In this document: positions 1 to 64,000 of the stretch, piece after piece
Numbering within the stretch: position 1 is the stretch's first letter
How the letters are laid out: each line of letters begins with the position of its first letter
NCBI GenBank assembly: GCA_022579005.1
Contig: MU401603.1
Span: 1-64,000, forward strand
DNA from: Poronia punctata
Taxonomy: Eukaryota; Ascomycota; Sordariomycetes; Xylariales; Xylariaceae
Length of the DNA: 64,000 bases
Direction: 5' to 3'
Notes under the pieces: generated by a model
The model's input: the letters and a program-made list of their open reading frames with translations, nothing else
Database searches by the model: none
What the model was told of the DNA's origin: nothing
Made by a program: the position numbers and the translations under genes

Positions 1-3000
1 ATAAGCTATAATTATTATTAATTAAAAAAATAAAAAAATAATATATAATAAATATTTACTTAAAAAGCTTACTAGCTATATTATTAATATATATACTATA
101 TTTAAACTAAGCTTATATTAATTATTAGTTATAGTTTATTTAATTATATTTTTTTTTACTTTTTTTAGCTAGCTTAGTTGCTTATTTAATTAATTAAATA
201 TAACTTATTTAATATACTTAGTTTTTAAAATTTTTAATAATCTTACTTTATATTTAACTTATTAATTAAACTTTTATATAATATATATAATAAGTTTATA
301 AGTATTATTAAATAAAAAGTTTTAAAAAAATAAAGCTATTAAAAACTAAAAACTTTATTTTATTAAAAGCTTAAATATATATATAATAAATTTATAATAA
401 TTATAAAGTAAAAACATAAATACTTATTTAATTTTTAAATATTATTTTAATTATTATAACTTAATTATTAATTATTAAACATTATTTTAAATTTTAAAAA
501 ATATTTTTATTTATAATTTTATTTAAAATAAATTTTTTATATTATTTAAATAAAATATAAGTTTATTATTAAATTTTATATTATATTATAAAGCTTATTT
601 TTAAATAATATAAAAAATTTAAAAGTTATATTTAATTTAATTTTATATATATATATATATAATATATTTAAATAATTAAATATATATTAAACTTATATAT
701 TACTTATAAAATACTTTTTTAAAAGGTTTAAATATAAACTTTTAATATAACTATACTAAAAAGCTAGCATATAGGCAGCATGTCCGCAGCATATGCTAAC
801 AATGTTAAAAAACATAGCGTTAAAAATTAATTAAAAGTCTTATATTAGTTAAAGACATACGTTTTATAACAATATTATACTACCTATGCTTTGCCTATGT
901 CGCAAATACACTACAGGTATGCAACGCGTATGCTGCGCCTAAGTAATTCTATATCCTATATCTACAGCATTAGCTAGGCATATAGACAGCATATTTGAAG
1001 CATATGCTCACAGTCATTTAAAACATAACATATAAACCTAATTAAAAGCCTTGTAGTAATTAAAAATATACGTTTTAAAAGTGCTTATTTTATTTAAAAT
1101 TTGCCTATGCTATAAATATCCTACTAGTATGCTACGCGTATGCTGCGCCTAGGTGTAGCTGTGTTTTATATCCAAAGCATAGGCGTAACACAGGCACAGC
1201 ATACGCATTGTTTGTTTTATTACTATATTAAACAGTTTATATAGCTTATTTAAACTATTTTTTTTTATTTAAATAATTTAATTAAACTTTTATGTTTATA
1301 TATATATGCTAGGCCTATGCTTTAGTTTAAATAGCCTCTTTTAGCTCTTAAAGCTTTGCAATCATTTTTTGTGCTTTTAAGTTGTTTTTTAATGTAGCTT
1401 GCACTTATAACTCTGCTTTACGCCTAGCTTTTACCTAGCGTAGGCACTTTGCTATTTTAGCTTTTTTTTAAGCTACTGTAGCCTTAATGTCTGCTTAGGC
1501 TACTAATATATTATTTTTTTTGCGCTTTTTTAATAAAGACAAGGTAGTTGCTTAAGCATGTGCTATGCTAATAGCTTAGCTAAATATTAGTAACTAAGCT
1601 ATATTTGGTTGCAGTATATATTAAGTATATAAAAGGCTAAAAGGGTTTTAGCTAGCTATTAGTTGTTATATTAAAATAGGAGGTATAAGGAAGTTAAGAG
1701 AAAAACTAGCGTTTAGTACTAGTTAGCGTATAGTAGGCGTATAATAACGCAATAAAGAGCTTAGTACTAAAAGACTTGATAATTTATTGCGTATGCTTTG
1801 CATAAGCGTACTAGTAAGCAAGTTAAAAGCTTTTAATAATATTTTATTATTAAATTCTAATAAATTAACCTCTAAGTTACTTACTTTTATAAGCATATGT
1901 ATATTACTTGCTTGCTTATATAGATTTTAAGGGTTAAATAGCAATGTTAGGTGTTTTAGCTTATGTTTAGCTTGCTGTTGTAAACGTGTATTGCTTTGCT
2001 TAATGTTTTAAGCTAGTTAGTTTGTTTTTTTTACTAACTTCTAATACTGTTTAGTATTGTATGCCTCTTGCTGCATACGCTTAGCATTAAGCGCGTATTA
2101 ATATGTCTGTAAACTAATGTTGTTAGCATATAGGCAGCATATATGCAGCACGTGCTAAGCTTATATACATACTGTAGTACTGCTGCTAAAAGGGTTTGCT
2201 AGCGTCTTATATTTTAATTATAAACAAAATGTAGCTTTTTAATAATGTTGTTATTTTTGCGTGCAAATAACCTAGCTGTTAATAGCACTTTAAATTTGCT
2301 AGCTACAAAACCGGTAACAATTTAGTTAGCGTTTTTGTTTTTAAACTAAAACTAAAGTTTAGGAAATTAATTGCGTAGGTTTTGCAAGTGTATAGCATAC
2401 GCTGCCTTTGTGCTTAAATTCTATAAAATATATAGCTAATAAATAACTAGATAAACTAGAAACTTCTTTTAAAAGTTATGCTAAACATATACTTAGCAAA
2501 AAATAAGCAAATGCTACAAATGCTTTTGCTATATACGTATAAGGTCTAATGTTTAAAAATATGTACTAAGCCTTATAAACTAGTTAGCTATAATAAAAAA
2601 CACTTTTATATGCTAGGCAAATGCTTACTATATGCTTGCTTGCTATTTATATTATATATAATATATTATATTGTATTAAAATTACCGGTAATATAATGCT
2701 AAGCAATAGGCTAGCTAGAAAGCTTACTTATAACCTTAAATATTAACTAAAACATTTAAGTATATGCTAGCTATAAGTTAGTTATTATAATTGCATATAT
2801 ATAACTTTTAGTACTTAAAATAGCAAGTTAATATATATAAAACATATACTTAGTAAATAGAAAACATATGCTGCTTTTTTTAGTTTTATTTTATAATAAT
2901 AAACATGTTTAGCTTGCTGCAAATAATTTTAAATGTTATATTTATTTGTAAATACAGCTAGTATATAAAAGCAATAGCTTAGGCCTGTGTATAGCATATA

Positions 3001-5230
3001 ACAATGTAGTTATTATTTTTTAGTTGCTTTATACGCTATATAAAAGTTTTAAACCTTAGTTAACAAGACTTAAAGTAGTGCTTTTAAATAATGCCTAGCA
3101 TATAGTTAGTATATGCTAAACATATATGCATAGTAAACTTAGCTATATTTATACCTTTAAATTGTAATCTATTAAAATATTAAAACATTTTCTTTATACG
3201 TAGCATATATGCTATGCGGTTATAGCAATTTATGCTTTATGCAAGGTTTAAAAGTAAGCTTGCACTATATTGCTAAAGCAATAGTTAAATATAAAAGGCA
3301 TGCTAAATAGTAGCTAAATAAATAGTTAGCATATGTTTAGCCTATGTCTAGCATACTTATAGTTAATATATTAGGTATTTTGCTTAGAATATTTATATTT
3401 TAAATTGTATTTTGCAAGTCTTTTTGTAATTGCTGCGGCGTTTTGTTTAGATATAGCAAAAAGTAGTTATAATATTTTTTTGCTATAAGCATAATATATA
3501 GTATACGTATAGTATTGTATAGAATATATATATTAAACTAGGTAAGGCATGTTGTATGCAAAATAATCTTGCTAGGCTTTTAGGGATAATTATATGCTGT
3601 ATATACTTAGCCTAAGCAAAACATAATAAAATAAGATAACTTATAGCAGTATTTCTAACGTTTTTGCTTATTGCTAATATATATACATTGTTTATGCTTA
3701 TGCGTAGAAGATATTTTGCATATGCTTTATAAGTAATTAATGTTAATAAACTTAACTATTAATAAATACTTAGCAAAATGCTAGTTATTTAAACTGTTTT
3801 AGTATAGATAGCTAATTTAAAGTTACTATATATTGTTAGCATATATAAAGCAAAAGCAAAGCAAAAGCATACTATAGTACTTATACTAAACTTATTACTA
3901 TATATAGTAAAGTTAACTGTATTATATACTATATTAGGTATATTTAGCATAATATACTTTGTAGTATAAGTATTTTACGCTTTTTTAAATGTAAAATAAA
4001 ACCTATAAAGTATTAGTATATGTTAAGCATATATACTGCATATACATTGTATATATTAAACTTACTTTTTAGTATTGTCTTAGATGCTTGTAAATATTGT
4101 AGTTTATATAATAAGCTTGCTAGCTTGTTTTTGTAACTTTAACACTTTAAATAGCGAAATTTTGCTAGTTTTATAAAATATAAAGTTTTTGTAAAGGTAT
4201 TAGCAGTAGCTTATACCTAAGCATTTAAACTTTTAGTACTAGCACTTATATTAAACGTTTTTGCGCTTGCTTTGTATATAGTTAGCATATGCTAGTAGTA
4301 AATAAAAAAAAAACTTATAAGATAGTAAAATATAAAGTGTTAACCTTGTTTAATAAGTATATTAAATATTAAATCTATGCTTAGTTGTTAGCATATGCTA
4401 TATATATAAATATTAATTTATACCTTTAACATTTTATTTTTAATAAATTTATAAACTTAAGCTTTATTTATATACTTAACGTTTGCTGCATTAATATTTT
4501 CTAGCTAGATAAAATGTGCTATTTTGTTTGCTAATGTATTTAAATAAGCTAGTATAAAGTAATAGTTTTTTGCGTAGCAAAATATAACCTTGTTATAGCT
4601 ATGCTAGCTTATAATAAGTTTATTTACTTAAATAGTTTCTTATACTGCGTATTAGCACTTGCTAAGCATATGCTTTTAGGGGATTTTAATTTGTATAGGG
4701 TTAAAGCTTAATACGCCTGCAAGGTTAAAGTTTGTAGTTGCTAGAAGCTAGTTGCTAATGCAAAGCGTAGGCTTTGTATTAGTATTTTCCTTGTAACTTA
4801 AATCTATTGTGTTTATAAACAGTAGCGATAGTTTTATAGCTTAGCTAGCTATTATAAACAGCATAAGATAAGACTATAGTTAAAGTTAGCATATTTTTTA
4901 TATATGCTTTGCTTTTGTTTATATTTACATTATCTGGCAGTATAAATACTGTAGTTCCTTGCTCTTGCAAAGAGGTATAGTTTAATGTAGCTAATATTAT
5001 AAAGAGCTGCTAAACCTATATAGGACGTTTGCTATGCGTATGCTAGGCGTATGTATAATAGAGGTCGGCTTAATAAACGTGTGCTTTGCGTATGCTGGGC
5101 GTATGCGTAATGCTCTAAGGTTAAAATCCTTTAATGTACTAAAAATTTTTAAGAAGTATTAGAATACATAAAAGCTGCTGCAGGCTGCTAAAAACGGCTA
5201 GCGTATAAAAATAGTGTATAGGTAGCGTTC
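1..5230. other. AT-rich, RIP-like gene-free block (left)
   Basis: The block is overwhelmingly A+T with no coding-like reading frame on either strand. Remaining C and G bases occur mainly in GC, AG, CT and CG steps, and CpA/TpG are scarce, as expected where RIP has converted CpA to TpA. The first ~760 bp are almost pure A/T. From ~765 onward short less-mutated words survive, notably palindromes of the type AGCATATGCT and GCGTATGC. The switch to normal composition is abrupt at ~5.23-5.30 kb. It is probably a degenerate repeat island, but the original element cannot be identified. Confidence 0.8.
766..1190. repeat. Degenerate tandem repeat, ~210-bp period, two units
   Basis: The unit beginning near 771 (ATAGGCAGCAT...GCAGCATATGCT) is followed about 211 bp later by a diverged copy near 982 (ATAGACAGCAT...AAGCATATGCT). 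The shared landmark ACGCGTATGCTGCGCCTA lies near 924 and again near 1134, an offset of 210 bp. A partial third copy of the unit start is seen near 2126 (GTTAGCATATAGGCAGCATA). Differences are largely transitions. The pattern fits a RIP-decayed satellite or duplicated transposon segment. Confidence 0.6.
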
Positions 5231-5300
5231 TTTTTAACCCCCTCGGAGTTAATAATGCCAAGTTTTGCTAGCGCGCTTTTTAACCCCCGCCGAGCTTTTA
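5228..5300. repeat. Short direct repeat at the edge of the left AT block
   Basis: The word CTTTTTAACCCCC, followed by a CGAG/CGGAG-containing stretch, occurs at about 5229 and again at about 5276. In both copies it is preceded by a GCG-containing hexamer. The two copies sit exactly on the composition boundary between AT-rich and normal DNA. This may be a remnant of an element terminus. Confidence 0.4.
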
Positions 5301-6603
5301 GTTACCCCAGCTGACCTACAACCCGGAGATGCACATGTGCCGCAGGCGATTACTCCGACAGGAAGACGGGAAGGTCTCATCGCATTGCCGCAGATGAGGA
5401 GCAAAACAGATGGCCTACTTTCAGCTTAGAAGGATGCAGGCACTGCAGGCACTGCAGGTTAGCAAAGGTTGGCAGTGTTTGTGAGGGAGAGGAATGGGAA
5501 GTCACCAATCAGCCTAGACCTGTATGATGTACAATAGACGATGTACAACATGGATTCAGCTCCTAGATAGCGACTTTAAGTGCTGAAATAAGACAGACGC
5601 CCAACTGCCTGTAGTCCCATCAACGGTTTTCCTGCAATCATCCACTTTCGCCGTTATGGACCATACGAGACATCATCCTTCTAGGTACTCGTAAAGATTG
5701 GGCCGAGCAAGAAGATGACTTAATAAACTTGACCAAACTTAGGTACCTACCTAGTCCATCGAGACATCCTGGACATCCTTGATTTTTTTGGCCATTTTCA
5801 TCATGCCGTCCGGGGGCGTCCGAGGTTTGTGGTTGGACGAATTACGACTCGAGAGTTTTAACCCCGTTTCGTCTCCATCCGACGTTGGTTGGTTAGCCAT
5901 CTAGGCACAAGCTGAACCACCGACGATGCAACTTGCCATTGGCTCCAATCCGGATGACTATGCTTCGTCCCCAGAGTTACAATAGCGAGCGATCCGCAGC
6001 CGTGGTCCGTGGTCCGACCCCTAGTTAGAAGAGACTAGGTAGCAGACTATGAACGACTCCGACGCGAGCAAAAGAACATTTCTTGCGCATCTGCAGGCTG
6101 TCTGGGGTCCCGTCTGATCTAATTATGCATGTCCATGCATATCTAGCAAACTCGCTACATGGTTTGCCTGCCTCAAACAAGGATTTAGGAATCGACCAGA
6201 TGACCCGCCTAGACGCTGTACCTACTTGGCCTGTGACGATGTGGTCGAGGCAGATACGGTGTGGTTCGGATGAGGATCCCGCAAGGCGTGCTGGGGCCAG
6301 GGATCCTCGCACTTTATATCTACACAACTCGACGTTGGTAGGTTGATATACGTTGCCACTTCCTTGGTCGCGCCCTTTCCTGCTGAGTCCTGTTGGAACC
6401 CGTCGGAAAAGAAGGGACATCTCGGTTCTGGTTGGTCTTTTGTCCGTGCTGCTCTCAGCTGAGCGTCTCATTCGCCCCCAATCGCCCTCACCGTCCTGCC
6501 AATGTCTCGTAGCCCATAAGCAATAAGCGAATCGGATTCACTTATAAATACAGCCGACCGCCAGCGAGCCTCAAGTCGACGATGACCCAGATAACAAGTC
6601 AAG
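5301..6603. other. Intergenic DNA upstream of the monooxygenase; no supported gene
   Basis: Composition is normal. Short overlapping open frames on both strands near 6.0-6.5 kb have no recognisable motif and no splice-consistent extension. Part of this stretch must be the promoter of the monooxygenase that starts at 6604. Confidence 0.5.
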
Positions 6604-8712
6604 ATGAAGGTGGAGATTATTCAGACCCCAAACCCCAGCACAGGCATGACGCGTCGTAGAGTTGCATCCTCTACACCGAGCAGGCAGACTCCAGAATCCA
6701 CAACCGCTAACGAATATGCGAATGGCGCAGTCAAGGAGCCGTATTCTGTCCGGGAGCAACCTCTGGGTACGGCTAAGCATGTCCGCGTCGTGGGCATCGG
6801 CGCCGGTGCAAGCGGCCTCAACATGATACGGACTCTTCGGCGAAATCTGAAGAATTACGAACATGTCGTTTACGAGAAGAATGGCAAGGTCGGGGGAACC
6901 TGGCACGAAAACCGCTACCCCGGCTGCAGGTGTGATGTGCCTAGTCACAATTATCAATTCTCCTGGCGGCCTAATCCCAAGTGGTCCAACTTCTTCTCAC
7001 CAGCAGAGGAAATAGAAAAATATCTCGACCAAATCTGCGAGGAAGAGCATATGATGGACGCCATCAGGACGCGACATAAAGTCATCGGGGCCTGGTGGGA
7101 TGAAATCCGAGGTCTTTGGGATTTGAGCGTCCAGAATCTGGAAACTGGCGAGCAATTTCGGGATCATGCGAACTTTATCGTCGACGCCTCTGGTATACTC
7201 AAGTAAGAAAGAAGCTAGCCAGGAGATGATGGCGAAAAATAGGAAATCCGGTTGCTGACAAGATTTGCCAGCAACTGGAAGTGGCCAGAAATACCGGGTC
7301 TGGACACATTTCAGGGAGAACTTATCCATACTGCCAACTGGCCGAAAGACTTTGACTACGCCAATAAGACGGTGGCTGTCATTGGCAACGGTTCCTCCGG
7401 CGTCCAGGTTGTGCCAGCAATACATCCGGGTTCGTAACAACAAGCGCCCTTTGCTGGTACGGGACATGTTAACTGATGCTCAACTCAGCTGTCGAGAAAG
7501 TCTACCATTTTGTCCGTACTCCGACCTGGGTCCTCCCTCCGAGGAGAATGGCTATGATGATGATGAACGGTCCGGCCAAACCCATATTGGGCCAACTTGA
7601 GATCGACGAGAAGGAAGACTTTAGTGCCGCGCAAATCGAAAAATTCCAGGATGACCCGGAATTTTATAGGAAGTTTGTCAAAGCCGTCGAACTCGACATC
7701 AACGGCGCTTTTGCAACTGTAAGGTGACCGCTTCCCCGCGCATGAGATATCCAGCTGGTCTAACCCATGGTCTAGCTTCTGAACGGTGGCCCCATACAAA
7801 AATTCGCGACTGCCAAAGTTACAGAGTGGATGACGGTGTGTCTAGGGGGCGACGAGGAACTTTGCCGAGCTCTTATTCCCACCTATCCCCTTGGTTGCCG
7901 ACGAATGACACCGGCACCAGGATATCTTGAGGCCTTGCGGTCACCGAAGAGCAAAGTGGTAACAGAGGGTATTGCGAGTGTTGTGCCTGATGGGATTCAG
8001 CTAGAATCGGGGGAAACGATCAAAGTCGATGCCATCATCTGCGCAACCGGTTTCGATACTTCGTTTACCCCAAGATTTCCACTTTTTGGCAGAAGTGGGA
8101 ATATCCAAGATAAATTTCGGCAAGAGGTACCGAAGAGCTATATGTCGTGTGCACTTTCCAATGTGCCAAATTACTTTAGTAAGCAACCCCTAACTCTTGA
8201 GTCTTTACCCCTTTGTCAGTCCCAAGCAAACCTTTTATCGGCAGCATTGCTTACCTCTCTGCAATTCAATAGCCATAATGGGACCAAACGCCCCTATAGG
8301 GCATGGTAGTGTATTCACCCTGAGTGAACACATAGCACGTTACATAACGCGCATTATCCAAAAATGCCAAGTCCAAGGTATCAAAGCGATATGTCCCTCG
8401 GATGGGGCCGTGAACGACTATAGTGCGCACATTGCTTCTTTCATGCCTCGGACATCCTGGGCATCGTCTTGTTCATCCTGGTTCAAAGGGGGCAAGGTTG
8501 ACGGCCCTGTTACCGCTCTTCACCCGGGGAGTCGTATACATTTCTTTCACATGCTTGAACAGTTCCGTGGAGAGGACTGGGACTATACTTACGACCATCC
8601 TTCCACCAACCGCTTCCATTATCTCGGTAACGGCTTTTCGACAAAGGAGCTTGACCCGGCCTTTGATTCTACCTGGTACCTTGAGGCAAGTGCCGATTCC
8701 CTCCTGGGATAG
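6604..8712 (+). CDS. Type I Baeyer-Villiger (FAD/NADPH) monooxygenase
   Basis: Predicted flavoprotein that inserts oxygen next to a ketone, or oxidises a similar substrate, using FAD and NADPH. I join five exons: 6604-7202, 7272-7429, 7489-7718, 7776-8178 and 8273-8712. They total 1,830 nt and keep one frame, giving 609 aa. Seen: FAD Rossmann motif GIGAGASG at residues ~64-71; the Baeyer-Villiger fingerprint FxGxxxHxxxWP, intact at ~213-224 (FQGELIHTANWP); second Rossmann motif GNGSSG; and GCRRMTPAPGYLEAL and GPNAPIGHGS, both typical of fungal members. The join at 8178/8273 restores NYFTIMGPNAPIG. The third junction uses a weaker donor (GTTCGT at 7430), so that exon edge is less certain. Length is normal for fungal family members. 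The gene sits 1.3 kb from the AT-rich block and its substrate is unknown. It could be a distant accessory of the NRPS cluster, but four unrelated genes lie between. Confidence 0.87.
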
Positions 8713-9612
8713 GCAACTAAGTTCCTACTTTCTAGGTACCCTGTTTGGTCTTACTACTTTATCCATGTGCCAAGAAGGTGCCGGGTTAGGAATGTGAGTC
8801 ACCCGCATTTGACGCGGGTCTATCCAATACGGCCCCGTAAAAGGCTCCGGACCCCTCCGTGAATGTGGGTTGTGGTTTCCGCGCCGGGCTGAACAAGGAG
8901 CATGACCTGTGAGGTACCTGCAGGTTTTCCAGGGCATGACACTCGAAAAAGGGGCGTACGTGTACGTGTACATGCACACATATGTGATAAACATGGCAGG
9001 CGCATGAGTAATACAAAGATTTATGGCCTACCCCCGGGGCAGGATAGCCAGCTAGCTGAATGTCTCCGCATGGTAGTGATCGATCAAGTTCGAATTGTTT
9101 CAGTGTGCGTCAGGCATCTTCAGTGACATGGCCCTCCGGGACTTGCCTTGCCCACCTTCCTATATACTCCCTTGACTTAACCTTAGGTAGGAAGAACACT
9201 AACCAAGCCCCCCGTAAGAGCACTCTTTCCTAACAGAAAGTGTAAACCACAGTCAAGATTAATCCCATTGGTTTGCCACCTTTCCAGTGTTCTCCCCTTA
9301 CTATACTTCTGACCAGTTTCACCTTTATTTTCCTATCTTCCACCACGCACCCCCGTCAAACACCCCGTCAAGTATCTTACTGTTTGTGCTTTGGTCATCA
9401 GAGGCTCGTCTATATACCTTTGAGCATCACACGCAGCAGAAGTTAGTCTATCCATACACATTCCCCGTATTATTTGGCCTCTGTAATTGCGTCTGCAGTT
9501 GGTGTTACAGGAGAACAACTCTCTGTATAGATTAGCCATATCCTCACATTGCCCTTCCCTAGAACGAGTCAGAAGCCGAGACAACAGCCAAGGTTAAGCC
9601 CAAAGTTCTATC
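8713..9612. other. Intergenic region without a supported gene
   Basis: This ~900-bp stretch follows the monooxygenase stop codon and precedes the next start codon. Open frames here are short, overlap on both strands and show no motif. A stretch at ~8955-8985 alternates purine and pyrimidine (GTACGTGTACGTGTACATG) and could be a small microsatellite. The pyrimidine-rich DNA at 9280-9480 probably belongs to the promoter of the downstream gene. Confidence 0.5.
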
Positions 9613-10829
9613 ATGTCGAGTATGCAGAGTATAGCGGAGGAGGTCGAACTCCAGACGCTGGCGGAACCAGTCGAACCAACCGGCGACAGCACTCTTCCGA
9701 CCCCAGCGACTCCAGTAGGACAGTCACCCGGCGAACTCAGCTACGACTCTGCCGAGGATAAGGGGAACCCCGTGCGACCTCCCACGCCTCCAAAGAGACG
9801 TCGAACTCCTTCTCCAGACGAGGAGCTCGCGACGCCAGCCCAAGACCCTGCTCCCACCTCTTCGACCTCCCAGAGCAGATCGAAGAAACATGTCCGTTTC
9901 GCAGAGCAAGCAGAGACGCGCGAATATGAGCCGTACGACAATACATACACCCAACACTCGCCATATAAACTCACGTTTGTGCCGACAGGAGTCAGTGTTG
10001 GTAGTGGAACCGGTAGTGCTCGTCAGGGTGCTGGCCTTGGCGGTACAACGCAATATTCAGCCGCAAGCTCGCCGTGGATAAAGGCGTACGATTCAAATGG
10101 TTTCCTGAAACTACCAGAAGACCATCGCAAGGAGAACCCATACTGCAAAGAAAGTAGCCAGGCCACTCCTACTAACAACCCTAGCCAGAGAAGTCAGGGG
10201 CTAGGGCAGGAATCCCTGCTGGCGACTTTCGATGAAGACGAGCTCGACTGTGGCGAACGCGGCGCGGCATTACGGAGCAATAAGTCGGCATTCCGCTCCG
10301 CTGGAACAGCACCCTAGGTGAGTATGTACAACGAGAGCGGCTTTTTGCGACTTCCTGAAGACACCTATACACAGCGACCGCGTCAGCCGTCCAAAGAACC
10401 CCAGCCGACGCCGTCACCGGCTATTCCTAAGAAATCTCTTACCAAGAAAAGCGACAAGAGCCAAGGCGGCGATAAAGCTGAAAGTTCTCGAGCTAGTCGT
10501 AGTCGTGGTCTTTCGCGGCTGGACGACTCGACAAATCGCCCGACTAGCTCACCTACAGCAGAACCCCAGGCGTAAGTCGAGAATATCCTCAAAACTCCCT
10601 TACCTGTCTACCTTGGACAGCCAACTGACACCCGAGCTTCCAGTACAGAAGGCGATACTGCGGATGTTTCTGAAGTAGAACAGGCACAGTAAGTCTCAGC
10701 CCAAAAGTTGAACCCCCCCCCGAGTCTCTCAGTCCCCCTTATGACAGCATTATCTCCAACAGAGCCGAAACCCCGAAGCGAGCTCGATGCGAGTCCAAAT
10801 GTGCTCCTTTTCCATGCTCCCTGATGTAG
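9613..10829 (+). CDS. Disordered nuclear-type protein with RVxF-like motif; in-frame TAG
   Basis: Family not recognised. Coding sequence runs 9613-10571, then exons 10644-10688 and 10763-10829, both joined by good GTAAGT...CAG signals that keep the frame. An in-frame TAG at 10315-10317 splits the first part, yet the same frame continues directly after it. Two copies of a YxxxGFLxLPED motif flank the stop: one before (AYDSNGFLKLPED), one after (MYNESGFLRLPED). The protein is rich in Pro, Ser, Thr and charged residues, so mostly disordered. It carries KHVRF, which fits the RVxF docking motif for protein phosphatase 1, a PPKRRR cluster and a C-terminal PKRAR, both resembling nuclear signals. The TAG may be removed by a weak 54-nt intron (GTCGGC at 10284 to AG at 10337), may be a true nonsense mutation, or may be read through. 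If uninterrupted the product would be about 356 aa; otherwise it stops at 234 aa. Confidence 0.55.
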
Positions 10830-12206
10830 AGGATCACACGATCTCCCCTCAAGGGTGGCAAGATGAAGAAGATGGGATCGGCTCTGCTTTGCACTTTCGA
10901 CTTTCTTCCTTTCCGTGGTTTTTCTTTTCTTGGCAGGAGTTGGGGGCGACGGTTTTGCTTCAAGGAGGCATGTTATTGCTGCTCTTCTTATCTGTTGCCT
11001 AATGGAACTAACCCTGATGTATAGATTTCCGTTGACACTTGTCGTCTGTCTTAGAGCCCTCCCGGTCTTTATCGACGTTATCCGGACACATAAAAAGCAC
11101 AAGGGCCGGCAACTTCGAGTTCATAACGGGTCTCTGTTTCATTCTGTCTTTTCCTTTCCTTTCCTTTCGGTCTACAGTTATTTCATTTGTGTCCAAGTTC
11201 CTTTTTTTCTTTGCCTTTTTGAAAGGCCTTCAAACTTGATACGAGACGACAATTTCGGATTGATCGGGTCGGATACGATACTTGTTCATCGAACCGTATA
11301 CGAGTGTCATGGACGAGCCATATCAAACAGCCAGTCAGCCGTCCGCTCTGAATCGATCATGTCAAACCTATACGTCTATACACTCGTCGGTGTGTTCCAT
11401 ACCAGAACACTTCGACCAAGGTACGCGTTCGAATATTACAAGAAAGGAAACCAAACACGGTCATGGGGGGGCATGGGAAAACCGACTTTCCATTTTCCAA
11501 CTGTTATCGAAACTCGTATCTCGCACGGTCTTGTTGGCTGTTATTCGCTACTATATCGACCTCTGTTTCCCCTTGTCTCCTTCGACTGTTACCCTTTCCG
11601 TCTCTGTTTACTTGCCGCAAGAGACACGGAAGAACAATAAGGGGATATGAAGGATGAAGAATGGGAGAAGAACGAAGTCGTGCTGTTTGAAACTACATGT
11701 TGGAACTGAAAGTGCCCGGGTTTAGGGGGTATTAGGGAGAACTTGTCAAAGGAAGGGAGTTGAACGCGGTCAGATAGTATAGGGGGTGGTTTTCTCTTCT
11801 CAACGAATGATGGTCGAGTTCAGAGTTGAGGCTAAGGGTTAGGGTGAACAGGGCAGTCAGGCGATTGCATGGTTCGCGCACACTATAGCCCTATTTAACG
11901 ACTGAAATACAACGGCGGCTTTTATCTGCTATAAACACAACTCTCTTACCCAGACACCCAGGGTTAATCGGAGTATCAATAAGTGGACGTGTAGGCGAAA
12001 GCCGTAATCATGAGCACTTCATGTCGCAGAAGATTGGAGGCTTCTATGTTGAACGCAAGAACGTCATCTCTTTTATTTACATACTGAAGCATAGGTGGAA
12101 CGTCACATCGTCGGAGTCGAGGCGATTGTGTCGCGTGTCGATCCAAAACAGCGACAGAAACAAATAGTAGGCCGTTACAAAATCGTTACAATTTTCCCTT
12201 TTTACA
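10830..12206. other. Intergenic stretch between convergent genes; no supported gene
   Basis: The region lies between the 3' end of the disordered-protein gene (plus) and the 3' end of the flavocytochrome gene (minus), so both 3' UTRs should lie here. It holds a 241-codon open frame on the plus strand (10915-11640) without homology-like motifs, which I treat as spurious. A short GGGTTAGGGT telomere-like word occurs near 11838. Confidence 0.5.
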
Positions 12207-13946
12207 TTACAATTTCGCCTTGACCTTTTCCCATAATCCGAAACTCTCCAAGCCCGCGTCTCCGTCGAAGATGTCTCTTTCCACTTTTCTCGTGTTGAGC
12301 TATTTGTTGTTGTTAGTCAGTCACCTTATAGATGTATATCGGAAAAAGCGAGGGAGAGAGAGAGACTTACGTGTCTAGGACTTAATTCCGATACGTTCTT
12401 CACGCCGAGAAGTTTCATGGCCGTTACCGTTTCTGCTTGCAGAACTATTGATACATCAGGTTAGCACCAGCAGTTTAGTTTGAAACAAAAGAAAAAGGGG
12501 AATAGGTAATAAAGAACTTACTCTCAAGTGTCCGCTCAACGCCCTCCTGTCCACCAGCCCCCAAACCAAACAACGCCGCCCGTCCAATCCCGACAGCTTT
12601 AGCTCCCAAGGCAAGCGCCTTGACGACATCGGTCCCGCGCTTGATACCCCCATCAACCCAAACATCGATGCGATCAAACACCTCGGGACAATACTTCCGA
12701 ATCTCCAACAAAGTATGCACAGCCGGCGGCGCCGTATCCAGGGCCCGACCGCCATGATTCGACAGGATGATGGCCTTGACCTGCGGCGCATACTTGGCAG
12801 CCAGATACGCGTCCTCGTGCGTCTGAATGCCCTTTAGCACGATCGGTAAATCCGTATGTTTCGCCAACCAAGGCAGACTCGTCTTCCACGTCAGATCGGC
12901 AGCCGTCCCCCAGAATAACTGCTGTCCTACCCCGCCTCCGCCGGGACGACGCGAAGGTTCGGATTCGGAATTCACGCCCGCCGTGACGCCGACGGCGTTT
13001 CTGAAATTCTGCTTCTCGTCCAACTCGCGCTTTCCCGGCACCGGCGCATCAAGAGTCAAACACACGAACTTGAACCGATCGGCCATGCCGTTGATCCTCT
13101 TCAACATGGCCTCGCTCTTCGCCCGCTCGTTCTGCACGTATAGCTGCCATCCGAACATCTGGCCGGGCGCCGCATCCGACACGATCTGCTCGGGCGTCAT
13201 GGACGCGTTGTTCGAGATTATCTGTAGGGCGCCGAAGCGCGCACACGCCCTCGCTATACCCTGTTCGCCGTCCGGGTGGGCCAACCGCGCCATGGCGGCG
13301 GGACTGACGAAGATGGGGAGATTCACTCGGTGTCGGCCGCCGAGTAATGTGGTGGATATGTCGCACGAGGTGCAGTCTAGGAAGACGCGGGGCCGGAGGA
13401 GGATGTCCCGGTATGCGGAGTTATTGTTCTCCTTGGTCCAGAGGTCGTCGCTGGCGGACCAGTAATATGCCCATGCCTTGTCCGAGATGCGCTTCTGAGC
13501 GAGCTGCTCGATTTCGTCGAGGTTTAGGAGGGATTCCAGAGATGGGATTTCCTCCTCTTCTTTTCCCCCCTCTTCTGTTGTTACTGGTTTGCTGGGTACT
13601 AGCGTTGCTGGATCTACACGACCTAGCTTGGCTTCTGGCTTGAGGTTCTCCTCTAATGTCCCTGGTGGATGGACGGGGTCGTATTCCTCTGTTGCGTCCC
13701 GGCCTGCGAGCTGCATGATTACGCTTGACCCGCCCGGATGTGAGGGGAGGAAGTCGGTCACGTCGTAGACGTTGCCGTAGAGGATTACCCAGCAGCTTTC
13801 GGCCGAGGTATGTTTTGCCACTGATGTATTGTGTTAGTAATAAATCTTTTCTCACATGTATTGTTGTCGGGAAGAGATGTGTCAAAGTGTTCTACCCATC
13901 TTACATCTTACCTACCTTCTGCGGCACTAATGAGTTTCTCTGCCAT
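12207..13946 (-). CDS. Flavocytochrome b2-like FMN 2-hydroxyacid dehydrogenase (L-lactate dehydrogenase type)
   Basis: Predicted to oxidise L-lactate or a related 2-hydroxyacid at FMN and pass electrons to its own heme. Four exons on the minus strand: 13946-13916, 13820-12522, 12444-12371 and 12299-12207. They total 1,497 nt, giving 498 aa. The 31-nt first exon supplies [10 protein letters not shown] and restores the normal start of a cytochrome b5 domain (residues ~5-80). Heme ligands are probably H38 (in HPGG) and H61. The FMN domain spans ~110-490. Visible active-site residues: Y238 (WQLYVQ), D268 (LTLDAP), K340 (VLKGIQ), H366 and R369 (LSNHGGR). The last two exons encode the C-terminal tail, including MKLLGV and DIFDGDAG, usual in this family. 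The protein starts almost at the b5 domain, so no mitochondrial presequence is visible, unlike yeast Cyb2. Substrate is not settled by sequence. Confidence 0.93.
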
Positions 13947-14444
13947 GTTTGGTTATTCCGTAATGCCTTGTTTTATACGTTACTACAAGTATCCAAGCAC
14001 CAGTCCAAAACTTATTGAAAGATAGAGATTATTTATATAGAGTAAATAAATCGTGGAAAAAGATATCAAGTGAGGTTGAACTGACGACAATATGTTGCGA
14101 GGATTTCGGTTATATTTATCCCGTCAATTAGCGGTCTTCTATCCCCCCCCCCAGCTACCCCGGAGCTAGCCCAAGATGCCCCTGAGCGGTGACCCCCAAC
14201 CACCCCCCCATCCAGGTTAGCCGGGGGATCAACCCAACCTCGTAGTTGTACAGTATCCTTATCACTGTGTATTTACTATTCCCACTCAGCATGGCTTCCT
14301 GGCCTTGGGAAGTCGCTTGCTCGAAAATAAATCAAAATTGAGATAACGCCTCAAAGTGTTCCTTTCTATCTTGTCCTTATAACTATACATGCGTATCACC
14401 ATCATATTTAAATCCAATGCTGAGCTTGCGTCTACTCAAATTCA
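13947..14444. other. Intergenic DNA between two minus-strand genes
   Basis: This ~500-bp stretch holds the promoter of the flavocytochrome gene and the 3' UTR of the FolB-like gene. A run of nine C (14144-14152) and a second C-rich stretch near 14196 are the only notable sequence features. No coding signal was found. Confidence 0.5.
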
Positions 14445-15605
14445 TCATGACCCAACCCGGACCTCTACCGATGGACAATCGGCAAAAGGCACGGCGATCG
14501 GTTTCTCAAGACACACTCTGATTTGCCAACCTCTCTCTTTCATCATCTGCGGGCTGTCGCCTATTCGAAACTCGTTAAGGATCGTGTTGGCGATGTGGGT
14601 GCCGAGAGCCTCGAGAGTCTCGAAAGAAGAGTCTTCAAGAGTCTATAAACATATATTAGCCGAGGAGCTGTTCATTCCGGTTTTGCATATTGCAGGTTTC
14701 GTTCAGATTGCATATAGCAGCAATATGAAGATACATAGTATGCAAGTGGAAGAGACGACAGATGAACGAACAACAATATGCCAGGAGATACATACCTTGA
14801 AAACAATCTTCTCAAGCTCGGTATGGATATCCTCGCTAGCGTCGAACCGATCAATCTCAAGATCCACAACAACCATCTGCTTCGCCTCGCGCTCATTAGC
14901 ATTAACGCCGACGAGCGTGGGAACGCGCAAGTCGTGAAGGCGGAGACTGCGAGCGTACGACCGAAGCGGATTCGTCTTCTCCTCGCTGGATAAAGTTCTA
15001 GAATCATGAAAACAAGCCCTAGTCGTCAGACTGACGCCCGAACCGAGCAGCGAAGCCTTGGGCATGTGCAGCGTGAGGGCGAGCGAACGAAGTCGCGCGG
15101 CGTCGAGAAACGGCACCTGGTCCGGCGGGAGCGCAACACGACTACCGTCTAGGACGCGGCCCGTCATCTTGACCCAGAGGAGTTCGAAGACGTCGGCCGT
15201 GCTAGGGGTTGCAGCCGCGTTTGCGTTTGCCTTTGCGTTTGCGTTTGCCTTTGCATTTGCATTGCCGTTGCTGACAAGGTCCATACCTCCCAGAAGCGTC
15301 TTGCTAAGGTTGCCATAATGCACCGTCTCGGCGTTGACGGCGTCGCTGGCGGACGCCGTCTCGAAAGGTCGGGCAAACGACACTTCGGCCGAGAGAAGCA
15401 CGGGTTGGGATTTCGATCCACGACCCCAGGCGTCTCGACCGGCGTTCATGACGCTTTGTAAGTTGCGCACTCGCACCACTGCTTGCGGCTCGCCGGCGTC
15501 GGCCGAGACTTGCCATGTGCTTACGAGGGGCGCTGCCGGGTCCGGTTTCGGGTCCGGATCCACGCTCTTTGCGTTGGGTGGGGATTTCCATAGTGAGGAG
15601 AGCAT
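14445..15605 (-). CDS. Dihydroneopterin aldolase (FolB) domain protein
   Basis: Two minus-strand exons, 15605-14796 and 14642-14445, join in phase 0 (GTATGT...TATAG) to give 335 aa. The C-terminal half (from about residue 180) shows the FolB/dihydroneopterin aldolase pattern: LRVPTLVGVNANEREAKQ followed by a VVVDLEID strand, then after the intron a helix with LEALGTHIANTIL and a strand with RVCLEKPIAVP. The N-terminal half looks like a diverged second FolB unit (VVRVRNLQ, VLLSAEVSF, VHYGNLSK). FolB enzymes cleave 7,8-dihydroneopterin in folate synthesis. Fungi usually carry that activity in a trifunctional folate protein, so this stand-alone protein may instead be a paralogue of unknown role. 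An Asn/Ala/Lys-rich low-complexity insert (~112-135), encoded by a GCAAAN-type hexanucleotide repeat, separates the halves. Confidence 0.8.
15217..15265. repeat. Intragenic hexanucleotide repeat (GCGTTT/GCCTTT)n
   Basis: Eight or so imperfect copies of TTTGCG/TTTGCC/TTTGCA lie in the FolB-like gene and translate on the minus strand to an Asn-Ala-Lys-Ala run. Unit length is a multiple of three, so length changes would keep the frame. Confidence 0.75.
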
Positions 15606-16366
15606 CGTTTCTGATTTAAAGACTCTGTATCGGAAAAGATATCCTAGCGATATGAAAATAGGAGTGACGGTCCGGGTGACGGTTAACCCAGGTCGGATGG
15701 GAGGTATCTTTTGCTTTTTATATGTGTAATGCGGGGCTGTTAAAGGGAACGGGTAACCACATGGATTACTTTTTGTTTGTTGATGTTTATGTCAACAGGC
15801 CGTCATTTACCCGGCAAAGCTTTGCTATACCTGCCAAGCCTGAAGACAAACGAGCAAGTCGGTTACAGTTGTTAAAGATGTTTGTACAGATGAAGCTCTC
15901 TTTCCAAGTAGCAAGCAAGCTAAGCAAATCGGATTTTACATAGTATGTTGTGTGAGGTCATTGCAAGCTTTACAGAACCAACCAACCGCCCCACTAGCAG
16001 CTACCTATCATTCCCTACTGCACACTGCCCGCCCTACTTAATACACTGAAAACCGACAAGATTGCACTGGTCGTGATCTTGATCTAAAAGATATAGTTAA
16101 TAGGATATAAATATGCCCTCTTATATATCTTTGACAGACTATAATATTCGCATGTTTTGGGCTGTCCTGTTAACATCCAGATAGGGTGATGTCTTCAGTA
16201 TCCAATATCCTCATTAGACAGCGCTTGCTGAAATATGCGATTCATAAACGCCCCAACTCATAGCTTTGCGGAATCTCTATAACAAATAACCAACGACCAC
16301 CACTATCCATCTCTAGATCTACAGGTAACGACGGGCCCGTTACCTATACTCGAAGACGATAATTTC
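15606..16366. other. Intergenic DNA between two minus-strand genes
   Basis: The stretch holds the promoter of the FolB-like gene and the 3' flank of the acetyltransferase gene. Short open frames on the plus strand lack any motif or splice-consistent extension and are not annotated. Confidence 0.5.
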
Positions 16367-17125
16367 TCAAAAATCCCGGCCCATGATATAGTTTATATGA
16401 TTAGTATCACCTTCCATCCCCCATCTCGAAAAGTCAATGACCCGCTCCTCCATATCGCGGAACCCGCAGCTCAAATAGAGCCCATGGCCCTCCATGCTCG
16501 ATTCCAGGAAAGTCGGCAGACCCAGCGCTTGCGCTTGCTCTACCACGTAGTTGACCATCATCCTGCCGGCGCCTCTCCGCTTATGTTTGGGGTCGACATG
16601 GAGTAATCTGATGTCTAATGTTTTTTTTCCCCACCCGTTTCAACTATTAATAATCAATCGCCCCAAAAAGAAGAAGCAGGTTAAGTCCAAGTTCTGGACA
16701 AAGAATAATATAGAATGAAAAAACTTACGAACATGCTTCCTCCCCCCGAAATGCTTGGCCCGTAACTCGGCAATCCCACCAAACAACTCCTCACAAGCCT
16801 CCGGATTAGTCCCCGGGCCAAAAGTCCTTTTCGGCTCGGGCGCCTCGCCGCCGTCTTTGACATGCCATTGGCCGAAGGCTATCATTTGCGCATTGTCCGC
16901 GCTCGGCTCGACGTCTGTGTCGACGACTTTGGTCCATCGCACCGAAGGGTCTTGCGTTAGGACTTTGGCTAGATCTTCGGCGCGAGGGTTCCGGCCTGGC
17001 TCGGGCTCGGGAAATGGGCCTGGGAACAGGTATTTGTTGAATGGGTTTGGCGCGTATGCCAGCTTTTCGATCTCTGCCGAGCGAGGCGCGTCGGCTGCTG
17101 TGGCGGGTTGGAGTATGAGAGGCAT
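16367..17125 (-). CDS. GNAT-family N-acetyltransferase
   Basis: Two minus-strand exons, 17125-16729 and 16614-16367, joined through GTAAG...ATTAG, give 645 nt and 214 aa. The N-terminal start (MPLILQPATAADAP) is the usual first strand of fungal GNAT proteins. The acetyl-CoA-binding motif A straddles the join: LLHVDPKHKRRGAGRMM (R/QxxGxG/A core at ~145-149). It is followed by the motif B-like helix and strand (AQALGLPTFLESS) and GLYLSCGF, typical of GNAT C-termini. GNAT enzymes move an acetyl group from acetyl-CoA to an amine. The acceptor, which could be a small molecule or a protein, cannot be told from sequence. The gene is monocistronic and borders a long gene-free stretch. Confidence 0.88.
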
Positions 17126-20100
17126 CTTTTTTTATTTGTGTGAATGGGTGACAGTTAGTTTTCGCGATAAGATGTTGCTGCTTGACTTCGAGCCTGACTA
17201 GTAATTTTTACAATCTTGTATAATTCTATATATATCTCACTTGTCTTGAGCGACAAACTCTGGGGCTGGTATCAGACTACCTTACCTACTTATATATTGG
17301 ATCTGATTTTCTCTTACTCCTCATGTTCACGCGCGATATGCCCCATCTTCCGCTTACCTATGTAGAACTCCGACGCTTGATACTTTACCAGGCAATAAGC
17401 CGGGAGCAGGGCAAGGGTTGGGGATATGTCGTATATGCGAGCTTCCCGGGCCAGGTGAGTGAGTCACCCGGCAGTGGGCACATATGGGGTGGGTATATGT
17501 AAGCTGTTTTTACAGTGTACCCTGAAAGTATTTACCTACGGATACCGTCGGTTTGGCGCTTTAGGAAAGGTTTTCGATACTTTATGCACTAGACTAGCCA
17601 CGAGCCCTGCACTAGCCACATCTTAGCTAACATGCTTAGCCACAGCTCTGAATTGAGTGAACTTCACGAGTCTTCACCTACCTACTCGTAGACCTTCAAG
17701 TCAACTTGAAACTCATGGCTATGGCAGGAAAACAGGAGGCCATAGGTACTTTACCTAGTTCTGGTAGGCGGATTGGAAAAACATGGTCACGGGCAGCCGG
17801 GATTCAAGGATTGACTAGACTACAATGTCTGCCGGCCAGAGTTTTGAAGCGGTCAAACACGCAACGCATCGAGATGATCTGGAGTTATGATTTCTTTCTG
17901 GACTACCTACACAATATACAAGGGCACGCGCTCTTCCCAAAGCTCACTGGTGATACATCTATCCATCATATCTCGAAAATACTATATTTTTCTTCGGCCA
18001 TATCAACATAGCATTTGGGTATATTCTTATAGCCCAGTCAGACGTCCGTTTCACCCGCAACTCTTCTTCGGCATCAGCCAACCGGAACTTTAAGCCACTG
18101 AAGTTCTCCACGAGGTACTTGACCTTCTCGGTGCCGGGGTTAGAGATGACCTCCGGCCCCGAAGACGAGGGCGAGCTGCAAGCCTTCTTCTCGCGCCATG
18201 GCCTCGAGCTGCTTTGATGAAGCGCGGGAATACCTAGCGAGCGGTTGTCTCCCGAGAGATCCCGTCAACATGCCCCAGTGAGTAATTATGCGGCCACGAA
18301 GCTCCCGGCACGTCGTCCCCGCGTCCCCTTCGATTTTCCCGCTCGGAATATGGCGAGTAGGTATTCGATTTGCACTACGTCTACCTATCTAACCCACTTT
18401 GACTGCGCGGCGTAGTGTGTTAGAGCCGACTTCGAAGAGTAGAGTCCGATGTATTGGATTGATTTTCCACTTGGCTAAAATAAAGACACCCGGAATTCTA
18501 CTTTCCGCGACTAAAGGCCACGTGGAAAAATGGATGGCCACCTTACACCTTACCCTTCTTGCGAAACTCGGCCGAGCTATCGCACCTCGCTGTTTGGGTC
18601 TGGGAGGAGACCGAATTTTAGTGACGACAAGGTATTTGGTCTCGCTTTACCGTGCGTCTCGGCCATTTGCCTAGTAGGTAATAAATAGGTCAGGAACGGG
18701 AAGAAGAAGGGCGCGAAAGACGACGGCGCCGGATACGGGCTTCGCGAACTCGCGCGGGTTGACTACAGTCTACTGCCTAACTCATCGCGATCCGGGCCGT
18801 CGGCAGTAGAGTAGGCTTGAGGTTGATCAATGCGATGGATGGCACGGCGGACCTGAGCCCTAGACGCGGCACAAGACGCTGGGATAATAAGGGGAATACG
18901 ATGCGCCTGACGCTCGCGCGAGAGGCTATCGTCGGGTCGTGGATTGTGACGAGATGATGGCGAAGGGAGGGGATACCTATTCATAGCGCTGGCGCCGTCT
19001 GCGCGAGCATGACTTGGTGCGGTAATACTTTGTCGGGAAGGAGAGGCCGGACACGACCATGACGGGTCGTAGGTATCCACCGTCTTTGAGCGGTCCCGTC
19101 ACCAAGTCCATGATGGTGATGGAAGTCGCCTAGGCGCTCCCGACCCATGGTAATGCCGACGACGAGATCCCGGGGAGAAGGCCCGTGCTGTAGTGCTCGA
19201 GGAAGACGTCAAAAGTTACTCAAAAGTCCCTTTTAAAAGTGGTAGTAGGCAAGTATAGATATGTCTCTCAAGTGTCGCTTTACAAAGATTTCACGAACAC
19301 AAAAAGCCTGAAAGAATGACGAGCCAGTTTTAGGAAACGCCAGCTGGAGATTTTGCTAGACCCGGCCATGATCCCCCTTTCGCAACTGTTGTCGATACCA
19401 TCTCATCGTGCTCTGAAGAGATGGAGTGCTACCCTTGCCAGTCCTCTATTCATTAGTTCGAGCTCGCCTTAGCACAACTTACGAGCATTTACCTGGGTAG
19501 CATCCTCTAGCCTAGAAAATAAAGGTTTAGACCGAAGCGTCCGCTAACTATGTTGGCGAATGTATGAAGGTCGAAGTGAGAAGATTGTGTCAAACAACGT
19601 GTTTATAGAAGATCTAGGATCCATCACAACCAGGGCAGTCAAGCAGGGGAGAGATCGTAACGTGAATCTAGTCTATCGTAATGGCATCATAAGATAATAC
19701 ACACATTGTTAATCAACCCATCATGCCAAAGCTATCGAAAAGGTAAAAATAAGTATATTGTCGTGATAGGTGGTACTCCTTAAAGTCATCTAAGCTAAGA
19801 GAAATTATCTATGTAATAACCCTGCTAAAACATGGATGTTGGGTTAAGTTACTGACGCTGCATGTAATCTACACAAGTCCGAGTGTCCCGATGTCAGAAA
19901 TAAGGATCTAGAGTGGAAAATATGAAAGACTCTGTCATCTTTTGCCGGGATAAAACCAGCTTGGCTTCGATTTATGCAAGCCGTGATGGCATTACCCGCC
20001 GCCTCGTATTCCTCCGTTGTGGTAGCAGCTGGGTCTAAGCTAGCCCTCTTTGTGAGCAGCTACTTACCGGCCCGCCTACATTAATATCACTACCTTACTA

Positions 20101-20420
20101 TAAGATCTGTGCTTGGTGTAGGTATCTCGTCCAATACAAAGCGGGCGAGCGTCATTTAGCAGCCCGTGTACCCCCTTCTTCGAACCATTTAAAGCAAACC
20201 CACTTCGCGCGGGTGAAATAGTTCGGTATCCTACCAACAAATATTCATCAACAAGGTCGAAGCTAGGTCGAAGCTCTAAAACCCAATTCCATTAGCGATC
20301 TATCTATCTAACTACTAATAACCCCGTTCTCGTGCCCGTGAAAGCTTAACAACCTTCCTAGATACCTACGGATTCGAAAGATAACGTATGTAAGCCAGGA
20401 GAGGTCTACGAGTGAGCCCA
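17126..20420. other. 3.3-kb stretch without intact genes
   Basis: Composition is ordinary, but I find no open frame with a recognisable family motif. One protein-like minus-strand patch (about 18000-18390) is listed separately. The region leads directly into a P450 relic, so it may be decayed accessory DNA. Frequent CCTACC/GGTAGG words and single TACTCGTA octamers are typical of the other spacers in this window. Confidence 0.5.
18000..18390 (-). pseudogene. Possible protein-coding relic with a frameshift, unidentified
   Basis: Reading the minus strand from about 18390, one frame stays open for about 80 codons (containing RGRIITHWGMLTG and SSKQLEAMAREEGLQ) and ends near 18142. A second frame picks up with EVISNPGTEKVKYLVENF and KFRLADAEEELRVK. 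The amino-acid mix looks protein-like and the two pieces could be one frame broken by an indel. I recognise no family. It could be chance in GC-rich DNA. Confidence 0.2.
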
Positions 20421-21650
20421 GGCGAGAAATGTCTTCAACACAGCAGATAAAGAAGTACACCAAAGGAAGCGAGGGATCTTGAGCAAGGCGTTTTCCGTCA
20501 AGACTCTCCCCAACCACGCGCCGTTCATCATGTTCAAGCTTGAAGAGCTAGCGATTAAGCTGAGCGGTGGTGCGGTCCCGGCTCCCCCACGGTGATGAGG
20601 GGTCATGACGAGAATTAACCCTATTAACCCTATTAACCCTATTAACCCCAACCCTATCAAGATCTATATCGGATATCGCTAATCATCAGTATGCATGAAA
20701 AAGACGGGCCATGGATGGATCGCTTATGAAGAAACCCAGGTCGGATAGATCGTTCCTTTACGCATATACTCAAGGCTGCATACGCCCTGGGTAAGTATAC
20801 GAGGTACTATACCGAGAAGCATATCCAAGGACCGAGGCGAGGTCAAGGCCGAAAAGGAAGCTGTGAAGCAGCGCGGTTACAAGGATGTTCTGGACGACCC
20901 TATTAATAATAAGGACGACAAGACCGGATTTGTTCATAGTTTGAAGGAGGTTCTAAGAGAAGCAAGCCTTCTGGAGTGACCCTAGCGGTACCTAGCATAC
21001 AGGGGTGTTTCTGGAACCGACAGCTTGGCTCTATTATTTTCAGGCTCGAATACATCAACAACTGAAATCAACACCGCCATATTCTTCCTAGCGAGCCATC
21101 CACCCGTGCGCAAAAGACTGGAAAGTAAGCTCCTCAAATCCTTCCCCAAGCTCAACCAACATCCCCCTAGCACAGCCGAGAACCGTAATTACCTACGAGC
21201 TTGTCTGGACGAAGCCATGGGTCCCTGTCCATCCGTACCCTTAAGTATCCCTAGCGTCGTCGGCATCAGGGTGGTAGACGAAAAGATACCGGCCGGACTA
21301 GGCTAGGTATAAGTAAGAATCAATGCCTTACCTACTTCACCATCTTGCGCAACACGGAATATTTTCCATGGTCCGCGCGCGACTACCCCTATCTTCCCGA
21401 GCGCTGGGTCCTATATGAAAGGGAAAGAAGATGTCAAGACGACACGGGCGATAGTCTTTTAACCATTGACTCTCGGGCCACGATATTGTATCGCGCGGAA
21501 CTTGGTGCGCGAGATGACGTTCGTCGTGGCCCGCATCTTTTACCAGTTCGATGTCGATCGAGCCTGTTCCTCATAGTGGTGGACGCTCTACGGGGACTTG
21601 TTTGCCCAGCATCGGTATGAGGATTGCCCACTTCTTTCATGAGCAGTGGG
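20410..21650 (+). pseudogene. Shattered cytochrome P450 pseudogene
   Basis: P450 landmarks appear in the right order on the plus strand but in different frames with stops between them. A helix-C region starts near 20428 (NVFNTADKEVHQRKRGILS, then KAFS). A pre-I-helix region (20842-20976, containing KDVLDDP and LKEVLREASLLE) ends at a TGA. The I-helix lies at about 21050 (SGSNTSTTEINTAIFFL). The K-helix near 21210 reads DEAMGPCPSVP, so the invariant Arg of ExxR has become Gly. A PERW region is near 21400 (NTEYFPW...LPERW). The heme loop near 21460-21560 reads PLTLGPRYCIARNL with the cysteine codon at 21487. At least one old intron acceptor (TTTTCAG near 21050) may survive. A GGGTTAATA-type tandem repeat interrupts the middle. 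It cannot encode a working enzyme. It lies just upstream of the aminotransferase, so it may be a lost member of the NRPS cluster. Confidence 0.8.
20615..20656. repeat. 9-bp tandem repeat (TTAACCCTA)n, telomere-like
   Basis: Four near-perfect copies of TTAACCCTA followed by CCCCAACCCTAT lie inside the P450 relic. The unit resembles the common fungal telomere repeat CCCTAA with three extra bases. Confidence 0.7.
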
Positions 21651-21690
21651 ATGTTTTTACTTTGTTAAGAGAAGGGGCCTTGTGTGAGCG

Positions 21691-21734
21691 TTAAGGTTAG
21701 GGTTAACCCGGAGGTTGGGTTAGGGTTAGGGTTG
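21691..21734. repeat. Interstitial telomere-like TTAGGG repeats
   Basis: GGTTAGGGTTAACCC is followed by GGGTTAGGGTTAGGGTTG, giving three TTAGGG units. The stretch lies just after the P450 relic and about 110 bp beyond the 3' end of the aminotransferase gene. TTAGGG is the usual telomere repeat of filamentous ascomycetes. The array is far too short to be a telomere. Confidence 0.65.
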
Positions 21735-21844
21735 AAAAACAAGACTTGCCAATAGCCCGAATTGATGCCCCTTTTTAATCAAACATTTTAAACTGGGTAT
21801 AAAGATAAACGCTTTTTATAGTTTTGGTTAAGAAGAAACGAACA

Positions 21845-23002
21845 TTATTCTTCACGGAGAGCCTTTGAGATCCCACCAAGCCCAAGTTCCAACTCCTCCC
21901 ACGTCGGCCACCCATACCCCAGTCTAAAGAAACTATCGTCCCTCTCAAACCAGCCTCCTCGCCCGATATATACCCCATGTCTCTCCAATAACCTCTTATA
22001 GAACGCCTCGATCCCCCCAGCCGGCTCTTTCCGAATTTTAATAAAGCACATCACGCCTGCCTCGGGCTTCACCCAATCAAGCCACTCTATCTCCTGGGCT
22101 ACCCAATCCGCCACCCGATCTCTACGCTTGCGCATATCGGGGATAGTCTCGGCCAGTAATTCCTCCCGACGACCCAGGATCTGCTCGGCAGCCAGCTCGT
22201 CGAGCACACTCCCGCTAATGGCGATCTGTTCCTTGGCAGCGAGGAATGCTTCCTGGAGATCAGCATTGGTCGAAATCAGCCAGCCGATACGTAGACCGGG
22301 AACGCCGTAGGCTTTGGATAACGAAGATACACTGATGACGTGGTCGCCTAGTGTAGCAGCGGACGTAGAAGAAGAATCTTGCGGGTATTTGAGCTCCGAG
22401 TACGTCTCGTCGACGAGGAGGTAACACCCCCTTTCCTTGGCCAGGGTCGCAAGAGATTGTAGTTCAGAGGGAGTACACATTGTCCCAGTGGGGTTATTGG
22501 GCGAACAGATACTGATGAGTTTCGTTATGCCCGGGCGGATGGCGGACGCGATACGCGCCACGTCAACCCGATACTGCGTTTCGTACTCCAGGTCCATGAA
22601 TGTGATGTCGCAGCCTACGGAGCGCGGGATCTCCAGGTTGGTGGCGTAGTTGGGACGAGTGACGATGACGTGGTCCTTGGGGCCGAGGAGGGCCGTCTTC
22701 ACGATGAAGAGGGACATTGAGGCGCCCCCCGTCACGAGGACATGGTCCGGGGTGATGGGACTGCCTGCGGCTTGGGCGACGAGACGGCGGATCTCGCGAC
22801 TTCCTTGATGCTCTGCGTAGGTGAGGGCGGCATCTTGCGGGAAGGTGATGGATAGGGATTTCAGGGTTTGGTCTGATATGGCGCTCTCGGAAAGATTGTA
22901 TTTGATCACGGCGCCGACTTCCTCGGGCGCCTCCTTCTCAATGGGCATTCGTTGGTAATTCATCTTGAATCGCTCAGGAAAAATTAGGCCTAGGAATTCC
23001 AC
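21845..23002 (-). CDS. PLP-dependent class I/II aminotransferase
   Basis: Single-exon gene of 385 aa. Fold-type I aminotransferases move an amino group between an amino acid and a 2-oxo acid, or carry out related PLP chemistry. Seen: the NNPTG motif with N170, D198 and Y201 in LVDETYSELKYP (cofactor ring contacts), the Schiff-base lysine K230 in SVSSLSKAYGVPG, and R238 in GLRIGW (phosphate contact), followed by a normal C-terminal small domain. The first Met at 23002 is used here; a second in-frame Met at residue 14 (MNYQRMP) is an alternative start. Transcription runs away from the P450 gene 2.4 kb upstream on the same strand. Proximity to the NRPS suggests it prepares or modifies an amino-acid building block, but some relatives act in primary metabolism. 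The substrate cannot be read from the sequence. Confidence 0.9.
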   Translation of the reverse strand: MEFLGLIFPERFKMNYQRMPIEKEAPEEVGAVIKYNLSESAISDQTLKSLSITFPQDAALTYAEHQGSREIRRLVAQAAGSPITPDHVLVTGGASMSLFIVKTALLGPKDHVIVTRPNYATNLEIPRSVGCDITFMDLEYETQYRVDVARIASAIRPGITKLISICSPNNPTGTMCTPSELQSLATLAKERGCYLLVDETYSELKYPQDSSSTSAATLGDHVISVSSLSKAYGVPGLRIGWLISTNADLQEAFLAAKEQIAISGSVLDELAAEQILGRREELLAETIPDMRKRRDRVADWVAQEIEWLDWVKPEAGVMCFIKIRKEPAGGIEAFYKRLLERHGVYIGRGGWFERDDSFFRLGYGWPTWEELELGLGGISKALREE

Positions 23003-25401
23003 AGTGGACTAGAAACAAGGGACGAGGTACAAGAATCTCTTCAAAGGATGTGTGAAAAGCCGATGAAAATAGGTAAAGAGTAAGAAGCCGGAACAGATGG
23101 AAATACCAGACAAAAAACTTCGGTTGAACGTGGAGCAGTATGGACAAGTATCTTGGATGGCCCCGCTACGTGTATATTATTAGGTATATGTACTTCGGAC
23201 ATGTGCTGTACACTCCTAGTCTACATACCTTATGGACAGGTACACCAATAGAGCAACTTGTGGATAGAATATACGGTAGCTAAAGATGATGTCGGTGCCG
23301 TACAAATGTCCCCCCGCTCTTTATTTTACCGCGTCTCTATTAACTACTCGTATCCTCAGCGTCCCACGTAAACAAACTGCGGGCGAGCCTGTTTGCTTCC
23401 TCCTTACCTACATCATAAGTCCCAGAGCTGCTTCCTCACTCTTATCAATACTCGCCCCGGAATGCCTCCGTAGTCCGTTGCTTAAAATAACTTTCCCCAA
23501 GCCCCGGTGCAATTTTACGTGTGGAGGGTTAGTAGAGTTAGAACTTAGAAGCTACCTATACGCAGGCGTGTACCGCCCAATATTACCTGAAGCTAACTTC
23601 CTTGAATAGAGCGGGCCCCGATGAGGCCGGCCCCCGGTAAGCGTATTTTTTATATGTGCATAACTACCTACCGTAGATCAGATGTTGTATCACTATCTGA
23701 TTACCTATTTGCATCCAGCCTTCGTTACCGAACATCACCATCACCTAGCCTAAACAGACAATAAATACGTGTAGTAGGTTACGCCTTCCCCTTGCCTTCA
23801 GCCGGTTTTGGCGGTCTCGGCGAAAGATTCCAGTCCGTTTCTCATCACACTTGGCTAGATTTCCCAGTGACAGCGATCGAGATCTACTCGTAGACGCCTA
23901 CGTACTCGTACTTCCCATAGAACTCGGCATGATTTTCTTTTTTTCCTAGCAAAACGTTCCACGAACACAAATATGTAACTAGGATAGCGGGATCTGGGAT
24001 CGCTCATCAATAATGATGTCATGAGTTGGCTAGCTGTCCATGTTCGTTGCAGCTCTGGTAGAAGAAAATAGATAGCACGTAGAATTCCGCAGGGCTAGAG
24101 TTTTATTGTCTCCTGGATCAAAGCAATCAAAACCTTTAGCGTTCCGAAATCGAAGACCTCAAAAAAAAAGTCCCCCGCGCTAAACCTAATCTAAAAAGCG
24201 GCACGTAACCACATTCTGAATATGAATGGGTAAAATACACATGGGCAAATACTATTGCCGCGTCACGTCATGCCATATTTGGGCGTCACATGTAGTCTAC
24301 GGTTAAGCTACCACGCTACCTACCTACACAGTACATATGTAGTCAATCTAAGCTCAAAGATGTGCACATGCATTGTGCAAATTCAGCCGCTCTGTATAAG
24401 GTGTTTCGGGAGATGATCTACTAACCCCAAACTAATAAGCTTGGCCGGATCCGTAAAGTGTGTACATGTCGTTATGTACATAGTAAGGTAGATACGACAT
24501 ACTCGTAAAAACTGGTCTGGAACGATTCTTTCTTTTTTCTTTTTGCTTGATACCTACTTACACACCCAGCCGCTTGGGTCTATGCCTGTTATTTCTTCAC
24601 CGCCTTAAATTCCATGTACGTAGTAAGTGGGCGCCGGGGCCCATCGAGAATTTTGGCTCTGGTAAGGTACCTCTTTACCCCATATTACTTACCGTGTTCC
24701 TAACGTACGTCTTTGGTGTGCCTGTCAGTTTTTTGCCGCTCCCGCTAATCGGACGTGGATCTCTTTAGTCTAACAATCTAACCTAATTCATGAATAAATC
24801 AGTGATCACAGCGCGTTACCGCCCCGATGGCAAACTATTAGCAAACTATTGCGCAGATCTCTTGCCTAATTCTAGCCTTCTATTGGGCTTGGCTGCCTGG
24901 TACCCCACACCACTTCCCGACCCCTTTTCTCTCACTTCTACACGTACGAGTAGATAGTGCACGTACCTTCCTATGCAGCCGCTCGTTGTGTGGGAATTGG
25001 GTGTGACGAATTAATTCTTGGTGTTTCAGGCCTTATAGCCATCCCTTACCGCAATCTGTACATTGCCAACTAATCTACTATCTTGTAGCCGCAGCATCCG
25101 AAATTGGGGTGGTGCTTGGAAAAGTATGCTACGTTCGAGTAGTATCTCTCTTTTTTTCACAGGCAAGCGATAATCAGAGGGATTGATGGATGGAAGAGGA
25201 GTTCACTGAAGCCAGTCTTTCTCGTACAGAAGGCTATATATTAAAGAGAATCAATGCTTTTCCTGTGCCCTGCTATGTGTTTATAATTCTCATAATGTCC
25301 TAATCGTAAAATATCGGTAGTGGTCAGATCGAACCACGAATTACCAAACCCCGCCGGCGAGTCGTCGACCCCCTTTTCATCCCGGCAATGTCGTTAATGA
25401 A
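23003..25401. other. Intergenic DNA between aminotransferase and P450 genes
   Basis: No gene is supported in this 2.4-kb stretch. It contains the aminotransferase promoter at its left end and the P450 3' flank at its right end. The octamer TACTCGTA/TACGAGTA occurs five times (23345, 23885, 23903, 24500, 24945). An 82-codon-plus frame at 23286-23609 has no motif and is ignored. Confidence 0.5.
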
Positions 25402-26961
25402 TCAACGCTCCTCAGCAACCTCTTGAAATTGGACTATACACTTGAGACCCTTGGGTACTGCGTCATGTGTGCTACACTGCTTCATCGACTCCGGAGTGGT
25501 CGAGCTCGTCATGGCAGTCTCATACCTGCTATACAAGTTCGCAACAAGAACTTTAATCTCCAATGTCGCTAGTGCCTTGCCCAAGCAAATTCTGGCACCA
25601 TACCCAAACGGAATGAGCTGGGCCTCGCGCATCTTTAGCCTAGCTGGGTCCGCGTCAAGCCATCTCTCGGGATCGAATCGATCCGGATTGGGGAAGAGAC
25701 GCTCGTCCTTATGAAGAGCTAGGATTGAAGCCGTGACGATGGTGCCTTGTGGGAGATAAACGCCGCTCAGGACATGGCCACCCTCGGGGACGATGCGCTC
25801 GGCCCGTCCACTCGAAGCCGGATATAGACGGTAGACCTCACGTAGACAAGCTTCGAGCGAGGGGACTTGCGTATCAATGTCTGAAAAGGACCACGAACCG
25901 TCGGGTTGGATGGGCAAGGCTTTCAGTTCCCTGCGTATCTTCCGTTGCCACTCTGGGGATTCTGTTAATTTCCAGATGAGATATGTCGCTGTCACGGCAA
26001 CGGTGGCCTCGGCGGCATTGATATTGTCGAGAATTTCGGCTGCGATGTATTCTCGGTCGAGCTGTTGATTTCTCTTTTCCCCTTTCTTTTCACTGAGCGC
26101 CAGGAGGTGTTGAAGGAGAGGTTGGAAAGTGCATGTGTCAGATGGCGCCTCCATCGCTGCCAGAGTTCGTTGCTTGCACCATGACGCGAGCTCGTCTTCC
26201 GCTCGGAGATACCGTAGGCGCGGAGAAAGCTTAGCTAAAAGGTAGGAGGCGTAGCGATAAGCGTTCGGATACTGTATGCGCCATGCTCCGACAAACTGTT
26301 GGCGCTTCAGAAGGGCGAGAATATCACGTTCGAGACAAGCAGATTCGACGGCATGAGAACCAAAGGCAGGACCGAGGATCAGGTGGGTGATGATATCAAA
26401 CCCGTACCAGTCTGTCAGGCTGTAGACGTCGACTGCCTGTCCATGTTGGATCTCCCGAAGGACTGCTCTGGAACGCTCTTGCACATGCTGTTCGATTTGT
26501 GGGAGCTTGTAGATAGTGGTAGGTTGATAAAAGGCCGAGATTAGCCTACGTTTTGCCCGGTGTTCCTCGTAGGGTCTGCTTGTAAAAACGGATCGCATGC
26601 CATATCCGACAAAGTGGTCAAAGTAGTTGCTCTTAGGCCATCGAAGGGTTGAGCCGTAAATATCTTTTATACTCTCTAGCGCTGCTACAGAGACCTCGTT
26701 CGGGGCGATATACACAACCGGGCCATACTGGCGATGCCATTCAAGAATATGCTCGTTTCGGCGAGCCAGTATGTCATGGCAAGCTAGAGGGAGACCGGAG
26801 AGCTTTGGTAGCCATGGCCCGGGAACATGACGACTGGACCTATAGCGGGGATAAAGTAAGGATGCAAGTGTGAGAAAGAATACGATTGCCGATGCGACCA
26901 TGAACCAAGTTCTGAAGAAGGGAAGCCAGTCCCGTACGAGTTCCAGCACTGCTGAGAGCAT
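25402..26961 (-). CDS. Cytochrome P450 monooxygenase
   Basis: Intronless gene encoding 519 aa, a normal length for a microsomal fungal P450. A hydrophobic N-terminal anchor (~18-37, WFMVASAIVFFLTLASLLYP) is followed by a Pro-rich hinge (HVPGPWLPKLSG). Conserved landmarks are intact: ExxR (EVYR at ~375-378), FDPERW (~429-434) and the heme loop FGYGARICLG with ligand C459. The I-helix is unusual: NAAEATVAVT (~315-324) places Ala directly after the acidic residue, where most P450s have the oxygen-activating Thr, with Thr one position later. The gene is divergent from the NRPS and shares its promoter region, and lies on the same strand as the aminotransferase. I infer oxidation of the NRPS product or a precursor. 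The reaction is unknown. Confidence 0.93.
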   Translation of the reverse strand: MLSAVLELVRDWLPFFRTWFMVASAIVFFLTLASLLYPRYRSSRHVPGPWLPKLSGLPLACHDILARRNEHILEWHRQYGPVVYIAPNEVSVAALESIKDIYGSTLRWPKSNYFDHFVGYGMRSVFTSRPYEEHRAKRRLISAFYQPTTIYKLPQIEQHVQERSRAVLREIQHGQAVDVYSLTDWYGFDIITHLILGPAFGSHAVESACLERDILALLKRQQFVGAWRIQYPNAYRYASYLLAKLSPRLRYLRAEDELASWCKQRTLAAMEAPSDTCTFQPLLQHLLALSEKKGEKRNQQLDREYIAAEILDNINAAEATVAVTATYLIWKLTESPEWQRKIRRELKALPIQPDGSWSFSDIDTQVPSLEACLREVYRLYPASSGRAERIVPEGGHVLSGVYLPQGTIVTASILALHKDERLFPNPDRFDPERWLDADPARLKMREAQLIPFGYGARICLGKALATLEIKVLVANLYSRYETAMTSSTTPESMKQCSTHDAVPKGLKCIVQFQEVAEER

Positions 26962-27999
26962 TGTTGACCAGCGACAGTATAGAGAGTAGCCGAGCTCGTT
27001 CTGCTTCTACCTACCTAGTATCTGGTGGAAACAGAATAGAAAACGATGTACTTATAACCAAGATGCCCGCCTGGCTGCCTCCCTCGACCATATTCTTGCT
27101 CCGTGACGCCATCTTGGTGACTTTACCATATAATATAAACCATGCCGAATCAAGTAGGCTCGGTTCTTACCGCAGCAGGTTACGGTGTTACCAAGTCAAA
27201 CACTTGACCGCACCACAGCGATCTATTTTGCTGCGAGACACCAGAGCCTCGGGACTCCGGGAGCTATTGAATGCCACCGTACAAAAGACCCGCTAAAACA
27301 AGATCACAGCCCCAGATCAAGTCACCATGTGTACCATGTGTATCGAGGTCGGTCGTACTAGGTCGTGCTACCGGCTGGATGTTATATTTGGTTGTGGTGG
27401 ACCCCAAACTACCGATCCGCACCCAAAGACCGAAGGTGGGACATACAGAGTACCTACATACATTTATACGTCATTTTAAGTAACAAGAATACAATTTGTA
27501 TAGTACGGGGCAGGTACGAGTAGTAATTATTGAATCTTAGCTTGCATCAAAAGCCACCGAAGATGGCTTACGAGTAGATTTAAGGCAACCGCAGCTCGCT
27601 CAGGTTGTGCATATGAGTAGGTAGGAGGTAGGTAGTCATACCTACCTTCAGTTCGCAATTGCCATGTCTACCAAACTTGGCACCTTTGGTATGCCGCATG
27701 CGCCTACCTAGTAGAATTATGGAGGGCCATTGCAGGTTACGAGTAGATATGGTACCTTACGTATGTACATCACCGGGAATCCTATACAGAGCAAAGATCT
27801 ACGTCCGCACTAGGTACTCGTATGTTGTGGCTGGCGGACAACTTCCCGGGTATCAATTGATACCTAAAACGCCCGGTTTCTCTTATACCTTGTACCACCC
27901 GCGGTAACGATGCCTCGAACGGCAGGAAATAGAATGTTCATTTTCTTCATTCTCTGAGATATACCAGGTAGTTTTCATCAAGATCATTCCACCGCTGCA
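26962..27999. promoter_or_regulatory. Shared divergent promoter of the P450 and NRPS genes
   Basis: The P450 start codon (minus) and the NRPS start codon (plus) face away from each other across 1,038 bp with no supported gene between them, so this DNA should serve both promoters. Four copies of TACGAGTA/TACTCGTA occur within 310 bp: 27515, 27569, 27738 and 27815. CCTACC/GGTAGGTA words are also frequent (27618-27650). Whether a regulator binds them is unknown. Confidence 0.55.
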
Positions 28000-30900
28000 A
28001 TGCAAACCACCAACATCAATATGACGCCCGAACACCTAGAACAAATCTGGGATTGGAATAACACCGTCCCAGCACCAGTAGAGCAGCGTGTTTGCGATTT
28101 GATTGAAAAGAGAGCTCAAGCCCGTCCCGATGCTCCCGCTATTTGCGCCTGGGATGGGCAGTTGACCCACGGTGAACTGAGCCGGCTTGCTACCAAGATA
28201 GCATCGAGCCTCGTCGACCTCGGGGTTAAACAAGATACCTTCGTCCCTTTAATGTTTGACAAGTCCATGTGGACTACTGTTGCCCTCGTCGGGGTCCTCA
28301 AAGCCGGCGGTGCCTTTGTTCTACTTGATCCGTCTCTTCCAGAGCAACGCCTGCAAGGCATCATCACACAGCTCAAGGCCAGTGTGGTCTTAACATCGAC
28401 TACTCATCATGAGATGGCCTCTCGGCTGGCACAAACCCCACTTGTTATCGACTGGAACTTCTTTCCGACGACTGGTCTCGACAGCCTCGAGGATACCAAC
28501 CAGCAAACCATGCCTAATCCAGCCACTCCGGATTCGTTAGTCTATGCAGTCTTTACATCAGGGAGCACCGGTGTGCCAAAGGGCGTCCTCATAACTAACA
28601 CAAATGCTGCTTCGGCTCTCTCCTATCAAACAAAGAATATAGGCATCAGCGAGAATTCACGGATATTTGATTTTGCATCGTACACTTTCGACGTCTCAGT
28701 TAGCAACATCCTCTCCACTTTAAGTGCCGGCGGCTGCTTATGCGTCCCCAGCAATGAAGACCGCAGCAATAATCTGGAACAAAGCATTGCATCTATGAAA
28801 GCCACTGTAATAGACATCACACCCTCGATTGCCCACGTTCTATCACCAGAGAGGATACCTACAGTCAAGACACTTATTTTCGGAGGAGAGGCCCTGCATC
28901 TCCGGGATGTCGAGCGCTGGTGGGGAAAGGTGCAGATCATCCACATCTACGGGCCTTGCGAATGCACACCGGGCAGCACAATCAACTACGGTAACGACGG
29001 TGCCGTGAACCCAGAAGAGGCCGTTCATGTCGGAAAAGGCGTGGGGCTGGTGGGCTGGATAGTCGATCCGGAAGACCACAACAGGCTCGTGCCACCAGGA
29101 TCCCCCGGCGAGTTGTTGCTCGAAGGCCCACTAGTTGGTCGGGGGTATCTGGGTGATGCGGCCAAAACTGCGGAAGCCTTCATCCGGGACCCTGTATGGC
29201 TGCTTCGCGGCTCTTCAAAGCACCCTGGGCGCCGTGGAAGGCTTTATAAGACGGGCGACTTGATGCGATACACTAAAGAGGGGTACCTGCAATATGTTGG
29301 CCGGAAGCAGGCCACCCAAGTTAAGATTCGAGGTCAGCGGCTTGAGCTGGGGGAGATTGAGAGCACACTTCGTAACCATGCCGGTGTAGATGACGCTGTT
29401 GCCGTCATATATCGCCAAGACGGCCAGGAAGCCCACCTTGTCAGCTTTGTGACCTTGCGTAAAGCTGCAGTCGAGGAGCGGTTGGAAGAACCCGGTGAGA
29501 ATCATGTACTAGGAAAAAAGGAGAAGAACAAGGCCCGAGACGAGCTGTATGCTATGCTAAAGTCTCAGCTCCCGGCCTTTATGGTCCCCCAAGCGATAGA
29601 AGTTCTAGACAGTATGCCTCTTAACAGGAATGGCAAGATTGACCGGCTGGGCCTCGTTCAGGGCCTGAAAGAACGCCGAGCAGCGCTACGAGACACTGGC
29701 TCCGTGCGGCGGCCAACCACGGAACCACAGCGGCAGATGCAGGATATTTGGGCAAGAGTGCTGGGCCTCGAAGCTTCCACGATCGGATTGGACCACAGCT
29801 TCTTTCAGCTGGGCGGCAGCTCGATCTCGACTATGAAATTAGTGACGGAAGCTCGGAAGGTGGGCATGGAAATTACCGTCGCCGACATATTCCGGCATCC
29901 GGTGTTACATGAGTTGCTTAATCAGGTCCGTCATGAAGCTCTGGTTGACCAGCCTTGGCGCTCCATTGCGCCATTTGCGCTCTTGGATGTTGGCGGTGAT
30001 ATCGATGCGGTCCTTGGGGACATCTGCAGTCAGTACAAGCTGGGTCATGGGGATAACCGCACGGATATAATACTTGATGCCTATCCATGCACGGCCCTTC
30101 AAGAAGGTCTAATGTCCCTGACGGACATGAACGAACGGTCTTATATCGGGCAAAACATACTTGAATTGTCTCCTGAGATATCAGTAGAGAAGCTACGGGC
30201 AGCATGGGAGCAAGCAGTCCAGCAGCTGCCGATTCTACGCACCAGAATAGTCCAGCATGACCGCCTCGGTCTTATCCAGATCGTGGTCGACACGCCTATG
30301 CACTGGATCGAAGCAGATTCCTTGGACGCCTATCTCGACTCGGATATCGAGCAGCGCATGGAGCTGGGCCAGCCACTTGCGCGCTATGCTCTGGTCAAAG
30401 ATGGCAAGGGCGCCCCCAAGTGGTTTGTATGGACTGCCCACCACGCAATATACGACGGGTGGTCGGTGCCACTCGTCTTGAACACTGTACAAAGTATCGC
30501 GCGCGATGAAGAAGTCCAACAGGGACCGCCGTTCCAAACCTTCATCAGATATATCAAGGATCGGGACGAGGAGATGATGGACTACTGGCGCCGGGCTCTC
30601 GACGGCTGCCAATGTACTCCCTTCCCCAGTCTTCCACCGCACACTGAGCAACCGAGTCCAGATAGGTCGACCCAGCATTCCTTCCCTCTGTCCCAGAGCA
30701 GTCACATGGGCGTGACGCCAAACTTGATGATCCGCGCTGCGTGGGCCTTGCTTGTTGGTGGGATGAACAATACGGAAGACGTCGTCTTTGGCGCCACGTT
30801 GTTCGGAAGAAACGCACCGGTTGCCGGCATCGAGTTGATGACGGGTCCGACGTTTGCAACGGTGCCCGTCCGTGTCAAGTGGGACAGTAGTGACAAGGTT

Positions 30901-33900
30901 ATGGATTACCTGAATGCGGTGCAGGAACAAGCAACGGGCATGATTCCTTATGAGCAAGTAGGTCTGCACAAACTTGCTCAACTCAGCCCTGGAGCACGAC
31001 AAGCATGCAGGTTCCAGAGCCTGATGGTTGTGCAGCCACCGGCCAATGGGTCCTCCGATATGTTTGGCCTGTGGAGGGACGAGCTGGATCGAGGAAGCTG
31101 CCAAGGTACATACGGCCTGATGCTTACTGTTCAACTCGGGGGGGATGAGGTAATGGTTAGAGCTATGTTCGACTCGCGGATGATAGATCCATGGCTGGTA
31201 AACCGACTCCTGAGACGATTGGAGCATGTGGTCTCCCAGCTAGAGAAGGCCAGTCCGGAACTATCCCTTTCCGAGGTCGAAACGACGACGGCCGAAGACC
31301 TGCAACAGATGTGGAAATGGAACCAGGCAGTTCCCGCAGCCACGGAACAGTGTGTCCACCACATGATCGAGTTGAATGCTCAATCCCAGCCCGATGCTCC
31401 TGCTGTGTGCGCGTGGGACGGGGAGTGGACATACGGCCAGCTCGACGACGCGGCGACGCGGTTAGCACATCATCTAGTGGGCCTCGGTGTCGGACCAGGC
31501 AGGCTTGTAACTCTCTGCTTTGAAAAGTCGCGCTGGATGCCAGTAGCCGCGCTCGCGGTCATGAAGGCTGGGGGAGCGTCAGTGGCAATAGACTCGACCC
31601 AACCAGAGGAGCGCCTTCGCACAATTGTGCAGCAGACGGGCTCCAAGCTGGCTCTTTTGCTGTCATCATCTGCCAACCGCGAGTTGGCGAGTCACTTGAC
31701 CAGTCAACCAGTGGTCGTAGTCGACGAGAGCTTGCTAGACACACCGAGACCAACACATGCAGCAGCAGCAGCAGCTGTAAACCTCCCGTCGGTGACTCCA
31801 TCTGATGCGCTCTACATCGCCTTCACGTCGGGTAGCACTGGGGTGCCCAAAGGTGCTGTCGTTACGCATTCCAATTTCAGCTCCGCCGTCCACCATGTGC
31901 GCACCTCCGGTACTACCAAGTTCGAGCCTACGGCGAGGGTATACGACTTTGCCTCTTACGCGTTCGACATGTCCTGGTTTTCCGTCTTGCAGTCCCTTTC
32001 AAACGGCGCCTGTCTATGCATTCCTTCGGAAGCTGATCGAAGAGATGACATTGTGGGATCCGTCCAGCGGCTACGAGTTACATATGCCGTCTTGACACCA
32101 TCAACCGCAGAACTCTTACCCGCCGAGACGATCCGGAAGCTGCAGACGCTGATGCTGGCCGGCGAGGCGCTGCAACCCCGGTTAGCAAAGCGGCTAGCCA
32201 GATTGACACATGTCATCAACGCATACGGTCCCTGCGAATGCACACCTTTGGCCACCGCCGCCGCCATCGACGACGACACAGGTGTCGTTGTGCCCGGTAT
32301 AGGCAGGGGTGTAGGTGTCAACACATGGGTAGTGCAGGTCTCGGACAGCAACCGCTTGGCCCCTATCGGCGAAGTTGGTGAGTTGGTGCTCGAAGGCCCC
32401 ACCGTAGGCTCTGGTTATCTGGGCGATGCCGAAAAGACGGCGACGGCCTTTATCCGGGATCCGGCCTGGCTTGAGCGTGGCGCACCCGGTCATCCTGGTC
32501 GTCAAGGGCGCCTGTATAAGACGGGCGATCTGGTGCGATACAGCCCTGACGGCACCCTAGTTTTCGTCGGACGTCGAGAGGGCTCACAAGTGAAAATCCG
32601 CGGGCAGAGGGTCGAGCTAGGAGAGGTGGAGCACTACGTCCAAGCCTGCATCCCATCGGCTAGACAAGTGATTGCCGAGGTGATTATGCCTACCGACGGC
32701 GAGGGCCAGAAGAGACCGACACTGGCGGCATTCCTTGCCGTGGACGATCAAGGGGGCCCATCGACGGCGGTTCAAGTCATGAAAGTCGAACCCGACGTGG
32801 AGCATGAGATTTTCAAACGCCTGCCGGTCTTCATGATTCCAACCGTCTACTTCTCACTCAACAAGCTTCCGCTCAACAGTTCTGGAAAAATAGACCGGCG
32901 TCGTCTGCGCGAGGTTGGCTCCGACTTCAGCCTCCAACAGCTCGTCGACCTGCGTGATGCGTCCTCCCTCGGCGGAAACAAGCGTGTCCCAGCTACCGAG
33001 ACAGAGCGTACCCTTCAACAGATATGGGCTCGCGTGCTCAGCATCGACCCTGCTAGCATTGGCGCCGATGACAGTTTCTTGCGTCTGGGTGGCGACTCCA
33101 TCACAGCCATGCAGGCATCAGCAGCTGCACGACGGGTTAACCTGGCCATGACAACAACGGACATCATGCGCAACAAGACCATCGCCATGTTGGCCGAATC
33201 TTCCTCGGCCACACAGAATCGGCTACTCGACGACGTGGACACATCTGGTGCCGAGGAGGACAGCCCGATATTTGATTTGAGCCCGATCCAGCGTCTTTAT
33301 GTAACGGTACAGCCCGATCCAAAGTGGTGTTTTGACCAGAGCTTTTTCCTGAAGCCGCGCGAGCGCATCTCCCTAACCAGCTTAACAAAGGCTATCGCCA
33401 CGATTGTCTCGATGCATCCTATGCTACGGGCTCGCTTTGCTCAGGCGAGTCCGGGCCGGTGGAAGCAACGCATTGTGGGCGATATACATACATCCTTCCA
33501 TCTTTGCGAGGTGCTTAGCACAGGTTCCATCAGTAAATCGACAAAGGCGGGCGATGTGCGCCGATGTCGCGAAAGGCTCAACATCCAGACGGGCCCTCTT
33601 CTTGCGGCTGTGCTATTCGACGATAGCGAAGGCCAGAGTCTATTCATCACAGCACATCATCTGGTCATTGACCTCGTCTCCTGGCGCATCATTCTTGAAG
33701 ATCTCGAAGGCCTTTTGACTGGACAACAAGTCCCCTCGGCTCCCGGGACTAGCTTCCGGACATGGTGCTCACTTCAAGAACAATATGCAGTCAATCACCT
33801 CCAATCCCCGGAAGTGGCATCGGTCTCAGTCCAGCGGCCTTCTACATCCTCGTACTGGGGCTTGGATATGCGAGAAAACGTGCAGGCAGCAACTTCAACG

Positions 33901-36900
33901 AGACAGTTTGTGCTCGATGAGGCGTGCAGTGCCGCGATTATGGGCGCCTGTAATGAGGTATTCAACACACGGCCAGTCGAACTTATGATCGCAGCTCTGG
34001 TTCATTCTTTCTCCGTCGTCTTCGTAGACCGACCTACGCCCACGGTATTTACCGAAGGCCACGGTCGCGAGCCATGGGATGACCGAATCGACCTCTCCCG
34101 CACCGTGGGCTGGTTCACCACCATCTTCCCTGCATTCAAGCCAGACGGAACAACCACTGTGAATTTGCTGGACGCTATACGGCAGGCCAAGGACTGTATC
34201 AGGAGCCTGCCGAAGAACGGATGGTCGGATTTTACTTGCAAGTTCGCAGATGAGGACAAGGCCGCGTCTAGTGCCTCCGACTTCCCCGTCGAGGTCTTGC
34301 TCAACTTCGCCGGCTCTTACCAACAGCTCGAACGCGATGGCTCGTTCTTTGAGACCCTTGCAGAAGCCGAGTGCTCCCCTCCGGATTCCTGGTCGAAGCT
34401 GCGCCGTCTCGCACTCTTCGAACTCAATGGCCACATGGATAGAGGTCGGCTCGCCATGTCCCTCGATTATCCCAATGGCGTGCACCACAGGGACCTGATG
34501 GCAGTTTGGATGGACACGTTTAAAGCTGCATTGACGGATCTGAGTAGGCTACTGAGGGACAGGCCGTCGGAATGGACCTTATCCGACTTTCCCATGGCTT
34601 TCACCTCATACACCGACATTGGCGAGTTCAAGTCTGCTGTGATGCCCCAACTAGGCATAGCGAGTCTGCAAGAAATCGAGGATATCTACCCCTGCAGCGG
34701 CTTGCAAGAGGGCCTGCTCGTTGCCCAAGGCAAGTCGTCCGGAAATTATCGGGTTAAGCTCGATTTCGAAATCATAGCCACCCAGGCTCCTGGTGACTAT
34801 GTTGACCTGGCGAGGATCGAGCGGGCTTGGGCCGAGGTCGTGCGACGACATGGGCTCCTGCGTGCCGTGCTGGTGGACATGATGCCCGGAACCAACAGGA
34901 CGATGCATGTTATCTTGAAAAATTATACACCTAGTATTTCCTACGACCATGTCGCAGATGGAGAGCACGGGTTGAGTGTGAAGTATAATAAGTATGAGCC
35001 CCAGCACCACTTGTCGCTCTCGAGGACGGACGAGAAGCATGCCAATCTCTGCTTTGAGGTGAGCCATGCCATTCTGGATGGGCATTCCACGGGCGTGTTG
35101 ATCCAGGATTTCTGGAAGGCATATGACGGGTCACTTAGGTCAGATGGCCCGTTGTATGGGGACTTTATAAGATACCTGGAGACACGTCCACGGGATGCTG
35201 ATGGGGAATTCTGGGTCAACTACCTGGACGGTGTGTACCCATGTCTGTTCCCAACCCTAGGATCAGCAGCAAAGGAGCAGACAGGGGATTTTACAGTCGT
35301 GGTGCCGGGACTTGACGGATCTGGGATCCATGACTTCTGTTCCAAGTGGGAAGTGACAGCAGCTTCGGTCATCCAGACCGCATGGGCCCTGGTGCTGCAT
35401 CATTACACGGGCAGCGCCTCTCCCTGCTTTGGAAACCTGGCATCTAATCGCCACGTGCCTGTTGACAGGATTGGGGATATGTTTGGGCCCCTTATTAGCA
35501 TGATTCCCTATCGTGTGCATCTTGGCCGAGACCAGTCCGTCCTTACGACGCTGCGGGAAGGGCAAACTAGCTTTCTCAACAGCCTTTCACATCAGACCCC
35601 ACTAATGGAAATTCAGGAAGCCCTTGATGTAGGCGCATCGGGGCTTTTCAATACCATCCTGAGCTTTCAACGTGATACCAAGCAGCCCAGCCAATCCGCA
35701 GATGGACATGTCATACAGGAGCGAGGGGGTTACGACCCAGTAGAGGTAGGTATTCCAAACACTCTCGACCAAAATGAAATGGTGTGAATATGATCAAGCT
35801 GACGGGGGGTTTTTTTCTCTCCACTTTTAGTACCCTATTTCCCTAGCCGTCTGTGATGGGGGTACGGACGTGTCCATTGAGCTGAATTGCAAAGCTGGCT
35901 TCATTGTAAAGCATGAGGCTGAGCGGGTGGCGAGAGCGCTAGGAACCACTGTGCTCTCACTCATCAGCAACCCCGACGGGAAAGTCAGCAATGTGAACAT
36001 TTTAGCAGAGGATGACTTGGAGCAGTTATGGGCATGGAACTCGGAGGTTCCCAGAGCAGAGGAGATGCTTGTGCACAGCCTCGTAGAAGACCAAGCCAGA
36101 CGGCGACCCGATGCGGCGGCGGTTTCTGCATGGGACGGCGAACTGACGTACGAGGAGCTAGACAAGCTTTCGAATCATGTTGCACAACACGTGGCATCCA
36201 TGGGCGTTGCGCCCGGCTCTTTGGTTCCCCTGTGCTTTGAGAAGTCGGTGTGGACGCCTGTGGCTGCGCTCGGTGTGCTCAAGGCTGGCGCCGGCTTTGC
36301 ACTTCTCAGTCCCTCGCTCCCTGAGCAGCGTCTCGGGACGATGGTGCAGCAGCTAGAAGCGGACGTCATCTTATCTTCATGCTCGAACATGGATCTCAGC
36401 TCGAGTCTGCTACAGACGGTTGTCCAGGTGGGACCGGAGTCGGCTAGTGTCCTCGAATCGACGACGAAGGAGGAACAGAGGGCGGGTACCGGGACCCCGT
36501 CGGCGCCAATGTATGCTGTCTTCACATCGGGAAGCACAGGCACGCCAAAGGGCGTGGTACTGACACACGGCAACTTCTGCTCCGGTTTGAAGCACCAGTC
36601 GCAACTCCTAGGCTTCAACCAACATTCCCGAGTTTTCGACTTTGCGTCGTACGCATTTGACCTCTCGGTTCACAACATGTTCACCACACTTGCTACAGGA
36701 GGATGCTTGTGTATCCCATCAGAAAAGGATCTGCGCGATGACATCAGCGGGTCCATGGCGGATTTCAAGGCCACACTCGTCGACCTAACGCCGTCGGTGG
36801 CGCGTCTCATAGATGCAGCTACCGTACCTGAACTCGAAACCATAATTCTGGCTGGAGAGGCCGTCTCCGTCGATGACGCGAAGCGGTGGTGGGGCAAGGC

Positions 36901-39334
36901 ACGTATTGTGAATGGCTACGGACCTGCTGAATGCTGCAACCTCAGCACCGTGAACTGGCGGCAATCTTGCGCCGAGCAGGTCACAAGTATAGGCAAAGGA
37001 GCCGGCACAGTTACTTGGGTTGTCGACCCCGAAAACCATGACCTGCTGCTGCCTCCCGGATGCATCGGCGAGCTCCTCATTGAGGGGCCCCTGGTTGGCC
37101 TTGGCTACCTAGGTGACAAGAGCAAGACCGATGCAGCCTTTATCGAGGACCCGGCATGGCTACTCGCCGGTCTCGCGGGTAAGCACTCGGGCCGACACGG
37201 TAGACTCTACAAGACAGGCGACCTGGTACGGTATAACCCGGATGGCAACCTGGTGTTTGCAGGCCGCAAGCAGGATGCTCAAGTCAAGATCCGCGGACAG
37301 AGGGTTGAACTAGCCGAGGTCCGACACTGGGTGCAGGAGTACATGCCAGAGGCATCCCAGGTTGTGGCCGACGTTATTAAGCCGCAAGGGGATGATGATA
37401 ACTCGCTCCTCGTCGTATTCCTACAACTCACTGACACGCCAACAGAAGGGGATGAGCTTGATGCTACTGTCAAAGCCCTTCCTGTCCCGGCCGAGGTGGA
37501 AGGCAGGCTGGCCAAACATCTGCCAAGCTACATGATCCCCTCGGTTTTCTTCCGCCTGTCCAGTCTCCCGATGACGGCAACAGGCAAAACCGACCGTCGA
37601 CGGCTGAGGCAAATAGGAGACCGGTTTACCATCGAGCAGCTTGCGGAAGTGCGGACAGCGGGATGCGGACACAAGCGACAGCCAACCTCGGAAGCAGAGC
37701 GGACGATGCAGAACATATGGGCCAAGGTCTTGAATCTTGACGCAAGCACGATTGGCTTGGACGATAGCTTTTTCCGCCTCGGTGGCGACTCTATTTCATC
37801 CATGCGGCTCGTTAGCGAGGCTCGCAAGCTTCGCATGAATGTGACGGTGGCAGATGTTTTCCGCCACGAGACCCTTGAAGCATTGGCGCGAGGGCAGAAC
37901 CTGGATGGGTCTGGGGGGGCTGTCGGTCAACCTAGCGAAGCAATCACCATCGATCCCGATACGAGGAAAGCTCTGCTTGGGGAGATCGACTCTATGGACA
38001 TAGGTCTCCGCTCTGGCGATGTTGCGGACATTCAGCCTGTGACCAGCGTTCAGGAAAGGTGCTTTGCAGAGGGAATCTATCCCGTAGCCTGCCTCGGGGA
38101 GGACGGAGTCGATGATGCGACGACATGCGGACGCTTTGCCAACTATATTTACCTGGATTTAGCCGCAGATGTCGACGTCTCTCTCTTGGACAAGGCCTGC
38201 ATTCAGACCCTGGACAGGTTTCCCATTCTTCGTGCTTGTTTCCTGTGGCTTCAAGGCAAGGTTTGGCAAGTCGTGCTCGATAAAATCAAGAATCCTCTCC
38301 GCGTTCAGGATGTCAGTGAGGATCTTGATGCAGCCCTCCACGACTACTGCCTCGGTGATGCTCACGCGGCCTCCCCAACCCAACCTCCTCTATCTGTAGT
38401 GCTACTTAGACGCAAGGGGCACGGGATGCGCCTCGTGATTCGCATCTCCCATGCCCAGTATGACGGCGTTTGCCTCTCCACCATCGTTGAATCGTTCGTG
38501 ACTGGCAATGACGTGGCAAGCCCTGCGCCCCCGCTGTTCTCCACGTTCCTGTCGTATGCATCCCACCGACGGTCCGAGTCTCTGTCTTACTGGACAGAGT
38601 TGCTGCGAGGGTCACGCCCTACTGGCCTACGCCAACAGCTTCTGGCGCGTAGAGGTCTCGACAAGCCGCAGTTGAAGGCAATCCAGCTTACCGCAGAGAC
38701 AAAGCTTCCCCGCCTTCCAAACAAGATCACCCCAGCAACTCTAGCAAGCGCTGCATGGGCGCTGCTCCTATCACGCCTGACCGGCCAGGACGAGGTCGTC
38801 TACGGACACCTAGTAGCAGGCCGCAACTCGGCAATTACAGGGGTCGAGGAGATCGTCGGGTGCTGTGTCGACTTTGTCCCCGTCCGAGTAAAGCAGCTCA
38901 CATCGCCATCTCAGACGCCAGCAGGTCTCTTGCAATCCGTACAGGATCAGTTCCTCGCCATTGGGGAAGCAGACTCTCTTGGATACAAGGAGATTGTACA
39001 GAAGTGCACCGACTGGCCGGAAACCGATGGGTCAGCCGTCTTCGAGTCTACAATCCAACACCAGAACATTGACGAGAACCCGGATATTCAAGTTCCTGGT
39101 GGCGGCACATCGCGCCTGCAATTCTTTCAAAACCCACATACGGTTCCCATGTCCGTACACATGGTCTCTTATACTAAGGGCGATACGCTCTTCTTCGAGC
39201 TCGCGAGTAATACTCACGTGATGGCTGATGAGACGGCTCGGGCTATGGTGGACGGATTGGTCCAGATTATTCAGAAGTTTGATATTGATATGGTTACAGA
39301 ATTGTCATCTTGGATGAAGGATATGCGTTTTTAA
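28000..39334 (+). CDS. Trimodular nonribosomal peptide synthetase, A-T-C-A-T-E-C-A-T-C
   Basis: Two exons, 28000-35745 and 35831-39334, give 11,250 nt and 3,749 aa. The 85-bp intron (GTAGGT...TTTTAG) restores DPVE-YPISLAV, a normal condensation-domain strand. Domains by approximate residue: A1 30-530, T1 570-640 (Ser608 in LGGSS), C1 690-1090 (HHAIYDG at 814), A2 1100-1620, T2 1665-1735 (Ser1700 in LGGDS), E 1755-2190 (HHLVIDLVSW at 1886; EGHGRE at 2019), C2 2225-2630 (SHAILDG at 2355), A3 2645-3150, T3 3200-3270 (Ser3236), terminal C 3316-3740 (SHAQYDG at 3455). All three A domains keep SGSTG, YKTGDL and the catalytic GK(I/T)DR lysine. The layout predicts a tripeptide with a D residue at position 2, released by the terminal C domain, which in fungi usually cyclises. 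No thioesterase or reductase is present. An alternative in-frame Met lies at residue 8. Confidence 0.95.
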
Positions 39335-39830
39335 GTTGATTGGAAAGCTTATTCAATCATGAGGTAGTTTTTCATGATTTTTAAAGTTGGAAATACCAGC
39401 ATTTTGAGGATGTTGGAAATAATAGACCTTGGTTGCAAATAAAACAAAATCTTGATGTTTGTATACTGAGTGCACAGTGTTGACTAGGTAATCAGTTAGG
39501 AGAATACACAGTAGACCGGTGCAAAAGAACGAGTACCCTTGACTGTACCGGCACTGTGAGTGGCCCAAGATACCAGTTTCTGTCCTTCCCCACAGTATGC
39601 TTTTTCTCCACCCGCTATCGAACATGCAACGCTGTAGACATTATTGGTCAAACATCAGGACTTTCTCGACTTTAGGGTTCAGCGTTCAGCGTTCATTTTA
39701 AATGGGTGATACCTACCTATGTGCTTGGGTGACCATAGGTGTCAAACAGGAAATATTAAAGATTCATATTGAATCTGCCCATCGGTCTCAACAGCCGTAA
39801 AATCAGATGCAAAAAAAAAAAAAAAGTACA
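39335..39830. other. Intergenic DNA between the NRPS and the SET/MYND gene
   Basis: About 500 bp hold the NRPS 3' UTR and the promoter of the next gene. A 15-base A run (39811-39825) sits immediately before the downstream start codon. A small GTTCAGC duplication (GGGTTCAGCGTTCAGCGTTC near 39676) is present. No gene is seen. Confidence 0.5.
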
Positions 39831-41691
39831 ATGTCCACAACTACACCACCAGACGGTCTCCTCCTCAGCGGAACAACAACCTCGTCACCACAAGGCCGAA
39901 GCATCATAGCCTCGCGCACCTTCGGGCCCGGCGAGCGCATCGCAACCTTTAGCGAACCGAGCATCGCCATCCCAGATAGTCCGCATCTATCGACGACATG
40001 TAGCGGCTGTCTATTACCCGCAACCGCCACATCCTCCAGCGTGGTTCGCGAATGTACCGGTTGTCGCACCGTGGCATATTGTTCCCCCGCGTGTCAGAAA
40101 CTCGACTGGACGGTGGGAGGGCATAAGGCGGAATGTAAAGTTCTCAAACGGGTGAGGGATGAGGATAAAGGGGGGGTCTTACCCACGCCTGTCAGGGCGC
40201 TTGTTAAGGTTCTGATTAATAAACCGGGGTTGGTGGACGGTTTGGAAGGACATGTTGATTTGTTTAGGGGAGGAGGAGGAGGGGGGAAGGGAAAGGTTTG
40301 GGAGGATATGGAACTGCAGGCTATGGCGGGGGTGTATTATATGGGAAAGGAGAAGAGTGCCAGGGTGGTGATGGAGGCTGTGGAGGTTCTTTGCAAGGTA
40401 TGTTTTGGGGGGTTTTTTTTTCTCTCTTTTTCTTCCTTTTTCGGTTGTGTTGCCAGGGAGTTGGATGCGGTTTGTTTTGGTTTACTGACACACTTGGGGA
40501 ATTTTTTATATAGTTGCAAGTGAATTCTTTCAACAGGTTAGATGAGGATGTTGATCAGACGGGACTTTTCCTGAATCCGGTTTTGGCCATGGTTAATCAT
40601 TCTTGCGTACCGAATGCTTTTGTGCAGTTTGTCGGCCGGACGGCGGTTTTACATGCGTTCCAGGAGATTAAGGAGGGGGAAGAGATTCGGATTTCGTATA
40701 TTGGTAAGTACTTTTCTATACATCATTGTCTGGTTGAGAAGAAAAGGGAGAAAAAACAGCTGATGACGCGGCAGATTGCAACACCCCTCTCTCTACTCGT
40801 CAACAAGCACTGAAAACCCAATATCACTTCACATGTTCCTGTCCCCGATGCAGCGAAGATCTAGACGTCTACCAAGTATCCAGACGATATCCGCACTTGG
40901 ATCTCAACAATCTCAGTCTCGCGCCGGAAATCCAACTCCCTATCACGGGGATGAATCCGTTGGATAAAGGTGTCAGAAGTACAGCAGAAGAGACATATTC
41001 CTGGTGTTCGAAACCTATTCCTCTTATCAGAAATAATGATGATAAACAAACGCAGCTATGTCAGCGCTGGAAAGCGATAAAACCACTTCGGGATAGTAAA
41101 GTCCCCGCATACGCTATCGAGCCAATGCCGAGTATCTTGACAGAAGCGAGTATCTACTTTGCGGAAAGGGATGAATTCGCGTTCAGTCTTGTCATAGCTT
41201 GCTTTCTCGCCACAAAGGTTGATTGTTTCAAGTTTCCCGCGCCGTTTGCCCCGCACAGGGTTAAGGGGTTGTTGATGATTGCGAAACTTTTGGCGAATGT
41301 TGCTGCTGATAGCACTATCACAAACACCACCTCTACCTCCACCACCTCTACCAAAAACACAAAGGGAAAAGAGAAAACAAAAGAAAAAATCATCCAAATC
41401 CTACGAGAAACAGACCACCCGACAATATGCCAAGTCCTCCTCGAACTCGTGGTGCGCTACGCGTATTCAAAGGACGAGTGGAAAGTGGCAAGAGAGGCGA
41501 AGGATTTATTGGATGATTTGGAGGAGATTCTGCCAGGGAGGGAGAAGTCGGATATGCTGGTTATTGCCTTCTTGAGAAATCCGGATGGGAAGGAGGAGAG
41601 GAGGTTTTTCGAGATGGCGGTGTTGAAGATTGTCAGGGATCTTGCGGGGCTTTTGGGGGAGGTTATGGATGGGGAGTTTGGGGGGTTATGA
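39831..41691 (+). CDS. SET and MYND domain protein (SMYD-like methyltransferase family)
   Basis: Three exons, 39831-40397, 40514-40703 and 40775-41691, total 1,674 nt and encode 557 aa. A MYND zinc finger with C57, C60, C75, C78, C84, C88, H98 and C102 lies between the two halves of the SET domain, the usual SMYD layout. The SET core motif NHSC is at 217-220 (VNHSCVPNA), followed by GEEIRISYI. Post-SET cysteines (CSCPRC, 273-278) follow the second join, which restores YI-D-CNTPLSTRQQ. The C-terminal 280 residues form a helical region with a Thr/Ser/Lys low-complexity insert (near residue 435). Such proteins transfer methyl groups from S-adenosylmethionine to lysines of histones or other proteins, but many fungal members are uncharacterised. 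The gene starts about 500 bp after the NRPS. I treat it as a neighbour and not as a cluster enzyme. Its start was chosen at the Met before STTTPPDG; an in-frame Met eight codons upstream follows a poly-A run. Confidence 0.87.
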
Positions 41692-42326
41692 TCAAGACCT
41701 GGTATAGATGCAATATTGATGAATTGTCGATGTATTCGAGTTACCTGAACTAACTACATACCATTGGTAGACGCAATAACACTTCTCTCGCTTGAAGATG
41801 GTTTACATTGCCCCGATCGGCGATAACCCTTCTGCAAGAAATCTGGTACCTACTTTATGTTTTTGAGAATAACTGGGCGAGTTTTGCATCCACCTACTCG
41901 TACGCGTAGCGCACCTTGTTGCTGATTGATTACTGAGTTTCCACCCTATTACACTACTAACGACGGAAGAATATTTTAAAGGGTAAATAAGGAACTACAT
42001 GGAATCAAAATCCTCATGGATATCCAGGTTAGGGTTGGTAGGTATTAACTAAGCGATATACCAGGACTCAAGCAGTCACAAGTACGTGTACGAGTAGAGA
42101 GACGAGATCCCCCACACTGAAATGCTTACCTAAGTCTATACATAGTAGAGGTGGGGCTATAATACTACGAGTAGGTACCTACCTTAGCTTGCAGTATCTT
42201 GTTTCCATTCTCCATCTTCTCCAAACCTACAAGATCGAAAAACTTGGACACTGCTCTCTTTCCACCCTATTTACTTCCTAAAACTGCTTCCGCATTGACC
42301 ACCAGAAATCGAACTATCATAGCTAC
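41692..42326. other. Intergenic DNA upstream of the exonuclease gene
   Basis: This 635-bp spacer holds three copies of TACTCGTA/TACGAGTA (41895, 42089, 42176). The last is fused to GGTACCTACCTT. It should contain the promoter of the exonuclease gene. No coding signal is seen. Confidence 0.5.
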
Positions 42327-44495
42327 ATGCCTATATATGATAGTTATGCGATTATGGAGGACCTTAATTCTTCTTCACATGACGTCTTCAACCCAGAGGA
42401 TTTTCTCATTACGAATGGCGCCTTGAACGTGCTCGACACTGACGCGTCCGCGTTGGAAGAAGTCGGCGATGGCGAACCACAGCTTAAACTCGAACTTCCC
42501 GAGGAGATAATCCCAAGCGAAATCATCAATGACGAGAACACGAGTTTGAAGCGTGCCAAACCCCACGATGAGCAACAAGACTCCCAAGACGGCTGGCAAG
42601 TCGTCGACCGACAGTCGAAAAAAGCAAAAAAGATGCAGAAAAAGATACCCTCTACCGAATCATCCAATTACCCGTCTATAAGTTTCAACTACAATGCCAA
42701 ACTTCAATCCAAGATCTCGTTAGATCAGCTGCGCAATCTCGTCCTATACATCTTCGCCGAAGGCGTCTCTCCCCAATGGGTTGCCGTTGCCAATCGACCA
42801 CAATTTCGCAAGATCGTCGCCATCATGGTCCCAGGACTCGAGGAAGCCATGTTCAAGCCAGACGTCAACTTTGAAACATACAACGACCAATTGTTCGATT
42901 TAGACCAAAAGTCCCGTGTCCTCACCTCACCCGACGACTACTACCCTCGACTTCTCAAGCGTGATGAGCTACCCGAGATACTCAAAGTCTTCGCCGACAT
43001 GTTCCCACACCTATGGCCTGTCAAGACGCCAGGCAACGAGAAATACGGATTCATGCGGTCGCCAATGGGCACCATGTTGACTGCCCCGAGCGAAAAGGCG
43101 AAACCGGAGAAGGGAGCAAAGGGGATACAACCAGCCAAGGAGCCCAAAGGTTGGAAAGATGAACGGACGAGAATCACAGAGCTTCTCGCCATGCCCGAAG
43201 ATCTTCAGCCAAATGGCTATGTGCTGCATCCTGCCTGTATACCGGTCGAGCGGCGGAAAAACTACCAGTATCCCCAAGGTTGGGTGCACACCTTTGTAGA
43301 CAACTTCTCCGACGGTGACGTGCCGGAAGAAGACATTCAGCAAGGCAGCGTCACGGCCGGTCGTGACGTGTACGCTCTGGACTGCGAAATGTGCATGACT
43401 GGCCCCGACGAGTATTCGCTGACAAGAATAAGTCTTGTCAGCTGGGACGGCACCAAGGTGCTCGACGAACTAGTGAAACCCGACAAGCCTATTATCGACT
43501 ATCTTACTCGTTTCTCCGGCATCACGGAAGAATTGCTGGCTTCCGTCACCACAACTCTAACCGACATCCAAATGAAGTTATTGCAAATCCTGACCCCTCG
43601 CTCCATTTTGATCGGGCATTCCTTAGAGTCTGACCTGAAAGCATTACGGCTCACTCATCCATTCATCGTGGACACGGCATTACTCTTCCCCCACTCTCGA
43701 GGCCCACCTCTTAAGAACAGCTTAAAGTTCTTGACCCAACGCTTCCTCAAACGGGATATCCAAAACCGTACCGGTGGCCACGACTCGGTCGAGGATGCAA
43801 AAGCCTGCTTGGATCTCGTCAAGCAGAAATGCGAGAAAGGCAAAGCATGGGGCCAGCACGAGTCACAGGGAGAGAACCTATTCCGCCGTCTCAACCGCGT
43901 AGGAACTGCGTACCGTGCAAACGGGGGTGTCGAGGCCACAGGTGGCGCCCGTGTGGGCAAGACAAGTGCCATGATTGATTGGGGAGACCCGATGAAAGGT
44001 GCAGGCGCCGCCTCGGATTTCCCCATCGGTTGCAGATCGGACGAGGAAGTAGTCGAAGGAGTGATCCGAGCAGTCCAGGGTGATCCGGTTGCCGAAGAAA
44101 TACCCGCCGGCGGCGTCGACTTTGTCTTCGCCAGGTTTCGAGAGCTCGAGGCCTTCCAAGGCTGGTGGAACCAGAACAAAAACGGAGAAGGCCAGCACGT
44201 ACCGGACATGTCCGGTTTCACCCTCGAGCAATGTGTCTCCAATCTAGCACAGAGAATCAGCCGCATACACGAAGCCTTGCCGAAATGTACCGGCTTCCTC
44301 GTCTTCAGCGGCTCCGGCGATCCCCGGGAAATGAGTCGGCTGCAGACCATGCAACAACAGTTCAAGAAGGAGTACAACACACCCGGCAGGGAGTGGGACG
44401 AGCTGAGCATCAAGTGGACAGACGTGGAAGATCAGGCCCTCAAGAGGGCTGTCGGCGTTGCGCGGAATGGCATCGGCTTTATCGGGGTCAAATGA
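42327..44495 (+). CDS. REX1: Rex1-like DEDDh RNA exonuclease
   Basis: Intronless gene encoding 722 aa. The exonuclease domain (~348-505) has the DEDDh set: D352 and E354 in ALDCEMC, D436 in GHSLESDLKAL, H485 and D490 in GGHDSVEDA. Wider motifs around it (LTRISLV, ELVKPD, IDYLTRFSGITEE, HPFIVDTALLFPH) match the Rex1/Rnh70 branch of 3'-5' exonucleases. In yeast that branch trims 5S rRNA, 25S rRNA and tRNA precursors in the nucleus. The N-terminal third holds a lysine-rich segment (SKKAKKMQKK) that could act as a nuclear signal. The C-terminal extension beyond ~510 has no motif I recognise. Another in-frame Met at residue 10 (MEDLNSSS) could be the start. This is a housekeeping gene and marks the right edge of the NRPS locus. 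Confidence 0.92.
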   Translation: MPIYDSYAIMEDLNSSSHDVFNPEDFLITNGALNVLDTDASALEEVGDGEPQLKLELPEEIIPSEIINDENTSLKRAKPHDEQQDSQDGWQVVDRQSKKAKKMQKKIPSTESSNYPSISFNYNAKLQSKISLDQLRNLVLYIFAEGVSPQWVAVANRPQFRKIVAIMVPGLEEAMFKPDVNFETYNDQLFDLDQKSRVLTSPDDYYPRLLKRDELPEILKVFADMFPHLWPVKTPGNEKYGFMRSPMGTMLTAPSEKAKPEKGAKGIQPAKEPKGWKDERTRITELLAMPEDLQPNGYVLHPACIPVERRKNYQYPQGWVHTFVDNFSDGDVPEEDIQQGSVTAGRDVYALDCEMCMTGPDEYSLTRISLVSWDGTKVLDELVKPDKPIIDYLTRFSGITEELLASVTTTLTDIQMKLLQILTPRSILIGHSLESDLKALRLTHPFIVDTALLFPHSRGPPLKNSLKFLTQRFLKRDIQNRTGGHDSVEDAKACLDLVKQKCEKGKAWGQHESQGENLFRRLNRVGTAYRANGGVEATGGARVGKTSAMIDWGDPMKGAGAASDFPIGCRSDEEVVEGVIRAVQGDPVAEEIPAGGVDFVFARFRELEAFQGWWNQNKNGEGQHVPDMSGFTLEQCVSNLAQRISRIHEALPKCTGFLVFSGSGDPREMSRLQTMQQQFKKEYNTPGREWDELSIKWTDVEDQALKRAVGVARNGIGFIGVK

Positions 44496-45324
44496 ATAAA
44501 TAACCTTTCAGCCGTGACACAATTGGGCATCGATTCATGTGTATATGTACTTGTGCTTGTACGTGTTATGTATGATGGTTTTGGGATTTGTTGTTTGCCC
44601 GGCTTTCTTTCCATGCATCCACAACCCCCATCTCGTCATCCTCTACTGAGGGAAAGGGTCGAAAGGGGGGCATACAAATACCATAGTTACATGGAGGGAA
44701 AAAGAAACGGTATACGGAACGGAACGGGCTCTTATTAAAAGGAGAGAAACATAGGATATAATAAAGATACCCACCTAACCTAACCAATTCATGATTGAAC
44801 ATGTTGTGTAAACAATATTATAACACTGGATGAAGATGATAAAATACTGGGTGTGATACGTAGATTCTGGCCTCCTCTAGGCAAGCAGAAAAAAACATAA
44901 GAGCAGACAAACGAACACTTATAAAAAAAAAAACCTGACAACTAGAGTAAAAGAGAAAAAGAGAAAAAGAAGTCGACATATTGTTCGAGATACCACGACA
45001 TTTTTATGGTCCATTTCGATCAATTTTTTTCTGTACTCATCGTTTTCCCTGCCTACTTTTTATTCTTCAATATAAGGTAACAAACCCACTAAGCTTAGGA
45101 TACGTACATGCAATTCCTAATTAAATCATTTTATTTTGCCCGTGACAAGAGGGAAAATCAAATCAAAAAAAAAAAAAAAAAAAAAAAGAGCGAAGCAATA
45201 TTTTTTCCCTAGATAAGGTACCTGTTCCAATACATTTGTCATCGTTAAAAAAAAACATCGCAAGTAAAACTGTCCCCCTCAAACCGTAGACTGACTGCGT
45301 TAGGGGCTAAGGCGAAGGGTAAAC
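44496..45324. other. 3' spacer between convergent genes, with a long poly-A tract
   Basis: The exonuclease gene (plus) and PEX5 (minus) converge here, so both 3' UTRs lie in this stretch. It contains an uninterrupted run of 23 A (45165-45187) and several shorter A runs. No gene is supported. Confidence 0.6.
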
Positions 45325-47350
45325 CTAAAAATCAACCTCTCCTCGGAAGATTTCCGGATCAACGCCAACAACCACTTTATCCGCGAGATCTCTTCGTCCC
45401 ATCTGGGTAAAGACTCGGCGTAGGGTGTCGTATAGATTTGTGCTGCGATTCTGCGTCGTCATGGCGTCGATTTGTGCGTCGCTGGCGTCTCCTCCCAATA
45501 GCTCCCTCGCTCTCTCGCGGCCCTCCTTCTCTACCGTCTTGTGCATGTTCAGCGCCGCTAGCAAATGTCCGGCGGCTTCGCTGTGGCAGCCCATGTTGAT
45601 GCAACTAACACCCAGGTTATATCGTGCCCGCACGAAGTTTGATCGGAGGGTGAGCGCCTTTTCGTAGGCCGCAATGGCCTCCTCACTCTTGCCGCTGTTG
45701 GCGAGGGTAGCACCCAGCCTGTTCCATAGGAGGTGGACCTGGTTCTGCTTGTTCGACAGACCCATCTCGCTGGATGTCAGAGCCGCGGCGAAGCAGTCGA
45801 CGGCCTTCTCGTACTCTTCGGCCCCATAGAATAGGACTCCGAGACCCACTTGCACATCCGGGTCCATCTGTGCACCGTCTGGGCTGAGCCTGGCAGCTTC
45901 GATGAATAGGTTTGTGACCTTGTCATGGAGCTGTTGACGGTCGGTGAACCCTAGCTCCGTTGCAGGCGAAAGGTCGGCCGGTGATATGATGGAGGGATAG
46001 CGGATTGACAACCAGCGCTCCAGGGTCCGGTACGCCGTGCTGTCATATCCTTCGTTGGTGTACGAGACCGCCAGGGTCATCAGTGCGGTGGGGTTGTTCG
46101 GATCTATCTTCCTAGCCTGTTCCAAAGCCCGGATAGCCGCCGTCTCCTTCTCGTTCTGTGCCTGGGCGATTCCGAGCTGCACCCAAGCCTCCACGTGGTT
46201 CGGTTCCTTCTGGATGGCCGCCTCAAAGGCGAGTGCGGCGAGGGAAAGGTTGCCACCTTCGTCTAGGATCTTCATGCCTTCTTCAAACGGGTTTGCCGTG
46301 TCCCTGAACAGGTTGTCTTCCTCGAAGAGATACTGCTCCACCTGAGGGTCGCCGACAAGCCTGCTATGGCCTGCAAGCCCGTCCCAGTCCCCGTCCCCAG
46401 ATAGATCGGCCCAGTTCCCGAGAGGATCGGCCCATTTGTCTTCATCGAGCGCTTCTTGGTTAGCGGCGCGTTCGGCCTGAATGCCCTTCCATATAGACTC
46501 GAAGTCGCCCCAGTTTGTCTCACCTTCCAAGAGTTGCTCATCTAATTTATTAAGCTCGGGCTCCAAGGCCGCATTCTCGTCTTGTTCTTGCGCCTGCTGG
46601 TCCGAAAGCTCAAGCTGCTTAAATTGTTCTTCCCACTGCTGGTCATCGAGTTCGACCAATTTCCCCTTGCCCTTGCCTTCGACTGCCGCCTCTCTAGAAA
46701 GGTCGGCGGAACGATCGTGCATCATGCCGTAGTTCATGTGACCCATTCCCATGCCGCTCATACCCATACCCATTCCCATGCCCATGCCCATGCCCATGCC
46801 CATCATGGGACGCTGATAAGCCATCCCGGATGGCATGGGGCTCGACCGCGACGCATTTGCTTGGCCTGTCATATGCTGGAACTTGGCGTAGTCTTCCGGG
46901 CCGAAGTGGGTACCTTGGGGAACTTTGAACGCCGCCTCCATGGCACTTTGAGGGTTGTGTTGGAATTCGTTGGCCCAGGAGGGGGAGGTCGAGTTGGCGC
47001 GCAGATGGACGCCATGGGAGGAAGGATCCAATCGTAGCTGGTTCGCGCCTTCGAGTGGCATGTCGGGTAACCGGCCGTTTTGCTGAAGGAAGTTATTCAT
47101 CATCTGAGATGATCGGGACGTTAGTAAACCGACCAGCATTCACCAGCGCTACAATGGATCGAAGCTCTAAACTTACCTCGTCTTGAGGGCCATGTTGGGC
47201 GGCGCTACGGAAACCACCCATGCCGCCCTGAGGACCGCCATTCCGGATGCGATCCCGTTGCAGACTGCGGTCATCCTGGGTGTGCTTCGCAAACTGGCTC
47301 AGCGGATTACCCGCCGTGGAGCACTCTGGACCGCCACCAAGAAAAGACAT
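45325..47350 (-). CDS. PEX5: Peroxisomal targeting signal 1 receptor Pex5
   Basis: Two minus-strand exons, 47350-47177 and 47103-45325, joined in phase 0 (GTAAGT...CTCAG), give 650 aa. Pex5 binds the C-terminal PTS1 tripeptide of cargo in the cytosol, docks on the peroxisome membrane and recycles. Seen: the conserved N-terminus MSFLGGGPECSTAGNPL with C10, the cysteine whose mono-ubiquitination drives recycling in yeast. WxxxF/Y motifs for Pex14/Pex13 binding include WANEF and WEEQF. The C-terminal TPR repeats (~300-620) include HVEAWVQLGIAQAQNEKE and ARYNLGVSCINMG. A Met-Gly run (GMGMGM) near residue 120 is low-complexity and may vary in length. I place the start at MSFLGGG although an upstream in-frame ATG exists (codon 23 of a longer frame), because MSFLGGG is the standard Pex5 start. 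Confidence 0.96.
46741..46806. repeat. Met-Gly coding minisatellite inside PEX5
   Basis: Repeats of CCCATG/CCCATA/CCCATT encode an alternating Gly-Met run on the minus strand. The six-base unit keeps the reading frame when copy number changes. Confidence 0.8.
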
Positions 47351-47892
47351 GATGATATCTCCGTCCGCGCTGGGATAGGCGATAATACTGCAATCACGAA
47401 GTCGTCTCGCGAATGGCAAGGGGGCTGTCTGGATTAAGAGGTCTCGGTGTCTCGAGCTGAGAGTGGCAAATAGGCGGAAACCGTGACCGTGACCGGGACG
47501 TGTGGACAGTGGCTGATTGGTGTTTATTAGGAGTCAGCGATCGGATGTAGATGATGGTTTTAATTCACCGAGGACGGCCTCGTACAAGATAGCTTACACT
47601 TTTGAGGTTTGTGTAGATAAGATAGATACCGATGTGCCTGCACAAAGTCTGGTTTGTTCCAATATGAGTTGTTACCTTACAAATGCGGTCGGTTACGTTG
47701 GTGGGGTCCACGGGCTCACGTCAGTGGAACACTTGGAAGCCGCACAAGATGCCGAGGGATGTTGCGACTTCCGACCCCAACCACCGAGGCGATATCTCCA
47801 CATTATTATTTCCTCTTTACGAATTATAGTGCAGAAGTACCCATTGTGCCATTCTTGCCTACTAACCTACTGCAGCAGGACCCGTAGAGTGG
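47351..47892. other. PEX5 promoter region up to the AT-rich boundary
   Basis: About 540 bp of normal-composition DNA lies between the PEX5 start codon and the right AT-rich block. No gene motif was found. The sequence turns AT-rich between 47890 and 47930. Confidence 0.5.
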
Positions 47893-48080
47893 TAACAAGT
47901 CTAATAAGGCTTGTTATATAATATATAGTTAGAATTAGAACTAGGCTTGTCTATTAAACAAGACTTGTTAAAGAAATAAAACTTATTTAGGAAATAAAAC
48001 TTGTTAGACTTGCTAAGCTAAATAAGACTTGTTAAGCAAATAAAACTTGTTAAAAAAACAAGACTTATTAAGCTTATAAC
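47893..48080 (+). repeat. Left border repeat of the right AT block (AACAAGACTTGTTA family)
   Basis: Six or more copies of AA(C/T)AA(G/A)ACTTGTTA-like words are packed here, for example ATTAAACAAGACTTGTTAA near 47953 and AATAAAACTTGTTA near 47993 and 48040. Together they resemble, in reverse complement, the words at 63545-63636 on the other border. Confidence 0.6.
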
Positions 48081-51000
48081 TAAAATAAAGCGTTTTAATT
48101 AGCTAAATTTAAAAAAGTAAAGCATTATAATTAAATAAAAATTTAATTAAAGCAAACTAGCTCTAGCTTTTAATTAGTTATATATAGTTATATATATAAA
48201 ATAATTATAGTTTTAAAAATAAGTACTAGTATTGCTTCTTTATAACTTAAGTTGCTTTATCTTAAATAAATTAAAGGTTATAAATATATTTTTAACTTTC
48301 TTTTTTATTTACTTTTATAAATACTTATATATCCTTTATTCTCTTATTTTTTATTTTCTTATTATTAAGTACATTTTCCTATTTTCTTTTTTTTCTTATT
48401 TTTTATTATTAAGTATATTTTTTTACTTTATTAATAACTATTATATTATAGCTTATAACTATTATAACTTATATTTATTACTTATTATTATAACTTTAAA
48501 TTTTTGCTTTTATAAGTTTAATAGCGTTAAAAATATATTTTACTTATTTTAAGTTAATTATATTTTACTAAGTAAAATTAAGTAAATTTACTTGCTATAA
48601 TATAAGCAGCTAATACTACTAAATATTTAATTGCTAATTTTTAAATTATAAATAATAAAAGTTTTAATTAACCTAAACAATGCTAACACTATTAATATTA
48701 ACTATATATATTTGCTAAAAATAAATAATAGTAATGCTAATAATAACACTATTAAGTTGCTTAGCTATAACTTTAAAATTAAAAATAAAGTTATAATTAT
48801 AAGTATAGTTAATAAGTATTATAATAATAAAAATATAATAATTATTAAAGTTGTTTAAAACAAAAATATAATTAATATAGCTAAAGTAATAGTTATTATT
48901 ATAAGTATACTTAATAAAGTTGCTAATACTAAATATAAACTTATTATTTATAGCTTTAAAAGCGCGTTGCTTACTATTATTAGCATTTTTTTATAAATTT
49001 TATTTTATAATATAATTATAGTTAAAAGTACTAACGTAAGCTAAGTAAAATATAAGTAAAAGCACTAAAAAATAAAAGTTAAAATAATAGTTAAAACTTA
49101 CTTATTTATAAAAAAAAACTTATAAAACTATTAAATAACTTTATTTTAAAATATAGTAAAATATAGCTAAAGTTTATTATAGTTTTTTTTATAAGCTAAT
49201 TATAATATATAATAAAATTATAGCTTTACGTTAATATTAGTATAAACTAGTAAATAAGCACTACTATTAGCTAAATAAAGTAAAAACTTTTTAATTTTAA
49301 CTAAAAAAATATAATTAATAACACTTAAGTTAATATAAAACGTATTAGCTAACTAGTTAATATTTAGTTTAAAATTATTATTTTTAAGTAAGTTAGTTAA
49401 GTTATTATAGTTAGCTTATAAAAAAACTTTATTAAAAAGGCTTAAGTATTATTAGTATAAAAAAAGTATTTTTTAAGTTAAATTAAAATTATTATATAAA
49501 AACATATTATATAAAACTAAGCATATAGTTTTTTAAAAGTTTATTTTTATTAGCAGTACTTTTTTTATATTAAAATAATTAGTTTTATATACTTACGTTT
49601 TAAAATACTTAAAGGTATAAGCAATATTAGCTTATATAAAAATTACTATATTTAATTATAAAAAAATAAAAAAGAAAAAAATAAATAAAAATAAAAAAGG
49701 GTATATAAAGCGCTAAAATAAAAACTTTATATATATAATAGTTATATAAAAATATAAACCTAAGCTAATTAAATAATAGCCCCTAGCCTTTTAATATTTA
49801 TATAAAGTTAAATATAATTATTTTTTATATAATAATATAACTAATATATTTTAAACTTATAAAAACCTTTTAAAATAGCAAAATATTTTTAAAATAAGCT
49901 AAAATAGCACTAAAAATATAATAACTTATTAATATAAATTTTTTTTAATTAATATATTATAGTTTACTAGCAGCGCATACTTTTTTATAATAGCTAAATA
50001 GTATATTTTAACGTAAATATTAAGCTATAGCATATTATTTAAATATTATAATAAACGTACTAAATTACTACTTTTAAAGTTATTAAAAAGTTTGTTTTTA
50101 GCTATTATTAGGCCTAAAAAGCTTGCTACTAAGCTAGCAAGTAAATTAGCAACAAATTTAGCAACTAACTTTACTATAAATTTTAATACTAAGTTTTTAA
50201 CGCTTATAGTAGCATATATATAAAGCTAATTAAATATATATTAAGCTTTATAAATAATTAAACATATATTATTATAGTTAGCTTTAAACACTTTTTTTTT
50301 TATTAAAACAGTATTGCTTTTAGCAATAATAGTATAAGTTTTAATAATTAAATTAATAAAATCTTAACTTATTTTTTAAGCTACGTATTAGAAAAACTTA
50401 AGCTTAATATAACGCTTTTTAAGCTAATATTTAAAAAATATAAAAATAACTATAAACTACTTAATATAATTAAATATTTTATAGCTTACAAAATAATAAA
50501 TAAAAAACTAAAAACATAAATAACTAAAAAAAAACTTTTAAACTTAAATTTTTAAAGCATATTTAGTATAAGCTACTTTTATTAAAATGTTATTTTATAA
50601 TAAAAAATATATAAAGTTAAATATACTATTATATTTTAAGTAAGCTATATTAAAAAAATAACTTATAATAAACTTTAACGCTAAAAATATACTAACTAAT
50701 AAAAGCTTAAAGTTTGCTATACTTTATTGCTTACTATACTTAGCAATAATAAATATAGTTTTTAGTTAATTTTTTATTATTTTTTATATTTTAATAGTTT
50801 ATATATAAAAGCAACTTTAAATAACAATATTAAATTTTAAAAAGCTATTAAAATTACTAGCTTTTTAACTAAAGCACGCATAGTATATATAATAAAAATA
50901 ATAAGCTTTTAAACCTTTTAGTTTAAAGTTTTTTGCTTACTAAAGCATATTTTTAATATAATATATAAAGAAAACATATACTTAAACTTTTTTATTATTA

Positions 51001-54000
51001 ATTTTTTAAACTATACTTTTATTAAAATATGCTATAATATATAGCGCTATAATAATATTATTAAAGTTTAAAGCATATAGCTTTAAAATAAAATAAAAAA
51101 TATTATTAAAATAAGTATGTTTTATTTTAGTTATAGCTGCTAAAATAAAATAAAAGCTTATTAGCATATAATATAAATTGCTAAAAATACTAAAGCTATT
51201 AATAAAAGTTAATATTAAAAAAAACTTAACTAATATAGCGTTTAAGCAAACATTATTTTACTTATACTTATATAGTTTATAGCTATAACAATTTAATTTT
51301 AACTTAACTTAAATAAAGTAAGTATAATATAAAAAAATAAGCTTGCTGCTAATAAAAAAGCGTTAAGCTATATATTACTTTTTTTTAGTTTGCTTATATA
51401 ACTAAATAGTAATATAATATTTTAAGTATAGCTTAAGTTGCTTTAATTTTAAGCTAAAATAATAACAAGGTGCTTGCTATATTAAATTATTTTAAGTTTT
51501 ATTAAAATAGTTATTAATATATATATAAAAGTAAGCATATATATTTTTTTTTAAAATATAAATAATATTAGCGTTTATAATAAGCTTATTATACGCGTGC
51601 TTAAAGTTAATTACTAAGCTAAAAATAGCTTTATAACTATAGTAGTAGCTTTTTTATATTTACAAAACTAAATAGTTTAGCTAATTAAAAGTATAAGTAT
51701 TATTATATTTATTTTAACTTATATTATATACTTAACCTATATAAATATTAGTAATTTTATTACTATTATTTATAATACTTTAGCAAAAATATCTTTTTTA
51801 ATAATATTTAAAATATATAAAGTTAAAAAAGAATATAATAAAACTTAAAGCGTTATTAACTTAAATATACGTATATTTGCTATTAATAGTATAAATAAAT
51901 AAAGCCTAAGCATAAAAATAAAAAAGCTTAGTTAGCTTATTAACAAATATAGCTAAACTATAATAAGTTTTATAGCTAATATTTAATATAATATAATTTT
52001 TAAATATAAAAAGCAAATTAAAAAACGTAAGCTTTATTATTACTTTAAAAAGTTTTTTAAGCTTTTTAAACCTAATAGGTTTTTTGCCCTTTTCTTTACT
52101 TTTACTTTTATTTTAAGCTTTAAATTTTTTAAAAATCTTTTTTTATTTAGGCTTTAGCAAAATAAGCACAATAAAAAATTTTAAAATATTTAAAAAAATG
52201 TTTGCTTTTTTTATATTTATTAAAAGCATTTATTTACATATATAGTTTTTAAGCATTAAAAGCTAAAAAAAAAGTTTGCTTACGTTTTTTAAAACATTAC
52301 CCTTTTTATTTTAAAAAAAAAATAAAAGCTTATAAAAAGCTTTATAGTTTTTATAACTAAAGCTTATAAGCTTTATAAATGTTACTAAGGCCTTTTTAAA
52401 TACTAATATTTTTATAAACTTATTTTAGTATATAATAATAAAAGTAAAAATATTTTTAAAGTTTTTTTTTAGCTTTAATTATAGCTTTAAAAGCAAAACT
52501 GCTAGTTTAAAAAGCTTTAGTGCGTTTTATATAATAAAAATATCTTTACTTTTAAAGTTTTTACTAATATTTTAAAATACTAAAAACGTTAAAGCTAGTT
52601 TAGTAAATATAATTTTTTTATAGCTTACAGCGCTAAGCATATTTTTTAAATTTAGTGCAGCATATATAGTATACTTAATAATATTATTTATATTACTAAA
52701 TTAAAGTTTATTAATATTAATAATTACTATTTTAAATAATAATTAGCTTAGCATCTATTTTATAAATAAACTTAAAAGTAACTTATGCTTATTTTTAGTT
52801 TTACTATTTAATTTACTATTAGCTAATTTTTTACTATTATAAGCTAAAATAATATTATTTTAAAGCAAGTTAAATATTTTAATATTATTATTATTATATA
52901 TAATAGCGCTAATATTATATATATTAAAAAGGTTTATATTGCTTAGTATATTAAAAGTACTTAATATACTATTATATTTAAAAGTAAAGCTATTACTAGT
53001 TATTATTTTATAGCTACTTTAACAACTACTAAGCTTTAATAGCTATTAGCTTACTAATATACTTATTATTTTTAGCATTATAAAATTATAGTAAATTAAT
53101 TTATAAAGTTAGATTTTTTATACTTTTATACGCTATAAAAATATATTAATTTTTTATATTAAATATATAAAATAAAAGTAGTATTAAAGTAAAAATAAAA
53201 AAAAATATAAAAAACCTTTTTTTGCTACTATTGCTTATAATATTTCTTTTAAACTATAAAAATTAAGTTAATAGCTAGCGCAGCTTATTTTAATAAGCTA
53301 TATAGCTATTAATATATATATTTCCTTTTTTTAATATATTATATAAGCTATTTACTACGCTATTAAAAAAGTATATATATTGCTTGCTATACTTTAGTTA
53401 ACATTTTTATATATTTGTTTATTTTTAACTATAACTAAAAGTAAAATATACTAAAATATATAAAGTTTTTATATATTTATATATAAGTATATATTTTAAA
53501 AAATAATCTTATTAAAAAGCAAATATTTACACTTTTATTTTTTATTTTCTTTTATTTTTTTTTATTATTTTATACCTTACTTATATTTTATTTTTTATAA
53601 AAGCGCTATATTTTAATAAAACTTATTTTTTTTATTTTTATTTTTTTACTTTATACTAGCGCACTTTTATTAATAAATAAAAGCATAGCTATAGCTAATA
53701 ATTTACTTAGCTGCTTTAAGCTTATAAAAAATAGCAGCTTTTTTAAGCTTAATTGTAGTGCTAATAGCATGCTTTATTATAGCTAAAGTAAACTAAGTTA
53801 AATATACTATTTTTTTTATTATTTTTTATTTTTTTATTTTTTAACTATATTTTAATTTGCTAGTTTTTTAGTTTGCTTATAATCTTTATTTTAAAAGTTC
53901 TTTTAATTATTTTTTTAATACTTAACTAAGCGCTTAAAGCAATATTTTTAATATACTTAGTAATTACTATAAAAAAAGCAGCAAACAAAATACTTTTACT

Positions 54001-54811
54001 ACTTTACTAAAATAACCTTTTTAGCTACTTTTGCTTAGTTTTAAAAGCAGTGCTTTATAAAAAAATAACAATATTAAAAAAGCAAGTAATAATGCTAATA
54101 AAATATTTACTATTTTAAGTGCTATTACTAAAAGTAGCGCTACTATTTAAAGCAAAACTAAAAAAATAAAAAAGCTGCTTAAGTTAGTATATTTTAACTT
54201 TTTTTTGCTTTTTATATATACTAGCTTTAAAAAAGTAGCTAATATGCTTTTTATTTAAATAGCATATAACTAGTTGCTTAATAAAAATAAAATAAGCGTA
54301 AATAATTTAGCATAAGTTAAAACTATACTATATAAAAAAGTAGTAAAGGTTTTTTTTGTTTTTAAATTTAGCAAGATTATAAGCATAGTTATTAAAAAAG
54401 CATTTTTTTTATTAAATACTTATATTAAATCTTTTAAGCAACGTTATAAATATATTATAAATTGCTTTAATAATTTTAAGTATAAGTTTTTTTAAAAAAG
54501 CCTTTATATAAGTTTATAATAATTTTAATATTATAAATTATGCTAATAAATAATATAGTTGCTAGCTAATAACTTTTATAACAACTTTAGTACTTTTAAA
54601 AATACAAAGTTTTTAGTTAATTTTAAACTTTAAACTTATAATAAAGAAAATATATAGGTTATTAAAAAATTTTTATATTTTTGTTTTAATAAACTAATAT
54701 TTAAAATAGTTTAGCGCTTTATTAAGCAGCTTATTAACTAAAAAGCAATGTTTACTAATTGCAAAAATTTTCTATTTTACTACTTTAAAACAATCTTTTA
54801 TAACTTAATAG

Positions 54812-55058
54812 TTATTATAATTAGGTTATAAAGAAGGCAAGGCTTTTAAAGGTAACTTGATTTATTGTTAGAAATCTAAAAGTAAAAAGAAAAAAAAAAA
54901 AAGCTTTTAAAATCTTGTTTAGTGTATAGACTTAATATGTGCTTACTATAGTAGGTTTGCACCTATTTGCAAGTATAGGTTTTAGTACGTACTGTTTAAA
55001 AAAAGTAATAGCTATAAGCTACTTAATTAGCTATATTATTATTAACTAATTTATAACT
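54812..55058. repeat. Left LTR
   Basis: Starts TTATTATAATTAGGTTATAA and ends TTTATAACT. It aligns over its whole length with 61369-61616. Nearly all differences are C/T or G/A transitions plus one single-base A-run indel. Shared unmutated words include TGTGCTTACTATAGTAGGT and TTAGTACGTACT. Confidence 0.85.
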
Positions 55059-58000
55059 ACTTTTTTTTTAAAAAAAAAATAACTTATTTTAAGGCATAAT
55101 CTAGCTTTAAACTAGTGTTTTTTAAGTTTTTAATTTTAATTAGTTGCTTTTTAGCTAAAAAAAGATTGTTTTAAGTATTTATTAATATTATAATAGTTTA
55201 AGCTTTTATACTATTATGCTATAGTGCTAGTTTTTTTATAACTAATTATATTTATTATATTATATAAAGCAGCTTTTTTATTAAGTATTTTACTTTATAT
55301 ATTTTGTTTGCGCGTTTTTTTAGTTTTTTGCATAGCTAGCGCAGCTTTATTATTATTAGTATATAGCAAGTTAAATTTATTATAAGCAGCAGCTTTAAGC
55401 TATTTATATAAATGTATTAAAAAGCTTATTGCTTTAAAGTATTGCTTATAAAAACTTTATAGTAATTTTATACTATTTTTAAAGTTTTTTATAAAATACT
55501 ATTTATTATTTATATTTTAACTTTTTTAGTTTACTTTATATTATAGTTTTTTATAGTAAAGTTATAACGTTTATATTTTTTTAATAATAAATTTTTTATT
55601 TTTTATTAAAGTAATTATTTTTTTTTAAGGTTTTTTGCTTTTTGCTTTAGTAGCAGGTTATTTAAGTATTTTTATAATTAGTTAGCATAATATTTATTTA
55701 TTGCTTACTATATAAGCAGTACTTTAAAAGTATACGTATTTTTATTTTATAATAGTATTTAAAACTTTTATTATATTATTAAGTAGTTTAGCTTATTAAA
55801 TAGTTAGTTTGTTTGCTATGCTTATTTTTTTTTAATATAAATATAAAGTTTTTTATATTAAAATTTAGTTTTTTTTAGCTTTAGTTTGCTTAATATATTA
55901 TTTAGTTTTATATATAATATAAGTTATTTTAAGCTATGCTAATATAGTTTATAATAGTTTAAATTTAGTTTTTTGCTTTAGTGCGCAGCTTTTATTTATG
56001 CTATATTAAGCTATTAAGCTTATTATTAAGCATATAGTTTTTTTAGTTAAAATATATAAGTATAAAAAACTTTATTTTTACTTTATAAAGTAATATTTTA
56101 GTTAACTTATATAAGATTGCTGCTTATATATAGTTTATAGTAAAAATATATTTTAACTAATTATTTTAATAATAGCTAATATATAGTTATAGTTATTAGT
56201 TTAAGTACTTATTTATTATTTTAGCTTGTTTTATTATTTTATAATAGCTTGCTAAAGCTAACGTTTAAGTAATACTAAAAATTTTTGCTAGTTTATTAAT
56301 AAATATAAAAATAAACTAAAGCCTTTAGTTTAATATAATTATAATTAGCAAGCTAAAAACTTTAAAAAAGCCTTTATAATATAGCTAAGCTACTTTTTAT
56401 ATTATTACTTTTATAGTATAAAATATTGTTTATGCTTTTTTGCTTAATTTATTTACTATTACTATTATATTATTATAATTGTATTTATTTTTAAGCATTT
56501 ATTTAAAGTTTATTATTATATATTTTTAAACTTAGTTTAATATTAGCAACAGTATTAGTTTGCTAAGCGTTTTATTTTTTAAAACTTTAGCTAAGCAATA
56601 TTATAAGCAATTTGCTATATAGCAATTATAGTTATTATTTAAATAGGGCTATTAGTACTTTTTTATAACTAGCTAGCATGTTTTTTATTTACTTAAGTAT
56701 GCTATTAATATTTTTTTATAAGCTTTTTTTATTAACTTTATTTATAAAAAAAGAGTATTTAGTATTACTAGTTTTTTTTTATATATAGTTAAGCTATTTT
56801 TTAGTTTTTAAAGGTTAAAAGCATTTTTGTTTTTAAGCCTTATTTTATTTTTAGCTTTTTAGTAATATATTTGTATGCTTAAGTTTTTTTAGTTTTTATA
56901 TAAGATTTTGTTTATAAATTAAAGTTTTTTTAAAACCTTTATTTTTTTTTATAGTTTAAAAGATAAAATTTTTGCTATACTATTTATTTAAATAAAAGTA
57001 AATTTTATAGTAACTAGTTTAAAAAATATAGTATATTTATAAAGTTTTTTTTTTGCTTTTTAAAAGGTAACGTTTTTTTATTTTTAAAATAATATATTAG
57101 CTACTATATTTTTTTTTTTAATTAGTATATAATAACAAAGTTATATTTTGCTAATAGCATTAACTACTTTACTTGCTATAAGTTAAAGTATTATTTAGTA
57201 CTAAAATATTTTAGCGCTTTATAGTTTATTATTACTAAAAATAGCTTATTATGTTAGTATTTAATTAGCTTTGCTTTTTATTTTTTTAAAGCTAGCACTA
57301 TAGCTAGCATTTTTTTATTATAAATTTTATAGTTAAGCTTTGCGCTGCTTATAATCTTTAAAAAAAAAGCTACTAAATATTATTTTCTATTTAAGTATAA
57401 CTATAAAAAAGCTTTTGTTGCTATTTTATTTAATATATTTGTTTTTATTTTTATTAATAAGTTATAGTTATAATGCTTTAGTAAAAAAGCTATTATTAGT
57501 ATTTTTTTTAATTTTTAAAAGGCTTTTTTATATTTTTTTTTTAAAAAAAAAAGCGCATTATAATATATAAAAGCTATAAGCAGCTTTGCTTTTTAGCTAT
57601 AGTTGCATATAAACTTTTTATAAAAGTTACAAAATCTTAAAAAAAACTATACTTTTTTTATTATTATAAGTGCTGCTTAGTTTTTTATAACTTTTATTTT
57701 GCTTAAGTTAACACTTATACTATTTAAACTTATTATATACTTTAAAAATTTAGTTTTTATAATATAAAATTTTAATTTTTTAAAGTTAGCTTATAAACTA
57801 GCTTTTTTTAATTAAAGTAATACTTTTTTAATATATTTTTAATGCTTTTTTAACAAAGTTAAATATATTAAAATATTATTTATATAAGTATAGTAAAAGT
57901 AATTTAAATAATTAAATAAAGTATTGTTTATATACTTTTAAAATGTTAAAAAACTATTAGTAAGTTTAAATAGTAGTACTTTATAGCAGTATGCTTTATA

Positions 58001-61000
58001 TTACGTTTAAAAAGTTATAAGGTTTTTTATTTCTTTTATTATTTTAATTTTATAAAATATTTATTATATATTTATTTTAGTAAAAATTTTTACTTTTAAT
58101 ATTTATGCTAAGGTTTTTTTAATTAGTAGTAGTAAGTATTAGTTTTTTTTTATTAAGTTATTTAATTTTTAGTAGTTTATATAAAATTATAGTTTTTTAT
58201 AAGGTTTAACTATAAAAAGTACTAGCAAGGCTTATAAGACATTATTTAGCTTTATAAAACCTTTTTATAAGTTATTAACTAAATACTTATATATTGCTTT
58301 TAATTTATTTAAAAATATTTTATAAAAAAGGCTATATTTTAAGTTATTAAAAGATTTGCTTTTAAAAAACTTTATTTAGTAGTTTACTTTTAGCTAGTAT
58401 AAAAGCAAAGTGTTTAAGTTTACTTTATTAAAAGTATATAGTAAACTATAGTATTTTAAAAGTATAACTTTAAAAGCTTGTTTTTTTAACTTTTTATTTT
58501 TTTTATTAAAGAATGCTTTAATTCTTTATTTATTAATAATTAAATTAAGTTTTTTTATACTTATAATTTTAACTTAGTTTTTTAAATAGTTTATTTTAAC
58601 TATTTATTAAAATAAAAAAGCTATTAAAAAACAAAGTTTTATAGTTAGCTTTTTTTATACTAAGCTATACTGTCTTTTTTTATTTAATATAGTCTTTATA
58701 TATTTAATAGCTATTTTTTAAATATACTAGTTTTATAAAAAGGTTTAAGCTAAAGTACGTCTTTGTTTTTTAAAAAAAGTACTTTTTTTATTTTTTAAAT
58801 TTTAGCTTATATTAGATTTAAATAAAAAAAACAAAGCATACGCTTTTTGTTTACATATACGCTTTTTTTTAGCTTTAAACTTATTTTTTTTAATATTATT
58901 AAATGCGTTTTTTTATTTAATAAGCATTTAGCTTTTTTTAGTAAAGTTTTTAAAAATTTTAATTAATAACTTTTATAGTTAAAAAGTATGCTATATTTTA
59001 TAAACTATAACTTTTTTAGTATTATATTATATTATATATTTAGTACTATAAGCAGTATTTTTTAAAATATATAATTATTTATTTAAAACGTAGTTACTAA
59101 AACTTTATATATTTTCTAACTATTTTTACTATTAAACTTAGTTGCTATATAATAGTTAAAGTCTATAATTACTATTAAGCTTATTATAGCTTTAATTTTT
59201 TTTACTAAAAGCATGCTTATTACTATATATACGTTAGCTTTTATATTATTTAAAACGTTGTTTATTTATAAAAAAGATTTATTATTTAATAGTATATAGT
59301 TAAATATAAAAGGTTTTTTTTTATATATTTGTTTATTATATTTATTTTTTTTAAATTGCTATTTAGTAATATTTTCTTTAAAAAAAAGTTTACTTGCTTT
59401 AAAGTTATTTTTTTAAAGTTTGTTTTTTTTTTTTTTAATAAAAAAGGCTTTAGTTTTTACGTTATAATTATAAAATATTAAGATTACTTAAATGCGTGCT
59501 TATTAATTTAAGTTATTTTTTTTTTAAAAAATAGTTATAAAAAGTATGTTTTTAGCTTTTATAGTTAAAGCAGCGTCCTTTAATAATTAAAGTTTTTATT
59601 TTCTTTACTAATAGCTTTATTTGCTAAATAAAAATCTGTTAGTTTGTTTTTTTTACATTATAAAAGCTAGTATTTTTATTATAATTTTTTATATTTACAT
59701 TTAACTTTGCTATACTTAGTTATACTAAATAAATAGCGTTATTATTAGCTTAAAGGTTGCTATTAGTATTAGTTAGCTTTTATATAGCTTTTTACTTATT
59801 TTTTTAATAAAAAGTATAAACTACTTAAGTATAATATTAAACAAAAGCATTAAAGTTAACTATATTATTAAAATATTAAGTAATAGTTTCTTATTATAAG
59901 TAAGCAATAAGTTTATTATAAAACTCTTTTTTTTACTTTATTTATAAAATCTTTTGCTTTTTTACTAGTTATATAAAGTTATTTTTAAAAGTTTAATAAT
60001 TAGCAAAGCTTTTTATTTTTAGTTTTTAATATTTAGCTTTAACGTTTTACTTTTAGTTAATGTTTTTATACTTACTTTTTAAATATTTTAAAAGTTTTTT
60101 TAATATATTAATTATATTTAAATAGTTATTTTATAAGTAAAGCTAAAAGTTTTTAGCTATAGTTTTGCTTAAGTAAGCTTTAACGTTAGCTATTTTAGCA
60201 TAGTTATTTATAAACTAGTTTTTATTAGCTTTAAAGCAGTTACGCATATAGTAGTACTATACTTTAAAAATAATTTTTTTTTTTTTATTATTATAAAACG
60301 TAAATATTTTAATTTTAGCTAACTTTTAAAGCTATATTATAATTATAAAAAAAGTATTATTATAAAACGTTAACTTATTATAAGCTAAAAGGTTAACTAC
60401 TTATTAGTTAATATTAATTATTTAATTTTTAAAGCGCTTAATTTTATTATATACTTTTATTAACTTAGCTATTATATATTTTATAATTACGTTTTAATTA
60501 GGTATTAGCATAGTTGCGTTATTTTTATAGCTATAACTTTTTAATTAAGTTTATAGTTATTATACTTTTTTTTTTAAAATAGCGTTTTTTTTTAATTTAA
60601 AGTAAGTTAAGTAGTAAGCCTAGTAAACTAAGTTAATAATAATTTGCTTATTAAGTATAAAAATACTATATATAAAATCTGCTTAAATTTAATAAGCAAT
60701 TAATATTAAAAATTAAATTTTAAGTTTTTAAAACATTACTATAAAGTATATTTATATTAAGTTATTAAAAGCTTTAATATTTATAGTACTATTAAAGTTT
60801 AATATAGCTTATTTGCTATTTTTAGTAAATAGTATAAATAAAAATCTTAGTTTATTTAATTTTTTAATAAACAATTTAGTAAAAGCTTATATTAACTTAT
60901 AAGTTTTTTAATAAAACCTTTTAAGTATTTATTTATAATAAGAAAACTTAAAAGCATTTTTTATAAGTTATTAGTTAAAAACGCAAGCTTGTTTTTTTAA

Positions 61001-61368
61001 TATTTTAAAAGATTTTTTTTTATTAGATTTTTTAAGGTCGCAGCTTAAAGTTTTACTTACAGCTTTAAAAAAAAGCTAAAGAACTATAGTAAACCTATAG
61101 CAGGCTTTTATTTATAAAATCTTATTAGCTTTAAAAATTGTTTTATTAAAGTTATTATTTTAGTATAGCGCTTTAGCAAATGCTTGCTGCTTTATTATAG
61201 CACGCATTTTTATACGTTTTTTATCTTTTTAAGCTATAACTAGTTAGTAGCTAAAATATTAATTTTTAGCAGTTTATTTTAACGTAAGTAATACTGTTTA
61301 GTTTAAATTAATTTAGCAATTAAAGCGTACACTTTTTTAATTACTTTTTTTTTTTTTTAACCTTTAAA

Positions 61369-61616
61369 TTATTATAATTAGGTTATAAAAAAAACAAGGC
61401 TTTTAAAGGTAACTTAATCTATTATTAAAAATTTAAAAGTAAAAAGAAAAAGAAAAAAAAGCCTTTAAGATCTTGTTTAGTATACAAACCTAATGTGTGC
61501 TTACTATAGTAGGTCTGCACCTGTTTATAAGTGCAGGTCTTAGTACGTACTATTTAAGGGAGGTAATAGCTATAAGCCACTTAATTGGCTATACTGCTAT
61601 TAACTGATTTGTAACT
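61369..61616. repeat. Right LTR
   Basis: Full-length partner of 54812-55058. It keeps more G and C in places (GGGAGGTAATAGC, CTTAATTGGCTATACTGC) where the left copy has A and T, so it has been hit less heavily by RIP there. Elsewhere (TTTATAAG against TTTGCAAG) the left copy is the less mutated one. Confidence 0.85.
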
Positions 61617-63544
61617 ATAGTAAAGTTAAAAAAGCTTATTATTTATAAACGCAAGATAAATCCTAGCTAAAAATAGTAACTTAAGCTAACTGCTTAAAAG
61701 TAGCAGCGCTATAAAATTTATTAAATTAAGATATTTAATTTTTATAAAGCTTTTTTTGCTTACGTTAACTTTAAAGACGTTAAGCTTAATATGTTTATAT
61801 AAGTTAATAATGCTTTTTAAAAAATAATAAAGCGCTAAGTATTTTAAATTTTAAAAGATAACTTAATAATTAATAGCTTACTTTTTTTATATAAAACTAT
61901 ATAGCTGCCCTATTTTATTTTTTATAAAAACACTTTTAATAGTAATTATTATTTATAGCTTTGTATTTTAAATAGCTTATACTTGCTTATAAGCTTTAGC
62001 TTTTTATTATAAACTTATATATTATAAACTTATATATTGTTAAGTTAAGGTTTTATATTATAAGGTTATATTAGTTTGCTTATTTTTTTTAATATAAATA
62101 TTTAATAAAATAAAAAAAAAGTATTAAAAACTTAATAACTTAATTATAAACTTATAGCTATATAAAGCAGCTATAGCAACACTAGCTTTTTTTTTAAGCT
62201 TTTAAGATTATTTACTTTTTATAGTTAGCCTTGCTAATTTTAATAAGCAGTTTTTTTTTAGCTTTTTTTTATTATTAGTTTACTTAACTTAAAACTAATT
62301 TAACTAGGCTTATTTTGCTTTTTTTAAGTTTTTTAAAGTTGCTTATTAAAGCTTTTTACTTTATTTAGTATACTTAGTACTACGCTTATAGTAACTAAAA
62401 CTACTATGCGCTTTGCTACTTTTATAGTGCTATTTTTTATTATTAAGCTATTATATTTTTATAGCTAGTTTTAAGCTTAGCGTTTATAATAAGCTTAATT
62501 TTAATTTTAGTTTTAAACTTAATATAGTTATTTTTAGCGTAGCTAGCAGTTTTAAACTAAAACTACTTTTTAACCTAACTAGTAACAACTTATAAAGCAA
62601 TAAAAATTTATAAAATATATTTTTTAATTAGCTAAAAAGCAAAATATGCTAAGCTGCTTTAGTAAACGTACTTTTAAGTATAATAAAGCTTACTATAATA
62701 ATATTTTTATTTTAAAGCTTGCTTATAATAATAACTATTTTTATAATAATAATAACTTTAGTAATAATAATAATATATACTTTTAACTTAGTAATAGTAT
62801 TAATAATTTTAACTTAAATTTTTTTAATATTGTTAATAACTAGTATATAAAAATAGCTAAACTTAAAACTAATACGCTTATAAATAATAGCTATAATAAC
62901 GCTACTAAATATAGCTTTAATAATAATAATAAAATAAAAAGCCTTTTTAAGTAAGTAGCTAAGCATATTATATATTACTATATGGCATATTATTAGTTTT
63001 TATACTTTATTTAAACTTGCTAGCACTTTATTTTTTATTTTTAACTTAGCTAGCTTTTATAATAGTTTATTAACATAATTTTATATTTTAATAATTATAT
63101 TAAAGTTTTAATACTTTGCTAAGCATTTTTTAAAGTGTTTTTATAGCTTATACTTTAGTACTTATAAAAAATAAATACTTTTGCTATTTTAAATAGCTTT
63201 AAGCTTATTAATATATTAACTTTAAGCATATAGCAATAATTATATAAAAGCATAGTAAGATTATTTTATTAACTTATAATATTTAATAAATTAATAAGCT
63301 AGCAAATTTTTTATATAAAATCTTATTAATAGCTTATAGCTAGCTACGAGGTTTTAAAGCAATAAATGCTTTATTTATATATAGTAGCAAGCTTAAGTAG
63401 CTTATAATAGTTAATAAAAGCTTTATTATAAAGACTTTAATTAACATATTAACATATTATAATAATAATAAACAGCTTTTTATATAAATTTAATAAAAAA
63501 TATACTTTTTTATATAAATTTATATAAAAAAGTACCTTTGCGCT

Positions 63545-63636
63545 TAACAAGTTTTATTTAACTAATAAGTTTTGTTTAATTAACAAGTCTTGTTTAATTA
63601 ATAAGTCTTGCCCTACTTGTACAAGCTTAATAAGCC
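63545..63636 (-). repeat. Right border repeat of the right AT block, inverted relative to the left border
   Basis: Contains AACAAGTTTTATTTAACTAA, TTAACAAGTCTTGTTTAAT and AATAAGTCTTG. Read on the minus strand this gives ATTAAACAAGACTTGTTAA followed by an AAACTTATTA and an AATAAAACTTGTTA word, in the same order as the left border. Confidence 0.6.
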
Positions 63637-64000
63637 ATGTTGCCTCCTACATTTTCCTGCTACAATACCTTAACCTGCAGAATTCCATCAATATAGATGT
63701 GTAAATGATGTCCTTTACAACACACGCAGATTCTCACTGCAACGTTCAAGTTTTATCTAATTTGATTCATTATATCGTAGGCGTAGACAAGCAGTACATG
63801 GTGAGGTATGCATGTAATTAGAACATCTACTAGACACAACGCGGACTTATATTCATCAGATAACCCAAATGGATTTGTTCGAGCTTCTCACCACATGTAG
63901 AGGAGCTGCGAGCAGGAGGTTGGCTGAATACAGCAAGTACGGCTCATGTCTCTGTATAATATATACCTACGTGTGTATTGGCAATAGCTGAGGTGTTTCT
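63637..64000. other. Return to normal-composition DNA; no gene visible
   Basis: Base composition recovers sharply at about 63637. The 364 bp left in the window hold no open frame with a motif. They could be the edge of the next gene island. Confidence 0.5.

What the first reader, a model, noticed from the sequence alone, without database searches (positions are those of the whole stretch)
21845..39334. Candidate secondary-metabolite cluster: trimodular NRPS with aminotransferase and divergent P450
An intact 3,749-aa NRPS, a P450 sharing its promoter and a PLP aminotransferase lie together between unrelated primary-metabolism genes. Domain order predicts a small tripeptide with a D residue at position 2 that is then oxidised. 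I cannot tie the combination to a known product from the sequence. It is the best candidate for an undescribed system in this window.
Basis: partly seen in the sequence, partly recalled or inferred. Interest (0 to 1): 0.75.

Follow-up and report, generated by a model that had tools for sequence, protein, structure and literature searches.

The report
Horizontally acquired fungal peptide synthetase cluster
A dung fungus carries an intact three-gene factory for a small, probably ring-closed peptide of unknown structure, and the genes look as if they came from an Aspergillus/Penicillium-type mould.

Summary
The window is a contig of the ascomycete Poronia punctata with an intact 3,749-aa NRPS, a divergent P450 and a PLP enzyme of aminotransferase fold (AT) between housekeeping genes. 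NRPS order is A-T-C-A-T-E-C-A-T-CT; the last domain's nearest solved relatives are the cyclising CT of TqaA. All three genes recur together in Aspergillus udagawae (79/80/85% identity). P450 and AT of these kinds share a contig (judged by equal contig length) in 20 cases, A. udagawae included.

In trees Poronia falls with Eurotiales for all three proteins, and inside them for NRPS and P450, so horizontal acquisition is the best reading. The Poronia copies then evolved fast but stayed open. Four of nine module-2 specificity residues, invariant in ten orthologues, changed.

Best model: AT and P450 make or modify a building block; the NRPS joins X1-(D)X2-X3; CT releases it, probably by cyclisation. 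Substrates and product are unknown. A1 resembles arginine/ornithine-type codes (recalled); AT is nearest to an uncharacterised enzyme and to arginine-cyclising enzymes, but misses their cut-offs and some active-site residues. New member of a known kind; an arginine-derived building block is the boldest reading left open.

The parts
28000..35745 (+). NRPS exon 1 (A1-T1-C1-A2-T2-E and most of C2)
35746..35830 (+). NRPS intron (GT..AG, 85 nt)
   Evidence: the spliced protein aligns to P0002 without a gap of 12 or more residues except at the N-terminus
35831..39334 (+). NRPS exon 2 (end of C2, A3-T3-CT)
28057..29664 (+). A1 (approximate bounds), 9-residue code DVSDIGIPG
29722..29934 (+). T1 carrier domain (LGGSS), approximate
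30067..31311 (+). C1, HHAIYDG, approximate
31333..32919 (+). A2, code DMFVMAAPL (DIFIMAGPI in ten orthologues), approximate
33001..33201 (+). T2 carrier domain (LGGDS), approximate
33277..34569 (+). E epimerisation domain, HHLVIDLVSW, approximate
34621..35944 (+). C2, SHAILDG (spans the intron), approximate
36032..37654 (+). A3, code DLHDIAGNL, approximate
37682..37879 (+). T3 carrier domain (LGGDS), approximate
38072..39319 (+). terminal CT domain, SHAQYDG; nearest solved relatives are TqaA CT
25402..26961 (-). cytochrome P450, 519 aa, FGYGARICLG haem motif
21845..22963 (-). PLP enzyme of aminotransferase fold, 372 aa, nearest to 3op7/GntC
26962..27999 (.). intergenic region between P450 and NRPS, possible bidirectional promoter (not tested)
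   Evidence: position only

Best explanation
An intact, horizontally acquired secondary-metabolite cluster of three enzymes. Shown by sequence: an A-T-C-A-T-E-C-A-T-CT NRPS, a P450 and a PLP enzyme of aminotransferase fold, together here and in A. udagawae. Inferred mechanism: the P450 and PLP enzyme act as a pair on a small substrate, most likely an amino acid, and supply or modify a building block; A1 loads X1 (arginine/ornithine-like by its code, recalled), A2 loads a hydrophobic X2 that the E domain turns to the D form, A3 loads X3; CT releases X1-D-X2-X3, probably by an internal attack that closes a ring, as TqaA's CT does. The Poronia lineage received the genes from a Eurotiales-type fungus and has since changed the module-2 pocket.
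For: Intact frames and catalytic motifs. CT: the four best of 16 PDB sequence matches are TqaA, E 1e-29 to 2e-27. Linkage: A. udagawae NRPS, P450 and AT rows share contig length 232,822; Conoideocrella NRPS and P450 have consecutive tags QQS21_001906/001907. Distances of the two proteins correlate, r 0.62 for these 20 pairs plus the window, 0 of 2000 shuffles as high. Transfer: window nested inside Eurotiales rows for NRPS (holding the three Eurotiales rows plus unnamed P0019 together without the window is rejected, AU p 1.7e-5) and P450 (p 0.011); AT with A. udagawae, P. atrosanguineum and one unnamed row (100/94), joining it to the two Xylariales rows rejected, p 3e-4. A TPR gene on the same contig is the only match in the assembly, against a contaminant contig. 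A2 pocket: 4 of 9 code columns changed against 17 of 250 other invariant A2 columns, one-sided Fisher p 0.003.
Against: No product, substrate or expression data. The code-to-substrate step is recalled, not computed, and PMC6737921 reports that substrate prediction for its fungal A domains tended to fail. Metarhizium and Conoideocrella have linked NRPS and P450 rows while none of the 120 listed AT rows is named for them, so the AT may not be indispensable to this NRPS type. The AT lies 2.4 kb from the P450. P. fimorum's listed AT (P0166) is not the orthologue: holding it with the window, A. udagawae and P. atrosanguineum is rejected. The fast Poronia branch could mean relaxed constraint. Equal contig length on chromosome-size contigs (8 of the 20 over 300 kb) shows only the same chromosome. 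The ten orthologues of the A2 test are related (five are Metarhizium), so they are not ten independent witnesses.
Confidence: 0.6

Rival explanations
1. The P450 and AT make an arginine-derived building block (cyclised like enduracididine/capreomycidine, or cleaved to a guanidino fragment as in fusaoctaxin B) that A1 or A3 loads.
Against: GntC and VioD curated cut-offs are missed by about half; GntC S26, N52 and H250 are Ala, Tyr and Ile here; 3op7, equally close, carries only a generic name; Fgm1/Fgm3 sequences could not be compared.
Confidence: 0.22
2. A fumiquinazoline-type line: anthranilate, D-residue, third residue, closed by CT.
For: Same domain order (recalled for TqaA/FmqA) and TqaA-like CT; the A. 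udagawae orthologue is named NRPS 12, the number of FmqA in A. fumigatus (table in PMC6737921).
Against: A1 keeps Asp235 and DVSDIGIP in all 11 sequences compared, against an anthranilate code without that Asp (recalled).
Confidence: 0.05
3. The P450 oxidises the finished peptide and the AT is an unrelated neighbour.
For: NRPS plus P450 without a named AT row in Metarhizium and Conoideocrella; 2.4-kb gap.
Against: AT with the other two genes in A. udagawae; AT-P450 pairing in 20 cases and correlated distances.
Confidence: 0.2
4. A decaying relic: fast evolution and a changed pocket reflect loss of function.
For: Relative-rate tests with the nearest outgroup: 494 window-only against 122 A. udagawae-only changes in the NRPS, 81/9 in P450, 34/7 in AT; with farther outgroups 276/132 and 300/77, 51/21, 24/9. 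The N-terminal extension of about 107 residues in A. udagawae is absent.
Against: No stop in the NRPS (11,250 nt), P450 or AT frames; active-site motifs kept; of nine domains with testable invariant columns eight keep 92-100% and T2 86% (CT had none to test).
Confidence: 0.12

Closest known systems
TqaA / FmqA (tryptoquialanine and fumiquinazoline synthetases)
   Same: Trimodular A-T-C-A-T-E-C-A-T-CT order (recalled) and homologous CT with the SHxxxDG region
   Different: A1 code has Asp235 and is not anthranilate-like (recalled code); partner genes are a P450 and a PLP enzyme
GntC, L-enduracididine cyclase (8fft/8ffu; PMC10367076)
   Same: Nearest curated model and, tied with 3op7, nearest solved structure of the AT; E9 and S25 matched
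   Different: 215.6 bits against cut-off 415; S26, N52 and H250 not kept
VioD / OrfR capreomycidine-type cyclases
   Different: 181.9 bits against 390.9; the second of two serines is Ala
Fusaoctaxin B starter pathway Fgm1 (P450) + Fgm3 (PLP lyase)
   Same: Fungal P450 plus PLP enzyme beside NRPS genes, acting on arginine (PMC10967133, PMC6389888 passages)
   Different: Different NRPS system; no amidohydrolase match among the 14 window ORFs given to Pfam; sequences not compared
Orphan orthologues in A. udagawae, P. fimorum, P. atrosanguineum, Conoideocrella, Metarhizium
   Same: About 57-79% identical NRPS, the lowest value from a partial record; P450 row of equal contig length for A. udagawae, P. 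fimorum, P. atrosanguineum, Conoideocrella, M. acridum and M. album; same A1 code but one residue
   Different: Poronia A2 code differs; Metarhizium P0007, P0008, P0010 and P0023 lack 281-300 residues of A3

Membership tests
Fungal cyclising NRPS of TqaA/FmqA kind | terminal CT domain homologous to TqaA CT | tested here: met
   the top four PDB matches are TqaA
Fungal cyclising NRPS of TqaA/FmqA kind | three modules with E after module 2 | tested here: met
   (domain order of TqaA recalled)
Fumiquinazoline synthetases | A1 anthranilate code lacking Asp235 | tested here: not met
   Asp235 in window and ten orthologues; the anthranilate code is recalled
GntC | NCBIfam NF041364 cut-off 415 bits | tested here: not met
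   215.6 bits
GntC | active-site E9, S25, N52, H250 | tested here: not met
   alignment, read by eye: S25 kept, E9 by ungapped extension; N52 to Tyr, H250 to Ile
Capreomycidine synthase VioD | TIGR03947 cut-off 390.9 bits | tested here: not met
   181.9 bits
Fgm1/Fgm3 arginine-cleaving pair | orthology to Fgm1 (CYP625A1) and Fgm3 | not testable with these tools
Horizontally transferred cluster | all three genes placed with donor-group sequences against taxonomy | tested here: met
Horizontally transferred cluster | contig is not a contaminant | tested here: inconclusive
   TPR gene of the same contig has no second match in the assembly, the 722-aa ORF only weak partial ones; P450 record named Poronia punctata with contig length 97,671; flanking genes could not be placed taxonomically

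The most novel reading that the evidence does not exclude
The P450 and the PLP enzyme are a conserved, horizontally mobile fungal two-enzyme unit that hydroxylates arginine (or a relative) and then cyclises or cleaves it, a eukaryotic counterpart of VioC/VioD and GntB/GntC built on a P450, and the NRPS seals the new residue into a cyclic tripeptide; Poronia has retuned the D-residue pocket.
Probability: 0.2. Interest if true: 0.62.

Novelty: new member of a known kind. Interest (0 to 1): 0.42.

Why it matters
It ties an orphan NRPS family found in two fungal classes to a P450/PLP enzyme pair that recurs across ascomycetes and to which I found no assigned reaction. A natural experiment comes with it: relatives with and apparently without AT, with and without a complete A3, and one lineage with a changed A2 pocket, which makes the role of each part testable by comparison of products.

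Tried and rejected
Fusaoctaxin Fgm1/Fgm3 identity: suggested by PMC10367076, but PMC6389888 gives Fgm3 as 75% identical to a protein annotated 2-isopropylmalate synthase and Fgm1 as CYP625A1, so membership was left open. Trichoderma PCA cluster (PMC12855858): the word aminotransferase does not occur in its main text, rejected. Specificity-code look-up in papers found nothing. A search for bacterial relatives of the AT confirmed five loci of 22 stretches, best 42%, and was not followed. Composition: GC3 of NRPS 0.61 and AT 0.66 lies near that of four neighbouring genes (0.63-0.68), P450 0.55 lies below; I take no support for transfer from it. The first code extraction over all hits picked a wrong FD motif and one search stopped with an error at A3; corrected. 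The first P450 clade tests held together Xylariales, and Xylariales with other Sordariomycetes, that are themselves scattered in the tree, so cleaner tests replaced them. A tblastn look for relics gave a weak P450-like match at 21148-21549. CT columns could not enter the invariant-column test, as no CT column was invariant in eight or more orthologues.

Full report
WHAT IS THERE. The window is bases 1-64000 of a 97,671-base contig in an assembly of 45.05 Mb and 573 contigs. A protein record 97% identical to the P450, on a contig of the same length, is named Poronia punctata, a xylarialean ascomycete (recalled). Between AT-rich blocks (about 1-5 kb and 48-64 kb, 14-25% GC over most of their length, TpA/ApT 1.4-1.7) lies a gene island. 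In it: the NRPS 28000-39334 with one 85-nt intron, 3,749 aa; a P450 on the other strand, 25402-26961; an AT, 21845-22963, also on the minus strand. The longest stop-to-stop ORF in the gap between AT and P450 is 109 aa (not scanned for domains). One copy of this P450 and one of this AT were found in the assembly; the next matches by score are 27-31% and 32% identical.

NRPS ANATOMY. Order A1-T1-C1-A2-T2-E-C2-A3-T3-CT. Motifs: LGGSS/LGGDS/LGGDS in the carriers, HHAIYDG (C1), HHLVIDLVSW (E), SHAILDG (C2), SHAQYDG (CT). The CT's best solved relatives are TqaA structures 5dlk, 5ejd, 5dij, 5egf. What CT does here, cyclising release, is inferred from that kinship.

SPECIFICITY. Nine code positions were read by motif anchoring to GrsA numbering (numbering recalled). 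A1: DVSDIGIPG here, DVSDIGIPT in ten of ten other orthologues. A2: DMFVMAAPL here, DIFIMAGPI in ten of ten. A3: DLHDIAGNL here; A. udagawae, P. fimorum and P. atrosanguineum begin DIHDIAA, Conoideocrella DLFIITA. In A2 4 of 9 code columns changed against 17 of 250 other invariant columns (one-sided Fisher p 0.003); in A1 1 of 9 against 15 of 253 (p 0.44); none of the ten orthologues, taken in turn, departs alone at an A1 or A2 code position. I read this as a retuned pocket for the D residue; it is one lineage, the ten orthologues are related, and the changes are conservative, so the substrate may be a close analogue. That A1's DV-DIG with Asp278 resembles arginine and hydroxyornithine codes is recalled.

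RELATIVES AND LINKAGE. Of 3,727 NRPS hits, 4,309 AT hits and 238 P450 hits the best 120 each were listed. I took equal contig length as a sign of one contig and joined the lists (118 NRPS, 119 AT, 119 P450 rows). NRPS and P450: 7 matches (A. udagawae, P. fimorum, P. atrosanguineum, Conoideocrella, M. acridum, M. album and, with a P450 only 39% identical to the window's, Claviceps maximensis). NRPS and AT: 3 (A. udagawae; P. fimorum, with a paralogous AT; an unnamed 28,642-b contig with an AT 56% identical). AT and P450: 21, one of them (2,025 b, different sources) set aside as chance; of the other 20, three lie on contigs of 6,108 b or less and 8 on contigs over 300 kb, where only the same chromosome is shown. 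No length occurs twice within a list. One Fusarium record joins both in 839 aa (P0319). Pairwise distances of AT and P450 correlate: r 0.62 (20 pairs plus the window), 0.77 without the P. fimorum pair, 0.70 on 11 pairs from contigs of 110,952 b or less plus the window, each with 0 of 2000 shuffles as high; shared ancestry alone could add to this.

A3 AND AT. In the Metarhizium proteins P0007, P0008, P0010 and the partial P0023, 281-300 residues of A3 are missing (P0009 was not in that alignment and P0022 ends earlier); Conoideocrella's A3 shows YRPSAC where the window and Eurotiales have YGPAEC. None of the 120 listed AT rows is named Metarhizium or Conoideocrella. AT and a complete A3 may thus have been lost together, which would point to A3 as user of the AT's product. 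This is a lead: many AT rows are unnamed, and gene models may be wrong.

HISTORY. NRPS tree (14 rows, 2,160 columns): the window sits with A. udagawae, P. fimorum and P0019, P. atrosanguineum outside that group at 100/100; holding the Eurotiales rows and P0019 together without the window is rejected (AU p 1.7e-5), as is joining the window to Conoideocrella and Metarhizium (p 2e-87). P450 tree (21 rows): same nesting, p 0.011 against a window-free Eurotiales group; joining the window to any of three xylarialean sets is rejected (p 3e-4 or less). AT tree (40 rows): window with A. udagawae, P. atrosanguineum and an unnamed row, 100/94; joining the two Xylariales rows is rejected p 3e-4; adding P. 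fimorum's listed AT to the Eurotiales group is also rejected, as that row is a paralogue. The groups were chosen after I had seen the identity lists. Identities of 79-85% between fungi of different classes fit transfer; loss in many lineages is the costlier alternative. The window copies changed faster than A. udagawae's in all three proteins, with frames open throughout.

PAPERS. Passages only: PMC10367076 (abstract and outline too), PMC7010643, PMC10967133, PMC6389888, PMC6563249, PMC6737921, PMC5088523, PMC11457142, PMC12855858 (abstract and outline too). The others were seen as search listings. My ten searches named no product for this gene set; they cover open-licence papers only.

VERDICT. 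Observation confirmed; a real and probably functional cluster, a new member of a known kind, with an unassigned enzyme pair and a well-supported transfer.

Noticed in passing
L026/L027 (own genome C94:9001-27000): A second Poronia NRPS, 53% identical over A1, with code DVCDIGLPN, and a 584-aa ORF that looks like a carbamoyltransferase by my reading between its pieces.
   Followed up: partly
window 21697-21731: Three TTAGGG units close together just 3' of the AT gene, an interstitial telomere-like stretch (sequence).
   Followed up: no
window 21148-21549: Weak P450-like fragment on the plus strand, 24% identity, E 6.6e-4, possibly a pseudogene.
   Followed up: no
window 1-5000 and 48000-64000; contig 92000-97671: Blocks of mostly 14-25% GC with raised TpA/ApT and lowered (CpA+TpG)/(ApC+GpT), as left by repeat-induced point mutation.
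   Followed up: partly
protein P0011 (ENA contig of 28,642 b): A related NRPS with a 417-residue insert in A1 that reads to me like an N-methyltransferase (none in its precomputed Pfam list) and extra N-terminal sequence; Metarhizium and Conoideocrella rows keep a 28-30 residue insert at the same place.
   Followed up: partly
Metarhizium proteins P0007, P0008, P0010, P0023: The first half of A3 is missing in the same region across species; in P0007, P0008 and P0010 the rest of the protein is conserved.
   Followed up: partly
window P450 25402-26961, I-helix: 79 of 120 listed P450s match a NINAAEAT-type I-helix pattern; in the window and its near relatives printed no acidic residue stands directly before the threonine, unlike the more distant P0344 and P0360.
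   Followed up: partly
window 25402-27112, minus strand: The deposited Poronia P450 model uses an upstream exon near 27008-27112; orthologues instead match the single-exon start at 26961.
   Followed up: yes
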